From: Polymorphobacter multimanifer
Lineage (GTDB): Bacteria; Pseudomonadota; Alphaproteobacteria; Sphingomonadales; Sphingomonadaceae
DNA length: 46,876 bases
Direction of reading: 5' to 3'
NCBI RefSeq assembly: GCF_014205635.1
Contig: NZ_JACIIV010000028.1
Location: 1 to 46,876, forward strand
Within the stretch, counting starts at the first letter, position 1. Each line of letters starts with the position of its first letter. Below, piece after piece: positions 1-46,876 of the stretch. Below the pieces are notes generated by a model that saw nothing but the letters and a program-made list of their open reading frames with translations, was not told where the DNA came from and did not search any database. Made by a program: the position numbers and the translations under genes.

Positions 1-258
1 ATCGGTGATCTCCGTTGGTTGGATATTGCAACCCAAACCTAACCGAAGATCGCCGATGGCCAACCGCGACCTACACCACCACCTGGGACACGACCATTAA
101 GAGTCCTTTGCCAGGGCAACGTTTTCAATGGGCATTCCGACAGTTCGTGGTTTGTTCTGCAACTTTCTGTACTAGGTGAGACTGCAGTTGTCGGAATGGA
201 AAATAGTTGCCAGCGCAAGCCTGCTTTAAGACCAAAGCGGGAAGCGAAGCGTCCGCTG

Positions 259-1578
259 CTAACGTTTGCTAACCGAAATCGTAACTTTGCCGTTGTCCAG
301 CTCCGGCACTTGGGCGCGGAGCCCGACACTGCCAGCGCGGAGTTCAGGGTAGATGTCGGGCTGCGGATATTTGCGCGGAAAGATGTACCGAGTGTGCAGC
401 TCGTCGATGCGAATGCGATAGACACGATCGACGCAGGCTAAGGTGCGACAATGAGCGCGCTGCGCTAGGAAATTGGCTTGATTGGCATCGATGCGGCGTT
501 TGCCGGCCGGCGCCTCGGCGGCGATGGCGCGACCATAGGCGTCGGACATTTGCACATCAAGCGCCGCCAGTTCCTCGTCGTTGCAAATCATGCGGTTTAC
601 CCACGAGGTAGCGCGGCGGCAGTTGAAGCTGGGGCTGAAGTCCCTGCCCGGTGCGGCAACAGCGCGCGGGGCGGTAAATTGGCCGTGCGCGGCAGGTGGC
701 CCGCTTGGGCGGTCGGCGGTCTTTGCAAGTGCGCCGCCTGGCGTCAACACAGCGCGTGTGCGCTTTTCGGTGTAGTGTTGCGAAGCAGCGGAAGAGCGTT
801 TGCGGGTGGGTGATGTTGCTGGAGGCGATGCCGCCGGGGTGTCAGGCACGTTCGCTGGAGCGCCTTCGACAGGCCGTGGCGTAACAACTGACGAGTTGCG
901 ACTCTGCATTGCGGTGATGGAGTCGACCGTCGCCTCCGGTGCCGCGCTGGCAGCGTCCGAGGCGTCGGATTGGGCGCGCTCCAGCGGCGCCGCGAGTGCT
1001 CCCGGATCGGTCGACGGTGCGGCGGTTGTCGGGACCATGTACCGGGTATCGGCTGGCGCTACAGCACCCCGAAGCCACCAGCCAAGGACCAGCGCAATCG
1101 CAAGTCCCGCAACGATAGCGAGCATAGCAGCCGCCCTTGTACGCCAATGGCGCCGCGCCGAGGCGGGCGACGCTGTGTGTAGCGGCGGCCGAGGAACCGG
1201 GCTCCCCGCCGGCTGCGCAGAGGGCGTCCCAGGAGGCACCTGACGGCGGCGATCGACGTGAATGGCATCGTCAGGAATGTCCGACAGCGTCCGTATGGGG
1301 GGTGTCGGCGAGGTGCCGTGCCGCGGTGCCTGGGGCTGTTCCTCGGCCGGTGTCGCAGCCTCACGACAGCGGCGATCGACGTGAATGACATCGTCGGAAC
1401 TGTCGGACGGTGTAAGAATGGAAGTCGGCGCACGCCCGGTGTCGTCGTCCTGCGCCGGTGCGCGTACGGCGCCTGCTTCGGATGCGGACGGAGGGAGCGT
1501 GCGTGACAGCCTCGGGCCGGTATCGACCAGGCCCAGTTCCTCGGCCTTGCGGCGGCGCCATTCTTCGTTGTCGCTCAT
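259..1578 (-). CDS. Membrane-anchored protein with C-terminal LprI-like domain
   Basis: A 439-residue protein. Residues 1-145 are a disordered, Pro/Ser-rich cytoplasmic part, about 150-170 form one transmembrane helix (AMLAIVAGLAIALVLGWWLR), then comes a low-complexity linker. Residues about 317-395 match the lysozyme-inhibitor LprI/DUF1311 type, with four cysteines (about 320, 332, 377, 382) and the family's ICNDEELAALD segment. The cytoplasmic part holds two copies of a motif ending DDxIHVDRR (about 61-70 and 102-111), visible as a DNA repeat near 1250-1290 and 1370-1410. The start at 1578 was chosen because MSDNEEW is a normal N-terminus; an upstream extension to 1656 looks non-coding. Topology puts the C-terminal domain in the periplasm. 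Its exact role is unknown; lysozyme inhibition is only a family-level guess. Confidence 0.75.
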   Translation of the reverse strand: MSDNEEWRRRKAEELGLVDTGPRLSRTLPPSASEAGAVRAPAQDDDTGRAPTSILTPSDSSDDVIHVDRRCREAATPAEEQPQAPRHGTSPTPPIRTLSDIPDDAIHVDRRRQVPPGTPSAQPAGSPVPRPPLHTASPASARRHWRTRAAAMLAIVAGLAIALVLGWWLRGAVAPADTRYMVPTTAAPSTDPGALAAPLERAQSDASDAASAAPEATVDSITAMQSRNSSVVTPRPVEGAPANVPDTPAASPPATSPTRKRSSAASQHYTEKRTRAVLTPGGALAKTADRPSGPPAAHGQFTAPRAVAAPGRDFSPSFNCRRATSWVNRMICNDEELAALDVQMSDAYGRAIAAEAPAGKRRIDANQANFLAQRAHCRTLACVDRVYRIRIDELHTRYIFPRKYPQPDIYPELRAGSVGLRAQVPELDNGKVTISVSKR

Positions 1579-1769
1579 CGTAATCTTGCCATGGGCACAT
1601 CCCGTTGGCAGTACGACGGGTGAACGCTTTGGTTGCGCGGAAAGCGTCGGCCCCAATCAGCAAGGCCATCTTCCCTCGATAGAAGATGCCTGGGTTGTGC
1701 CGAACTTTAGCAGCGGGGACAGCCGGACCGTCAGGATGCCCAGTGGCCCTACTTGGTGCCAGTGCCGAT

Positions 1770-2813
1770 TTAAAGCCGAAAGTACGACAGTTCAGGAGCA
1801 AAGATTCCGCCAAATGTGCCATCGGGGAGCACATCGACAAAACTCGAAATTGATCCATCGCTACCGACCAGCCAGCTATACGCCTGATCGGGTGCCGCAA
1901 CCGGATTGGCAACAAGCAATCCGCTGCCGCCGAGCGGGCGCCAAGGCCCTTTGATTTGATCGGCGACCATCCCGTACAGGCCAGTCGGTGCAGAAACTCC
2001 AGGCGCGAAGACGCTGGACTGCGTCGACCAGAACAGATGGTAGCGCCCGCCTATCACAACCAGATGCGGGCGCTCGAGTTCGTTGTTCACCCCGTCGGCA
2101 CTCACCAGCGGAGGCAACAACCGCCAGGCGCTGCCGACCTGTTCGGCAATCCCGATAACGCCATTGTGCGTATGCCGCGAGCCTGCGGCTGAGCCGGTGA
2201 ACAACAGCCATGCCTTGCCGTCTGCCGGATCGCGAAACCAGGCCGGATCTCGGAAGGCCTTGATGGTGCCCACACTACCGGTCGCTGCCTGCGCGAGATC
2301 GTACATCGTGCCGTCGCTGGCGACGAGCTCCGTTGCCGGTGACCATTCTTCCAGTCGCGGCCCGGGCTCGACGCGCGCCTTCGCCTCGAACAGTCGCTGC
2401 TCGAAGCTCGGCGTCGTTTCGCCGCGGCGGCCGGCGGCGGTGAACCACAAAGTCAGTTCGCGGCCACGCAAGACCGCACTGCCTGACCACTCCCGACTGC
2501 CCGGAGACCAGCCGTCCGGCATGGCGAGGCCGAGATCATGCCAGCCACCCGGTCCCTTGTGGAGCAGACGAATGCGCGCGACGCGGTGCCGTTCGAGAGG
2601 ATCGACACTATGCGGCGCACTGAGGGCAAACCACAGCGCGCCTCCCTCCACCTCCGCGACGCTGCCGTCCTCGAGCTGCGCCGGCCAGAAATCCCACAGC
2701 CAATGGCCCGGAACAATGGGCTCATCGATATCGGCGGCGCTGATGAGCGGCGCTTGCGGCCATTGCGACGTGGCAAGTTGAGCCAGTGCGGTGGCCGTCC
2801 AGTGGGTCGTCAT
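1770..2813 (-). CDS. GH68 family sucrase (levansucrase-like), probably intracellular
   Basis: A 347-residue glycoside hydrolase family 68 protein that splits sucrose into glucose and fructose or fructan. All three catalytic carboxylates of the family are visible: nucleophile Asp41 in LWDFWP, transition-state stabiliser Asp189 in FRDP, and acid/base Glu247 in NELERPH. It has no signal peptide and is shorter than typical secreted levansucrases (over 400 residues), so cytoplasmic sucrose hydrolysis is inferred. The start ATG at 2813 lies 4 bases after the stop of the upstream receptor gene, so the two are surely co-transcribed. A longer frame to 2948 would overlap the receptor and is rejected. 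Together with the permease, LacI repressor and ROK kinase it forms a sucrose-use locus. Confidence 0.9.
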   Translation of the reverse strand: MTTHWTATALAQLATSQWPQAPLISAADIDEPIVPGHWLWDFWPAQLEDGSVAEVEGGALWFALSAPHSVDPLERHRVARIRLLHKGPGGWHDLGLAMPDGWSPGSREWSGSAVLRGRELTLWFTAAGRRGETTPSFEQRLFEAKARVEPGPRLEEWSPATELVASDGTMYDLAQAATGSVGTIKAFRDPAWFRDPADGKAWLLFTGSAAGSRHTHNGVIGIAEQVGSAWRLLPPLVSADGVNNELERPHLVVIGGRYHLFWSTQSSVFAPGVSAPTGLYGMVADQIKGPWRPLGGSGLLVANPVAAPDQAYSWLVGSDGSISSFVDVLPDGTFGGIFAPELSYFRL

Positions 2814-2817
2814 GCGT

Positions 2818-5304
2818 TCAGAAGCTGTAGCGCAATGCCGCGGAGATCGTGCGGCCGTTGATGGCGCGGGCGCGGACGATGCCGTTGGCAGGGATGTTTC
2901 CCTCTTCGGCTTCGGTGAAGCCGGCGACGTTGAAGAGGTTGTTGGCATTGACCGAAACCATCACGCGCGGCAGTGGCCGCACTGCCACAAAGGCGTTCAC
3001 CTGCGCGAAGCCTGGCAGCTTGAGCGCGTTGTTGTCCTGCGCGAAGGACGCCGTGGTACCGATGATGTTGGCGCCCAGGGTGAACAGCTCGGTGTCGTAT
3101 TGCGGGCTGATCTGGTAGATGAACTCTGCTTGCCGGCGGGGACGATTGCCGACGACGGCGGGGTTGAGAACGTCGCTGGTGATCTCCGCCCTGGTCCAGG
3201 TGCCGGTCGAGGTGAGGAGGAAGGCGCCGCGGCGCAGCGCGCCTTCGACTTCGACGCCCCAGGCGCGATATTCGCGATTGAAGAAGCGTTGGGTGGTCGC
3301 TTCGAAATTCTGCTCTTCGGTGCGGGCATGGAAGGCGGTCGCGTTGAGGGTGGCGCCCCCCTGCCGCCACTTGACGCCGGCTTCGGCCTGGCGGACGAAA
3401 TCGACACCGGCATTGGCGTCGATCAGGCGGCCGGTGACCGTATCGATTGCCGGGCCGAAAAGCAGCCGATCGGCATTGGCGCGGCCGCCGCGGCTGTAGC
3501 GCGCAAAGATGGCGGCGGTGTCGGTCACCAGATAGTTGGCGCCGAGCGAATAGGACACATAATCATAATCATAGTTGAGGGGTGACGGAGCCTCATAGGG
3601 AATGGTGCCGACCCGGGTTTCAGGCACCGAGATGCGGCCATCGGCGTTCAGGTCTGCCGCTGTTATGCCCACCCGGCCGCCGCCGAGATCGGCCCCGAAA
3701 ACCTGCCCACGTGCGCGGCCGAAATCATAACGAAGGCTGGCATCGAGGGTGAGATCGGCGAAGCGCGCGGTGCCGGAGACGAACGGGGCGTTGGTCGTGT
3801 AGCGCAGGTCGTAGCGCCGCCGGCAGCAATTGCCGAAGAAGCTGGCGGAATAGGCAACCGCGCCGGCATCGGTCTGTGGCGCGCCACTGGCGTTGAAGAC
3901 ATCGATGAGCGCCGCATCGCCGTTGCCGCGCACTTCGAGCAGATGTGAGGTCCACAGCCAGGCGGTGTCGATATCCTGCCGGCTGGCATAGAAGCCGGCG
4001 GTGATATCGATCTCGGCAGCGCCGGCATCGAAGCTCCTGGTCAGCCGCAGGTCGTTGGTGATGTTGTTGAGGCTGTTGAGCTCGACATCGAAGAGCACGA
4101 TGCTGGCGAGGAGGCCGTTGCCGCCAAGGCTGGCGGGGTTGGTGATCGCCTGGCCGGCTTGCGGGCCGCTGGCAAAGCGCAGCTGCGCGCCGGGGCCGCC
4201 GATGCTGTCGGCTGTGGCCTGGGCATCGCCAACCGCGCCGGGGAAGGGCGAGATGAAGCGCCCCGAAATGTCGGACAGGCGGAAGCGGTTGATGATGTTC
4301 CAGCCCTCGGCGAAATCGACCGATGCCTCGAAGCCGCCCGACCAGACCAGCGGGCGCTGGCCATCGCGGATATCGCGGATGGTCGGGCGGTTTTCGCCGT
4401 CGAGGGTGCGCACGGTGGTGAAGTTGCGACTGTGCAGCGTGTCGTTGTTGATGTCGAAACCGGGGATGTTCTCGTAGCGCGGATTGGCATCGGTGCCGGT
4501 GACGCGCACCGGATTGGGCAGATAGCCGATGGCGCGGTCGTTCAGATATTTTCCGTAGACGCGGACATAGCCCTCGGCAAACTCGCGGGTGATATTGGCC
4601 TTGATCTGGCCACCCCTGTTGCCATCATAGCCTGCGGATCGCGGACCCTCGCCCTGGCGATAAAAGCCGCCGACATGATAGAGCCAGCCTTCGCCGAGCC
4701 GGCCGCCATAATCGGCGTCGAGTCGATATTCGCCATAATCGAGGCCGATCGTGCCCTGGATGGCACCGCCTTCCTCGCGGCCGGTCTTCGAGATGAGGTT
4801 GATGACACCGCCGGGCGAGTTGGAGGCGAAGGTGGAGGCGGAGCCGCCGCGCACCGATTCAACACGCGCCACCGAGAAATCGGCGCGCAGGAAGATGTCG
4901 GCATTGCCGAAGGTGATGTCTCCGAATTCCAGCACCGGCAGGCCATCTTCCTGCAACTGCAGGAACTTGGCGCCGCCCGACGCGACCGGGAGCCCGCGAA
5001 CCGAGATGTTGGCATTGCCTTCTCCGCCCGAAGCCTCGGCGCGGATGCCGGGCAGATTGCGGAAGACTTCGGCGACCGAGCGCGGGGCGTTCTGCTGGAT
5101 GGCCTCGGCGCCGATCGAGCTGACCGAGATCGACGTGGTGAGCCTGTCGGCGCCGCGCGCGATGGCAGTGACCACGAGTTCACCCTCGTCTACCGCCGGT
5201 GTCGGTGGCGGTGGCGGTGGCGGCGGCATGGTTTCCTGCGCCTGCCCCGGGCTCAGGGCCAAGGCTGTTGCACCTGCCAGCAGAAGCGTTCGCAAACCTG
5301 TCAT
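2818..5304 (-). CDS. TonB-dependent receptor of the sucrose locus
   Basis: An 828-residue outer-membrane receptor. It has a signal peptide (about 1-22, ending GQA), a run of eight prolines, a TonB-box-like ELVVTA segment, a plug domain (RSVAEVFRNLPGIRAEA, VRGGSASTFASNSPGG) and a long beta-barrel ending in an aromatic residue (ALRYSF). The ATG at 5304 follows a strong GGGGAGGA ribosome site. Its neighbours suggest that it takes up sucrose or a fructose-containing oligosaccharide, as in the Xanthomonas sux locus. Two LacI-type operators lie 57-94 bases upstream. The open frame continues upstream to 6462, but that part is antisense to the permease gene and is not coding. Confidence 0.9.
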   Translation of the reverse strand: MTGLRTLLLAGATALALSPGQAQETMPPPPPPPPTPAVDEGELVVTAIARGADRLTTSISVSSIGAEAIQQNAPRSVAEVFRNLPGIRAEASGGEGNANISVRGLPVASGGAKFLQLQEDGLPVLEFGDITFGNADIFLRADFSVARVESVRGGSASTFASNSPGGVINLISKTGREEGGAIQGTIGLDYGEYRLDADYGGRLGEGWLYHVGGFYRQGEGPRSAGYDGNRGGQIKANITREFAEGYVRVYGKYLNDRAIGYLPNPVRVTGTDANPRYENIPGFDINNDTLHSRNFTTVRTLDGENRPTIRDIRDGQRPLVWSGGFEASVDFAEGWNIINRFRLSDISGRFISPFPGAVGDAQATADSIGGPGAQLRFASGPQAGQAITNPASLGGNGLLASIVLFDVELNSLNNITNDLRLTRSFDAGAAEIDITAGFYASRQDIDTAWLWTSHLLEVRGNGDAALIDVFNASGAPQTDAGAVAYSASFFGNCCRRRYDLRYTTNAPFVSGTARFADLTLDASLRYDFGRARGQVFGADLGGGRVGITAADLNADGRISVPETRVGTIPYEAPSPLNYDYDYVSYSLGANYLVTDTAAIFARYSRGGRANADRLLFGPAIDTVTGRLIDANAGVDFVRQAEAGVKWRQGGATLNATAFHARTEEQNFEATTQRFFNREYRAWGVEVEGALRRGAFLLTSTGTWTRAEITSDVLNPAVVGNRPRRQAEFIYQISPQYDTELFTLGANIIGTTASFAQDNNALKLPGFAQVNAFVAVRPLPRVMVSVNANNLFNVAGFTEAEEGNIPANGIVRARAINGRTISAALRYSF

Positions 5305-5360
5305 CGCATCCTCCCCAGTTGCGCCCGTTTTCCGGGCTTGGAGACACGCTATTCTGACTC

Positions 5361-5374
5361 TGCAATCGATTGCA
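5361..5374. promoter_or_regulatory. LacI-type operator 1
   Basis: TGCAATCGATTGCA is a perfect 14-base palindrome with the central CG typical of LacI/GalR-family operators. It lies in the divergent promoter region between the receptor and permease genes. The likely ligand is the LacI-type repressor encoded at 6789-7805. Confidence 0.8.
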
Positions 5375-5384
5375 ACGATATTCT

Positions 5385-5398
5385 TGCAACCGATTGCA
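5385..5398. promoter_or_regulatory. LacI-type operator 2
   Basis: TGCAACCGATTGCA differs from operator 1 at one base and lies 24 bases from it, centre to centre, so two repressor dimers could sit on nearly the same face of the helix and control both divergent transcripts. Confidence 0.75.
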
Positions 5399-5448
5399 GT
5401 TGCGCATAGCCTTGGCGTCAATAGGCCGGAATCGGCATTTGGGGAGGG

Positions 5449-6819
5449 ATGATGGCTGCGGGACCCAGTGTGACGCTTGACGAAGCCGGCTTTGCCGCGA
5501 CGCCGGCAGCGCCTCGCCCCAAGCTGTCGCTGCTGTCCATCGTCAACATGAACATTGGTTTTCTGGGCCTGCAGTTCAGTTTCGGGCTGCAGCAAGCCAA
5601 CATGGCGCCGATCTATCGCTATCTCGGCGCCGAGGAGGCCAGCCTGCCGCTGCTCTGGCTGGCAGGGCCGGTGACGGGGTTGCTCGTGCAGCCGATCATC
5701 GGCGCGCTGTCTGACCGCACCGTCAGTCGCTGGGGGCGGCGGACGCCCTATTTCCTCATCGGCGCCATCCTGTGCAGCCTCTGCCTGTTCGCCATGCCTT
5801 ACAGCCCGGCATTGTGGGTCGCGGCCAGCCTGCTCTGGATTCTCGATGCCGCCAACAATGTGACGATGGAGCCCTATCGCGCCTATGTGGGTGACCGGCT
5901 CGACGCCGACCAGCGACCGCTCGGCTATCTCACCCAGGCGAGCTTCACCGGGCTGGCGCAGACTTTTGCCTATCTCACCCCGTCGCTGCTGGTCTGGTGG
6001 GGCATCGGCAGCGACATGGTCGATGCCAATGGCATTCCGGTCATCACGCGCATTGCGTTCGTGATCGGCGCCTTTCTGTCGATCACGACGATCTACTGGT
6101 CGGTGTGGCGGGTACCCGAATTGCCGCTTGGTGCCGGCGCCATTGCCGTAATGCGCAGCGAGCCACTTTCGGCGCGCACCGCTGCAGCGGATATCGTTTC
6201 GGCGGTGCACGACATGCCCCCGGTCATGCGCCGGCTGGCGTTGCCGATGCTCTGCCAGTGGTTCGCGATGTTCGCTTACTGGCAGTATATTGCGCTCGCC
6301 ATCGGCCGCTCGGTGTTCGGGACCGGGGATCCGGCGACGGCCGGCTTCAGGGATGCCGTGCTGCTGACCGGGCAGGCCGGCGCTTTTTACAATTTCGTCG
6401 CGTTTCTGGCGGGCTTCGCGATGGTGCCGCTCACGCGCAAGCTGGGTGCGCCGCGCGTCCATGCTGCAGCGCTTGCGATTTCGGGCGCCGCGATCCTCAC
6501 GGTACCGGGCATCACCGATCCGCTGCTGCTGGCGCTCCCCATGCTCGGCATCGGCATAGGCTGGGCGAGCATGATGGGCTGCCCCTATATCATGCTCGCC
6601 AACGCCGTACCGCCCGCGCGCACGGGCATTTACATGGGCATCTTCAACATGTTCATCGTGGTGCCGATGCTTGTCGAAAGCCTGACAATGCCGCTCATCT
6701 ACTCGCCGCTGCTCGGTGGGGACCCGCGCAATGTGCTGATGCTGTCGGGTGGCCTCATGCTTGTTGCAGGTCTTGCAACATTGCGCATTCAGCCCGGCAG
6801 CGTGGCGCAGCCGTCATGA
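5449..6819 (+). CDS. MFS/GPH-type sucrose permease
   Basis: A 456-residue polytopic inner-membrane transporter with about 12 hydrophobic segments. The N-terminal stretch [20 protein letters not shown] and the loop [16 protein letters not shown] (R-x-G-R-R signature) resemble plant SUC/SUT and bacterial SuxC-type sucrose/proton symporters. It probably imports intact sucrose from the periplasm for the cytoplasmic GH68 enzyme. Two adjacent ATGs (5449 and 5452) follow GGGGAGGG; the second has slightly better spacing. The 3' end overlaps the 3' end of the convergent LacI gene by 31 bases. Expression is probably controlled by the two operators just upstream. Confidence 0.88.
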
Positions 6820-7805
6820 CTCGAGCCGCGCACCACCAGCTCGGGCGGCAGTATCACCGATTCGGTGTCCTCGCCGGCCATGCGACGGAACAGCAGGTCT
6901 ACGAGGCGATCGGCCCCCTGCTTCAGGTCCTGGCGCACCGTGGTCAATGGTGGGTTGGTGTGCGCGGCGAGCGTCACATCATCATAACCGACCACCGCCA
7001 CATCGCCCGGCACCGACTGGTTCCGCTCGGCAAGAGCACGAATTGCCATCATTGCGATGGTGTCGGAGGCTGCGACGATGCCATCGATCGGCGCGCCTTG
7101 CGCCAGATCGGCGGCGATCATGGCATAGGCGGCTTCGGGCGTCATTGGCACCGGCACCATGCGCACGCCAAGGCCGGCTTCGGCAGAGGCATTGGCGTGC
7201 CCTTCGAGCCGCAAACCGATCTCCGGCACCTTCGGATTGCCATAGAATACCAGTTGACGGCGGCCTGCGGCGAGCAGGTGCGTCGTTGCGAGGGCACCCC
7301 CGCGCAGATTGTCGGTGCCAACCGAGCAATAGGATTGTCCCGGCAGATGTGCGCCCCAGACAACCAGCGGCCGATGCCGCGCCGCCACCCGGTCGATGAT
7401 GGCACCCTGGTCCGACTGGCCGATGATGATGATGCCATCGGTACGACCCGAAGCGACAATCCGATCGAGCCAGCCGTCGTCGGCGGGGATCACCCGGCTC
7501 AGCAGCAGGTCCTGGCCGCGGTCGGTGAGCGCATCGGCGAGATGGCCGACCATGGTGATGAAGAAGGGATCCGACGGGTGCTGCCCGGTTTCATGGCCGA
7601 GCGGAAGCACGACACCGATCGCCTGCGCCTTGCCAATCCGCAACGCCCGCGCGGTCTGGTTGATCTGAAAACCATGCTGTGTGGCGAGTTCGGCAACGCG
7701 GCGGCGCGTTTCGATCGCGATGACCGGGTTGCCTGCGAGCGCCCGGGAGACGGTGGACTTCGAGAGACCAGTAGCCTTTGCGAGATCGGTGAGAGTTCGG
7801 ATCAT
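6789..7805 (-). CDS. LacI-family transcriptional repressor of the sucrose locus
   Basis: A 338-residue protein. An N-terminal helix-turn-helix (TLTDLAKATGLSKSTVSRAL, about residues 3-23) with the hinge region (QTARALRIGKAQAIGVVLP) is followed by a periplasmic-binding-protein-like sugar domain. The ATG at 7805 gives the canonical LacI N-terminus MIRTLTDLA; an upstream extension to 7907 is not family-like. It probably binds the two palindromes at 5361 and 5385 and releases them on sucrose, fructose or a phosphorylated derivative. It is divergent from the fructokinase gene with only 52 bases between the starts. Confidence 0.9.
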   Translation of the reverse strand: MIRTLTDLAKATGLSKSTVSRALAGNPVIAIETRRRVAELATQHGFQINQTARALRIGKAQAIGVVLPLGHETGQHPSDPFFITMVGHLADALTDRGQDLLLSRVIPADDGWLDRIVASGRTDGIIIIGQSDQGAIIDRVAARHRPLVVWGAHLPGQSYCSVGTDNLRGGALATTHLLAAGRRQLVFYGNPKVPEIGLRLEGHANASAEAGLGVRMVPVPMTPEAAYAMIAADLAQGAPIDGIVAASDTIAMMAIRALAERNQSVPGDVAVVGYDDVTLAAHTNPPLTTVRQDLKQGADRLVDLLFRRMAGEDTESVILPPELVVRGSSHDGCATLPG

Positions 7806-7857
7806 GGATGCCACTAGCAGCCCCGCAGCCCCATTGCACAAGTCGGATTGAAGATCG

Positions 7858-8748
7858 ATGAGCGATCCTCTTTTTGCGGGTGTTGAACTCGGCGGAACAA
7901 AGTCCATTGCCGTCGTGGCACGCGGCTATAGCATCATCGACCGTATCCAGCTGCCCACCACAACGCCGGCCCCGACGCTTGATGCGCTGTCCTGCTGGCT
8001 ATTGCGTTCACAAGCGGTGCACGGGGATTTCGCAGCGATCGGCATTGGCAGCTTCGGTCCCGTGTGCGTCGATCACCGAGCCGCCGAATATGGGTGCATC
8101 ACCAATACACCGAAGCCGGGCTGGGCCGATACGTCCGTTCTCGATCATTTCCGCCAGCGGTTTCATGTGCCCATCGGGTTCGATACCGATGTGAATGGTG
8201 CTGCGCTTGCAGAAGGCCGCTGGGGAGCCTCCCGCGAGGCCAGCGTGCATGTGTATATGACCATCGGCACTGGGGTCGGAGTTGGGATCGTCGTCGATGG
8301 CCGTCCGCTTCACGGCGCGATGCACCCCGAATTCGGCCATATCCGCATCCGCCGTCTGCCCGGTGACAGTTTTCCAGGCGTCTGCCGCTTTCATGGCGAC
8401 TGCCTGGAAGGGCTTGTCAGCGGCCCTGCCATCGCCGCTCGTACCGGCGACGACCCCAGCCGGTTCTCGATCGAACATCCCGTCTGGGAAGCGGTCGCGG
8501 CCGATCTGGCTGAAGCAGTCGGCACACTCATTCTTACTGTATCGCCGCAAAAGATTGTCATTGGGGGTGGGGTTGCGGTGGGGCAGCCGCGTCTTTTCGA
8601 GAAGCTGCCTCCACTTGTTGCCGTGCGGCTAGCCGGATACTACGGCCATGGCACAGCGAGCTTGTTGGACGAGATGGTTTGTCGTCCTGGCCTTGGTAAT
8701 GATGCCGGGCCACTCGGCGCCATCGCGTTGGCGTTTGATGCGCTCTGA
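7858..8748 (+). CDS. ROK-family fructokinase
   Basis: A 296-residue sugar kinase that most likely phosphorylates the fructose released by the sucrase. It has the N-terminal phosphate motif (GVELGGTKSIAVV), catalytic Asp in GFDTDVNGAALAEGRWG, the second glycine-rich loop (MTIGTGVGVGIV), and the ROK zinc motif in the fructokinase form, GH followed by CRFHGDCLEGLVSG. Its place next to LacI, permease and sucrase supports fructose over glucose. The ATG at 7858 is the only sensible start. No glucokinase is visible in the window. Confidence 0.88.
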   Translation: MSDPLFAGVELGGTKSIAVVARGYSIIDRIQLPTTTPAPTLDALSCWLLRSQAVHGDFAAIGIGSFGPVCVDHRAAEYGCITNTPKPGWADTSVLDHFRQRFHVPIGFDTDVNGAALAEGRWGASREASVHVYMTIGTGVGVGIVVDGRPLHGAMHPEFGHIRIRRLPGDSFPGVCRFHGDCLEGLVSGPAIAARTGDDPSRFSIEHPVWEAVAADLAEAVGTLILTVSPQKIVIGGGVAVGQPRLFEKLPPLVAVRLAGYYGHGTASLLDEMVCRPGLGNDAGPLGAIALAFDAL

Positions 8749-8885
8749 CCGCGGTCTCCAATGCGACCGAACTGCTTATGATGCCGTATCAGAAAGCTTT
8801 GGCGTTATTTACAGATGCTGCAGTGAGCTGGTCCCGCCTGTTTCGACAGTTTGGCGACGCAGTTCGCTTAACGCCCTGTCCAAGA

Positions 8886-8981
8886 ATCCGGGACCACCTC
8901 AATGACAAGACTGCGGACAGCTACCTCGGCTTCATCCACCTCGTCTCAATCCGGTTGTGGATGCGTGAATTTGTCAACGCC
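8886..8981 (+). mobile_element. IS5-type transposase C-terminal remnant
   Basis: The plus frame here reads NDKTADSYLGFIHLVSIRLW, the usual C-terminal segment of IS5/IS427-group transposases (DKTA...FLGFIHLA.I..W). There is no start, no DDE core and no clear terminal repeat, so only a scrap remains. It abuts the 3' end of the lasso C gene. The rest of 8749-8993 holds nothing recognisable. Confidence 0.6.
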
Positions 8982-8993
8982 TCCTGGAAGCTG

Positions 8994-10820
8994 TCAGGGT
9001 TGCCCGGCAGATTGCCAGCGCCTGGCCCAGACCTCCCAATCATGGAATTGCAGCAGAGCCGCCTTTGAAGCCGGCAGTTCCTGCTCTTGACCAGCCAGCG
9101 CCTTTTCAACCAACGGTCTCGACAGGATGCCTTCTCGTACCAATATCCCGTCCAGCAAGGTTTGTTGAAGCCTTGGGCATTCTTTCAGGAACACCTGATC
9201 ATAGATTTCTTCCGGTGTACTTTTGCTGACGCGGCCGACAATGGCGGCCGGAAGCCGGTCCTTGAATGCAATGCGGGCAACATAACGGTCTATTCCCCCA
9301 CAGACCTGCTGCCAGGTCGGCAGACGCAGACACAGTTCCAGAACTGGCTGCGCTAGAATTGGGTAGATTCGGTCCACCTCGGGATAGCCGGGCTGTGACA
9401 GGTGATAGTCGATATTCAAAAAAGCCGATGTAACCAGCTGAAGATATTTGCCCTTCGGGAAATTCTTCGGGGGGTGCAGCATGGGATGAAGACCGGCCTT
9501 GAGAGTGCCGACATCCACCAGGTCCTGATTGAGAAATTGCGTTCGGGGTTGCGGCGGTATCAGGCCGAGCACATAGCTGCTGCAATCGAGCGGCCGGAAG
9601 CGCTCCAGCACCGCACTGCCGGCCGTGCGCGCCATCGACCTGCCGCCATATTGTGCCGCATCCAGCACGACGCGCGGCAGTTGCGCCAGGGGCTGACGCA
9701 AGCTGACATGGTCGAGGGCCGAAAGAATTCCCGGCATGTGATAGAGAACGCTGTCGCCCCCGAAGCCATAGGTGAACGCGTCGATGCCATGATCGCGTGC
9801 CAGGCCGTAAAGGTCCCCGGCCATCTGCAGACAATCGAATACGCTGGAGGGTGAGGGCCCGAGCTCCTGTCGCTCCAGAACCTCGAGGTCGACCCGCGAC
9901 GGATCAAGCCGCGTCTCGATCAAGTCGGCCCCGACGTGCTGCGCCATCGCGCGCGTATAGTGTCGCTCGTCGCCGCGAAAGGAATCGCTGTAATGGGTGA
10001 CACAGGCAAAAGAACCGCTCGCCCGCGTCTCGGCCAGCGAGGCGAGAACAATCGACGAATCGAGCCCCCCGAGGTTGTGCAGGATTTTGGTATGGCGCCT
10101 CGTCAAGGCTTTGGTGACGGCATCCAGGATGGTTCGCAATTGCGCCGCGATGTCGTCGAGCGGCAGCGTCAGCGGATTTTCAGCCAGGCGGACCGGATCC
10201 CACAGGTACTCGCGCTTGCGCTCCCCTGAAAATGTCGAAAGCTCTCCGGGCAAGACCGTGTCGACTTCACGCAATCCGGTGCCCAACTTGCTGACATTGG
10301 GAAGCACGGCAGCGCCCACAATGGCGCTGTAATCAATGTTGAACCGCTGCCTTGGCAATCGGGTGAACACTTCGGCGTTGGAAGCAAATACGTCCGTGCC
10401 GCGCCAGCAGAGATGGAAACAGGGCAAGCCCCAGCATGGATCACGGAACACCTGCAGATCCTCGTGCCCGTGGCTGGCACGGAAGCCGACGTAATCACCC
10501 CAGATATTCTCGAACAGCCAGGCGACACGGTCGCGCAACGAGCCGCCAGTTGCAGAGGTCAAAGCTGGATCGTTCCGCCATTCGGGAAACCCGGCCGCTC
10601 TGCTGAACGTCTTTCCAAGCAGGATTGTCCCGTCTTCCAGCACCAGGGGGCTGCCGGTGGTGTGTTCGGCGCTGCAATGCCAGATCAACAGATCATGTGT
10701 GTCATGTATCTTCTGCCACTTCCGAATTTGGCAAGATTCTATATTGTCCATCAACTCGACGATCTGCGATCGAGTCGCTTCTGATCTCGGTGTGGTACTG
10801 AAGGCAATATAGCGATACAA
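8994..10820 (-). CDS. Lasso peptide cyclase (C protein, asparagine-synthetase-like)
   Basis: A 608-residue homologue of McjC-type lasso cyclases, which use ATP to adenylate the side chain of an acidic residue and join it to the core N-terminus. Residues 1-about 195 are the degenerate glutaminase-like half (FENIWGDYVGF near 103-113); about 220-590 are the asparagine-synthase half with the PP-loop at 249-256. That loop reads NLGGLDSS, so the first Ser of the usual SGGxDSS is Leu here. DAFTYGFGGDSVLYHMPG and the C-terminal KAALLQFHDWEVWAR are family-like. The start is a TTG directly after the TGA of the B gene, giving MYRYIAFS, the normal N-terminus. It is the last gene of the A-B-C order on this strand. 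No ABC exporter follows. Confidence 0.92.
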   Translation of the reverse strand: MYRYIAFSTTPRSEATRSQIVELMDNIESCQIRKWQKIHDTHDLLIWHCSAEHTTGSPLVLEDGTILLGKTFSRAAGFPEWRNDPALTSATGGSLRDRVAWLFENIWGDYVGFRASHGHEDLQVFRDPCWGLPCFHLCWRGTDVFASNAEVFTRLPRQRFNIDYSAIVGAAVLPNVSKLGTGLREVDTVLPGELSTFSGERKREYLWDPVRLAENPLTLPLDDIAAQLRTILDAVTKALTRRHTKILHNLGGLDSSIVLASLAETRASGSFACVTHYSDSFRGDERHYTRAMAQHVGADLIETRLDPSRVDLEVLERQELGPSPSSVFDCLQMAGDLYGLARDHGIDAFTYGFGGDSVLYHMPGILSALDHVSLRQPLAQLPRVVLDAAQYGGRSMARTAGSAVLERFRPLDCSSYVLGLIPPQPRTQFLNQDLVDVGTLKAGLHPMLHPPKNFPKGKYLQLVTSAFLNIDYHLSQPGYPEVDRIYPILAQPVLELCLRLPTWQQVCGGIDRYVARIAFKDRLPAAIVGRVSKSTPEEIYDQVFLKECPRLQQTLLDGILVREGILSRPLVEKALAGQEQELPASKAALLQFHDWEVWARRWQSAGQP

Positions 10821-11531
10821 TCAGATCTCCATGATCACGGTATATTCGTGAATCGTGCAAGCCTCGTCATCAACGGCGAAATCACCCCACTGCAACCAGG
10901 CATGCGCCCTGAATGGCTGCAGCCGAACCCCGATCCGCCAGGTCAAAGCGGAGGCGTAATTCCTGAAATGGGCCAACATGCACAATGTTTCGACAAAGCA
11001 GTTGTTTTCCACCGTCATGAAAAGCGGCCTGGTCCGCCTGTACAGTTCAAGAGCTTCAGAGAATTCCTGCAGCTCCGGCTTCGCACGCGACGCAGTTTTC
11101 CAGCCATGTACAGTCTTGGTAATACGATCTATCGACTTGGTCTTGATCATCATGCGGGCCATCAGCAAGGCCGTTGCAAAACGGGCAATGTCCCTGATGC
11201 CGGGCTCTGGTTGATCCGTCCTCACGATTCGGGGAATTTCGCGCACCACCTGCTGATAGACAACGGGACGATAGGGTTTCCCTGTCGCTTCTGCGGTCAG
11301 AAGTCCTCGTTTCTGAAGTTCAGCAGCGACTTCGAGGGCTTCCGTTGAGACTCTTATCGTTTCAAACAGCTCGCATTTCGATCCGGGTGTTGCGATGATA
11401 GGACTGACGTATCCGGTGTCGGCGCCGGAAAGAAGCAGGTATTGACCGTTTCTGGCGTCCATAAAGACCATCTGGTCGTCGCACATGGCCATGTACGCTG
11501 TTTCGCTCAACAAAAAGCGCGGCGACGTCAT
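10821..11531 (-). CDS. Lasso peptide leader-binding/protease protein (B protein)
   Basis: A 236-residue fused B1-B2 protein. Residues 1-about 85 resemble the PqqD-like RRE domain that binds the leader peptide (DQMVFMDARNGQYLLLS, then a helical part). The C-terminal half is the transglutaminase-like cysteine protease that removes the leader: Cys178 in NNCFVETL, His210 in FRAHAWLQW and Asp221/222 in GDFAVDDE match the Cys-His-Asp triad of McjB. The ATG at 11531 follows a GGGGGGG stretch; a longer frame to 11594 lacks a ribosome site. The stop is followed at once by the TTG of the C gene, so translation is coupled. It is separated from the precursor gene by 409 bases. Confidence 0.92.
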   Translation of the reverse strand: MTSPRFLLSETAYMAMCDDQMVFMDARNGQYLLLSGADTGYVSPIIATPGSKCELFETIRVSTEALEVAAELQKRGLLTAEATGKPYRPVVYQQVVREIPRIVRTDQPEPGIRDIARFATALLMARMMIKTKSIDRITKTVHGWKTASRAKPELQEFSEALELYRRTRPLFMTVENNCFVETLCMLAHFRNYASALTWRIGVRLQPFRAHAWLQWGDFAVDDEACTIHEYTVIMEI

Positions 11532-11884
11532 ATTGCCCCCCCGTAACCTGTGCAAATCGACCTGCGTTTCGCAACCGGTCCATCGGAGTTGCAATTCGCC
11601 TGCACCCGGACACCAGCTATCGAGGCGCTTTTGCGAACATCAATTGCGCCGGCGCTCCTGCAAGCGCCTGTTTCTTGCCAAGGCGCCGCGGATCAGGCCA
11701 ATCTGCCGCCGCGAGCTTGAATTCGCGGTTGCAAATGCGTCTTTGCATCGACATTCGCTGGTTGCAGAATAAATTGATTCCGGTGTCCAAATAAGCGGCA
11801 ACGATGCAAAAGCAGCTCAGCTTACGCGTTCTACCCAGCCGGATGTAAAGGGAGACAGCAGCTCTTGGCCCCAATGCCCCGCAA
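11532..11884 (-). other. Long untranslated gap between lasso A and B genes
   Basis: Together with the hairpin next to it this leaves 409 bases between the precursor and B genes. One minus-strand frame (11617-11874, 85 residues) is open but has no ribosome site, no Thr-x-Gly leader/core junction and no family features, so it is not called. No promoter was seen. The gap may be leader RNA that sets the ratio of precursor to enzymes, or the trace of a lost gene. Confidence 0.4.
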
Positions 11885-11933
11885 TGGCCGCCTGCTCACC
11901 AGGCCTGATGTGCTGTTGGCAGGCAGGCGGCCA
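11885..11933 (-). promoter_or_regulatory. Stem-loop directly after the lasso precursor gene
   Basis: TGGCCGCCTGC at 11885-11895 and GCAGGCGGCCA at 11923-11933 form a perfect 11-bp, GC-rich stem around a 27-base loop, starting 7 bases after the precursor stop codon. There is no U-run, so it is unlikely to be a full terminator. A hairpin after the A gene that stabilises its mRNA or attenuates read-through is known in other proteobacterial lasso operons; that role is inferred here. Confidence 0.7.
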
Positions 11934-11940
11934 CTTAGAC

Positions 11941-12084
11941 TTACTTCCAGCCCTTTTGCGACCGAGTCGACCAACCTTCGATCATCCATCCAGCGCCGCC
12001 CTTGGTGACCTCGGCAACCTGCCCCATCGTCTCCAGTCGGCTAGTCAATTCTTTTTTAAAGAATACGTCCTTGATCTTGCGCAT
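11941..12084 (-). CDS. Lasso peptide precursor (A gene), 47 residues
   Basis: The reading frame from ATG 12084 to TAA 11941 encodes a 28-residue leader (begins MRKIKDVFFKKEL, ends GQVAEVTK) and a 19-residue core GGAGWMIEGWSTRSQKGWK. The features of a lasso precursor are all present: Thr at leader position -2, Gly as core residue 1, and Glu at core residue 8 for a Gly1-Glu8 macrolactam ring, leaving an 11-residue tail. AGAGGA lies 8 bases before the ATG. Three Trp, two Lys and one Arg make the product aromatic and cationic. Hand-calculated monoisotopic neutral mass is 2103.01 for the cyclised core (2121.02 linear). The B and C enzymes follow on the same strand. The biological target is unknown. 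Confidence 0.9.
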   Translation of the reverse strand: MRKIKDVFFKKELTSRLETMGQVAEVTKGGAGWMIEGWSTRSQKGWK

Positions 12085-12124
12085 TGACAAAATCCTCTAT
12101 TAAGACACCGGATTTCCTTCCGGC

Positions 12125-12158
12125 ATTGTAACTTGGCGGCACAAAGTCAGGCTGTCAA
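12125..12158 (-). promoter_or_regulatory. Possible promoter of the lasso operon
   Basis: On the minus strand TTGACA (12153-12158) and TACAAT (12125-12130) lie upstream of the precursor gene. The 22-base spacing is longer than the usual 16-18, so either only the -10-like box is used or the match is chance. A small CCGGA/TCCGG hairpin follows in the presumed 5' leader. Confidence 0.3.
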
Positions 12159-12195
12159 TAGTGAGGTTTTCAACTGTCAGAACCTGGCGCGATAA

Positions 12196-12567
12196 CTTGC
12201 TGCCGCCGGCTATCTGTTCACAGACGCGACGTTTGAGGCGTGGATCTCGCGCGCCGGCGGGCCTCCGCAGAGTGGACCAGGCACCGCCGCGTCGGCGCCG
12301 GCGATCGCTGCAGGCGTCCTGACAGAACTGCGCGCTTCGAAATGGCCAGCGCTTGCTGAGGCAGCATATCTGGTCTCGCGTGCCGCGCCACATCTCGGTC
12401 GCGCTGATCGAGACACAGCTGTCGGTGGGTCCGATCCGGAAGGTAGCGAGGCACGGGCGGAAGGGCAGGGGGCGTGGCATTGCGACGGATTGGGAGGGGT
12501 CCGCTGTCACCCGTTTGCAAACGGACGTTTACGTGACACGACAGATTGGGAGGACAAAGCGTGCTGA
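12196..12567 (+). other. Open frame without a start, possible gene remnant
   Basis: After a TAA at 12193 a plus frame stays open for 123 codons (contains TFEAWISRAGGPPQSG and ELRASKWPALAEAA) and runs into the resolvase gene. It has no good start and overlaps the inverted repeat in front of the resolvase. It may be the tail of a deleted plasmid- or integrase-associated gene. I do not recognise a family. Confidence 0.25.
12505..12538. repeat. Nested inverted repeat before the resolvase, possible res site
   Basis: TGTCAC (12505-12510) and GTGACA (12533-12538) flank the perfect 14-base palindrome CCGTTTGCAAACGG (12511-12524). The block ends 22 bases before the resolvase start. Serine resolvases usually bind such sites next to their own gene, for recombination and self-repression; this role is inferred. 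Confidence 0.55.
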
Positions 12568-13181
12568 TCGGCTATATGCGGGTCTCGAAAGCCGACGGCA
12601 GCCAGGTGACTGACCTGCAGCGCGATGCTCTGATCGAAGCCAGCGTCGCTGGCGACCAGCTCTACGAGGATCGCGCAGCCGGCAAGCGCGACGATCGGCC
12701 CGGGCTCGATGCCTGCCTGAAGGCGTTGCGTGAAGGCGACACGCTGGTCCGTTGGAAACTGGACCGCCTCGGGCGCAACCTTAAGCACCTGGTCGACGTG
12801 GTGCAGGGCCTTAACGCCCGCGGCGTCGGGCTGAAGGTGCTTACCGGCCCGGGCGCGTCGATCGACACAAACACCGCCAACGGTCGGCTGATGTTTGCAT
12901 TCTTTGCCGCTTTGGCCGAATTCGAGCGGGAGCTGATCGTCGAGCGCACCAACGCCGGCCTTGTGGCGGCGCGGGCCCGCGGCCGCAACGGTGGGCGGCC
13001 GTTCAAGATGACGGTCGCAAAACTGCGACTCGCCCAAGTAGCCTTGGGACAGCCGGAAACCAAGATTGCCGACCTGAGTGCAGAGATCGGGGTCACGCGG
13101 CAGACGCTGTACCGGCAGGTAACGCCGAAAGGCGAACTCAGGCCCGATGCTGAAAAGCTTCTGTCTCAGCGAAGGAGGTGA
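12561..13181 (+). CDS. Serine recombinase (TnpR/resolvase family)
   Basis: A 206-residue small serine recombinase. The catalytic domain begins IGYMRVSK with Ser9 as nucleophile and has the family blocks DLQRDAL, WKLDRLGRNLKHL, NGRLMFAFFAALAEFERELI; the C-terminal helix-turn-helix reads ADLSAEIGVTRQTLYRQV. The GTG at 12561 follows GGGAGGA with good spacing; an upstream TTG at 12546 is inside that ribosome site. It is typical of Tn3-type transposons and plasmids, but no transposase is present, so this is probably a leftover of a mobile element beside the lasso cluster. Confidence 0.9.
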   Translation: MLIGYMRVSKADGSQVTDLQRDALIEASVAGDQLYEDRAAGKRDDRPGLDACLKALREGDTLVRWKLDRLGRNLKHLVDVVQGLNARGVGLKVLTGPGASIDTNTANGRLMFAFFAALAEFERELIVERTNAGLVAARARGRNGGRPFKMTVAKLRLAQVALGQPETKIADLSAEIGVTRQTLYRQVTPKGELRPDAEKLLSQRRR

Positions 13182-13184
13182 ACG

Positions 13185-15089
13185 GTGTTCCATCGCCTCC
13201 TGTTGCTCTTGTTGCTGTGGGACTTCGGCCGGCCGACCACCGCAAATGCGTCGGAGCCGCCAGTGTTCGAGATTGCGCTCGACGAACCTGTTCATGTCAC
13301 TATCGCCGGCCAGCCCGCAGAGCTCTCGTTTGTTGTCGGCACCGTCGATCAAGTCACGTTGAACGACAGCTTTGTGGAACAGCTCGGGCTGCGGTCTGGC
13401 GCCACGACCAAAGCAGATTTGATACTCGACGGCACGTCCAAGCTTACCGGCCGTCGAGCCGGCGCCATGCTGGAAATCGCGGGTTTGAAACGTGAGCAGC
13501 AACTTTACTGGCTTCCGGGACGACTGACGCTGCCGCTCCACGGCACCATCGGCATCATGGCGGTACCGCATCATCGGGTGAGGCTGAAGATCGGAAGCAA
13601 TGAGGCGCCGCTGGCATTGCGGATGCCGTTGGCCGGCAGTGTCGATAGCACCGCCTATGGCCTCGTTAATCTCTCGCCCGCTCGGCTTGCCGTCACTTTG
13701 AACCCGTCGATCAGGACATTGTTGCCCCTCATTAGCTCAGCACCTGGCGTTGACCTGAAGTCTGTCATCGCGGGCCGATTCACCGGCGAGGAGTGGGAAG
13801 AAGAGGCCGGCCTAGGCATCCGCCACAAAGTTCGTCGCTTTGAACTGGCCCAGCCACTGCAGCTTGGCAGATTGCAATTTAGCGCCCTCGCTGCGCGAGT
13901 TGTCGCGATGCCGGCTCGGCAGCCACGGCCGAAGACCGGAGAGAAACCGACGATTGTGCTGACCTTGTCGCGCGCCCAGCTCGAGGAGCAGGGCTGTAAC
14001 TCTTTGGTCGTCGACAAGCAGGAGATGTCCATAGCGTTTTATTGCACAGGGCCTGCATCGCCTTCGAACATACAGATTGCGGGAGCGGTGCGCTTTTCGG
14101 GAGATAAGCTGGCGAACACGAACAGGTCGATGGAAACGCCGCTGGCTCCCCAAACTTCGCAGGGCTCTCCTTCTACCCCTATCAGTGTCGCAACAGCGCC
14201 GGCGATATCGCCCGACGGATGGGTCGAATTGCAGCCGAGCAATCCCTTGCTTGTTAAGATTGCGGGAAAGAATGTCGAACTGGCGCTCGACACCGGCGAT
14301 CTTCCGGGCGTGTTGCTAAACGAAGTCGCCGCGATGCGCCTAGGGCTGGGCAGCGGCGCGCGACAGGCGGCCATTACTTATGCAGGCCGCAAGACGGCCG
14401 AAGCGAGCGGCGCCCGCGAGACGGTCGTTGCACTAATGCGCGGTGCGGCCACGAATATCTTATGGCTGCGTGGATACGACGGGGAACTGTTCAGCGGGAG
14501 TATCGAGCTGAGCTCGCTCCCGCACGACCGACTGCGCCTTCGACTGTCGCCCGAGGAAGCCGGAGCGCGACCGGTTCGACTGAAGCTGGTCGTCCCTCGC
14601 GGACGGTCGTCAAGAGGCGCCACCGAACTGCCTGGAATGGCAAGCTTCCAGGTCGACGCCGCAATACAGAAAAGCTGGCAGCTGCCGCTGGTTTCCAAAT
14701 CGCTGGCCGCCGATCTGGTCAAGATTCTGGGCGGGCGCCTTGAAGGACGGCCATGGCTGGAGACATTGGGTTATCAACTGCGGCGACCGGTGCGACGCCT
14801 TGTATTGGCAAAACCGCTGGTCATCGGGCCGCTATCATTCAAGGCCGTTGCGGTTCAGATTGGCGGCACCCCCGATGAGTCCAATCGACTGGCGCGTGGC
14901 CAGGATGTGCTGCCTGATGCCGATGCCGATACCGATCCCGACGAGATAGTCGTTACAGGAAAGATGTCAGGGCCGGCCGGCCGCCGCATCAGCCTGTCCC
15001 GAACACAGCTTGCAGAACAGCGCTGTTCGAGCCTTGCGGTCGACAAGCCGGCGAGCATCTGGGAGCTCATTTGTCGGGGTCCGGCCTAG
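13185..15089 (+). CDS. Periplasmic protein with two retropepsin-like repeats
   Basis: A 634-residue secreted protein with a signal peptide (about 1-23). Two homologous halves each hold a pepsin/retropepsin-like beta domain and end in a shared motif (LSRAQLEEQGCNSLVVDK near 261-278; LSRTQLAEQRCSSLAVDK near 608-625). In the second half the active-site triplet is intact (ELALDTGDLPG, Asp369-Thr-Gly). In the first half the same place reads ELSFVVGTVDQ, so the catalytic Asp is lost. A DPDEIVVTG segment near 593-601 recalls the linker found in many sphingomonad envelope proteins. The GTG start at 13185 has an excellent AAGGAGGTG site that overlaps the resolvase stop. Proteolysis, and any link to the lasso peptide, are not shown. 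Confidence 0.7.
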   Translation: MFHRLLLLLLLWDFGRPTTANASEPPVFEIALDEPVHVTIAGQPAELSFVVGTVDQVTLNDSFVEQLGLRSGATTKADLILDGTSKLTGRRAGAMLEIAGLKREQQLYWLPGRLTLPLHGTIGIMAVPHHRVRLKIGSNEAPLALRMPLAGSVDSTAYGLVNLSPARLAVTLNPSIRTLLPLISSAPGVDLKSVIAGRFTGEEWEEEAGLGIRHKVRRFELAQPLQLGRLQFSALAARVVAMPARQPRPKTGEKPTIVLTLSRAQLEEQGCNSLVVDKQEMSIAFYCTGPASPSNIQIAGAVRFSGDKLANTNRSMETPLAPQTSQGSPSTPISVATAPAISPDGWVELQPSNPLLVKIAGKNVELALDTGDLPGVLLNEVAAMRLGLGSGARQAAITYAGRKTAEASGARETVVALMRGAATNILWLRGYDGELFSGSIELSSLPHDRLRLRLSPEEAGARPVRLKLVVPRGRSSRGATELPGMASFQVDAAIQKSWQLPLVSKSLAADLVKILGGRLEGRPWLETLGYQLRRPVRRLVLAKPLVIGPLSFKAVAVQIGGTPDESNRLARGQDVLPDADADTDPDEIVVTGKMSGPAGRRISLSRTQLAEQRCSSLAVDKPASIWELICRGPA

Positions 15090-15450
15090 CTGTCTTGGCA
15101 CAGGGCAGGGCAATGGCCAGGCCGGCTTCTCGTTTTGTTCCACTTAACGTTGTCTATATCCCAATGGTCGCGCTGGCCTTATCTGGACTGGGCCAAGGAT
15201 CGGTCCCGCCCAGCTTTCTATCGGCGCGCTGGAAACAATGGTTTTCAGCATTTTGTCCGATGCCTCGCGTTTAAGGGGCGGGCCGATGCCAGATCCCTTG
15301 CTGTGCTGGACTACCGGGCCTTCGTAAATCTTGAGCTCTGGAGTCGACGACGCAATCGCGGCCCCGGCTTGGGAGCGACCTACTGTGTCGAAGGCGCTTT
15401 CCAATGCCGTCGCAAACGCCTTGGCTATGAGGTGGGGCTTGCCATGCCCC

Positions 15451-15537
15451 GGTTTCGACCACCTGAAAATCAACCGAGCCATCGCCACCCGCTACGACCA
15501 ACTCGCCGAATACTTCCTCAGCATGGTCCATCTCGCC
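15451..15537 (+). mobile_element. Second IS5-type transposase remnant
   Basis: The plus frame reads FDHLKINRAIATRYDQLAEY then FLSMVHLA, the C-terminal arm of IS5-family transposases. The rest of the 609-base stretch 15090-15698 has no start, DDE core or terminal repeat that I can see; a minus frame at 15144-15488 is open but matches nothing I know. Confidence 0.55.
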
Positions 15538-15698
15538 GGCGAGATCCGGCCGGTCCCTCCACCCCCATTATAATCGGATGTTCCGATAGCACCTCCGGCA
15601 CTATGCCCAAACGCCTCCGGACGAGAATGCAGCATTGCCTTGCCACAATCTGTGGACGCAGCAAATGAGAAGTGGTCATGCGAAACTTAGCAAGATGG

Positions 15699-17102
15699 TT
15701 AGTCCTCTGGATCGACAGGCAGGGCCATCCACTCCATATTCTTGCCGTGGAGAAGCGTCACAAGTATGTTGCGCCTGCCTGCCTGACGTGTGGCGGAAAT
15801 TGCATCGGTGAACTGTTCGGTCGACGCCAGAGGTTTGCCGGCCAGCCCGATGATGATGTCGCCGGCAGCAATTCCCCGCGCAGCGGCTGGACTGTTCGGT
15901 AACACTGCAACCACAATCAGCCCCCCGGCCGATACCGCCTGCCCTGCAACTTCATTCATGCTCTTCGTTGTTCCGGCGAGCCGAAGGCCAGCCAGCGAAA
16001 AGAACGAGTCTGGAGTTGCCTCGCTCGCCAGCTCCATCGCGCGAAATGCAGCGTCGGGCTTTGCAGCGGGAAGCAGTTGAAGCGAAAGTGGCTTGCCATC
16101 TCGCCACAGTTGCAACTGGACAGCGCGACCAGCCTCGAAAGTCGCCGCTTCTGCCGAGAGTGCACCCATGCCGGCAACAGCACGGCCGTCCACGGACAGC
16201 ACGACGTCGGAAGCAACAATTCCGGCGCGATCGCTCGGGCTGCCCGGCTCGACACCGATAACCAGCACCCCGTTGCTCGACGTCAGCCCGAGAGCTTCGG
16301 CGATATCGCCGGTCAAGCTCTCCACACTCAGGCCCAGTTGCGTACGGCTAACCTTGCCTTGCACCAGCAACTCGGCGATTACGCGCTGCGCCATGGCCGC
16401 GGGCAGCGAAAAGCCGATGCCGATATTGCCACCCGCGGGCGCGAGGATGGCGGTGTTGATGCCAACAACTCGCCCGCGCGTGTCAAGCAGAGGCCCGCCG
16501 CTATTGCCTTGATTGATGGCAGCGTCGATCTGCAGAAAATCGTGATAGGGCCCATCGCCCAGCGTTCGGCCGCGGCCAGAAATGATCCCCGCAGATACCG
16601 AGCCGCCGAGCCCGAAGGGCGAGCCAACCGCCGTGATATCTTCACCGACGCGAGCTTTGTCGCTATCCGCCCATGTCAACGCGGGGTAGCAGCGTGCCAG
16701 AGCTTCCATGCGCAGGAGGGCGATATCGGTTCGCTCGTCACTGCCGACAAGAATTGCGCCTCTGAGGCTGCCATCGGCGAGGCGCACCGTGATCTGTTTG
16801 GCCTGCGCCACGACATGCTCGTTTGTCACCACCAGCCCATCGCCGGAAACCACAAAGCCGCTGCCAAGCGATTGCCGGGTACTGGCCTGGGTTTCCCGTA
16901 TCGCGTCGCCAAGGGCTTCTTCGTAACTTTCATTGGTGTCCGGGCCAAACCGCGCCTGCACCTGCACGACCGCTGGCATGACCGCCGTCACAATGTCCGA
17001 TCGCCCGGATCCTTCTGGTGGTAATTTCAATGGCGCACACGCCGACATCGCGGCGACAGGGGTTATCAGGGCAATAAAGCCGGCAAAAAGCAGTTGCGCC
17101 AT
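15699..17102 (-). CDS. HtrA/DegP-family serine protease with two PDZ domains
   Basis: A 467-residue periplasmic trypsin-like protease. The N-terminus has an export signal with a possible lipobox (AAMSAC, Cys22; the -3 Met is unusual). The catalytic triad is His96 (VVTNEHVV), Asp126 (ERTDIALL) and Ser201 (NQGNSGGPL). PDZ1 spans about 255-345 (GVLVIGVEPGSPSDRAGI) and a second, more divergent PDZ about 375-460 (GGLIVVAVLPNSPAAARGI). It probably degrades or refolds damaged envelope proteins. The ATG at 17102 follows AAGGA at good spacing; a longer frame to 17174 lacks a signal sequence. It is monocistronic. Confidence 0.9.
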   Translation of the reverse strand: MAQLLFAGFIALITPVAAMSACAPLKLPPEGSGRSDIVTAVMPAVVQVQARFGPDTNESYEEALGDAIRETQASTRQSLGSGFVVSGDGLVVTNEHVVAQAKQITVRLADGSLRGAILVGSDERTDIALLRMEALARCYPALTWADSDKARVGEDITAVGSPFGLGGSVSAGIISGRGRTLGDGPYHDFLQIDAAINQGNSGGPLLDTRGRVVGINTAILAPAGGNIGIGFSLPAAMAQRVIAELLVQGKVSRTQLGLSVESLTGDIAEALGLTSSNGVLVIGVEPGSPSDRAGIVASDVVLSVDGRAVAGMGALSAEAATFEAGRAVQLQLWRDGKPLSLQLLPAAKPDAAFRAMELASEATPDSFFSLAGLRLAGTTKSMNEVAGQAVSAGGLIVVAVLPNSPAAARGIAAGDIIIGLAGKPLASTEQFTDAISATRQAGRRNILVTLLHGKNMEWMALPVDPED

Positions 17103-17552
17103 AGAGTGTCCTTGAATTGATGTGTCCGAACTTCTGGCGCCCATTGATTGGTCGATAACAACAAACCTTGGCATTTTTGAGCGATGTGATTTTCAGCGCA
17201 AAAAGGCTTTGGAGGCGAAAGTCTGGTCTGGAAGCCGGGGAGCCTCGAGATAAAGCTCGCCGTTCTGGGTCGGCTCAAGATCGACGGCCAAATGGTGCTG
17301 GTTGGCGCGCCGAACAACTCCCTAAATAAAATCACTATGCTGTATTCGGGTTATAATAACAGATGAATGGCCATTACTTTCATCGATTTCGCTCCAATGC
17401 GTATTCACCTCAAAGACCGACCCTTTATGTCAATTGTTGGAAACGACTGGCTCTCTCATATTATCATGCGAAAAATCCACGTCGAAGAACCGAACGCATC
17501 GGTCAAATCGTCAAGGACTTTGCCACGGCCATCACCGGATACGGTTTCGAGT
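17103..17552. other. 450-base stretch with no gene seen
   Basis: It is richer in A+T than its neighbours (TTATAATAAC near 17350). Short open frames on both strands lack ribosome sites and family features. It includes the HtrA promoter region; no operator was recognised. Confidence 0.4.
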
Positions 17553-17852
17553 TTAGTCGAACAGTTCTGAAAAAAACGATTTCTTCCGGCTTTTCCGGCG
17601 ATAGTGATCATCATCATCGCCGCTTGCATAGGAGATCGGCTTTTCGTTCGGTCGTCTGTGGTCACCGCCCTGATTTTTTGGTTCAATATACGAGCTGCTT
17701 CGTTCAATAATCTTGTCGAGTTCGCCTCGGTCCAGCCAAACACCTCGGCAGGCTTGACAATAATCGATCTCGATGCCTGACCGATCGGAGAGCGTAAGCC
17801 CGGTCGAGCAGACCGGGCAGGCCATCGCCGCAACTGTTGCAGGGTTTCGCAT
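17553..17852 (-). CDS. Small zinc-ribbon protein (zf-TFIIB type)
   Basis: A 99-residue protein with a TFIIB-like zinc ribbon: CPVC (12-15) and CQAC (32-35) are four metal ligands, followed by the conserved GVWLDRGELDKII. The C-terminal third is acidic then basic and ends FFSELFD. ATG 17852 has an AAGG at suitable spacing; a second Met is at residue 10. It begins 3 bases after the DUF465 gene, so the two are one operon. Function is unknown; the family is widespread and often adjacent to small helical proteins. Confidence 0.82.
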   Translation of the reverse strand: MRNPATVAAMACPVCSTGLTLSDRSGIEIDYCQACRGVWLDRGELDKIIERSSSYIEPKNQGGDHRRPNEKPISYASGDDDDHYRRKSRKKSFFSELFD

Positions 17853-17855
17853 GAC

Positions 17856-18035
17856 TCATACCTTGCTCTGCGAGCGAAAGCCGCGCAGTCGGCTCAAACG
17901 ATCCTTGGCTGCCAGCCGAAGCTTTTTTAGTCGCAAGAGCCACCACGCATTTGGTGCTCGCGAACTTTGTTCGCTGCGTATTCTGGACTCAAGCTGGGTT
18001 AGTGTTTGCAATAGGCGGTGGTCTGAATCGGACAC
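17856..18035 (-). CDS. DUF465/YdcH-like small helical protein
   Basis: A 59-residue protein starting at GTG 18035 (VSDSDHRLLQTLTQLESRI), with GGAG seven bases upstream. It shows the family's two-helix pattern ending WLLRLKKLRLAAKDRLSRL. The length fits the family (55-80 residues). It is co-transcribed with the zinc-ribbon gene. The role of DUF465 proteins is not known. Confidence 0.65.
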   Translation of the reverse strand: MSDSDHRLLQTLTQLESRIRSEQSSRAPNAWWLLRLKKLRLAAKDRLSRLRGFRSQSKV

Positions 18036-18254
18036 GGGCTGTCTCCAGGTGATGATGGGAGGATCGGGCCGGCAAAGACGCAAGTCTGGAGGGAGGGACT
18101 TGAATCGAGCCAGCCCGATGCGGTCCGACATCGCAGTTATCAGGGATAACAACTGCCAGGGGGGCCCGGCCCGCAATGGACATTTACGGGACGCTGTAAT
18201 CGCGTACCAATCCAATTTTGCAAGGTCGATGATAGCCTGAGCCTATGGACGGCA

Positions 18255-19172
18255 TCAAATTGAATTAATTTCTTTAACAAGCCGCTGAGCGTCCGCCTGA
18301 ATGCGTAGAGCAATTGCGCGATACGCGTCGCCATACGCCGCACCTGACCGCCAGGCCGCTGCAATGTGGCGGGTATAGTGCCATCCTTGCGGTCGGAGCA
18401 CTTGGATCCCTGCCAGTCCGCCGACATCTGACTCAATGTATAGCTCCGGAAGAATAGCCAGCCCAAGCCCGGAGGCGGCCATCTGGTGCACGCAATCGAG
18501 GCTCGTGCCCTCATAATCCCGGAGCAATACCATTCCCAGATCCAAACAGATCGCGGCGACCTGGCGGTGGAGGTGGTGACGCGACTCGAGGCTGAGAACC
18601 TGCGCCCCTTCTAGGTCTCGCAGCGTCAGTTCCGGCAGTCGTGAGAGCGGGTGATTAGGAGCCGCGACGATTGCCAGTTGCTCGCGAAACAATGGCATGA
18701 CGTGGAGGCTGTCCCCGACGATCGGCAATGGGCCGAGAAGAATGTCCAGGGAGCCACGCGAAAGTTCGAGTGCCTGTTCCTCGGGAATACCTTCCCGGAT
18801 ATACAGCCGCAGATCTGGCTGCTCGCGGTGAAGTGCTGCCACGATCCTTGGCAAGAGGTAGGGACCGAGAGTTGGGGTGACACCAAGGCGAAGGGTGCCC
18901 ATGACGAGCTCGCCAGAGCGCCGGGCGAGCGAGCTTATGTCCTTGACCTCAACGATCAGCCGCCGCGCGCGATCCGTGATCTCGCGGCCGATCGGCGTCA
19001 GCTGCGCACCCGACGAATTTCGCTCGATCAATGTCATACCGAGACGTTGCTCAAGTGCGCGCAGTTGCTGACTGAGCGTCGGTTGCGACACATGGCAGGC
19101 AACTGCCGCTCGACCGAAGTTTTGGGAATCGGCGACAGCGACGAGGTACTCGAATTGTCGCAAGGTCGGCAT
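18255..19172 (-). CDS. LysR-family regulator, OxyR-like but lacking the peroxidatic cysteine
   Basis: A 305-residue protein. The N-terminal winged helix (MPTLRQFEYLVAVADSQNF, then HVSQPTLSQQLRALEQRLG) is followed by a substrate-binding domain most similar to OxyR (TLRLGVTPTLGPYLLPRI; TSLDCVHQMAASGLGLAILP). In OxyR the redox pair lies in GHCLRD...C; here the matching segment reads RHHLHRQVAAIC, so the first Cys (position 199 in E. coli) is His while the second is kept. Peroxide sensing by a disulfide is therefore unlikely. The ATG at 19172 follows GGAAGGAG. It is divergent from a broken oxidoreductase gene, so its old target may be lost. Confidence 0.85.
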   Translation of the reverse strand: MPTLRQFEYLVAVADSQNFGRAAVACHVSQPTLSQQLRALEQRLGMTLIERNSSGAQLTPIGREITDRARRLIVEVKDISSLARRSGELVMGTLRLGVTPTLGPYLLPRIVAALHREQPDLRLYIREGIPEEQALELSRGSLDILLGPLPIVGDSLHVMPLFREQLAIVAAPNHPLSRLPELTLRDLEGAQVLSLESRHHLHRQVAAICLDLGMVLLRDYEGTSLDCVHQMAASGLGLAILPELYIESDVGGLAGIQVLRPQGWHYTRHIAAAWRSGAAYGDAYRAIALRIQADAQRLVKEINSI

Positions 19173-19210
19173 GCACGAAGCTCCTTCCGGCAATAGCCTC
19201 CTTCTATCGA

Positions 19211-19648
19211 ATGACTTCAACAGTGTCGATTTATTTGAATGAACACCCAATGCGCAGCATGATGAAACCTGGTTTGGCAGGAGCGGATTTTTCGTCGCCG
19301 CATCTTGCCATTGCGATTGTCAGGGGCACGCTGAGCACCTTGGCGGCGCAGGCCAGAACCGATCGGAGCGAACGGCATCTGGAAGACACACTTGGAGAAA
19401 TTGCCGACGGCATACGTGCGATGCTGGCAGACGCCTTCGGTGTTGCAACGACTTCGGCGCGTGACGCTGCTGCAGACCGCGGGCGGAGTGCCCGCACGAC
19501 TGCTCCGCTCGGCGCGCCGTTTCTGCGCGGTGAAGATGGGACATTGTACGTCGGCGGTGATTTGTGTCTTGGCGCCTGCCTCGAGGCGGCATATTTTTAC
19601 GGGGCCGCCATTGCCAGCGCCATCATCAAACATGAGGTCAGCCTCTGA
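19211..19648 (+). pseudogene. C-terminal remnant of a renalase-like FAD oxidoreductase
   Basis: A 145-codon frame. From about residue 55 it follows the end of renalase-type NAD(P)/FAD amine-oxidase-like proteins (ERHLEDTLGEIADGI; PLGAPFLRGEDGTLYVGGD; CLEAAYFYGAAIASAI). The N-terminal FAD-binding two thirds (GxGxxG fold) are absent and the middle is badly diverged, so it is called a relic. The GGDW usual in this family is GGDL here. It begins 38 bases from the divergent LysR gene. Confidence 0.5.
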
Positions 19649-19817
19649 CTGCGCGTCGGCGTGCCTCATGTCCGGCCACTACATCTCGACCGCAGATCAA
19701 ATCCACGTGGTGGAGTGATCATCATACGGGATGTGTCGAAGACAGCGAGAGTGTGCTGTTCTGTCCTGCGGCGAGGTGCGCGATAGCGTCTTGCCGAACT
19801 GACGCTAACGAAGGCTG

Positions 19818-20210
19818 ATGGACAAAGATCTGACCACAGCGGTTCTCTACAATTCCCAATGCCCGATCTGTAACGTCGAAATCGGGCATTATGCCCGATA
19901 TGCTGGCGAAGCAGGCCTGCCGATCCGGTTTGACGACGCGAATACGGACGCGTTGGACCATTGGGAGCTCGATGACGATACGGCGGCACGCCGGTTGTAT
20001 GTGCATCACGATGGCGTGCTCATATCCGGCGTTCCGGCGTTTTTGGTTCTGTGGGCCCAGATGCCTCGCTATCGGCTGCTTGGAAAGCTCATGGGGTTGC
20101 CAGTGATTAAGCAGCTTGCCAGCCTCGCCTATGATTATGTGTTTGCGCCTGCGCTCTACCGCTCGCACGTGCGCCGTGTCCGCAAGTCATCCGCGGTCAT
20201 TCCCAATTGA
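19818..20210 (+). CDS. DCC/DUF393 thiol-disulfide family protein
   Basis: A 130-residue protein of the thioredoxin-related DCC family: VLYNSQCPICNVEIGHY carries the CPIC redox pair (Cys15, Cys18), followed by HHDGVLISGVPAFLVLW and a C-terminal YDYVFAPALYRSHVRRVRK. It appears intact. In alphaproteobacteria this family often sits beside a UbiG-like methyltransferase; here that neighbour is broken (20234-20538). Likely a cytoplasmic or membrane-associated oxidoreductase of unknown substrate. Confidence 0.85.
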   Translation: MDKDLTTAVLYNSQCPICNVEIGHYARYAGEAGLPIRFDDANTDALDHWELDDDTAARRLYVHHDGVLISGVPAFLVLWAQMPRYRLLGKLMGLPVIKQLASLAYDYVFAPALYRSHVRRVRKSSAVIPN

Positions 20211-20233
20211 TACGGGGAAAACCCCTGGTCCGG

Positions 20234-20538
20234 ATGCGTAATCGCCTGACCATCTATGACAAGGTCGCGGACCAGTGGTGGTCGGACGATGTCCGCTACG
20301 TGAGCACGCTCAAGAACCTTGTGCCAGGGCGGCTGCAGTGGTTGACCCCACCATGTTCCTAAAGCCGCGCGAATTGCGCACGGCGATGTTGGGTACAGGG
20401 TTGGTGCCGGAGACGATGACCGGTCTTGGCCCGCGCGGGATTGATCGCAACTTCAATCCGACATTCGGGCCGCTGCCACTGACAGCCGTCATGTCCATGG
20501 ACATCGCGCGAAAATCGAAGGCTGGAGCCATGTCATAA
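20234..20538 (+). pseudogene. UbiG-like methyltransferase with internal deletion
   Basis: The frame from ATG 20234 gives a normal N-terminus (RLTIYDKVADQWWSDDVRY, STLKNLVPGRLQW), then stops at 20360. A shifted frame directly continues with the normal C-terminus (DPTMFLKPRELRTAMLGTGL and FGPLPLTAVMSMDIARK). The whole SAM-binding core is missing, so an internal deletion of several hundred bases with a frame change is inferred. Not functional. Confidence 0.7.
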
Positions 20539-20543
20539 CCTCT

Positions 20544-20696
20544 ATGGCAGCAGAATCGGGCGACCCTGTGCCCGCGCCGCGGTACCGGGCCGGCTCGCAT
20601 CTCATCGTGTATCGGGAGACGTCTGACGCGATCGACGTCGTTCGCGTTCTTCACCAAAAAATCGACATCGGATCACGACTGCTCGATCCGGACTAA
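20544..20696 (+). pseudogene. ParE-type toxin C-terminal fragment
   Basis: A 50-codon frame reads RYRAGSHLIVYRETSDAI then VVRVLHQKIDIGSRL, the C-terminal half of RelE/ParE toxins (YR.GSHLI.YR....I.V.RVLHQ.MD). The N-terminal half and any antitoxin gene are missing. It follows the broken methyltransferase directly. Confidence 0.6.
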
Positions 20697-20781
20697 GCGG
20701 GTCCCCTTTCGGACAGCGCGAGGCCATTCGGGTTAGCACGCGGAAAGGCGATCTACGATTGAGGCTACAAGCCTGGTCAAG

Positions 20782-21129
20782 TTAGAGGGGATCTCCCGCG
20801 CCCAGCATCTTGACGTAGGCTCCAAGCCGTTCATCCATGCACCCCTGCACTTCGACCTGGGTTTTGAGGCTGCGCTCGGCGCACTCATAAACGGCCCGGC
20901 ACGGCAGCCTGTCCAGTCCGGGATCTCCGCTCGAGCGTTTGACCTTGCACCGAACGCGGCCATGCTTGTCGACCCCGCCGGAGAAGCGGATTGCCTTCAG
21001 CGTCTCGCCAAGCACCACGATGTCGGCGGAAGCAGGTTCACCCCGAGACGCGGCTTGAGCCTGAAGCAAAAGAAGCAGCGAGAGCGCCATAAACATAGCG
21101 GCAACTGAATAGCGCACTTCGCATCGCAT
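20782..21129 (-). CDS. Small secreted protein of unknown function
   Basis: 115 residues from ATG 21129. It has a signal peptide (SVAAMFMALSLLLLLQAQA) and then ADIVVLGETLKAIRFSGGVD, followed by a Cys-containing part (RVRCKVKRSSGDPGLDRLPC, AVYECAER, VQGCMDE). The pattern (D)IVVxG, basic segment, SGDPxLD, paired Cys recurs in sphingomonad secreted hypotheticals. An alternative ATG at 21222 has a better ribosome site (GGGGAG) but would bury the signal sequence. Function unknown. Confidence 0.6.
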   Translation of the reverse strand: MRCEVRYSVAAMFMALSLLLLLQAQAASRGEPASADIVVLGETLKAIRFSGGVDKHGRVRCKVKRSSGDPGLDRLPCRAVYECAERSLKTQVEVQGCMDERLGAYVKMLGAGDPL

Positions 21130-21399
21130 CGTCGAGATGATGTAGGGTGCCAGATGGCCATCAGGCGGACTGCGAAGGCTGTTAACTGCAGTTCTGCTGA
21201 AAGTTCGCTTCGGTGTCAACATAGGCCGCTCCCCGCATTGCCAGCGACCGCGGTTACATCTTGATAGATGACTGAATGGCATAGGCTTTCGAGTGGCTTT
21301 TGAGACATCATTCATTCTGCCAAAAGTAGGTCAAGTGGGCAGGCGGATCGGATTCCGCAGGCCATTGCGCAATACCCTGCGCATTGCTATGCGAATAGC

Positions 21400-21909
21400 A
21401 TGAGCCAGCGAGATTTCTATGACAACGCCATCATCCAAAAGGCCTATACGGCCAAAAAACTGCTCGACCTCGCATATCTGATCCAGGGTCAGGTGACCGA
21501 GGTCTATGCCCACAAAGGCATGATTTTCCCGGTCAGTTGTTCATCCACATTGCTCTGTCTGGGCAAACGCGGGCCGGCCTCGGTAACCGAAGTGGCGCGA
21601 GCTTTGGCGCACCCGCATCAGACCGTTGCCCAACACCTTAGTACGCTTGGCAGGCTCAACATCGTCGCAACGCGCACCGACGAGACCGACAGGCGCCGTG
21701 TTGAGTATATCCTGACAGATATTGGCCAGACCCAGGCCGTCTATCTCAATCAGTACAACGTGGAAGCCGCCGAGGTCTTCGACAGGCTGAACCGGGACAT
21801 TGGCACCGATCTGGGTGACGTGCTCGACATCGCCATGGCCGCTCTTAGCAACAAAAGTATGGCAGATCGTTTCTGGGATCTGTTCGAACTCGGGTCTCCG
21901 CGATCATGA
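21400..21909 (+). CDS. MarR-family transcriptional regulator
   Basis: A 169-residue winged-helix regulator: GPASVTEVARALAHPHQTVA forms the DNA-recognition part and TRTDETDRRRVEYILTDIGQ the wing. The stop overlaps the start of the serine hydrolase gene by 4 bases (ATGA), so the two are translated together and the regulator probably controls its own operon. The ligand is unknown. Confidence 0.85.
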   Translation: MSQRDFYDNAIIQKAYTAKKLLDLAYLIQGQVTEVYAHKGMIFPVSCSSTLLCLGKRGPASVTEVARALAHPHQTVAQHLSTLGRLNIVATRTDETDRRRVEYILTDIGQTQAVYLNQYNVEAAEVFDRLNRDIGTDLGDVLDIAMAALSNKSMADRFWDLFELGSPRS

Positions 21910-23141
21910 AAAAAACCGCCTATATAATCCTCGTCGTCTCGCTGGCGGCGCTGCTGTTCTGGGCGCTCGCCCCCCGGCAGAAGCTCGCCTCGGCCGACGC
22001 CAAAGACTTCGACGCCTTTGTTACCGCCCTGATCGACGAGCAGGCCATCCCCGGCATCGCCATTGCCGTGGTGCGCGCCCGGCAAGTCGTGCATTTACAG
22101 GGCTACGGCTATGCGGATGTTGAGGCCAGAAGGCCGATGACGGCCGACACGCCGATGAATATTGCCTCCATCAGCAAGCCGATCCTCGGGATTGTGCTAT
22201 TGCAGCTGAGGGACAAGGGGCTGTTGGACCTCGATGCAGACATCAACCGCCTGCTGCCGTTTCGCGTGAACAATCCGAATGCCGGTGGCGCGCCGATCAC
22301 AGTCCGCCAACTGGCGACGCACACTTCTGGAATCGAGGACTATTATGAAATCGCGGATTACCAAAAGGGGGCAGCCTCGCCCACGAAGCTCTCGGATTAT
22401 CTGCGCAGCCTAGTCTCGGCAGATGGCACGCGATATGAAGCTGGTGCTCACTTTCTGGATGCAAAGCCGGGGACCGCGCGCGAATACAGCAATCTCGGCG
22501 CCGGCGTTGCCGGGGCGGTCGCCGAGGCGGTAGGCGGCGCTTCCCTTGCCGCGCTGGCAAAAAACAACGTGTTCGAGCCGCTGGGTATGGCAAACGCTTC
22601 GTGGCTGCTGGCAGACTATCCCGTCGGCAAGCTGGCGACACGGTATGAGGTTGCCCAATGCCTGCCCTACACCAGCCTTTGCGCCAGCACGCAGCAGCCG
22701 AAGCGCAATTATCTCGTCAACAAGATCTTCCGACCGACCAGCGCCGATCGCCGCCTAGAGGTCTATCCGCAATTCGGCAACCCGAACTACCCTGACGGCG
22801 GCGTCAACGCGTCCGCGCGTGACCTGACACTTTTGGCGCAAAGTATTCTGGCGCACGCGAAATACGGCAGGGGGAAGCTGCTGTCTCAAGCTTCGTTCGA
22901 GGAAATGTTGAAGCTGCAACTTCCCGCCGAAATTGACGACCGGCAGCGATTCTTTTGGCGCGACCGTAATGGGCTCACGGGTCATTCAGGCTCCGATCTC
23001 GGAGTCTACACCAGCCTCTACTTCGACAAGCAAAGGGGTGACGCTATCATCGTACTCATGAACCGCACGCCCGACCTTGAAACCGAGGACGCCATGGCGC
23101 GCTTGCATAAACGCGCGCAGGCGGACTTTTTAGGACGTTGA
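21906..23141 (+). CDS. Serine hydrolase, class C beta-lactamase/esterase family
   Basis: A 411-residue protein with an N-terminal signal/anchor (about 1-21). It has the SxxK motif (Ser88-Ile-Ser-Lys91), the YxN motif (REYSNLGAG) and the third motif as GHSG (GHSGSDLG). The blocks GIAIAVVRARQVVHLQGYG and TPMNIASISKPIL are typical. Members act as penicillin-binding peptidases, esterases or beta-lactamases; the substrate cannot be told from sequence. It is in a two-gene operon with the MarR regulator. Probably periplasmic. Confidence 0.85.
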   Translation: MKKTAYIILVVSLAALLFWALAPRQKLASADAKDFDAFVTALIDEQAIPGIAIAVVRARQVVHLQGYGYADVEARRPMTADTPMNIASISKPILGIVLLQLRDKGLLDLDADINRLLPFRVNNPNAGGAPITVRQLATHTSGIEDYYEIADYQKGAASPTKLSDYLRSLVSADGTRYEAGAHFLDAKPGTAREYSNLGAGVAGAVAEAVGGASLAALAKNNVFEPLGMANASWLLADYPVGKLATRYEVAQCLPYTSLCASTQQPKRNYLVNKIFRPTSADRRLEVYPQFGNPNYPDGGVNASARDLTLLAQSILAHAKYGRGKLLSQASFEEMLKLQLPAEIDDRQRFFWRDRNGLTGHSGSDLGVYTSLYFDKQRGDAIIVLMNRTPDLETEDAMARLHKRAQADFLGR

Positions 23142-23269
23142 TACTGGCGTGGCTACGAACCAGAGTATCTCGTGCTGCCGACACCGAACGGTCCCCTTAC
23201 GGACGCTTGGGACCTGCCCCGGTGCCCCTTTACAGCCTTGCCGCCGACGGGCTTCGTTATGGCTCTGGC

Positions 23270-23524
23270 TCAGTCGGTCGAGAGCCGATAACCAATTCCC
23301 GTTTCGTTGCGAAGGAGCGTCGGGCGGGACGGGTCGGTTTCGAGTTTCTGGCGCAAGTTTCGCACCACGATGCGCAGATACTCCATGGGCGGGTCGGTGA
23401 CATCTGGCCAGACGGCGGTGAGCAGTGCTCTGTGCGTCACCACACGGCCGGGGCTGCGGGCGAGCATTGCCAGCACGTCGTTCTCTTTGCGCGTCAGGTG
23501 CACCGCGTCGCCGTCGCGTGTCAC
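23270..23524 (-). pseudogene. KdpE-type response regulator, C-terminal fragment
   Basis: 84 codons match only the winged-helix effector domain of OmpR/KdpE regulators (HLTRKENDVLAMLARSPGRV, THRALLTAVWP, YLRIVVRNLRQKLE, GIGYRLSTD). The receiver domain with its phospho-Asp is absent and no kinase is nearby. Upstream bases to 23561 hold nothing recognisable. Confidence 0.7.
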
Positions 23525-23561
23525 GCCATGGCCAACTAGGCCGTAAACCCATTAATCGACG

Positions 23562-23861
23562 TCAGGGACGGAGCTCGTCGCCGGCTGCATAGCGCGGCAG
23601 TTCAGCCGCTGCATCGGTTAGAGCGGAAGAGATTTCGGTGAGGCTGAAGCAACGGTCCCACAACTCGGTCGCAAGCAGATTGATAGCCGGACCCAAAACC
23701 CTATTCTCGGGCCAAGGGTTCGTCCGGTGAAGCTCTTTCAACACTATGGAGAACTGGTGGGCCGCTTCGTGGAAAGTGGTCTGCAATGCGTCGTTCGCGG
23801 CTTGCTCCTGATCATCATCCATCCCGATGTTGTAAGGGACATGTGCTTGAAACGGCAACAT
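23562..23861 (-). CDS. Conserved small protein of unknown function
   Basis: About 99 residues from ATG 23861 (MLPFQAHVPYNIGMDDDQEQ); an alternative ATG at 23822 begins MDDDQEQAANDALQTTFHEA. Predicted mostly helical, acidic, soluble, no signal peptide. I do not recognise a family. Its upstream end is close to the IS5 element, which may have replaced its promoter. Confidence 0.45.
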   Translation of the reverse strand: MLPFQAHVPYNIGMDDDQEQAANDALQTTFHEAAHQFSIVLKELHRTNPWPENRVLGPAINLLATELWDRCFSLTEISSALTDAAAELPRYAAGDELRP

Positions 23862-23913
23862 ACGTGTGACCGGATGGCTTTTCTTTCTCGCTTGGTTCTG
23901 ATTCAGCATCGGC

Positions 23914-24545
23914 ATGAGCCGATATGATCTAACCGATTTCGAGTGGCGCGTGATCGAGCCGCTTCTGCCCAACAAGCCGCCAGGTGTGCCGCGCGTGGAT
24001 GACCGGCGCGTGCTGAACGGCATCTTCTGGGTGCTGCGTTCCGGCGCGCCGTGGCGCGATCTGCCAGAGCGCTATGGCCCGCGCACGACGTGCTATAACC
24101 GCTTCAATCGATGGCGAGATGCAGGCGTTTGGGGCCGCCTGATGAACGCCATCAGCGCTGCGCACGATGGCGAAATCCAGATGGTGGACAGCACTTCCAT
24201 CCGGGCGCACCAGCAGGCTGCGACGGCAGAAAAGGGGGTCCAGATCATTTTCTCGGTTGATCACGCGGCGGCCTCACAATCAAGATCCACGTCGTCGTCG
24301 ACGCGCAAGGGCTCCCGATCCAGCTCGGCTTGACCGCTGGGCAGGCGCACGATGGGCAAATCGTCGACACGCTGCTCGACCATCTCGGCCCGCGCACCAT
24401 CGTGCTAGCCGACAAGGCCTATGACGCTGACCGCATCCGCGAGATGATCCACGACCAGGGGGCCACGCCCAACATCCCGCCGAAGAGCAATCGCAAGTGG
24501 AAGCCCTGCTTTAGCAAGCGCCTCATTCCGACGCATGAACGTAAG
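23914..24545 (+). pseudogene. Degenerate IS5-family (IS427-type) transposase
   Basis: OrfA starts at ATG 23914 (MSRYDLTDFEWRVIEPLLP) and has the first DDE Asp in MVDSTSIRAHQQAA. The frame then shifts by one base at the A4G5 run near 24230 and continues as GGLTIKIHVVVDAQGLPIQL, TAGQAHDGQIVDTLLDHLG and VLADKAYDADRIRE. A -1 shift at such a run is normal for this IS group, but an in-frame TGA at 24258-24260 and loss of the C-terminal arm after KPCFSKRL (about 24520) show that this copy is dead. Terminal repeats were not found. Confidence 0.8.
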
Positions 24546-24761
24546 CGTCCATGGCGGGTGACCCTGTCCCGGAATTGGCGCTTGCGGCGGGCAATGGGGC
24601 GGGCAGGGGGCTTTGCGAAGCGCTCTTGTAGCCGCTGCAGGGCTATTGGCCCAACGTACTATCCGCTCGGTGTACCGCGCTTGTGAGGCTAACGGCTTCG
24701 CCGACGCCATACAAAGGGCGAAGAAGGCCAGCCGGCTGACGTGGGCGGCGCCGGTGCAGGC

Positions 24762-26920
24762 TTACTGCCCGAGCGCGCCTTCGCGTTCCAACCGCTGGCC
24801 TTCTTCTGTGGCCAGGAATTTGGCCTGCTCACCAACATAGGCGCGTACGGCCTCGATCTCGCTCTTGGAGAACCATTTGGCGAAACTGACCATCCCCTGC
24901 TCGCGCAGCAGGCCACCGTGGACCACTTCGGACCAGAGCTTTGGTTCTGACAGGGCTCTGGCACGGCGCAGATCTGGCACGAGACCGCTGGAGCGGGCGC
25001 CGCCGCCATGGCAGATGCCGCAATTGCCCTCGTAAATGTCCTTACCGGTGGCGATTTGGGCCTTTGTGAAGCGATCTTTCGGCGGATTGGGTGGCGCCAG
25101 TTCAGGCGATTCATAAGCCGGCAGCTTCTCCGTTCCGCCGAGCTTGAATACCAGCACCCGGCCATTGGGCTGGATGCGCTGAGGGCCATCGGGCAGGCCG
25201 CCGGCCATGCCCCATGCGCCGCCATAGCCGGCCATCACGGCCACATATTGCGTATCGCCCACCATATAGCTGATCGGCCCGGCTCCGATGCCGCGTTCGG
25301 AACTGAATGACCAGAGCGTCTTGCCATTGGCTGCGTCAAAAGCCTGAAAGCCGCCCTTGGCGTTCCCCTGAAAGACAAGATTGCCAGCCGTGGCCAGTGC
25401 GCCGCCGTTCCAAGGGCCATCATATTGGACGCGCCAGGCTTCCTGCTGCTTGACCGGATCCCAGGCGACCAACTGGCCCTTCAACATGGCCCGTGTGGTC
25501 CTGGTGGCCTCGAGGCTGTTGGTGGGGGCGTTGAGGGCCCAGGCGACCGCGAGATTCCACGCGCCTTGCTTGTGCGAATAGCCGGTATCTGTTTTGTAGG
25601 CACCGGGGATCTCCTGCGCTGGCAGGTAGACCAGACCTGTTTGGGGGCTGAAGGCCATCGGATGCCAATTGTGGGCGCCCAGAGCCGACGGCGAGACCAG
25701 TGCCGTAGTCTTGTCAGGGTAGCGCTGGCCGGCCACTTCGATGGGGCGGCCGGTTGCCATATCGACGCCGGTGGTCCAGGTTTGCGGAACGAAGCCTTTG
25801 GCCGAGATAAGCTTGCCATTTTCACGGTCGATGACATAGAAAAAGCCGTTTTTGGGGGCCTGCATCAACACCTTGCGCTTTTTGCCCTCGATGGGGAGCG
25901 TTGCGAGAGTGATCGGCTGGGTCTGGGTGAAATCCCAAGTGTCTCCCGGTGTACCCTGATAGTGCCAGAGATATTTTCCAGTATCGGGATTGAGGGCCAC
26001 GACCGACGACAGGAAGAGATTGTCGCCCTTGCCATCTGAGCGGACCTTGTGGTTCCAGGGGCTGCCGTTGCCGACACCGATGTACAGTTGATCCAGTTCC
26101 TGATCATAGACGATGGCATCCCACACCGTGCCGCCACCACCGGCCTGCCAATACTTTCCGGACCATGTGTCACCAGCTTTGGCTCTCAGGACTTCATCAG
26201 AGACTTCACCGTCGGGACCCTTCGAGGGATCGCCGGGGATGGTGTAAAAGCGCCAGACTTTCTTGCCGGTCATGGCGTCATAGGCACTGACGTAGCCGCG
26301 CACACCGAGCTCTGCGCCGCCGTTGCCGATCATGACCATGCCCTTCACGACGCGTGGAGCGCCAGTGATGGTGTAGGGCTGGCTCTGATCGATGGTGACA
26401 GTGGACCATTTGACCTTGCCTGTGGCGGCATCAAGCGCGATGAGCCGGCCATCGAGAGCGCCGAGGAAGAGCATGCCGTTCCAGGCGGCTACGCCGCGAT
26501 TGACGACGTCGCAGCAAGCCGCGTGGCCGCGATCCTTGGGAACTTCGGGATCATAGGTCCAGAGTTCCTTACCGGTGGCGGCATCAAGGGCGACGACCTT
26601 TGACCAGGCGGTGGTGGTGTACATTACACCATCGATGACTAGCGGTGTGGCTTCCTGCCCGCGGTTCGTGTCAAGCTCATAGCTCCAGGCGAGGCCGAGC
26701 TTGTCAACATTGGCGGCGGTGATCTGATCGAGATTGGCGAAGCGCTGCTCGGCGTAAGTGCCGCCGTGAGTCATCCAGTTGCCGGGGTCGGCGGCGTGGC
26801 GAGAAGCCGCTGTGCAGTGACCTGTGCGGCTGGCGAAGTGGCAGCCCCGCCTTGCGCGATGGGCAATACCCATAGGCTGGTTGCGAGTGCTAAAACGCTA
26901 ACTCCTTTAAAAATATTCAT
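24762..26920 (-). CDS. PQQ-dependent quinohaemoprotein alcohol dehydrogenase, frameshifted near the N-terminus
   Basis: A periplasmic type II PQQ alcohol dehydrogenase. Eight-bladed propeller features include the vicinal cysteines (GHAACCDVVN), VWDAIVYDQELDQLYIGVGN and WNGGALATAGNLVFQGN; the C-terminal cytochrome c domain has CGICH and a Met ligand in EQGMVSFAKW. The best start is ATG 26920 (after GGGGAGGAAATC), giving a signal peptide (MNIFKGVSVLALATSLWVLP), but that frame stops soon after. The rest, from DPGNWMTHGGTYAEQRF on, lies in another frame, so one base seems lost (or two gained) near 26788-26800. If real, export is broken. It probably oxidised an alcohol made by the neighbouring P450 or esterase. 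Confidence 0.85.
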
Positions 26921-27312
26921 GATTTCCTCCCCAGGAATTCTCGCCCCGTTCATGTTATCACCAGTTTTGGCGGCGGCAATAGACCTCCTGCTGTGTGCAA
27001 TGGCCGCAACATAGGGTTTGGCAGGCGGTTCGGCGGGGCTGTTTCAGGGGTCTTTTGCGAACGTTGAGCGGGCTCGGGAGGGGTGTCTGACGGGTGCTGT
27101 CGGGACGGTGCTGGCGGCCGGAATCCCCCACAATTTGGGAGGGGTGTGGTGCGTGATATCCGGGGTGGTGGCGAACACGGGCAGATTGTTGGCAGTTCGC
27201 GCAATTGCCATTGTGGCGGTCATCTGGGCATTTTGGTTTGGTGGAAATTTCGGCAGAGCGCGTGTGGAGCGCTGCCTTGCCGGTGTTGGTGATTTTGGAC
27301 GAGGAGGGTGAT
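26921..27312. other. Divergent intergenic region, 392 bases, no gene seen
   Basis: It separates the PQQ alcohol dehydrogenase and the first monooxygenase. G-rich on the plus strand, with the repeated element GGGAGGGGTGT at 27076 and 27139. Short open frames on both strands have no recognisable family. It should hold both promoters. Confidence 0.35.
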
Positions 27313-28821
27313 GTGCCCGACGTGCTGGAACAATTGGTGCCGAGCGACGCGACCGCGGTGCGGGAGTATGATGTGTTGATTGTGGGTGCGGGGATTTCCG
27401 GCATCGGCAGCGCCTATCATCTGCAGACACAATGTCCGGACAAGAGCTTCGCCATCCTGGAGGCGAAGGAGGACATTGGCGGGACTTGGCACACCCATCG
27501 CTATCCGGGGGTGCGATCGGACTCCGATCTTTACACCTTCGGCTATCGGTTCAAACCATGGGTGGGGCCGCCGATTGCGACGGCGGACGAGATCCGAAAA
27601 TACCTACGGCAGGTGGTGGCGGATGCTGATCTTGGCCGGGCCATGCATTTTGGCACGGTAATCGTGCGCTGTTCATGGTCCAGTGAGGAGAAGCGCTGGA
27701 CGGTGGAGACGCGGCGCCGTGACGGATCGGCCGGCGCGACTTATCGGGCGCGGTTCATGTGGATGTGTCAGGGCTATTATGACCATGAAAACCCCTATCT
27801 GCCTGACTGGCCCGGCATGGAAAATTTTGGGGGAAAGCTGGTTCATGCCCAGAAGTGGGACGAGAACATGGACTATGCCGGCAAGCGGGTGGTGGTCATC
27901 GGATCCGGTGCTACGGCTGCGACCGTGATTCCGGCGATGGCCGACAAGGCGGCGCACGTGACGATGCTGCAGCGCTCTCCCACCTATTTCTTCTGCTATC
28001 CGAACCGAAGCGATCTGGCGGACCGGCTGCGGGCCATTGGGGTGGACGAGGAGACGGTGCATCGCTGCGCGCGGCTGGACTATCTGGATAATCTGAAAAC
28101 GCTCGACCGGCGATCGCGGGAAGAGCCGGATATGGTGTTTGAGGAACTGAAGGAGATGATCCGTCAATATGCCGGGCCGGACTTCCAGTTCGAACCGCAT
28201 TTCACGCCGAGCTATCGGCCGTGGCAGCAGCGGCTGGCGTTTGTTCCCGATGGCGACATGTTCGAGCGGATCAGGGAGGGGAAGGTTTCGGCGGTGACGG
28301 ACACCATCGACCATTTCACCCCGACGGGCATGCATCTCGGCTCGGGCGACGATCTGGAGGCCGACATTGTGGTGGCGGCAACCGGCTTCAAGCTGTTGGT
28401 GATGGGGGGCATCACGTTCGAGGTTGATGGGAAGACGGTGGATTGGTCCAGCACGCCGACCTATCGCGGCATGATGTTCGCCGGCGTGCCCAACATGCTG
28501 TGGGTTTTTGGCTATTTCCGCGCGGCCTGGACGTTGCGGGTTGATCTGCTCGGCGACTTTGTGTGCCGGCTGCTAAAACATATGGATGAGCGGCAGGCAT
28601 CCGAGGTGGGAATCGTGGTGCCGCAATCGTTGGCGGGCGAGGCGCTGACGCCGTGGATCGAAGATGACAATTTCAATCCCGGCTATCTGAAGCGGGACAT
28701 GGCCAAGATGCCCAAGCGGCTGGGCGACTTGCCGGAATGGCGGCATTCGCAGGACTATTGGCTGGAGGCTCAGGACATTCCGGCGATCGACCTTGATGGC
28801 GAGGAATTTTCGTACAGTTGA
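27313..28821 (+). CDS. Baeyer-Villiger-type flavin monooxygenase 1
   Basis: A 502-residue FAD/NADPH monooxygenase. FAD motif VLIVGAGISGIGSAYHL near the N-terminus; IGGTWHTHRYPGVRSDSDLY; the Baeyer-Villiger fingerprint is complete as FGGKLVHAQKWDE (F-x-G-x3-H-x3-W-D); NADPH motif VVIGSGATAATVIPAM; and VVAATGFKLL. It is closest to the EthA-like group, which converts ketones to esters or lactones. The GTG at 27313 was chosen because GAGGAGGG lies just upstream. It faces the AraC regulator tail to tail, and probably acts after the alcohol dehydrogenase. Confidence 0.87.
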   Translation: MPDVLEQLVPSDATAVREYDVLIVGAGISGIGSAYHLQTQCPDKSFAILEAKEDIGGTWHTHRYPGVRSDSDLYTFGYRFKPWVGPPIATADEIRKYLRQVVADADLGRAMHFGTVIVRCSWSSEEKRWTVETRRRDGSAGATYRARFMWMCQGYYDHENPYLPDWPGMENFGGKLVHAQKWDENMDYAGKRVVVIGSGATAATVIPAMADKAAHVTMLQRSPTYFFCYPNRSDLADRLRAIGVDEETVHRCARLDYLDNLKTLDRRSREEPDMVFEELKEMIRQYAGPDFQFEPHFTPSYRPWQQRLAFVPDGDMFERIREGKVSAVTDTIDHFTPTGMHLGSGDDLEADIVVAATGFKLLVMGGITFEVDGKTVDWSSTPTYRGMMFAGVPNMLWVFGYFRAAWTLRVDLLGDFVCRLLKHMDERQASEVGIVVPQSLAGEALTPWIEDDNFNPGYLKRDMAKMPKRLGDLPEWRHSQDYWLEAQDIPAIDLDGEEFSYS

Positions 28822-28852
28822 GTGGGCTGGCCTTGGTCGGCATGGGCTTGGT

Positions 28853-29896
28853 TCAATGGCCAATCTCCAGGCCGAGCTTCTGGCGGCGATACTCGAGCGC
28901 GCCGACGCCGGCCCAGCGCTTGAAGGCGCGGGAGAAGCTGGAGGGTTCGGCATAGCCGAGGGCGAAGGCGACTATTTCAATGGTGTTGCGCCGATCGAGC
29001 AGCAATTCCCGGGCGCGGGCGTAGCGGGCGTCATCGACAAGGGTGGAGAAGCGTGTGCCTTCCTCGGCGAGGCGGCGGTGGAGGGTGCGCTCCGAGAGTG
29101 CGAAGAGATGAGCGGCCTCTACGGCGCTGAGCGAGGAGCCGTCGCTGCGGATCAGCCGCTCGGCCAGTCGATCGCGGATGAGGCCGCTGGGCTTGGTGCG
29201 GTCGAGGGCCCGATCGCAGCGTGAGCAATAGAGCGACAGCAATTCATTATCTGCGAGCGGCAGGGGGAGATTGGCGGCGCCAGGCTTGAAGATCCATTGT
29301 GTCTGATCGGCATCGAACTCGACGGGGCACGGGAAATACTTTCGCAGCTCGGACCAGTTGTGCGGGGGGGCAGCGCGTACGGTGACGCGCTCCAGCGGCA
29401 GATTACCGCCCATGAGATCGGCCACCAAGGTTCGGATGGCGCCGAGATCACGATGCTCGGTGAAATCGTGGAGATTGAGGAAGCTGCCGCTCCAGGAGCC
29501 GACGAGCGCGCAGGCGCCGTTGGTATTCGGAACATAGTGATAGTTGATCAGCGAATAGGTGAGCGACTGGTAGCGGCAGGCGATCTGCAGCGCCTCCCCC
29601 AAGGTTCCGGCTGTCATCATGGCGAGACCGAGCGAGCCGTATTTGATGGAGCGATAGCGGAGGCCGATATCGAACCAGATGGTGGGTGCGTTGGCGGTGA
29701 AATCGGCAAACCCCTGCTGAAGCAGAATTTCCTCCTGGACCAAAAGCTCGCTTGCCAGATCATCGAGGAGCACCGGCCGGAGGCTGCTGTTCCGGCAGAA
29801 GGCGCTCCAATCGAGGTTAAAATCGTTCACCAGCGCGTTACGCATGATACGCGCACTCAAATCCGGCAGCGCCGCGTAGAGAGCCTTGGTGTCCAT
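28853..29896 (-). CDS. AraC-family regulator with arabinose-binding-type N-domain
   Basis: A 347-residue activator. The N-terminal two thirds resemble the PF12625-type domain of OruR/AraC-like regulators (LLLQQGFADFTANAPTIWFD, GSLGLAMMTAGTLGEALQ). The C-terminal double helix-turn-helix is clear (ALSERTLHRRLAEEGTRF; IVAFALGYAEPSSFSRAFKR). ATG 29896 is preferred over GTG 29905 because of the G-rich ribosome site. It reads away from the esterase-receptor-ligase genes with 278 bases between, and is the best candidate for their substrate-responsive activator. Confidence 0.88.
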   Translation of the reverse strand: MDTKALYAALPDLSARIMRNALVNDFNLDWSAFCRNSSLRPVLLDDLASELLVQEEILLQQGFADFTANAPTIWFDIGLRYRSIKYGSLGLAMMTAGTLGEALQIACRYQSLTYSLINYHYVPNTNGACALVGSWSGSFLNLHDFTEHRDLGAIRTLVADLMGGNLPLERVTVRAAPPHNWSELRKYFPCPVEFDADQTQWIFKPGAANLPLPLADNELLSLYCSRCDRALDRTKPSGLIRDRLAERLIRSDGSSLSAVEAAHLFALSERTLHRRLAEEGTRFSTLVDDARYARARELLLDRRNTIEIVAFALGYAEPSSFSRAFKRWAGVGALEYRRQKLGLEIGH

Positions 29897-30174
29897 ACTG
29901 TCCACCCCCCGAAGAACTGTGTTTTTTTATTGCGGGAACGCTACCGGCCGTTGGCCGCATGTGTCAATAAGTTGGCGACTATAGTCATGGTGGCACGAGC
30001 GCAAAGCCATCAACCTTGTCCTAGAAGAATAGGGGGGGGTATGTATATTTTTCAATCACATGCCGTGACGAAATTGGATGGCCGCCCGCAGTTTGCTGCG
30101 GCGCTGAAGATGCAGCAAATGCCAGGCCGGCCGGTGGCGTGGTGCTCGTGCTGCTGCTTGATGGAGCGCGGCGA

Positions 30175-31098
30175 ATGAGCGGTCCTTTCATCCTTCCTGA
30201 AACTGCCGCTGTTCTGGCCGGGGTGGCCGAGCAGGGCGGTCCTCATCTGGCGGACATGACCGCGGCCGATATGCGGGCCACCTATCTGCAGATGGGGGCG
30301 GTGTTCGATGTGCCGGCCGAAGCCAGCGTGCGAACGAGCGACTTTGTGGCGGCCGGCTGCCGGATGAGGGCCTATTTTCCGGGAGTGGCCGAGGCTGGCC
30401 CGGTGATCTTGTACACGCATGGCGGTGGTTGGGTGATCGGTGATCTCGATACACATAATCCGCTCTGCACGCTGCTGGCGGCGGCGACCGGCCTAAGGGT
30501 GGTGGCGGTGGATTATCGTCTGGCGCCCGAGCATCCTTTCCCGGCGGCGCATGATGACTGCATGGTGGCTGCGCGCTACTTGGCGGGCAGCCCCGCAGAG
30601 CTGGAGGCGAACGTGACGGGGCTGGCTGTGGCGGGAGACAGCGCTGGTGGCAATTTGGCATTGTATGTGGCGCGCGAGATGGTCGGCACCGTGGTGGCGC
30701 AGCTGCTGATCTATCCATTGGTCGATTCCACTGCGCCGGAGCAGGGCTCATACCTCGACTTCGCCGAGGGCTTCATTCTCGACCGGAAGTTGATGGATCG
30801 GTTTATTGACGACTATCTGCCCAACCATGCTGACCGGGGTGGCGCGGAAGCCTCGCCGGGCTTGCATCCGCTGCCGGCTGATCTGGCACCTGCGGTCATC
30901 GTGACGGCAGGGCTTGACCCGTTGCGGGACCAGGGCCGGGCGTTGGCGGCGAGGATGGCGGCTATGGGTATTGAAACGCATCTGGTGGAGGCGAGCGGTC
31001 TCATTCACGGCATTGCCACCATGCGGGCGGCCTTTCCGACGGCTGACCGGATCATCCGGAGGGCTGTTTTGTTATTCGCTGACACCATTCGTCGCTAA
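30175..31098 (+). CDS. HSL-type alpha/beta hydrolase (esterase/lactonase)
   Basis: A 307-residue hydrolase of the hormone-sensitive lipase group: oxyanion motif HGGGW (82-86), nucleophile elbow GDSAGG (Ser156), acid in TAGLDPLRDQG and His in ASGLIHGIA. No signal peptide, so cytoplasmic. In context it would open the ester or lactone formed by the Baeyer-Villiger enzymes. ATG 30175 follows GGAG. It is the first gene of a transcript that probably continues into the receptor gene, after a very A-rich 69-base spacer. Confidence 0.9.
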   Translation: MSGPFILPETAAVLAGVAEQGGPHLADMTAADMRATYLQMGAVFDVPAEASVRTSDFVAAGCRMRAYFPGVAEAGPVILYTHGGGWVIGDLDTHNPLCTLLAAATGLRVVAVDYRLAPEHPFPAAHDDCMVAARYLAGSPAELEANVTGLAVAGDSAGGNLALYVAREMVGTVVAQLLIYPLVDSTAPEQGSYLDFAEGFILDRKLMDRFIDDYLPNHADRGGAEASPGLHPLPADLAPAVIVTAGLDPLRDQGRALAARMAAMGIETHLVEASGLIHGIATMRAAFPTADRIIRRAVLLFADTIRR

Positions 31099-31167
31099 TT
31101 ACAAAAAGTTATTGAATAATAACAATAATAAAAACAAAAAAATCGTATAGACCCTGGGGAGAGTTAT

Positions 31168-33585
31168 ATGAAGAAGATCGTTTATTGTGTATTGGCCTCT
31201 TCCACTGCGCTGATCGCACTTTGCGCCACGCAACCGGCTTTTGCCGCGGCTGCTGCTGATCAAGAGCAGCAGATGTACGGCGAGATCATCGTGACCGCCA
31301 ACAAGCGCGCCGAGAACCTGAGCAAGGTCGGGTCGAGCGTGGTGGCGTTCGACAGCTCGATGCTGCAGGATCGGAATATCGTGCGGATCGAAGAGCTTGC
31401 GAGCTCGGTGCCGAGCCTTGCGTTATCGCCATCGACACACGGCACGCCGGTCTGGACATTGCGCGGCGTCGGCTTCAACGCGGACTCGCTCGGCGTCTAT
31501 CCCGCCGTCAGCCTTTCAATGGACCAGGCGCCGATGTCCTTCCCCGTGCTTTCGGGCCGCTCGATGTATGACCTTGAGCGTGTCGAGGTCCTGAAGGGGC
31601 CGCAGGGCACGCTGTTCGGCCAGAACTCGACCGGTGGTGCGATCAACTTCGTGGCTGCAAAGCCGACCGATGAGCTGCAGGCCGGGTTCAACATCAACTA
31701 TGGCCGCTTCAACGAGATCAACGGGACAGCCTTTATCAGCGGCCCGATCAGCGACACGATTGGCATGCGCCTTGCCATAGACGCCGGGCACCGCGATGAC
31801 TGGCAGTATAGTTTCACCCGGCCCGACACCAACGGCCAGCAGGGCTATGTCGCCGCCCGCCTGATCACGGTTTGGGAGCCGACCGACAAGCTGAAGTTCG
31901 AGCTGAACCTCAATGGCTCGGTGGACAGGTCGCAGCCGCAAGCGCTGCAGATAATCGCCTCGCTGCCCTCCAACCCCGCCGCGCCCACGGTTGAGGAACT
32001 GACAACGCCATTGACGCCGCGCGACCTGCGTGCCGCCGACTGGTCGACGACGGGCCGTGTAGGCAATGAGTTTCAGGACCCGACGGCCAATCCCGACCCG
32101 CGTGGCAACCGGCGCCTGTTCCAGGGCTTCCTGCGCGCCGACTATGAGGTCTCGGACAGCATCGACCTGACCTCGATCACCACCTTCAACACGCTGAGCC
32201 AGCAGATGTCGTTCGACCTCGACGGCTCGCGGTTCGAACTGGTCGATAACCCGCGCGACAATGGCCGGATTTTCGACTTCAGCCAGGAAGTCCGTCTTTC
32301 AAACGCGGCGTCGGGGGCGCAGTTCCGCTGGACCGTGGGTGCCACATACAATTACAGCGAAGTCGATCAGGAGCAGGACATCACCTATGGTGCCAACTCG
32401 CTGGCGAGTGCTGCCAACAACTTCATCTTCATCAGCACGATTCAGAATTCGGGTGTGATGAACAACTATGCTGCGTTTGCCAGCGGCGAATATGATGTGA
32501 CGGACCGGATCAAACTGAAGGGTGGCGTCCGCTACACGAACACCAGCAACGCCAACTCGATGTGCAATACCGACCTTGTGCCCAGCCAGAATGTGCAGGA
32601 GCTGTTCACCCTGTTGGGCGAGCTGCTCGCCGGCCAGACCGTTCCGCTCGGGCCGGGCGACTGCTATTCATTGAACGAGAACAATCTGCCGATCGGCACC
32701 GGCGGGGTGCCCGGCGGGCCGCTGCTGATCGACCTGAAGCAGGACAACATCTCGTTCACGGGCGGGATCGACTACCAGGTGACCGACGATACGCTGCTCT
32801 ATGCGAACATCTCGCGCGGCTACAAGGCCGGCGCCTTCCCGGTGATCACAGGGTCGACGCAGGCGGTGTTCTTTCCGGCCACGCAGGAATCGGTGACATC
32901 GTACGAGGCGGGCTTCAAGACGCGGCTGGCCGACAATGCCATCACATGGAGGGGCGCGGCCTTTTATCAGGATTACCGCAACAAGCAGATCCAGGGCACG
33001 GTCAATACCGGCTTGTTCGGGCTGCTGCAGCGGCTCGATAACGTTCCGCGGTCGTATATCCTTGGCTTTGAAACAGACATCGTGGTCCGCCCGGTTGATG
33101 GTCTCACCTTGACCGGTTCGGCGAGCTACCTGAAGACGAAGGTCCAGGAATATTCGGGCATCACCGTGTTCGGCGACCAGAAGGACTTTGCTGGCAGCAA
33201 GCTGCCGTTCGCGCCCGAATGGACGCTGATCGGCGACATCGACTACCGCATCCCGACGGCAAATGACGGCGAATTCTTCGTTGGCACCTCGGTCAATTTC
33301 CGCACCGATCAGGCGGCCTATATCGCCGGTGACGAGCTGGCGATCCCCGACAATGGCGTCAATCGCTGGACCAACCGGGTGCCGTTCAACATCGACGGCT
33401 ACACGCTGGTCGATGCGCGGATCGGCTATACCTTTCCGGGTGAGAAGCTGACGGTGACGGCTTGGGGCAAGAACATCTTCAACACCTTCAATGTCCAGAA
33501 CATCATCTCCTACAACAACATCATCACCCAGGCGGTGGGCATGCCGGTCACTTACGGGATGTCTTTGCGGGTCCGCTGGAACTGA
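31168..33585 (+). CDS. TonB-dependent receptor of the catabolic cluster
   Basis: An 805-residue outer-membrane receptor with signal peptide (about 1-27, ending PAFA), TonB-box-like EIIVTANKRAENLSKVG, plug motifs (IEELASSVPSLALSPSTHG, LERVEVLKGPQGTLFGQNS, TGGAINFV) and a barrel ending GMSLRVRWN. It belongs to the FecA/FhuA-like group that is expanded in sphingomonads and used for hydrophobic growth substrates. A strong GGGGAGAG site precedes the ATG. A terminator hairpin follows at 33601. Confidence 0.92.
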   Translation: MKKIVYCVLASSTALIALCATQPAFAAAAADQEQQMYGEIIVTANKRAENLSKVGSSVVAFDSSMLQDRNIVRIEELASSVPSLALSPSTHGTPVWTLRGVGFNADSLGVYPAVSLSMDQAPMSFPVLSGRSMYDLERVEVLKGPQGTLFGQNSTGGAINFVAAKPTDELQAGFNINYGRFNEINGTAFISGPISDTIGMRLAIDAGHRDDWQYSFTRPDTNGQQGYVAARLITVWEPTDKLKFELNLNGSVDRSQPQALQIIASLPSNPAAPTVEELTTPLTPRDLRAADWSTTGRVGNEFQDPTANPDPRGNRRLFQGFLRADYEVSDSIDLTSITTFNTLSQQMSFDLDGSRFELVDNPRDNGRIFDFSQEVRLSNAASGAQFRWTVGATYNYSEVDQEQDITYGANSLASAANNFIFISTIQNSGVMNNYAAFASGEYDVTDRIKLKGGVRYTNTSNANSMCNTDLVPSQNVQELFTLLGELLAGQTVPLGPGDCYSLNENNLPIGTGGVPGGPLLIDLKQDNISFTGGIDYQVTDDTLLYANISRGYKAGAFPVITGSTQAVFFPATQESVTSYEAGFKTRLADNAITWRGAAFYQDYRNKQIQGTVNTGLFGLLQRLDNVPRSYILGFETDIVVRPVDGLTLTGSASYLKTKVQEYSGITVFGDQKDFAGSKLPFAPEWTLIGDIDYRIPTANDGEFFVGTSVNFRTDQAAYIAGDELAIPDNGVNRWTNRVPFNIDGYTLVDARIGYTFPGEKLTVTAWGKNIFNTFNVQNIISYNNIITQAVGMPVTYGMSLRVRWN

Positions 33586-33600
33586 GATCTCCGCCGTCTG

Positions 33601-33638
33601 AAGGGAGGCGTGCGGACCGCATGCCTCCCTTTGTTTTT
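33601..33638 (+). terminator. Rho-independent terminator after the receptor gene
   Basis: AAGGGAGGC (33601-33609) and GCCTCCCTT (33623-33631) form a perfect 9-bp stem with a 13-base loop, followed by TGTTTTT. It lies 15 bases after the receptor stop. An ATG at 33621, inside the loop and stem, is therefore not the ligase start. Confidence 0.85.
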
Positions 33639-33659
33639 GCGTACGATGGAAAGCTGACC

Positions 33660-35234
33660 ATGGCCTCAGAGACAAACCGGACCGACTCCTCAGCCATCGC
33701 GCAGGCGCGGGCGCAGTCGCTTTCGACCATGCTGCGCCGGGCGGCAGAGCGGCACGGCGACAAGACGGCGATCATCTGCGGCGACGTGACCTGGAGCTAT
33801 GCCGAATTTCATGAAGAGATGGAGCGTCTGGCGGCGGGACTGCGCGCGCTGGGCGTGATGCCCGGCGACCGTGTGGCGATATTGGCGCGCAACAGCCATG
33901 CCTTCATGGCCCTGCGCTTTGCGATTGCGCGGGCCGATGCGGTTCTGGTGCCGATCAACTTCATGCTGACGGTCGATGATGTGCGCTACATCCTTGAACA
34001 TTCCGGGGCGCGGGTGCTGTTTGCCGATATGCACACCATCGAGACGGCGCGCGGTGGTGGCGCCGGGCTGGTTTCGCATTTGCTTGGCATGGACGGAGAG
34101 GGACTGTCACCACCGGCAGATGTGCCATCATGGGTGAGCCTGCGGAGCGATGCGGGGCTGGCGCCTGAAGCGCGCGGCGGCGAGGACTTGCTGCAGATTG
34201 TCTATACCAGCGGCACGGAATCGCGGCCCAAGGGGGCGATGCTCTCCCACAACAGCGTGCTGTGGCAGTATCAGAGCTGCATCATCGACTGCGAATGGAC
34301 ACCCGACACGGTGGCGCTGCATGCGATGCCGCTGTTTCATTGTGCGCAGCTCGATGCGATGATCGGGCCGGCGCTGCATGTTGGCGCACGCAACATCATC
34401 ACCAGTTCGCCGGCGGCGGACAATGTGCTGAAGCTGCTGTCCGAGCATCGGATCACGTCGTTTTTTGCGCCGCCGACAGTGTGGATTTCGCTGTTGCGAT
34501 CACCCGATATTGGTGGCTGCGACCTGTCACGACTGGTCAAGGGATATTATGGCGCGTCGATCATGCCGGTGGAGGTGCTGCGCGAGCTGCGCGAATTGCT
34601 GCCGCAGCTCAGGCTGTGGAATCTTTATGGGCAAACCGAGATTGCCCCTGTGGCGACGATCCTTTTTCCCGAGGAACATGCGCAGCGGCTGGGATCGGCG
34701 GGTCGGCCGACGCTGCATGTCGAGACGTGCATTGTCGATGATGCGATGAACCCGGTGGCGGTGGGCGAGATTGGCGAGATTGTGCATCGCTCGCCGCAGT
34801 TGCTGAGCGGCTATTGGCAGGACCCGGAGCGGACGGCGGAGGCCTTTGCGGGCGGGTGGTTTCATAGCGGCGATCTGGGCACGCATGATGCCGAGGGCTA
34901 TATCACCGTGGTCGATCGCAAGAAGGACATGATCAAGACTGGCGGCGAGAATGTTGCGTCGCGCGAGGTGGAGGAGGCACTCTACCGCCATGCTGCGATC
35001 AGTGAAGTTGCGGTGATCGGGCTGCCAGACCCCAAATGGATTGAGGCTGTGACGGCGGTGATTGTTCTGCGCGATGGGCATAGGCCGAGCGAGGCTGAGG
35101 TGATGGCGCATTGTGCGCAGCATCTGGCAGGATTCAAGGCGCCGAAGCGGGTGATATTTGCTGAGAATCTGCCGCGCAACGCGAGCGGCAAGATTTTGAA
35201 GCGGGATCTGCGACTGTCGCTTGTGGGGGGTTGA
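33660..35234 (+). CDS. Acyl-CoA synthetase 1 (AMP-forming, FadD-like)
   Basis: A 524-residue ANL-superfamily ligase that activates a carboxylic acid through an acyl-AMP. Motifs: P-loop YTSGTESRPKGAMLSH, LYGQTE, GWFHSGDLG, DRKKDMIKTGGENVASREVE and the C-terminal catalytic Lys region (LPRNASGKILKRDLR). ATG 33660 is chosen because the upstream ATG lies in the terminator. It is tail to tail with the SDR gene (3 bases between). It probably activates the ring-opened acid. Confidence 0.9.
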   Translation: MASETNRTDSSAIAQARAQSLSTMLRRAAERHGDKTAIICGDVTWSYAEFHEEMERLAAGLRALGVMPGDRVAILARNSHAFMALRFAIARADAVLVPINFMLTVDDVRYILEHSGARVLFADMHTIETARGGGAGLVSHLLGMDGEGLSPPADVPSWVSLRSDAGLAPEARGGEDLLQIVYTSGTESRPKGAMLSHNSVLWQYQSCIIDCEWTPDTVALHAMPLFHCAQLDAMIGPALHVGARNIITSSPAADNVLKLLSEHRITSFFAPPTVWISLLRSPDIGGCDLSRLVKGYYGASIMPVEVLRELRELLPQLRLWNLYGQTEIAPVATILFPEEHAQRLGSAGRPTLHVETCIVDDAMNPVAVGEIGEIVHRSPQLLSGYWQDPERTAEAFAGGWFHSGDLGTHDAEGYITVVDRKKDMIKTGGENVASREVEEALYRHAAISEVAVIGLPDPKWIEAVTAVIVLRDGHRPSEAEVMAHCAQHLAGFKAPKRVIFAENLPRNASGKILKRDLRLSLVGG

Positions 35235-35237
35235 GGT

Positions 35238-35978
35238 TTAGGCGGCGAGGTAGGAACCGCCGGTGACGAAGATGACCTGTCCCTGGATCATGGCGGCCGA
35301 CGGGCTGGCGAGATACTCGATCAGGCTGCAATAATCATCATCGACGACGTTGCGGCCCGAAGGGTTGGTGGCGGCAGACTGGCGCATGATTTCGGGGGTC
35401 TTGTCGCCATAGACCTGACGCAGGGCTTGAGTATCGACGGCGCTGGGGGCGACGCAATTGGCGCGGACGCCGAGCGGGGCAAGCTCCATGGCGAGATAGC
35501 GGATGAGACTTTCGGCCAGCGATTTTCCCGCACCCACGGCGGCATAGTTGGGAAGCGGCGTGCGGCTGCCCCGGCTTGAGAGGAAGAAAACTGTGCTGCC
35601 GGGCTGGAACAGCGGCCGGGCGGCCTGCACCAGATAGACAAGGGCCGTGCCATTGAGGTTGATCGCTTCGGTGAGGGCTGCGGGATCGATGGTGAGCAGC
35701 GGTGCTGGCACAACCTTGACGGCGCAGTGGACCAGCTGGTCGAGGCGATCGGTTTGGGCGGCAACGGCGGCGAGAACGGCGGCAGCACCTTCGGGCGTGC
35801 CTACATCGCCCTGGACGAGATGGCAGCGGGCGCCGGCTGCTTCGATTTCGGCCCGGGCCTGATTGGCGGCGGCGAGATCGGCGCGGAAATTGAGGAACAC
35901 ATCAGTGTCCGGCTTGGCGAAACGGCGGGCGATGGCGAGGCCGATGCCCTTGGTGCCGCCGGTGACGAGGATGGCCAT
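35238..35978 (-). CDS. SDR oxidoreductase of the FabL-like enoyl-reductase type
   Basis: A 246-residue Rossmann-fold protein with TGGTKGIG cofactor motif. Instead of the usual YxxxK the active site reads YAAVGAGK, i.e. Y-x6-K, the arrangement of FabI/FabL enoyl reductases. The C-terminal part (NVVDDDYCSLIEYLAS, AMIQGQVIFVTGG) also resembles FabL. So it may reduce an enoyl thioester or a ring double bond rather than act as a plain alcohol dehydrogenase. It lies 11 bases after the EthD gene, same operon, divergent from the P450. Confidence 0.8.
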   Translation of the reverse strand: MAILVTGGTKGIGLAIARRFAKPDTDVFLNFRADLAAANQARAEIEAAGARCHLVQGDVGTPEGAAAVLAAVAAQTDRLDQLVHCAVKVVPAPLLTIDPAALTEAINLNGTALVYLVQAARPLFQPGSTVFFLSSRGSRTPLPNYAAVGAGKSLAESLIRYLAMELAPLGVRANCVAPSAVDTQALRQVYGDKTPEIMRQSAATNPSGRNVVDDDYCSLIEYLASPSAAMIQGQVIFVTGGSYLAA

Positions 35979-35989
35979 GGCCGGCGCCC

Positions 35990-36307
35990 TCAGGCGTCTT
36001 CGCCCATGGATGAATTGAGCGAGACGCCGAACCGTTCCAGCATCTGGCCGGCGTCAGTGCGCAACGCGGTCCATTCCGGCGTGAGACCATCGCGTTCGAA
36101 CGCGGCCTTGTCGGCCCAGCTCATGATGGCAACGCGGTGATAATCGGGGGCGGCGCCTTCAAGGCCTTCGCCGAGCCGGATGGTTTCGAGGCCGGCGAGA
36201 TTTGGCAGGGCGCGGGCGAGGCGCGCGTGTACGTTCGTATATGCCGTTTCGAAGGCCGAGAGGTCTTCGGCTTTTGGTGACGACCAGAGTGCAATGAGCT
36301 TGAACAT
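35990..36307 (-). CDS. EthD-family small protein
   Basis: A 105-residue ferredoxin-like alpha/beta barrel protein (MFKLIALWSSPKAEDLSAFE; FERDGLTPEWTALRTDAGQM). EthD proteins accompany P450 or monooxygenase systems such as ether degradation; their exact job is unclear, possibly product removal or isomerisation. Two ATGs (36313, 36307) exist; 36307 has better spacing to GGGGA. It heads the EthD-SDR operon and is divergent from the P450 gene across about 157 bases that should hold both promoters; no clear operator was seen there. Confidence 0.8.
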   Translation of the reverse strand: MFKLIALWSSPKAEDLSAFETAYTNVHARLARALPNLAGLETIRLGEGLEGAAPDYHRVAIMSWADKAAFERDGLTPEWTALRTDAGQMLERFGVSLNSSMGEDA

Positions 36308-36464
36308 GAGCATATTCCCCAAGGCAAGAATACAGGCTTGGCGAAGCTCCGAAAAACCGCGTTTCACCCTGTTTTTTAATGGCTTACCGTAGCCAACAAG
36401 TGGTTGCCATGTCAACGGCTGGCTGATACCAGCAAGCCATATTTCGGGGAGGCTTGAGCAGCGC

Positions 36465-37685
36465 ATGCCGAGCGAAAATCTGGTTTTCGATCCGCGCGAT
36501 CCTGATGTGATTCAACAGCCTCTGAAGACGTTGCTGCGGTTGCAAGCAGATGATCCCGTGCATTGGTCACCGCTTCTGAAGGGTTGGGTTTTGACCCGGC
36601 ACGACGATGTGAAGGCCGTGCAATTGAACCAGGGCATTTCGTCGGACAGGCTGACGCCGTTTTTCGAAAACCAGCCGGGCGCCGAACAGGCCAAGCTGCG
36701 AGATCTTGTTCACTATCTGAACACCTGGGTCGCCTTCAAGGACCCGCCTGATCATACGCGTTTGCGCGGCTTGCTGAACAAGGTGGTGACGCCCGGCGTG
36801 ATGCGCGGGCTGGAGGAGGGTATTGCCGAACTGGCTGATGGGCTGCTTGACCGGATTGCGGCGCGTGGCGATGGTCGGTTCGAATGTATCAGTGAGTTTG
36901 CCAATCCGTTGCCGGCGAGCGTGATCATGGACCTGCTGGGCGTTCCGCGGGGAGACATGAACACACTGCGCGACTGGTCGATGCTTTTGCAGCCATTTCT
37001 CGGCAATGCGACAGCTTCGGACGACAAATATGAGAGTGGACGGGCCGGGATTGTGGCGATGGCCGACTATTTTCGGGATGCCGTTGCGGACCGGCAGCGA
37101 CGGCCGCGCGAGAATGTGATTTCGCATTTTGTCAGCCTGCAGCAGGCCGGGCAGATCAGCGATGATGAGGTGATTGGATCGTGCATCCTGTTTCTGTTCG
37201 CCGGCCATGAGACGACCACGAACCTTATTGGCAATGGCATCAGAGCGCTTCTCGCCAATCCGGAACAGAAGGCGCGGCTAGTTGCAGATTCTGGGCTGAT
37301 TGCTGGCGCGGTGGAAGAAATGCTGCGCTACGAAGGGCCTACGGGTGCCGTTGTGCGCGTGGTGAAGGCACCGTTCGAACTGCGCGGGAAGATGCTCAAA
37401 GCAGGCGACCGGGTTTTTGCCATGGTGAATGCCGCCAACCATGATCCCCTTGTGTTCGAGGCGCCTGAGCGTTTTGACATTGGGCGCACGCCCAACCGGC
37501 ACCTGACCTTCAACCATGGCATCCATTTCTGCCTGGGTGCGCCTCTGGCCCGGTCGGAGGGGCGCATTGCCATTGGCCGTTTTCTGGCGCGCTTCCCTGA
37601 TGCCAAGGTAGAGAGCGATACGGCAGTTTACATGGACACACTGACCATGCGCGGTGTGCGGGACATGTGGATGCTGACCAGTTGA
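36465..37685 (+). CDS. Cytochrome P450 monooxygenase
   Basis: A 406-residue soluble bacterial class I P450: I-helix AGHETTTN, K-helix ExxR in EEMLRYEG, and haem loop FNHGIHFCLGAPLAR with the Cys ligand. Length and motifs fit substrate-specific catabolic P450s. It likely hydroxylates the parent substrate to start degradation. No ferredoxin or ferredoxin reductase gene is visible in the window, so electrons must come from elsewhere. The gene is followed at 40 bases by the second ligase. Confidence 0.93.
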   Translation: MPSENLVFDPRDPDVIQQPLKTLLRLQADDPVHWSPLLKGWVLTRHDDVKAVQLNQGISSDRLTPFFENQPGAEQAKLRDLVHYLNTWVAFKDPPDHTRLRGLLNKVVTPGVMRGLEEGIAELADGLLDRIAARGDGRFECISEFANPLPASVIMDLLGVPRGDMNTLRDWSMLLQPFLGNATASDDKYESGRAGIVAMADYFRDAVADRQRRPRENVISHFVSLQQAGQISDDEVIGSCILFLFAGHETTTNLIGNGIRALLANPEQKARLVADSGLIAGAVEEMLRYEGPTGAVVRVVKAPFELRGKMLKAGDRVFAMVNAANHDPLVFEAPERFDIGRTPNRHLTFNHGIHFCLGAPLARSEGRIAIGRFLARFPDAKVESDTAVYMDTLTMRGVRDMWMLTS

Positions 37686-37725
37686 TGCGGTATGTTCATG
37701 GATTGATAGCGAAAAAGATCCTGCG

Positions 37726-39258
37726 ATGACGGAAGCGGCCTTTGCCAGTCTGACAACAATCTGGGCGACCCACGCCCGTTTTGCGCCTGACCGGACGGCA
37801 GCGATCTGCGGCGACAGGCAGCTGAGCTGGGGCGAATTTGACCGCGGAACCAACCGGGTGGCCAATGCGCTGCTGGCGCTTGGGGCAGGCCGTAATGTGC
37901 CTGTGGCACTGGTGATGGGCAATTCGCTGGAAATGCTGCTTCTGATGTTCGGCATCGTAAAGGCCGGGGCCTGCATGGTGCCGGTGAGCGGGATGCTGGC
38001 GCCGCCCCAGCTGGCGGGAATGTTGGCGGACAGCGGGGCCGAGACGGTGTTTGTTTCGGAAGACTGTCGCGGGCTGGTGGAGGCTGCCGGGCTGTCGGAC
38101 AAAATCCGGCGGATCGCCATCGGTTTTTCGGCGGATGGCTGGGTGGATGGCGACACGCTTCTGGCCGGGGCCAGCGCGGACGATCCAGGGGTGTGGAGCC
38201 GGCCGGAGGACCGCTTCAACATCATCTACAGCTCCGGGACGACCGGCTTGCCGAAGGGGATTGTGCAGAGCCACAGCGCGCGCACGCATTTTGCGTGGTC
38301 CAATGCGCTTGAGCTTGGCATGTCGCGGGACAGTGTGGCGCTGGCGACGACGGCGCTTTATTCCAACGGCACGATGTTCATGGTGCTGCCGCCGCTGCTG
38401 CTGGGTGGCACCGTTGTGATCATGAAGCAGTTCAACGCGGCGAACGCGCTAGCGCTGATCGAGCAGCATCGGGTGACCCATGCGTTCATGGTGCCGACCC
38501 AGTGCATTGTAACGCTGGATGATCCGGCATGTGATGCGCATGATCTTTCGAGCCTGAAGGGGTTGCTCTCGGCCGGCTCACCGCTGCGGGCCGACACGCG
38601 CGATGCGGTGGTGGCGCGGATGACGCCCAATCTTTTTGAACTTTACGGGTTCAGCGAGGGTTTCGCGACGATGCGCAAGCCGCAGGACCGACCGCGCCGT
38701 CTGGGTGCTGTAGGGCGACCGGTGATCGGCTTTGATATGCGCATTGTGGGCAGCGATGACGTCGAGTGTGGGCCGGGGGAGATCGGCGAGATTGTGGGCC
38801 GTGGCACAGGCACCATGATCGGCTATCACAACCGACCGGACCTTGATGAGGCTATCATGTGGCGGGACGCGGCCGGCGGGGCCTTCTTGCGAAGTGGCGA
38901 TCTCGGCTTTGTGGATGACGAGGGATTTTTGCATATTGTTGACCGCAAGAAAGACATGATCCTTTCGGGCGGCTTCAACATCTATCCGGCGGACCTCGAG
39001 GCGGTGATCGGCGAGCATCCGGATGTGCAGGATGTGACGGTGATCGGCGTTCCGCACCCCAAATGGGGGGAGACGCCGATGGCGCTGGTGATCCCGCGCG
39101 GGACGCCGGATCCGGTGGTGCTGCTGGCATGGGCCAATGAGCGGCTGGCGCGGACCCAACGGCTGGCGGGGCTCGAATTGCGGACCGAATTTCCGCGCAA
39201 TGCTCTCGGAAAGGTGCTGAAGCGGGAATTGCGCGCCGCCTGGGAACAACCAGCATGA
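37726..39258 (+). CDS. Acyl-CoA synthetase 2 (AMP-forming)
   Basis: A 510-residue ANL ligase: IIYSSGTTGLPKGIVQSHSA, LYGFSEG, FLRSGDLG, DRKKDMILSGGFNIYPADLE and FPRNALGKVLKRELR. It differs enough from synthetase 1 to suggest another acid in the same pathway. It overlaps the thiolase start by 4 bases (ATGA), so translation is coupled. Confidence 0.9.
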   Translation: MTEAAFASLTTIWATHARFAPDRTAAICGDRQLSWGEFDRGTNRVANALLALGAGRNVPVALVMGNSLEMLLLMFGIVKAGACMVPVSGMLAPPQLAGMLADSGAETVFVSEDCRGLVEAAGLSDKIRRIAIGFSADGWVDGDTLLAGASADDPGVWSRPEDRFNIIYSSGTTGLPKGIVQSHSARTHFAWSNALELGMSRDSVALATTALYSNGTMFMVLPPLLLGGTVVIMKQFNAANALALIEQHRVTHAFMVPTQCIVTLDDPACDAHDLSSLKGLLSAGSPLRADTRDAVVARMTPNLFELYGFSEGFATMRKPQDRPRRLGAVGRPVIGFDMRIVGSDDVECGPGEIGEIVGRGTGTMIGYHNRPDLDEAIMWRDAAGGAFLRSGDLGFVDDEGFLHIVDRKKDMILSGGFNIYPADLEAVIGEHPDVQDVTVIGVPHPKWGETPMALVIPRGTPDPVVLLAWANERLARTQRLAGLELRTEFPRNALGKVLKRELRAAWEQPA

Positions 39259-40502
39259 CAGACGTTTATATCGTTGGCAGCTATTCGAGCCGCTTCGGCA
39301 AGTTTTCCGAACGATCCCACAAGGACTTGGCGCGCGAGGCTTACATGGGCGTGTTGGCGGATGCCGGGCTGGCCAATGGCAACGACATCGGCATGGCCTG
39401 GTTTGGCAATTGCGGGATGTGGACGGACGGCCAGGGCAGCATTCGCGGGCAGGTTTGTCTGACGCCGCTGGTACGAGAGGGGCTGTTTCCGGAGCGGGTG
39501 CCGGTGATAAATGTGGAAGGGGGATGTGCCACCGCCTCGATTGCGCTGCATGGTGCATGGAAGGATGTGTTGAGCGGGCAGACTGACCTCAGCCTGGCCA
39601 TGGGCGTGGAAAAGACGTTTTCGCTCGGTGCGCCGGAGAAGACGGTGCAGCTGTTTGATGGCGGGATCGACCAATACGACCGCGAGGAGTGGCTGAGCTA
39701 TTATGCCGCGGCCGGTGTGGCAGCGGGTAAGCCATTTGCGCCGGGGCCAGGCCGAACGATCTTCATGGATACCTATGCCATGCAGGCTGCCTGGCACATG
39801 CGCACATATGGCACCACTGAGCGGCAGATTGCGATGGCCTGCGCCAAGAACCACCAGGCGGCCGTGCACAACCCCAAAGCGCAATATCGCTTTGCAATGA
39901 CGGCCGACGAGGTGCTGGTGGACCGGCCGGTGAGCTGGCCGCTGACCCGGGCGATGTGTGCGCCGATCGGCGACGGGGCGGCGGCGGCTCTGGTGTGCTC
40001 TGGCGCGTGGCTGGCCCGCCAGCCAGAAGCGGTGCGGGGGCGGGCGGTGCGGATTGCCGCCAGCACCATGACTGCCGGTAAATATCGGCGACTGGACGAA
40101 CCGGGGCTTTCGAAGCTGGCAGCTGAACGGGCCTACCGGGCGGCGGACCTGACGGCGAAGGACATCGACGTGGCGGAAGTTCATGACGCGACCTCGTTCT
40201 GCGAGATTTATCAAAGCGAGATGCTTGGCTTTTGCGGCATTGGCGAGGGTGGGCGGCTAGCGGAGAGCGGTGAGACTGCGCATGGAGGTGCTATTCCCAT
40301 CAACCTTTCCGGCGGCCTGGTGAGCAAGGGGCACCCGGTGGGGGCGACGGGGCTTTCGATGATTGATGAATTGGTGTTGCAACTGCGCGGAGAGGCTGGT
40401 GCGCGGCAAGTTTTAGGCGCCCGCACGGCGCTGGCGGAGAATGGCGGCGGTGTCATGGGCTTTGATGAAGCGGCGTGCTCAGTGATCATCTTGCAGCGAT
40501 GA
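39255..40502 (+). CDS. Thiolase of the SCP-x/lipid-transfer type
   Basis: A 415-residue thiolase-fold protein: acylated Cys in NVEGGCATASIAL, then AEVHDATSFCEIYQ and the His motif SKGHPVGATGLSMIDE. The usual terminal catalytic Cys motif (C-x-G) is replaced by ENGGGVMGFDEAACSVI, as in the SCP-x/thiolase-like group used for branched or steroid-like side chains. It would cleave the acyl-CoA made by synthetase 2. Confidence 0.9.
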   Translation: MTDVYIVGSYSSRFGKFSERSHKDLAREAYMGVLADAGLANGNDIGMAWFGNCGMWTDGQGSIRGQVCLTPLVREGLFPERVPVINVEGGCATASIALHGAWKDVLSGQTDLSLAMGVEKTFSLGAPEKTVQLFDGGIDQYDREEWLSYYAAAGVAAGKPFAPGPGRTIFMDTYAMQAAWHMRTYGTTERQIAMACAKNHQAAVHNPKAQYRFAMTADEVLVDRPVSWPLTRAMCAPIGDGAAAALVCSGAWLARQPEAVRGRAVRIAASTMTAGKYRRLDEPGLSKLAAERAYRAADLTAKDIDVAEVHDATSFCEIYQSEMLGFCGIGEGGRLAESGETAHGGAIPINLSGGLVSKGHPVGATGLSMIDELVLQLRGEAGARQVLGARTALAENGGGVMGFDEAACSVIILQR

Positions 40503-40563
40503 GGCGGCGTTGCTCCGGGTTGAGTGGCAACCTCCCTTTAGGCTGACCGACATCCGGACATCA

Positions 40564-40739
40564 CGTCGTGGCCCCGTGGGCGATCCCCTTAAGGTCAACT
40601 GCGTTACTTGCCACCACGGCATCAACCGTCCGCTTGGCGCGCCAAAATGCGGAAGCACTATCCAACTCTCAAGGCTGCGCACAATATGCCGATGCCAGCC
40701 TCCGCTTCCGCCGCAGACGCAGCGGTAGAAGCCATCTAA
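40564..40739 (+). pseudogene. pufC: 3' fragment of photosynthetic reaction-centre cytochrome c subunit
   Basis: The plus frame RGPVGDPLKVNCVTCHHGIN then RPLG is the last haem-binding segment of PufC (family pattern GDPLKVNCATCHQGVNKPL). One base seems lost near 40640, after which the frame continues MRKHYPTLKAA to a TAA at 40737. The three earlier haems and the rest of puf are absent. The surrounding 40503-40934 holds nothing else I can identify. Confidence 0.7.
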
Positions 40740-40934
40740 GCTGTTCTGCCGATGGCGCCGAAGCCGTTTGCCGCCATCGAGGCCAAACCTGCCGCTTGAC
40801 CGGCTGCAGCGCGCGACAAATCAGCCTGGGGGCCGCAACGCCCCGGGCTTGTTGTCCGCCCTCTCGACATCGCCAACTACCCTCCTGCCAAAAGCGCTGC
40901 TAGCTTAGAAAAACACGGCGTTGGGGAGACACTG

Positions 40935-42686
40935 ATGACCACTGAACACGCGACCGATCTCGATGTGCTCATCGTTGGCGCAGGCTTTTCCGGCATGTAC
41001 CTAATCAATCGCCTGCGGGAGCTGGGCCTTTCGGTCCAGGCGATCGAGGCGGGCAGCAATGTTGGCGGAACCTGGTACTGGAACCGCTACCCGGGTGCCC
41101 GCGTCGATACGCAAAGTATCGAATACAGCTATTCCTTCGATCCCGATCTCGAGCAGGAATGGGTTTGGTCCGAGCGTTATGCTCCCCAGTCCGAGCTTCT
41201 CGCCTACGCCAGTCACGTCGCAGACCGGTTCGACCTGCGCCGCAGCATCCGCTTCCACACCCGCGTCACCGCCGCCCATTGGCAGGAAGCCGCAGAGCAT
41301 TGGCTGGTCACACTTGGCAGCAGTGAAACCCTAACCGCCCGCCACTTCATCCTCGCCACCGGCTGCTTGTCGGTCCCCACCGACGTCACCTTCCCCGGCA
41401 TCGAGGATTATCATGGCCGAATCATCCGCACCTCAAGCTGGCCGCGGGACGGCGTCGATTTCGCCGGCCAGCGCGTCGGCATCATCGGCACAGGCTCCTC
41501 GGCCATCCAGTCCATTCCCGAAATCGCCGCCCAGGCCGCACACCTTACCGTGTTCCAGCGCACCCCTAATTTCTCCACACCCGCCCACAACGGTCCGGTG
41601 CCCGAAGACGAGATGGCGCGCTGGAAGGCCGATCCGCGTGGCTATGCCGCCGCCTCCAAGGCCAGCCCCTACGGCTTCCAGAATGAAGTTCGCGAAGACA
41701 AGTTCATCTCAAGCGCCACGCCTGAAGAAATCGAGGCCGAGCTTGAGCGCCGCTGGCAAATAGGCGGCTTCCGCATCCTCAGCGCCTTCGCCGATCAAGG
41801 CATCGACGAACACGCTAACAAGATCGTCGCCGATTTTATCGCTCGGAAAATCCGTGAACAGGTCAAAGACCCGGTCGTCGCTGACAAGCTCACGCCCAAG
41901 GATCATCCCTTCGGCACCAAACGCCCCTGCGTCGATACCGGCTATTACGCCACGTACAATCGCGAAAACGTCTCCCTCATCGATTTGCGCGAATCCCCCA
42001 TCGAAGCCTTTACCGTTAAAGGTATCAAGACCAGCGACACGGAATTCCCGTTTGATACCGTCATCCTCGCCACAGGCTTCGACGCCATGACCGGCGCCAT
42101 CGAACGCATCGACATCCGCGGCCGCGGAGGCCGCACCATCAAGGAAGCCTGGGCCGCAGGCCCGGTCAACTATCTCGGTCTGCTGGTCGCCGGCTTCCCC
42201 AACATGTTTACCATCACCGGCCCCGGCAGCCCCTCGGTGCTCACCAACATGCTCAATGCCATCGAGCAGCATGTCGAATGGGTCAGTGATTGCATTGCTC
42301 ATCTCGCCGCCTCACAGGCCGGCAGCGTCGAGGCCAGCGAACAGGCGCAACACGCATGGTCCCTGCACGTCGATCAAACAGCCGCCATCACGCTCATGCC
42401 CCGCGCCAACAGCTGGTACATGGGCGCCAACATTCCTGGCAAGCCACGCCGCTTCATGCCCTACGCCGGCGGTCTCAATGTCTACACTGACATCTGCAAC
42501 ACCGTTGCCGCCAAAGGCTATGAAGGCTGCATCATCCGCCGCGGCGAACAGATCCTCTCCGCCCAGCCCGAGTTCAACAGCTTGCCCGATCCAGCCCCTA
42601 TCCCAGAGCCGCTGCTGCCGATCATCACCGAGCGCCTTGAAGCCTTCGAAGCCGCCCGCGCTGGCCAAGACCTAGCGGCGGAGTAG
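40935..42686 (+). CDS. Baeyer-Villiger-type flavin monooxygenase 2 (cyclohexanone monooxygenase-like)
   Basis: A 583-residue protein resembling cyclohexanone/steroid monooxygenases: FAD motif VLIVGAGFSGMYLINRL, NVGGTWYWNRYPGARVDTQS, NADPH motif VGIIGTGSSAIQSIPEI, and VILATGFDAMTG. The fingerprint F-x-G-x3-H-x3-W-P reads YHGRIIRTSSWP here, so Phe is Tyr and the key His is Arg. Codon use is C-ending, unlike the G-ending habit of the P450-thiolase block just upstream, which suggests a separate origin. GGGGAG precedes ATG 40935. It may act on a cyclic ketone of the same pathway. Confidence 0.87.
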   Translation: MTTEHATDLDVLIVGAGFSGMYLINRLRELGLSVQAIEAGSNVGGTWYWNRYPGARVDTQSIEYSYSFDPDLEQEWVWSERYAPQSELLAYASHVADRFDLRRSIRFHTRVTAAHWQEAAEHWLVTLGSSETLTARHFILATGCLSVPTDVTFPGIEDYHGRIIRTSSWPRDGVDFAGQRVGIIGTGSSAIQSIPEIAAQAAHLTVFQRTPNFSTPAHNGPVPEDEMARWKADPRGYAAASKASPYGFQNEVREDKFISSATPEEIEAELERRWQIGGFRILSAFADQGIDEHANKIVADFIARKIREQVKDPVVADKLTPKDHPFGTKRPCVDTGYYATYNRENVSLIDLRESPIEAFTVKGIKTSDTEFPFDTVILATGFDAMTGAIERIDIRGRGGRTIKEAWAAGPVNYLGLLVAGFPNMFTITGPGSPSVLTNMLNAIEQHVEWVSDCIAHLAASQAGSVEASEQAQHAWSLHVDQTAAITLMPRANSWYMGANIPGKPRRFMPYAGGLNVYTDICNTVAAKGYEGCIIRRGEQILSAQPEFNSLPDPAPIPEPLLPIITERLEAFEAARAGQDLAAE

Positions 42687-42803
42687 AACGCCGCGAGGTT
42701 CTGCGGTGAGGGCGGCAAAGCCAAGCTGCATCCGACAGCTGTTTGGGATGCCTGCGGCGGTGGCCGAGAAAGCCTCCGACGACTAGGGCCTCAGGCTCCA
42801 TTC

Positions 42804-44084
42804 ATGGGCAGAACGACGAAACCGATCCCGCGCCGCAGTCTATTGAAAGCGCGCCGCCCGCCGAAAGCTGGTGCCACACGAAATCTTGGGGTCCGGGGCC
42901 CGAGTCCCCAGTTGCCGGGGGCAAATGAAGCAGCCGGGAGGCCTTATCAACCACCGCCAGAGGCCTCTCAGGCCACCAGTCTCGAGCGCGGGCAGGACCT
43001 GCTTGGCTTGCCCGCGCTCGGCGGGCTTTTTGCCGCCAGCACGACGCCCAGTCTCAACGATGCCAAGATTCCCAACCGGCGCTTTCTCGCAGCGCTTTTC
43101 TGCCTCGGATTTATCCGGAAGGACGGCGTCACCCATCGCATCAACTGGCGCGATCTGAAGACCGAGGAACTCGGCAGCGTCTATGAAAGCCTGCTCGAGA
43201 TCCGCCCGAGCCTCAGCGCAGCCGGCGAGTTCCAGCTCGGCAGCGGCGCCAAGGGCAATGATCGCAAGACCTCGGGCAGCTATTACACGCCTGACAGCCT
43301 CGTCGAATGCCTGCTCGATTCCGCGCTCGATCCGGTGCTGGAGCGCGCCGAGGCTAGCGGCGCCACGGCTGCCGAGAAGGTCGCGGCTATCCTGGCCTTG
43401 AAGGTTATAGATCCCGCCTGCGGTTCAGGTCATTTCCTGCTCGGTGCGGCGCGGCGGATGGCCGACCGGTTCGCCCGGCTGCGTAACGAGGATGCCGGCA
43501 AGGAAGATGTACAGGCAGCACTTCGCGATGTCGTGTCGCGTTGCATCCACGGCGTTGACCGCAACCCCATGGCGGTCGAGCTCGCCAAGGTGGCGCTGTG
43601 GATCGAAAGCGTCTCGCCTGGCCAGCCGCTTGGTTTCCTCGATGCCAATATCCGCTGCGGCGATGCTCTGCTCGGCGTCTTCGATCTCGGGGCGCTCGAC
43701 GACGGCATTCCCGATGAGGCCTACAAGCCACGGACCGGGGACAACAAGGACGCGGCGAAGTTCTATTTGCAGCGCAATCGTGATGCCAAAAAGGGCCAGG
43801 GCCAGCTTGATTTCGCTGCGGGCGGCGGCGCGATGCCGCCCCGGCGGATGGCGGCGGGGCTGGGCACCATCAAATCCATGCCTGAAGATACTGTGGGGCA
43901 AGTCGAGAAAAAGCGCGCCGCGTTCGAAGCCTGGAAGGCCGATCCCGCCAGGTGGAACGTGGCGGTGGCCTGCGATCTGTATATGGCGGCCTTCCTGCTG
44001 CCCAAGGTGGAAGTGCCTGCCAGCCATCTGCGCGGGTTGGTGCCGACCACGGCCGAGGTGCGCACCAAGCTGGCGGGTGTCTAG
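42804..44084 (+). pseudogene. Truncated N6-adenine DNA methylase (Eco57I/PglX/DrmMI-like)
   Basis: Family similarity starts near residue 60 (RGQDLLGLPALGGLFAAS; NRRFLAALFCLGF; WRDLKTEELGSVYESLLE) and includes SGSYYTPDSLVECLLDSAL and motif I ([19 protein letters not shown]), then [20 protein letters not shown]. Related proteins are over 1000 residues; here both the N-terminal region and everything from the catalytic NPPY/F motif on are missing. The first 60 codons look unrelated. So it is a relic of a restriction, BREX- or DISARM-type defence gene. Confidence 0.7.
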
Positions 44085-44332
44085 ACAACGGTTGGGACGT
44101 GTCGGGATGCAGTACCGATGATCAAGTCTGCGAAGCTATGGCCCTCATGGAAGACTGGGAAAATGACGTCGATAGTCCGGTAATCGTGGAGCCGGCAGAG
44201 GTACCGAACAACACGGCGTCCCCTAGGCGCGCGGAAACGCCCAGCCCGACGTTGCCGCAATGGCGCCGGCAAGATCGTGGAAAGTTTCGCCGGAAATTGT
44301 CGCGCGGTGGATGCGGTCGTGGACGGGGATGC

Positions 44333-44551
44333 TTAGGGCATCGTCGCAAGCTCTCTGCACATGGGCACGGGATTAAGGAATAGCGGATCGATTTCGGCAA
44401 TCGGCAGGCACGATGGATTGCTCTGCACCAGATCTTGGATAGCAGCCTCGCTCATCCCGGGGCCGCCAAGGCCCATGGCCAAGGGGACCAACGGCGTAGA
44501 CGTTGTTCCACCATGTGCGATCAGGAGCGGCGTTGCGTGCTGTCGTGACAT
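44333..44551 (-). pseudogene. N-terminal fragment of a PD-(D/E)XK nuclease-like protein
   Basis: The minus frame reads LVPLAMGLGGPGMSEAAIQD, LVQSNPSCLPIAEIDPLFLN and PVPMCREL, matching the start of a family whose next segment normally carries the nuclease D...ExK core. It stops after 72 codons, before that core. Likely part of the decayed defence island. Confidence 0.45.
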
Positions 44552-45373
44552 TGATTGATTCGATCATCGGGTGTGAAACAACTTCTGATCGGTCACGACT
44601 CGAGGTTGGTATCTAGTTGTGCAACGGCAAAGCGCCTGTAGCTGCTAACAAGCAAGTGGTTTCGCTGATGGCAAAATCAACCGGCTATCATTGACTGGTC
44701 GGTTACATGTCTGGCTTGGCGTCGACGACCCAGTCGCGACCCTTTGCCGTCACCGTGAATTATGCCTGAAGCGCGGGTGTGAATTCGAGATAACCTTCGC
44801 GCTTCAACCTGCTGATCTCGATACCGGCCATCACGAGGCTGCTTCTGGACTCCAGAAGGAAACCATCGAAACCTCACGCCAAAAAGCCCAAGGTAAGCCA
44901 CGATCGTTTCCTACTTTCCAGTCACTACGACACGGCCGAGAAGCTTTCTCGGATGTCGTCCCCGGCTCCGCCTGCGACAGCTTCTCCGATGCTCGTGACC
45001 GATTTTATCGAAAGTAGATGGACAGTGGCGGAGATCGACGCTGAATCAGAACTTGCGCACCCCACTATATCTGACAAATACGGTGCTTGGGGTCGGGGGA
45101 CTGAGCATTGGTGGAAATGGCTGGCTTCGTTACTGCCATGCTCGAACATGGCAGTGTTAAAACGAGCGAACGGCTGCTGTACCCAGCCGATGTCTACGGC
45201 TTTGGAAACTGTGTCACCGAGGCAGGGGTCCCATTAGTTTTTTACTGTATCAGTGAAATCTCGGTAGCCATTCACGCGGTCGATCGGTCTTTGCAAACAG
45301 GCGTACTTGGTGGTCTGGGCTCACTAGTGCTGCCTCCTGTATCGGTCATCCGTCCCACCGAGATGATGAGCGC
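44552..45373. other. Decayed region between defence remnants
   Basis: No intact gene. A minus frame near 44750-44870 reads EISRLKREGYLEFTPALQ and, after a stop, FTVTAKGRDWVVDAKPD, like a broken winged-helix or small regulatory protein. A plus frame at 45108-45377 (VEMAGFVTAMLEHGSVKTSE) is open but unrecognised. Confidence 0.35.
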
Positions 45374-46231
45374 TTGATAGCTGATCCCGCTCCGTTCCTG
45401 TCTTGTTGCGTGTCGGTCGATCTGGAAATCCATCCAAAGTCGGCGCGGCTCTTTGCCTTTGCCGCCGTTCATGGTGACGCATCGATCAGGCATAACGGCG
45501 GCGCGCTTGATCCCGCACTCGATCGGCTGGAGGTGTTCTGCGAAAAAGCCGAGCACATCATCGGCCACAATATCCTGCGCCATGACATCCCGCATCTTGT
45601 CGCCAACAGGGCTCGGCTGGCTGTTCTGGCGGCGGCGCCGGTTGACACGCTCTGGCTCAACCCGTTGGCCTTTCCGCGAAATCCTTACCACCATCTCGTC
45701 AAACATTACCGTGACGGGCGGCTCCAGGCGGGACATATCAACGATCCCGAGAAGGACGCAAACGCACGGCTGGCGTTGCAGTTGCTTGCGGATCAGATCA
45801 GCGCTTTCGCAAAACTGGCGCAGCAGGCGCCGGACGCGCTGCTCGCGTATCATTACTTGACGTCGCGCGGCGAGGGATCAGTCGGCTTCGACGCCCTTTT
45901 TCGGCACCTCCGCGGGCCTGCGCCCGATTTCCCTGCTGCGCATGCTGCCATCCGCCGACTGCTGATGGGTGTCGCTTGCAGCCACCGTTTAGAGCAGACC
46001 CTTGGCCGCCTGTCGGACGAGCGGATCGGCTGGCCAATGGCGTATGCGCTATCAGGGATACCCGAACGCCATGACGCGCTTGAACGCGTCCGGATGGGCG
46101 ACGCGGCGATCTTGCTGATCTCGCCAAAACAGTTGCGCTCTCCCTCGATCCGCTCAGCGCTGCAACAGCGGGAGGTCAGCCTTTGGGTACTCGACGAGGC
46201 GCATTGCGTCTCAAAATTGTGTTTAGCCTAA
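45374..46231 (+). pseudogene. Truncated exonuclease-RecQ helicase fusion
   Basis: About 285 codons. The N-terminus has DnaQ-type exonuclease features (CVSVDLEIHP; IIGHNILRHDIPHL; VDTLWLNPLAFP). The C-terminal part follows RecQ helicases (ERVRMGDAAILLISPKQLRS, WVLDEAHCVSK), but no Walker A (GxGKS/T) is present and the frame leaves the family right after DEAHCVSK, running to a stop at 46231. It starts with a weak TTG. It therefore lacks ATPase and later helicase motifs. Full-length fusions of this kind are seen in bacterial defence islands. Confidence 0.65.
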
Positions 46232-46282
46232 AAAAATAAGCCAAAAACCCTTTAGAACCAATGGTTTGAGCAAGGACGAGAC

Positions 46283-46328
46283 CTCCAAAAAGACTTACAC
46301 ATGTCTTACACATTTTGGAGTTCTCGTA
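46283..46328 (+). promoter_or_regulatory. Repeat and hairpin at the integrase ribosome site
   Basis: CTCCAAAA (46283-46290) can pair with TTTTGGAG (46313-46320), which contains the integrase Shine-Dalgarno GGAG, so the ribosome site may be masked. Two direct copies of CTTACACAT (46294-46302 and 46305-46313, 11-base period) lie between the arms and could bind a regulator or the integrase itself. Confidence 0.5.
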
Positions 46329-46876
46329 ATGCCGACAGAAAGCCATCTGCTGATGGATGGAGCGCTTCACGTCTATCGGCGTGAGAACAGTCGCTATTGG
46401 CAATGCTCGACCTATCTGGGCAGCCTCAATCATCGGCAGACCACCAAAGAGGTCAGCCTTGCTGCCGCCAAGGACTTCGCACGCGACTGGTATATGGAGC
46501 GTTGCGTAGAGGATCGCCAACGCCGACGTGGGGGCGTTCCCTTGCTGGACAGCCCCGTCCAGCCTCTTATCGCCGGACCCGGCGCGTCGGCCGATGGTCG
46601 GCGTCGGCGAACGCCAACTGGTCCGAGTTTCGAGGATGCCGCCAATGCGTTCACCAGTGAGTTTGAGGTTATCACGCTAGGCGAACGCAATGCTGGATAT
46701 GTGAAGTCGAAGTCCGATCTCATCCGCGTCCACCTCTTGCCGTTCTTTGGCGATACGGCCCTTGAAGACATCACGGCTGGCTGTCAACGGCGGTCGGATT
46801 CCAGGCCAGTGTGGCGGTGTAAAAGCAGGCCATTTTCGGTGCGGCCCGGTTGTTTGCAAAAAGGCCCCCGATCGGG
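46329..46876 (+). CDS. Tyrosine recombinase (site-specific integrase), N-terminal part, runs off the window
   Basis: The frame from ATG 46329 stays open to the window end. It begins MPTESHLLMDGALHVYRREN and contains RYWQCSTYLGSLNHRQTTKE (arm-binding-like region) and a SAM-like core-binding domain (FEDAANAFTSEFEVITLGER; RVHLLPFFGDTALEDITAG). After about residue 151 the sequence stops looking like an integrase (QRRSDSRPVWRC), so the gene is probably interrupted at 46782. The catalytic R-H-R-Y domain is not in the window. GGAG lies 8 bases before the ATG. Confidence 0.6.
   Translation, partial: MPTESHLLMDGALHVYRRENSRYWQCSTYLGSLNHRQTTKEVSLAAAKDFARDWYMERCVEDRQRRRGGVPLLDSPVQPLIAGPGASADGRRRRTPTGPSFEDAANAFTSEFEVITLGERNAGYVKSKSDLIRVHLLPFFGDTALEDITAGCQRRSDSRPVWRCKSRPFSVRPGCLQKGPRS
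46782..46876. mobile_element. Possible IS21-type element end
   Basis: From TGTCAACGGCGG at 46782 the sequence (with GGCGGTGTAAAAGCAGGCCA) looks like the terminus of an IS21-family element, which begin with TG and carry GTAAAA/GGCCA-rich repeats. It coincides with the point where integrase similarity ends. The element body is outside the window. Confidence 0.4.

Follow-up and report, generated by a model that had tools for sequence, protein, structure and literature searches.

A minimal A-B-C operon in a Sphingomonadaceae bacterium that most likely encodes a class II lasso peptide of a new family, with a variant cyclase

Does a 47-codon reading frame in Polymorphobacter multimanifer, upstream of a peptidase gene and an asparagine-synthetase-like gene, encode a lasso peptide, and what follows from a cyclase whose PP-loop is one residue short? 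The locus lies in a 46,876-nucleotide stretch of DNA (contig NZ_JACIIV010000028.1, analysed whole and here called the window), for which an initial annotation had proposed a lasso operon. Homology of B and C and conservation in two relatives back that proposal, and the likeliest reading of the locus is a genuine class II lasso operon that makes a new peptide family using a variant cyclase. Genes A, B and C are all on the minus strand with intact reading frames, and their annotated coordinates were correct when recomputed. Gene content, domains, the conserved precursor family and the PP-loop gap can be read directly from the sequence:

12153..12158, minus strand: TTGACA, probable -35 of the A promoter, at -74 from the A start codon
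12107..12124, minus strand: 5'-UTR hairpin between promoter and ribosome site, 6-bp stem
12093..12098, minus strand: Shine-Dalgarno-like AGAGGA of A, read from the sequence, 8 nt before the ATG
12084..11941, minus strand: precursor gene A, ATG at 12084, 47 codons, stop at 11941
12001..12084, minus strand: leader peptide of A, 28 aa, ending TK before Gly1, as in both relatives
11944..12000, minus strand: core GGAGWMIEGWSTRSQKGWK, 19 aa, predicted Gly1-Glu8 macrolactam (three precursors compared)
11883..11935, minus strand: strong hairpin directly 3' of A (-33.6 kcal/mol, z -3.15, 0/200 shuffles as good)
10821..11531, minus strand: B, RRE fused to a transglutaminase-like cysteine peptidase, 236 aa (NF033537, PF13471)
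8994..10820, minus strand: C, asparagine-synthetase-like lasso cyclase, 608 aa, TTG start, PP-loop without the first Ser (PF00733)

B matches Pfam Transglut_core3 (7.2e-16) and NCBIfam lasso_biosyn_B2 NF033537 (58.5 bits, cut-off 33). Its predicted structure (pLDDT 92.8) has TbiB1 and TfuB1 with leader peptide as the nearest solved folds, at probability 0.99–1.00 but E 0.02–0.04, and the search gave no match at E 0.001; by profile, TfuB1 matches at E 0.013. Within the triad C178/H210/D222, the Cys and His are invariant in all 36 B proteins and the Asp is kept in at least 90%. The proposed RRE plus Cys-His-Asp peptidase therefore stands, the RRE by its fold and a weak profile match and the peptidase by its triad: B is a fused protein, as in Proteobacteria, with weak E-values for its RRE part.

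The precursor was compared with those of Sphingomonas (Blastomonas) ursincola KR-99 (NZ_VDES01000002; L034 = L045) and the metagenome-assembled Sphingomonadales bacterium Ga0077557 (LNFI01000030; L044); the two other sphingomonad clusters have 19-aa cores GGFGWALEGWTFLGSTDWR and GGLGWAIEGWTFLGSTEER. In both relatives, as in the window, A is upstream of B-C, the precursor is 28+19 residues, the ring reads GGxGW(A/M)(I/L)EGW, the cyclase is Ser-less (52–54% identical), and promoter spacing and hairpins are alike. They differ from the window in their tails (TFLGSTDWR and TFLGSTEER), negative net charge and other neighbours. All three cores are 19 aa long and share G1, G2, G4, W5, E8, G9 and W10. 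Over its full length, the window precursor shares only 15 and 14 of 47 residues with the two relatives. The window core has Gly1, Glu8, Trp5, Trp10 and Trp18 and no Cys, and because its leader ends in EVTK, the residue at -2 is Thr. Thr(-2), a small residue 1, Asp/Glu at 7–9 and lack of Cys occur in 3/3 precursors, and Thr(-2), Gly1 and an acid at 7–9 agree with a published description of lasso precursors (PMC6784204). The annotated 47 codons, Thr(-2), Gly1, Glu8, three Trp and monoisotopic masses (2121.02 linear, 2103.01 minus water) were all reproduced from the sequence, and B/C homology and conservation in the two relatives support the predicted core boundaries and Gly1-Glu8 ring. The annotated net positive charge holds for the window core (about +2) and fails as a family trait, the relatives being at -1 and -2.

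This pattern is specific. Among 249 window ORFs of 35–70 aa, only A has the layout T-x-G-x6/7-[DE], and a search of 396 genomes of the order with the DNA pattern for GGxGWxxEGW hit three, always at these precursors (reversed control, 0). A had no NCBIfam or Pfam model match at E 0.1. The core was initially described as unrecognised, and the literature searched indeed contains none of the three N-terminal core decapeptides, nor "lasso peptide" together with "Blastomonas"; GGxGWxxEGW occurs in no peptide of one table of known lasso peptides (PMC12427821). Between the two relatives, the precursor differs at 11, 9 and 34 first, second and third codon positions (44 codons), i.e., in 15 non-synonymous and 22 synonymous codons, so third-position change predominates. 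Window A has 31 non-synonymous codons against 4 and 8 synonymous ones; it shows no third-position bias because it is too distant from either relative.

The operon's signals also recur. TTGACA is at -72 in S. ursincola and at -74 in Ga0077557 (counted from the latter's second ATG). The -10 is weak, since the hexamer 17 nt beyond TTGACA keeps only A2 and T6 (judged by eye), and a promoter with this TTGACA was absent from the promoter-scanner list. AGAGGA is too near an alternative TTG start at 12090 to serve it. Both relatives have a hairpin of differing sequence at the same place before A; it is weak in the window (z -1.67, 17/200 shuffles as good) and Ga0077557 (z -1.18) and strong in S. ursincola (z -3.82). 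The hairpin after A is strong in all three (70-nt versions: z -3.16 in the window, -3.38 in S. ursincola, -4.47 in Ga0077557) and was not among the terminator-scan calls; it may act as a transcript-end stabiliser or attenuator. C starts immediately after the stop codon of B, and in both relatives, too, the two genes meet with no gap (GTG, TTG).

Gene order, initially thought unusual for sphingomonads, turned out to be ordinary and was rejected as a distinguishing trait. B precedes C in 10/10 family loci and in 35/36 rows of a second, overlapping set (38 loci minus L058 and L073, which gave no B match), and the sphingocin operon of Sphingomonas BPH is described as spgA, spgB, spgC, likewise with no exporter gene (PMC11006600). 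Unlike in the window, an isopeptidase and a TonB receptor adjoin the sphingocin genes and the core ends in SDD (PMC11006600).

Could the product inhibit RNA polymerase in the manner of microcin J25, citrocin or acinetodin? Those peptides share the GGxGxxxE layout with the window core, and with klebsidin they are tabulated as class II with a Gly1-Glu8 ring (PMC12427821). Acinetodin is the closest of 24 chosen known cores (6 identities, BLOSUM62 24), and the Ga0077557 cluster is about 600 nt downstream of rpoC. However, the Tyr-Gly end listed for microcin J25, citrocin, acinetodin, klebsidin and ubonodin is absent from all three cores (PMC12427821). Microcin J25 is encoded by mcjA, B, C and D (PMC13352647) and has an ABC exporter, whereas none was found beside the three clusters. 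Each of the three genomes also has one rpoC match, with QLTMRTFH kept. The first Thr of that motif is a microcin J25 resistance position. A second rpoBC copy as self-resistance in Ga0077557 was rejected, rpoC giving a single match each in G000, G001 and G410. We therefore consider such an inhibitor improbable. Burhizin (GGAGQYKEVEAGRWSDRIDSDDE) likewise has a GGAG start and Glu8, but its tail is longer and acidic and its other ring residues differ (PMC12427821).

The cyclase is where the locus departs from expectation. C matches Pfam Asn_synthase (PF00733, 2e-17), and its predicted structure (pLDDT 87.9) finds TsnB9 by Foldseek (8.9e-18), then beta-lactam synthetase and AsnB, so it is an AsnB-like cyclase, yet it scores far under the NCBIfam cyclase cut-offs (34.9 of 525 and 59.9 of 300 bits). 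Its PP-loop reads L-GGLDSS, one residue short of canonical SGGxDS; the first Ser is missing, and a Ser-to-Leu substitution was ruled out because the alignment has a one-residue gap. The initial annotation does not mention this feature, and the literature searched contained no discussion of it (it may still be reported) and no match for McjC S199 with lasso.

One explanation is decay, with the cyclase inactivated by loss of this Ser and the lasso no longer produced. Related AMP-forming enzymes bind pyrophosphate through the loop SGGxD (PMC6748925), and the activity of C is not assured, because its loop lacks a residue found in 26 Ser-bearing rows; window A also differs from both relatives mainly by non-synonymous changes. 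Against this, the gap is not private to the window. It occurs in 10 of 34 aligned cyclases (Ser kept in 24) and in 14 of 40 rows of a later set (13 distinct; 26 with Ser), across several families, and the Ser-less cyclases form one group on the 40-row tree (support 82/92), which is consistent with one origin of the loss. All 34 aligned rows retain D254, S255, E285, D356 and K533, the remaining five catalytic positions that were examined; several Ser-less cyclases adjoin possible precursors, A, B and C have uninterrupted reading frames, and the precursors of the two relatives differ mostly at third positions. Decay is thus unlikely, and a shade more so than the polymerase inhibitor.

These counts depend on the rows used. 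The first C tree held 41 of 47 C proteins (L042, L045, L050, L058, L077 and L079 left out) and the PP-loop alignment 34 of 47. The 40-row tree also omits L061, L063, L066, L067, L069 and L073 and the near-copies L078 and L092, and its L051 and L093 are identical. For added loci, the loop was read on the plus strand (L092, L093 and L095 separately); L096 was labelled Ser-less by eye from the motif, and two further matches, in G836 and G863, were left out of the Ser-less comparison. In the 34-row alignment, a GxGGD-loop Tyr occurs in 10/10 Ser-less rows and 0/24 others; strict linkage to the Ser gap was rejected, being broken by L094 (Ser and Tyr), L097 (Ser-less PP-loop, facing Ser) and L095 (Asn).

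Other Ser-less loci, L046, L047, L049, L050 (= L036) and L048 (Alphaproteobacteria), resemble the window in having B then C. They differ in being B-C-A, with possible precursors downstream of C that mostly have short leaders and possible cores unrelated to the window core. Upstream in L046, L047, L049 and L051 there is a reading frame of about 600 aa, which in the case of L046 Pfam identifies as an ABC transporter. We tentatively suggest, at rather less than an even chance, that this cyclase branch (SGGxDS to GGxDS, often facing a GxGGD Tyr) closes rings with a re-engineered adenylation site of single origin, serving varied precursors (encoded on either side of B-C, with leaders of about 12 to 28+ residues) and here a new GGxGWxxEGW family.

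Could the locus instead be a truncated isopeptidase-type (AtxE2/siderophore-like) sphingomonad cluster? It comes from the same bacterial family, and most exporter-less proteobacterial clusters are described as carrying an isopeptidase (PMC7549694), with GntR, TonB receptor and sigma/anti-sigma genes given as further parts of that type (PMC9266682). However, no isopeptidase, GntR or FecI/FecR was found among the 26 window proteins tested by Pfam (main ORFs of 259–35978), C falls outside the strongly supported group that includes sphingomonad rows L039, L040, L041, L072 and L074, and the core has no SDD/SED end like those of L071, L072 and L074. Truncation is accordingly very unlikely. The window's TonB receptors are at 2818–5400 (sugar locus) and 31168–33585, and neither adjoins the operon. 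There was no ABC exporter among those 26 proteins, the 7 tested in Ga0077557 or the 4 in S. ursincola, so the window operon fits neither the isopeptidase type nor the exporter type; the tested neighbours included no immunity gene either. The window sugar locus has an MFS transporter, and Ga0077557 a binding-protein-dependent permease about 5 kb away.

Tested neighbours differ across the three genomes (ROK kinase and resolvase in the window; sensor kinase, SDR and CobW in S. ursincola; rpoC, AraC and TonB receptor in Ga0077557), which suggests that the operon is a unit that moves. GC is 54–62% in the cluster and 63–65% just upstream, and because it is also low at 16.5–18.5 kb (51–56%), composition alone is no proof of an island. 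A virus home was rejected (no match in viral contigs, single-sequence query), as was a plasmid home (a related C occurs in 20 plasmid records, in each case below 60% identity). No empty site emerged from the flank comparison, because the nearest same-genus right-flank match (L085, from G797) has just the protease gene in common, at 75%. The family looks rare, because a C search of 385 genomes of the class yielded nothing at E 1e-40 beyond the C of the window itself.

That A is a chance ORF near an asparagine-synthetase-like pair of other role is barely credible and already largely refuted: AsnB-like and transglutaminase-like proteins do have other roles and A matches no model, but NF033537 is above cut-off, B has an RRE fold, and a precursor of specific pattern is conserved at the same place in three genomes.

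We are therefore fairly confident in a minimal A-B-C class II lasso operon, for which we infer cleavage, cyclisation, threading and transcript control as follows. The hairpin after A probably keeps precursor mRNA above BC mRNA, and B and C are probably translated in coupled fashion. The RRE domain of B would bind the leader, and B would cut after Lys(-1). C would use ATP to activate Glu8 and join it to the Gly1 amino group around the pre-folded tail; because its PP-loop is shortened by the first Ser, it probably holds pyrophosphate slightly differently while still adenylating. The product would be a 19-residue lasso with an 8-residue ring, at the recomputed dehydrated mass. Since no ABC exporter or isopeptidase was found beside the operon, the peptide would most likely leave by a transporter encoded elsewhere and act on competing bacteria—a route and target that are largely guessed, with less than one chance in two.

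If this reading is right, the locus defines a lasso family that is small and has clear limits (three genomes found), and its core boundaries come from comparison rather than from a rule. With it comes a group of cyclases distinguished from the compared Ser-bearing relatives by one missing active-site residue. According to a 2026 review, no crystal structure of a lasso cyclase exists (PMC13352647), and a naturally altered loop that comes with short precursors of its own may therefore help to reveal how ATP and pyrophosphate are held by these enzymes and how their substrate tolerance is set.

The window is one entire contig of a 3.92-Mb draft genome in 72 contigs, and the lasso genes and their surroundings are arranged as follows.

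12084..8994, minus strand: A-B-C operon (A, the precursor, 47 codons; B, an RRE-peptidase fusion, 236 aa; C, an AsnB-like cyclase, 608 aa)
1770-8748: sugar-use locus on one side of the operon (GH68 levansucrase/invertase, TonB receptor, MFS transporter, LacI regulator, fructokinase-like ROK kinase)
12546-15089, plus strand: serine resolvase on the other side, then a 634-aa ORF 3 bases on

B scored 58.5 bits against the NCBIfam lasso B2 model (cut-off 33) and also matched Pfam Transglut_core3, C matched Pfam Asn_synthase, and A matched no Pfam or NCBIfam model. A alone among 249 window ORFs of 35-70 aa carries T-x-G-x6/7-[DE] near its C-terminus. A search with B found some match in 64 of 397 family genomes, the best outside its own genome being in Sphingomonas ursincola KR-99 of the same family (G001, NZ_VDES01000002; 39% identity, E 1.9e-47), with the next ones at 29-30%. 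Scanning the genome collection with an alignment of C gave 36 loci, including a third close cluster in the MAG Ga0077557. In the window and both of these relatives (L034 in KR-99, L044 in the MAG), there is zero gap between the B stop and C start codons.

Both relatives have a precursor upstream of B with 28 leader and 19 core residues (47 aa each, which for L044 assumes a start at the second ATG). Their cores are GGFGWALEGWTFLGSTDWR and GGLGWAIEGWTFLGSTEER, and the window core is GGAGWMIEGWSTRSQKGWK. All three share G1, G2, G4, W5, E8, G9 and W10. The tails of the relatives are not conserved with the window core, and 8 of its 19 residues are shared. The DNA pattern for GGxGWxxEGW occurred in 3/396 genomes of the order, each time at these precursors (control 0); the third such genome, G935, carries the L044 cluster with a 100% identical C. 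Between the two relatives, the precursors have 11, 9 and 34 differences at codon positions 1, 2 and 3, a third-position excess that fits protein-level conservation. The window precursor (31 non-synonymous, 4 and 8 synonymous differences from the relatives, of 44 codons) adds nothing to this test because it has diverged too far.

The AlphaFold model of B, from 36 B proteins, had a mean pLDDT of 92.8. Its best PDB folds were TbiB1 and TfuB1 (probability 0.99-1.00, E 0.02-0.04), RRE proteins with lasso leader peptides; no PDB fold matched at E 0.001, and a profile search with B reached TfuB1 at E 0.013. These matches are consistent with an RRE protein of this kind, without being overwhelming. Among the catalytic positions, C178 and H210 are invariant (36/36) and D222 is present in at least 90%.

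The C model (pLDDT 87.9) has TsnB9, beta-lactam synthetase, carbapenam synthetase and AsnB as its nearest structures. All 34 cyclases of an alignment keep D254, S255, E285, D356 and K533, but the PP-loop SGGxDS has its first Ser in 24 of them and lacks it in 10 (window, L034, L035, L036, L044, L046, L047, L048, L049 and L051). A tree of 41 rows places these ten in a single group (support 100/100). Searching 396 genomes of the order added four Ser-less rows (L093, L095, L096, L097) and two near neighbours retaining Ser (L094, L098). With Ser-less rows now 14/40 (13 distinct), the tree requires one change (support 82/92), and one change suffices in 84% of 200 bootstrap trees of this 40-row set, so a single origin of the Ser-less loop is likely but falls short of certainty. 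In the facing GxGGD loop, a Tyr accompanies the Ser gap throughout the 34-row alignment but not in every added row. The matching Ser of McjC has reportedly been tested by mutation; a literature search for such a mutation found no paper. In human asparagine synthetase, pyrophosphate sits above the SGGxD loop, according to PMC6748925.

The initial annotation contrasted the A-B-C order with that of sphingomonad clusters, a contrast that did not hold up: B precedes C in 10/10 family loci and in 35/36 rows of a larger set (the sets share L034, also numbered L045, and L035; L050 is L036). In the sole exception, L059, the matched B came from an adjacent cluster on the opposite strand. Candidate precursors lie downstream of C in five loci, so the position of A varies and the B-C order does not.

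L046: 10274-10393
L047: 11732-11818 and 12004-12090
L048: 11911-12000
L049: 12060-12176
L050: 11920-12006 and 14175-14357

These candidates, some duplicated, have leaders of ~12 to 24 residues (one ~45) and the pattern LGK(V/A)S..TKG, and their loci fall in sister groups of the window cyclase. Other compared loci encode further precursors.

L060 9084-9215 and L064 9083-9178: Woeseiaceae precursors whose short cores (GCGNSGLEFWVIPSRRDCM and GCGNEGIEFWTVPSRYNCL) carry two Cys each, possibly giving disulfide-bearing lasso peptides
L068 1348-1665, L076 1178-1463 and L078 9064-9349: tandem short-precursor pairs upstream of B, ending ...EDRDPL(T/V/M) or ...EDREPLF

A second lasso-like pair, unrelated to the window operon, lies elsewhere in this genome (L084, also L002; G000:C15, 9790..7365, minus strand). 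It consists of a B2 protein (62 bits to NF033537) and an AsnB-like cyclase whose 124 bits to NF033535 fall below the cut-off; just upstream is a 74-aa candidate precursor that matched no model.

A shared element precedes A in all three close clusters.

-74 (window), -72 (L034) and -74 (L044), counted from the start codon: TTGACA

Between it and the ribosome site is a hairpin in 3/3 (z -1.67 window, -3.82 L034, -1.18 L044), strong on its own account only in L034. Directly 3' of the A stop is a strong hairpin in 3/3 (z -3.16, -3.38 and -4.47, respectively), differing in sequence among them. It was not among the results of a terminator scan, which requires a T run, which suggests to us a stabiliser of the RNA end, or a partial attenuator, that favours A over BC. 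Such hairpins are known in lasso operons, since one review lists 'removal of the hairpin' as a strategy for astexin-1 expression (PMC7549694).

The resolvase and the 634-aa ORF, which has weak aspartyl-protease matches below the Pfam cut-off, point away from the operon. Pfam searches with 26 window proteins, covering the main ORFs of positions 259-35978, revealed neither an ABC exporter nor an isopeptidase. GC is 54-62% across the cluster, 63-65% just upstream and low again at 16.5-18.5 kb; B had no match in any of the 10 other same-genus genomes listed in its search, and the tested neighbours of the KR-99 and MAG clusters are different ones. We infer with moderate confidence that the operon arrived horizontally. 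The MAG cluster (8232-11827) begins ~600 nt downstream of rpoC (3356-7639), the sole rpoC match in Ga0077557; the window genome's own match (G000:C27 22670-26815) has one TGA within the matched stretch.

Judged from sequence, A-B-C is most likely a lasso operon, its predicted core is well supported, and its precursor and relatives make up a new small peptide family. We count it as a variant and not a plain member because the PP-loop of its predicted cyclase departs from the canonical motif; that one motif aside, the enzyme keeps the others checked.
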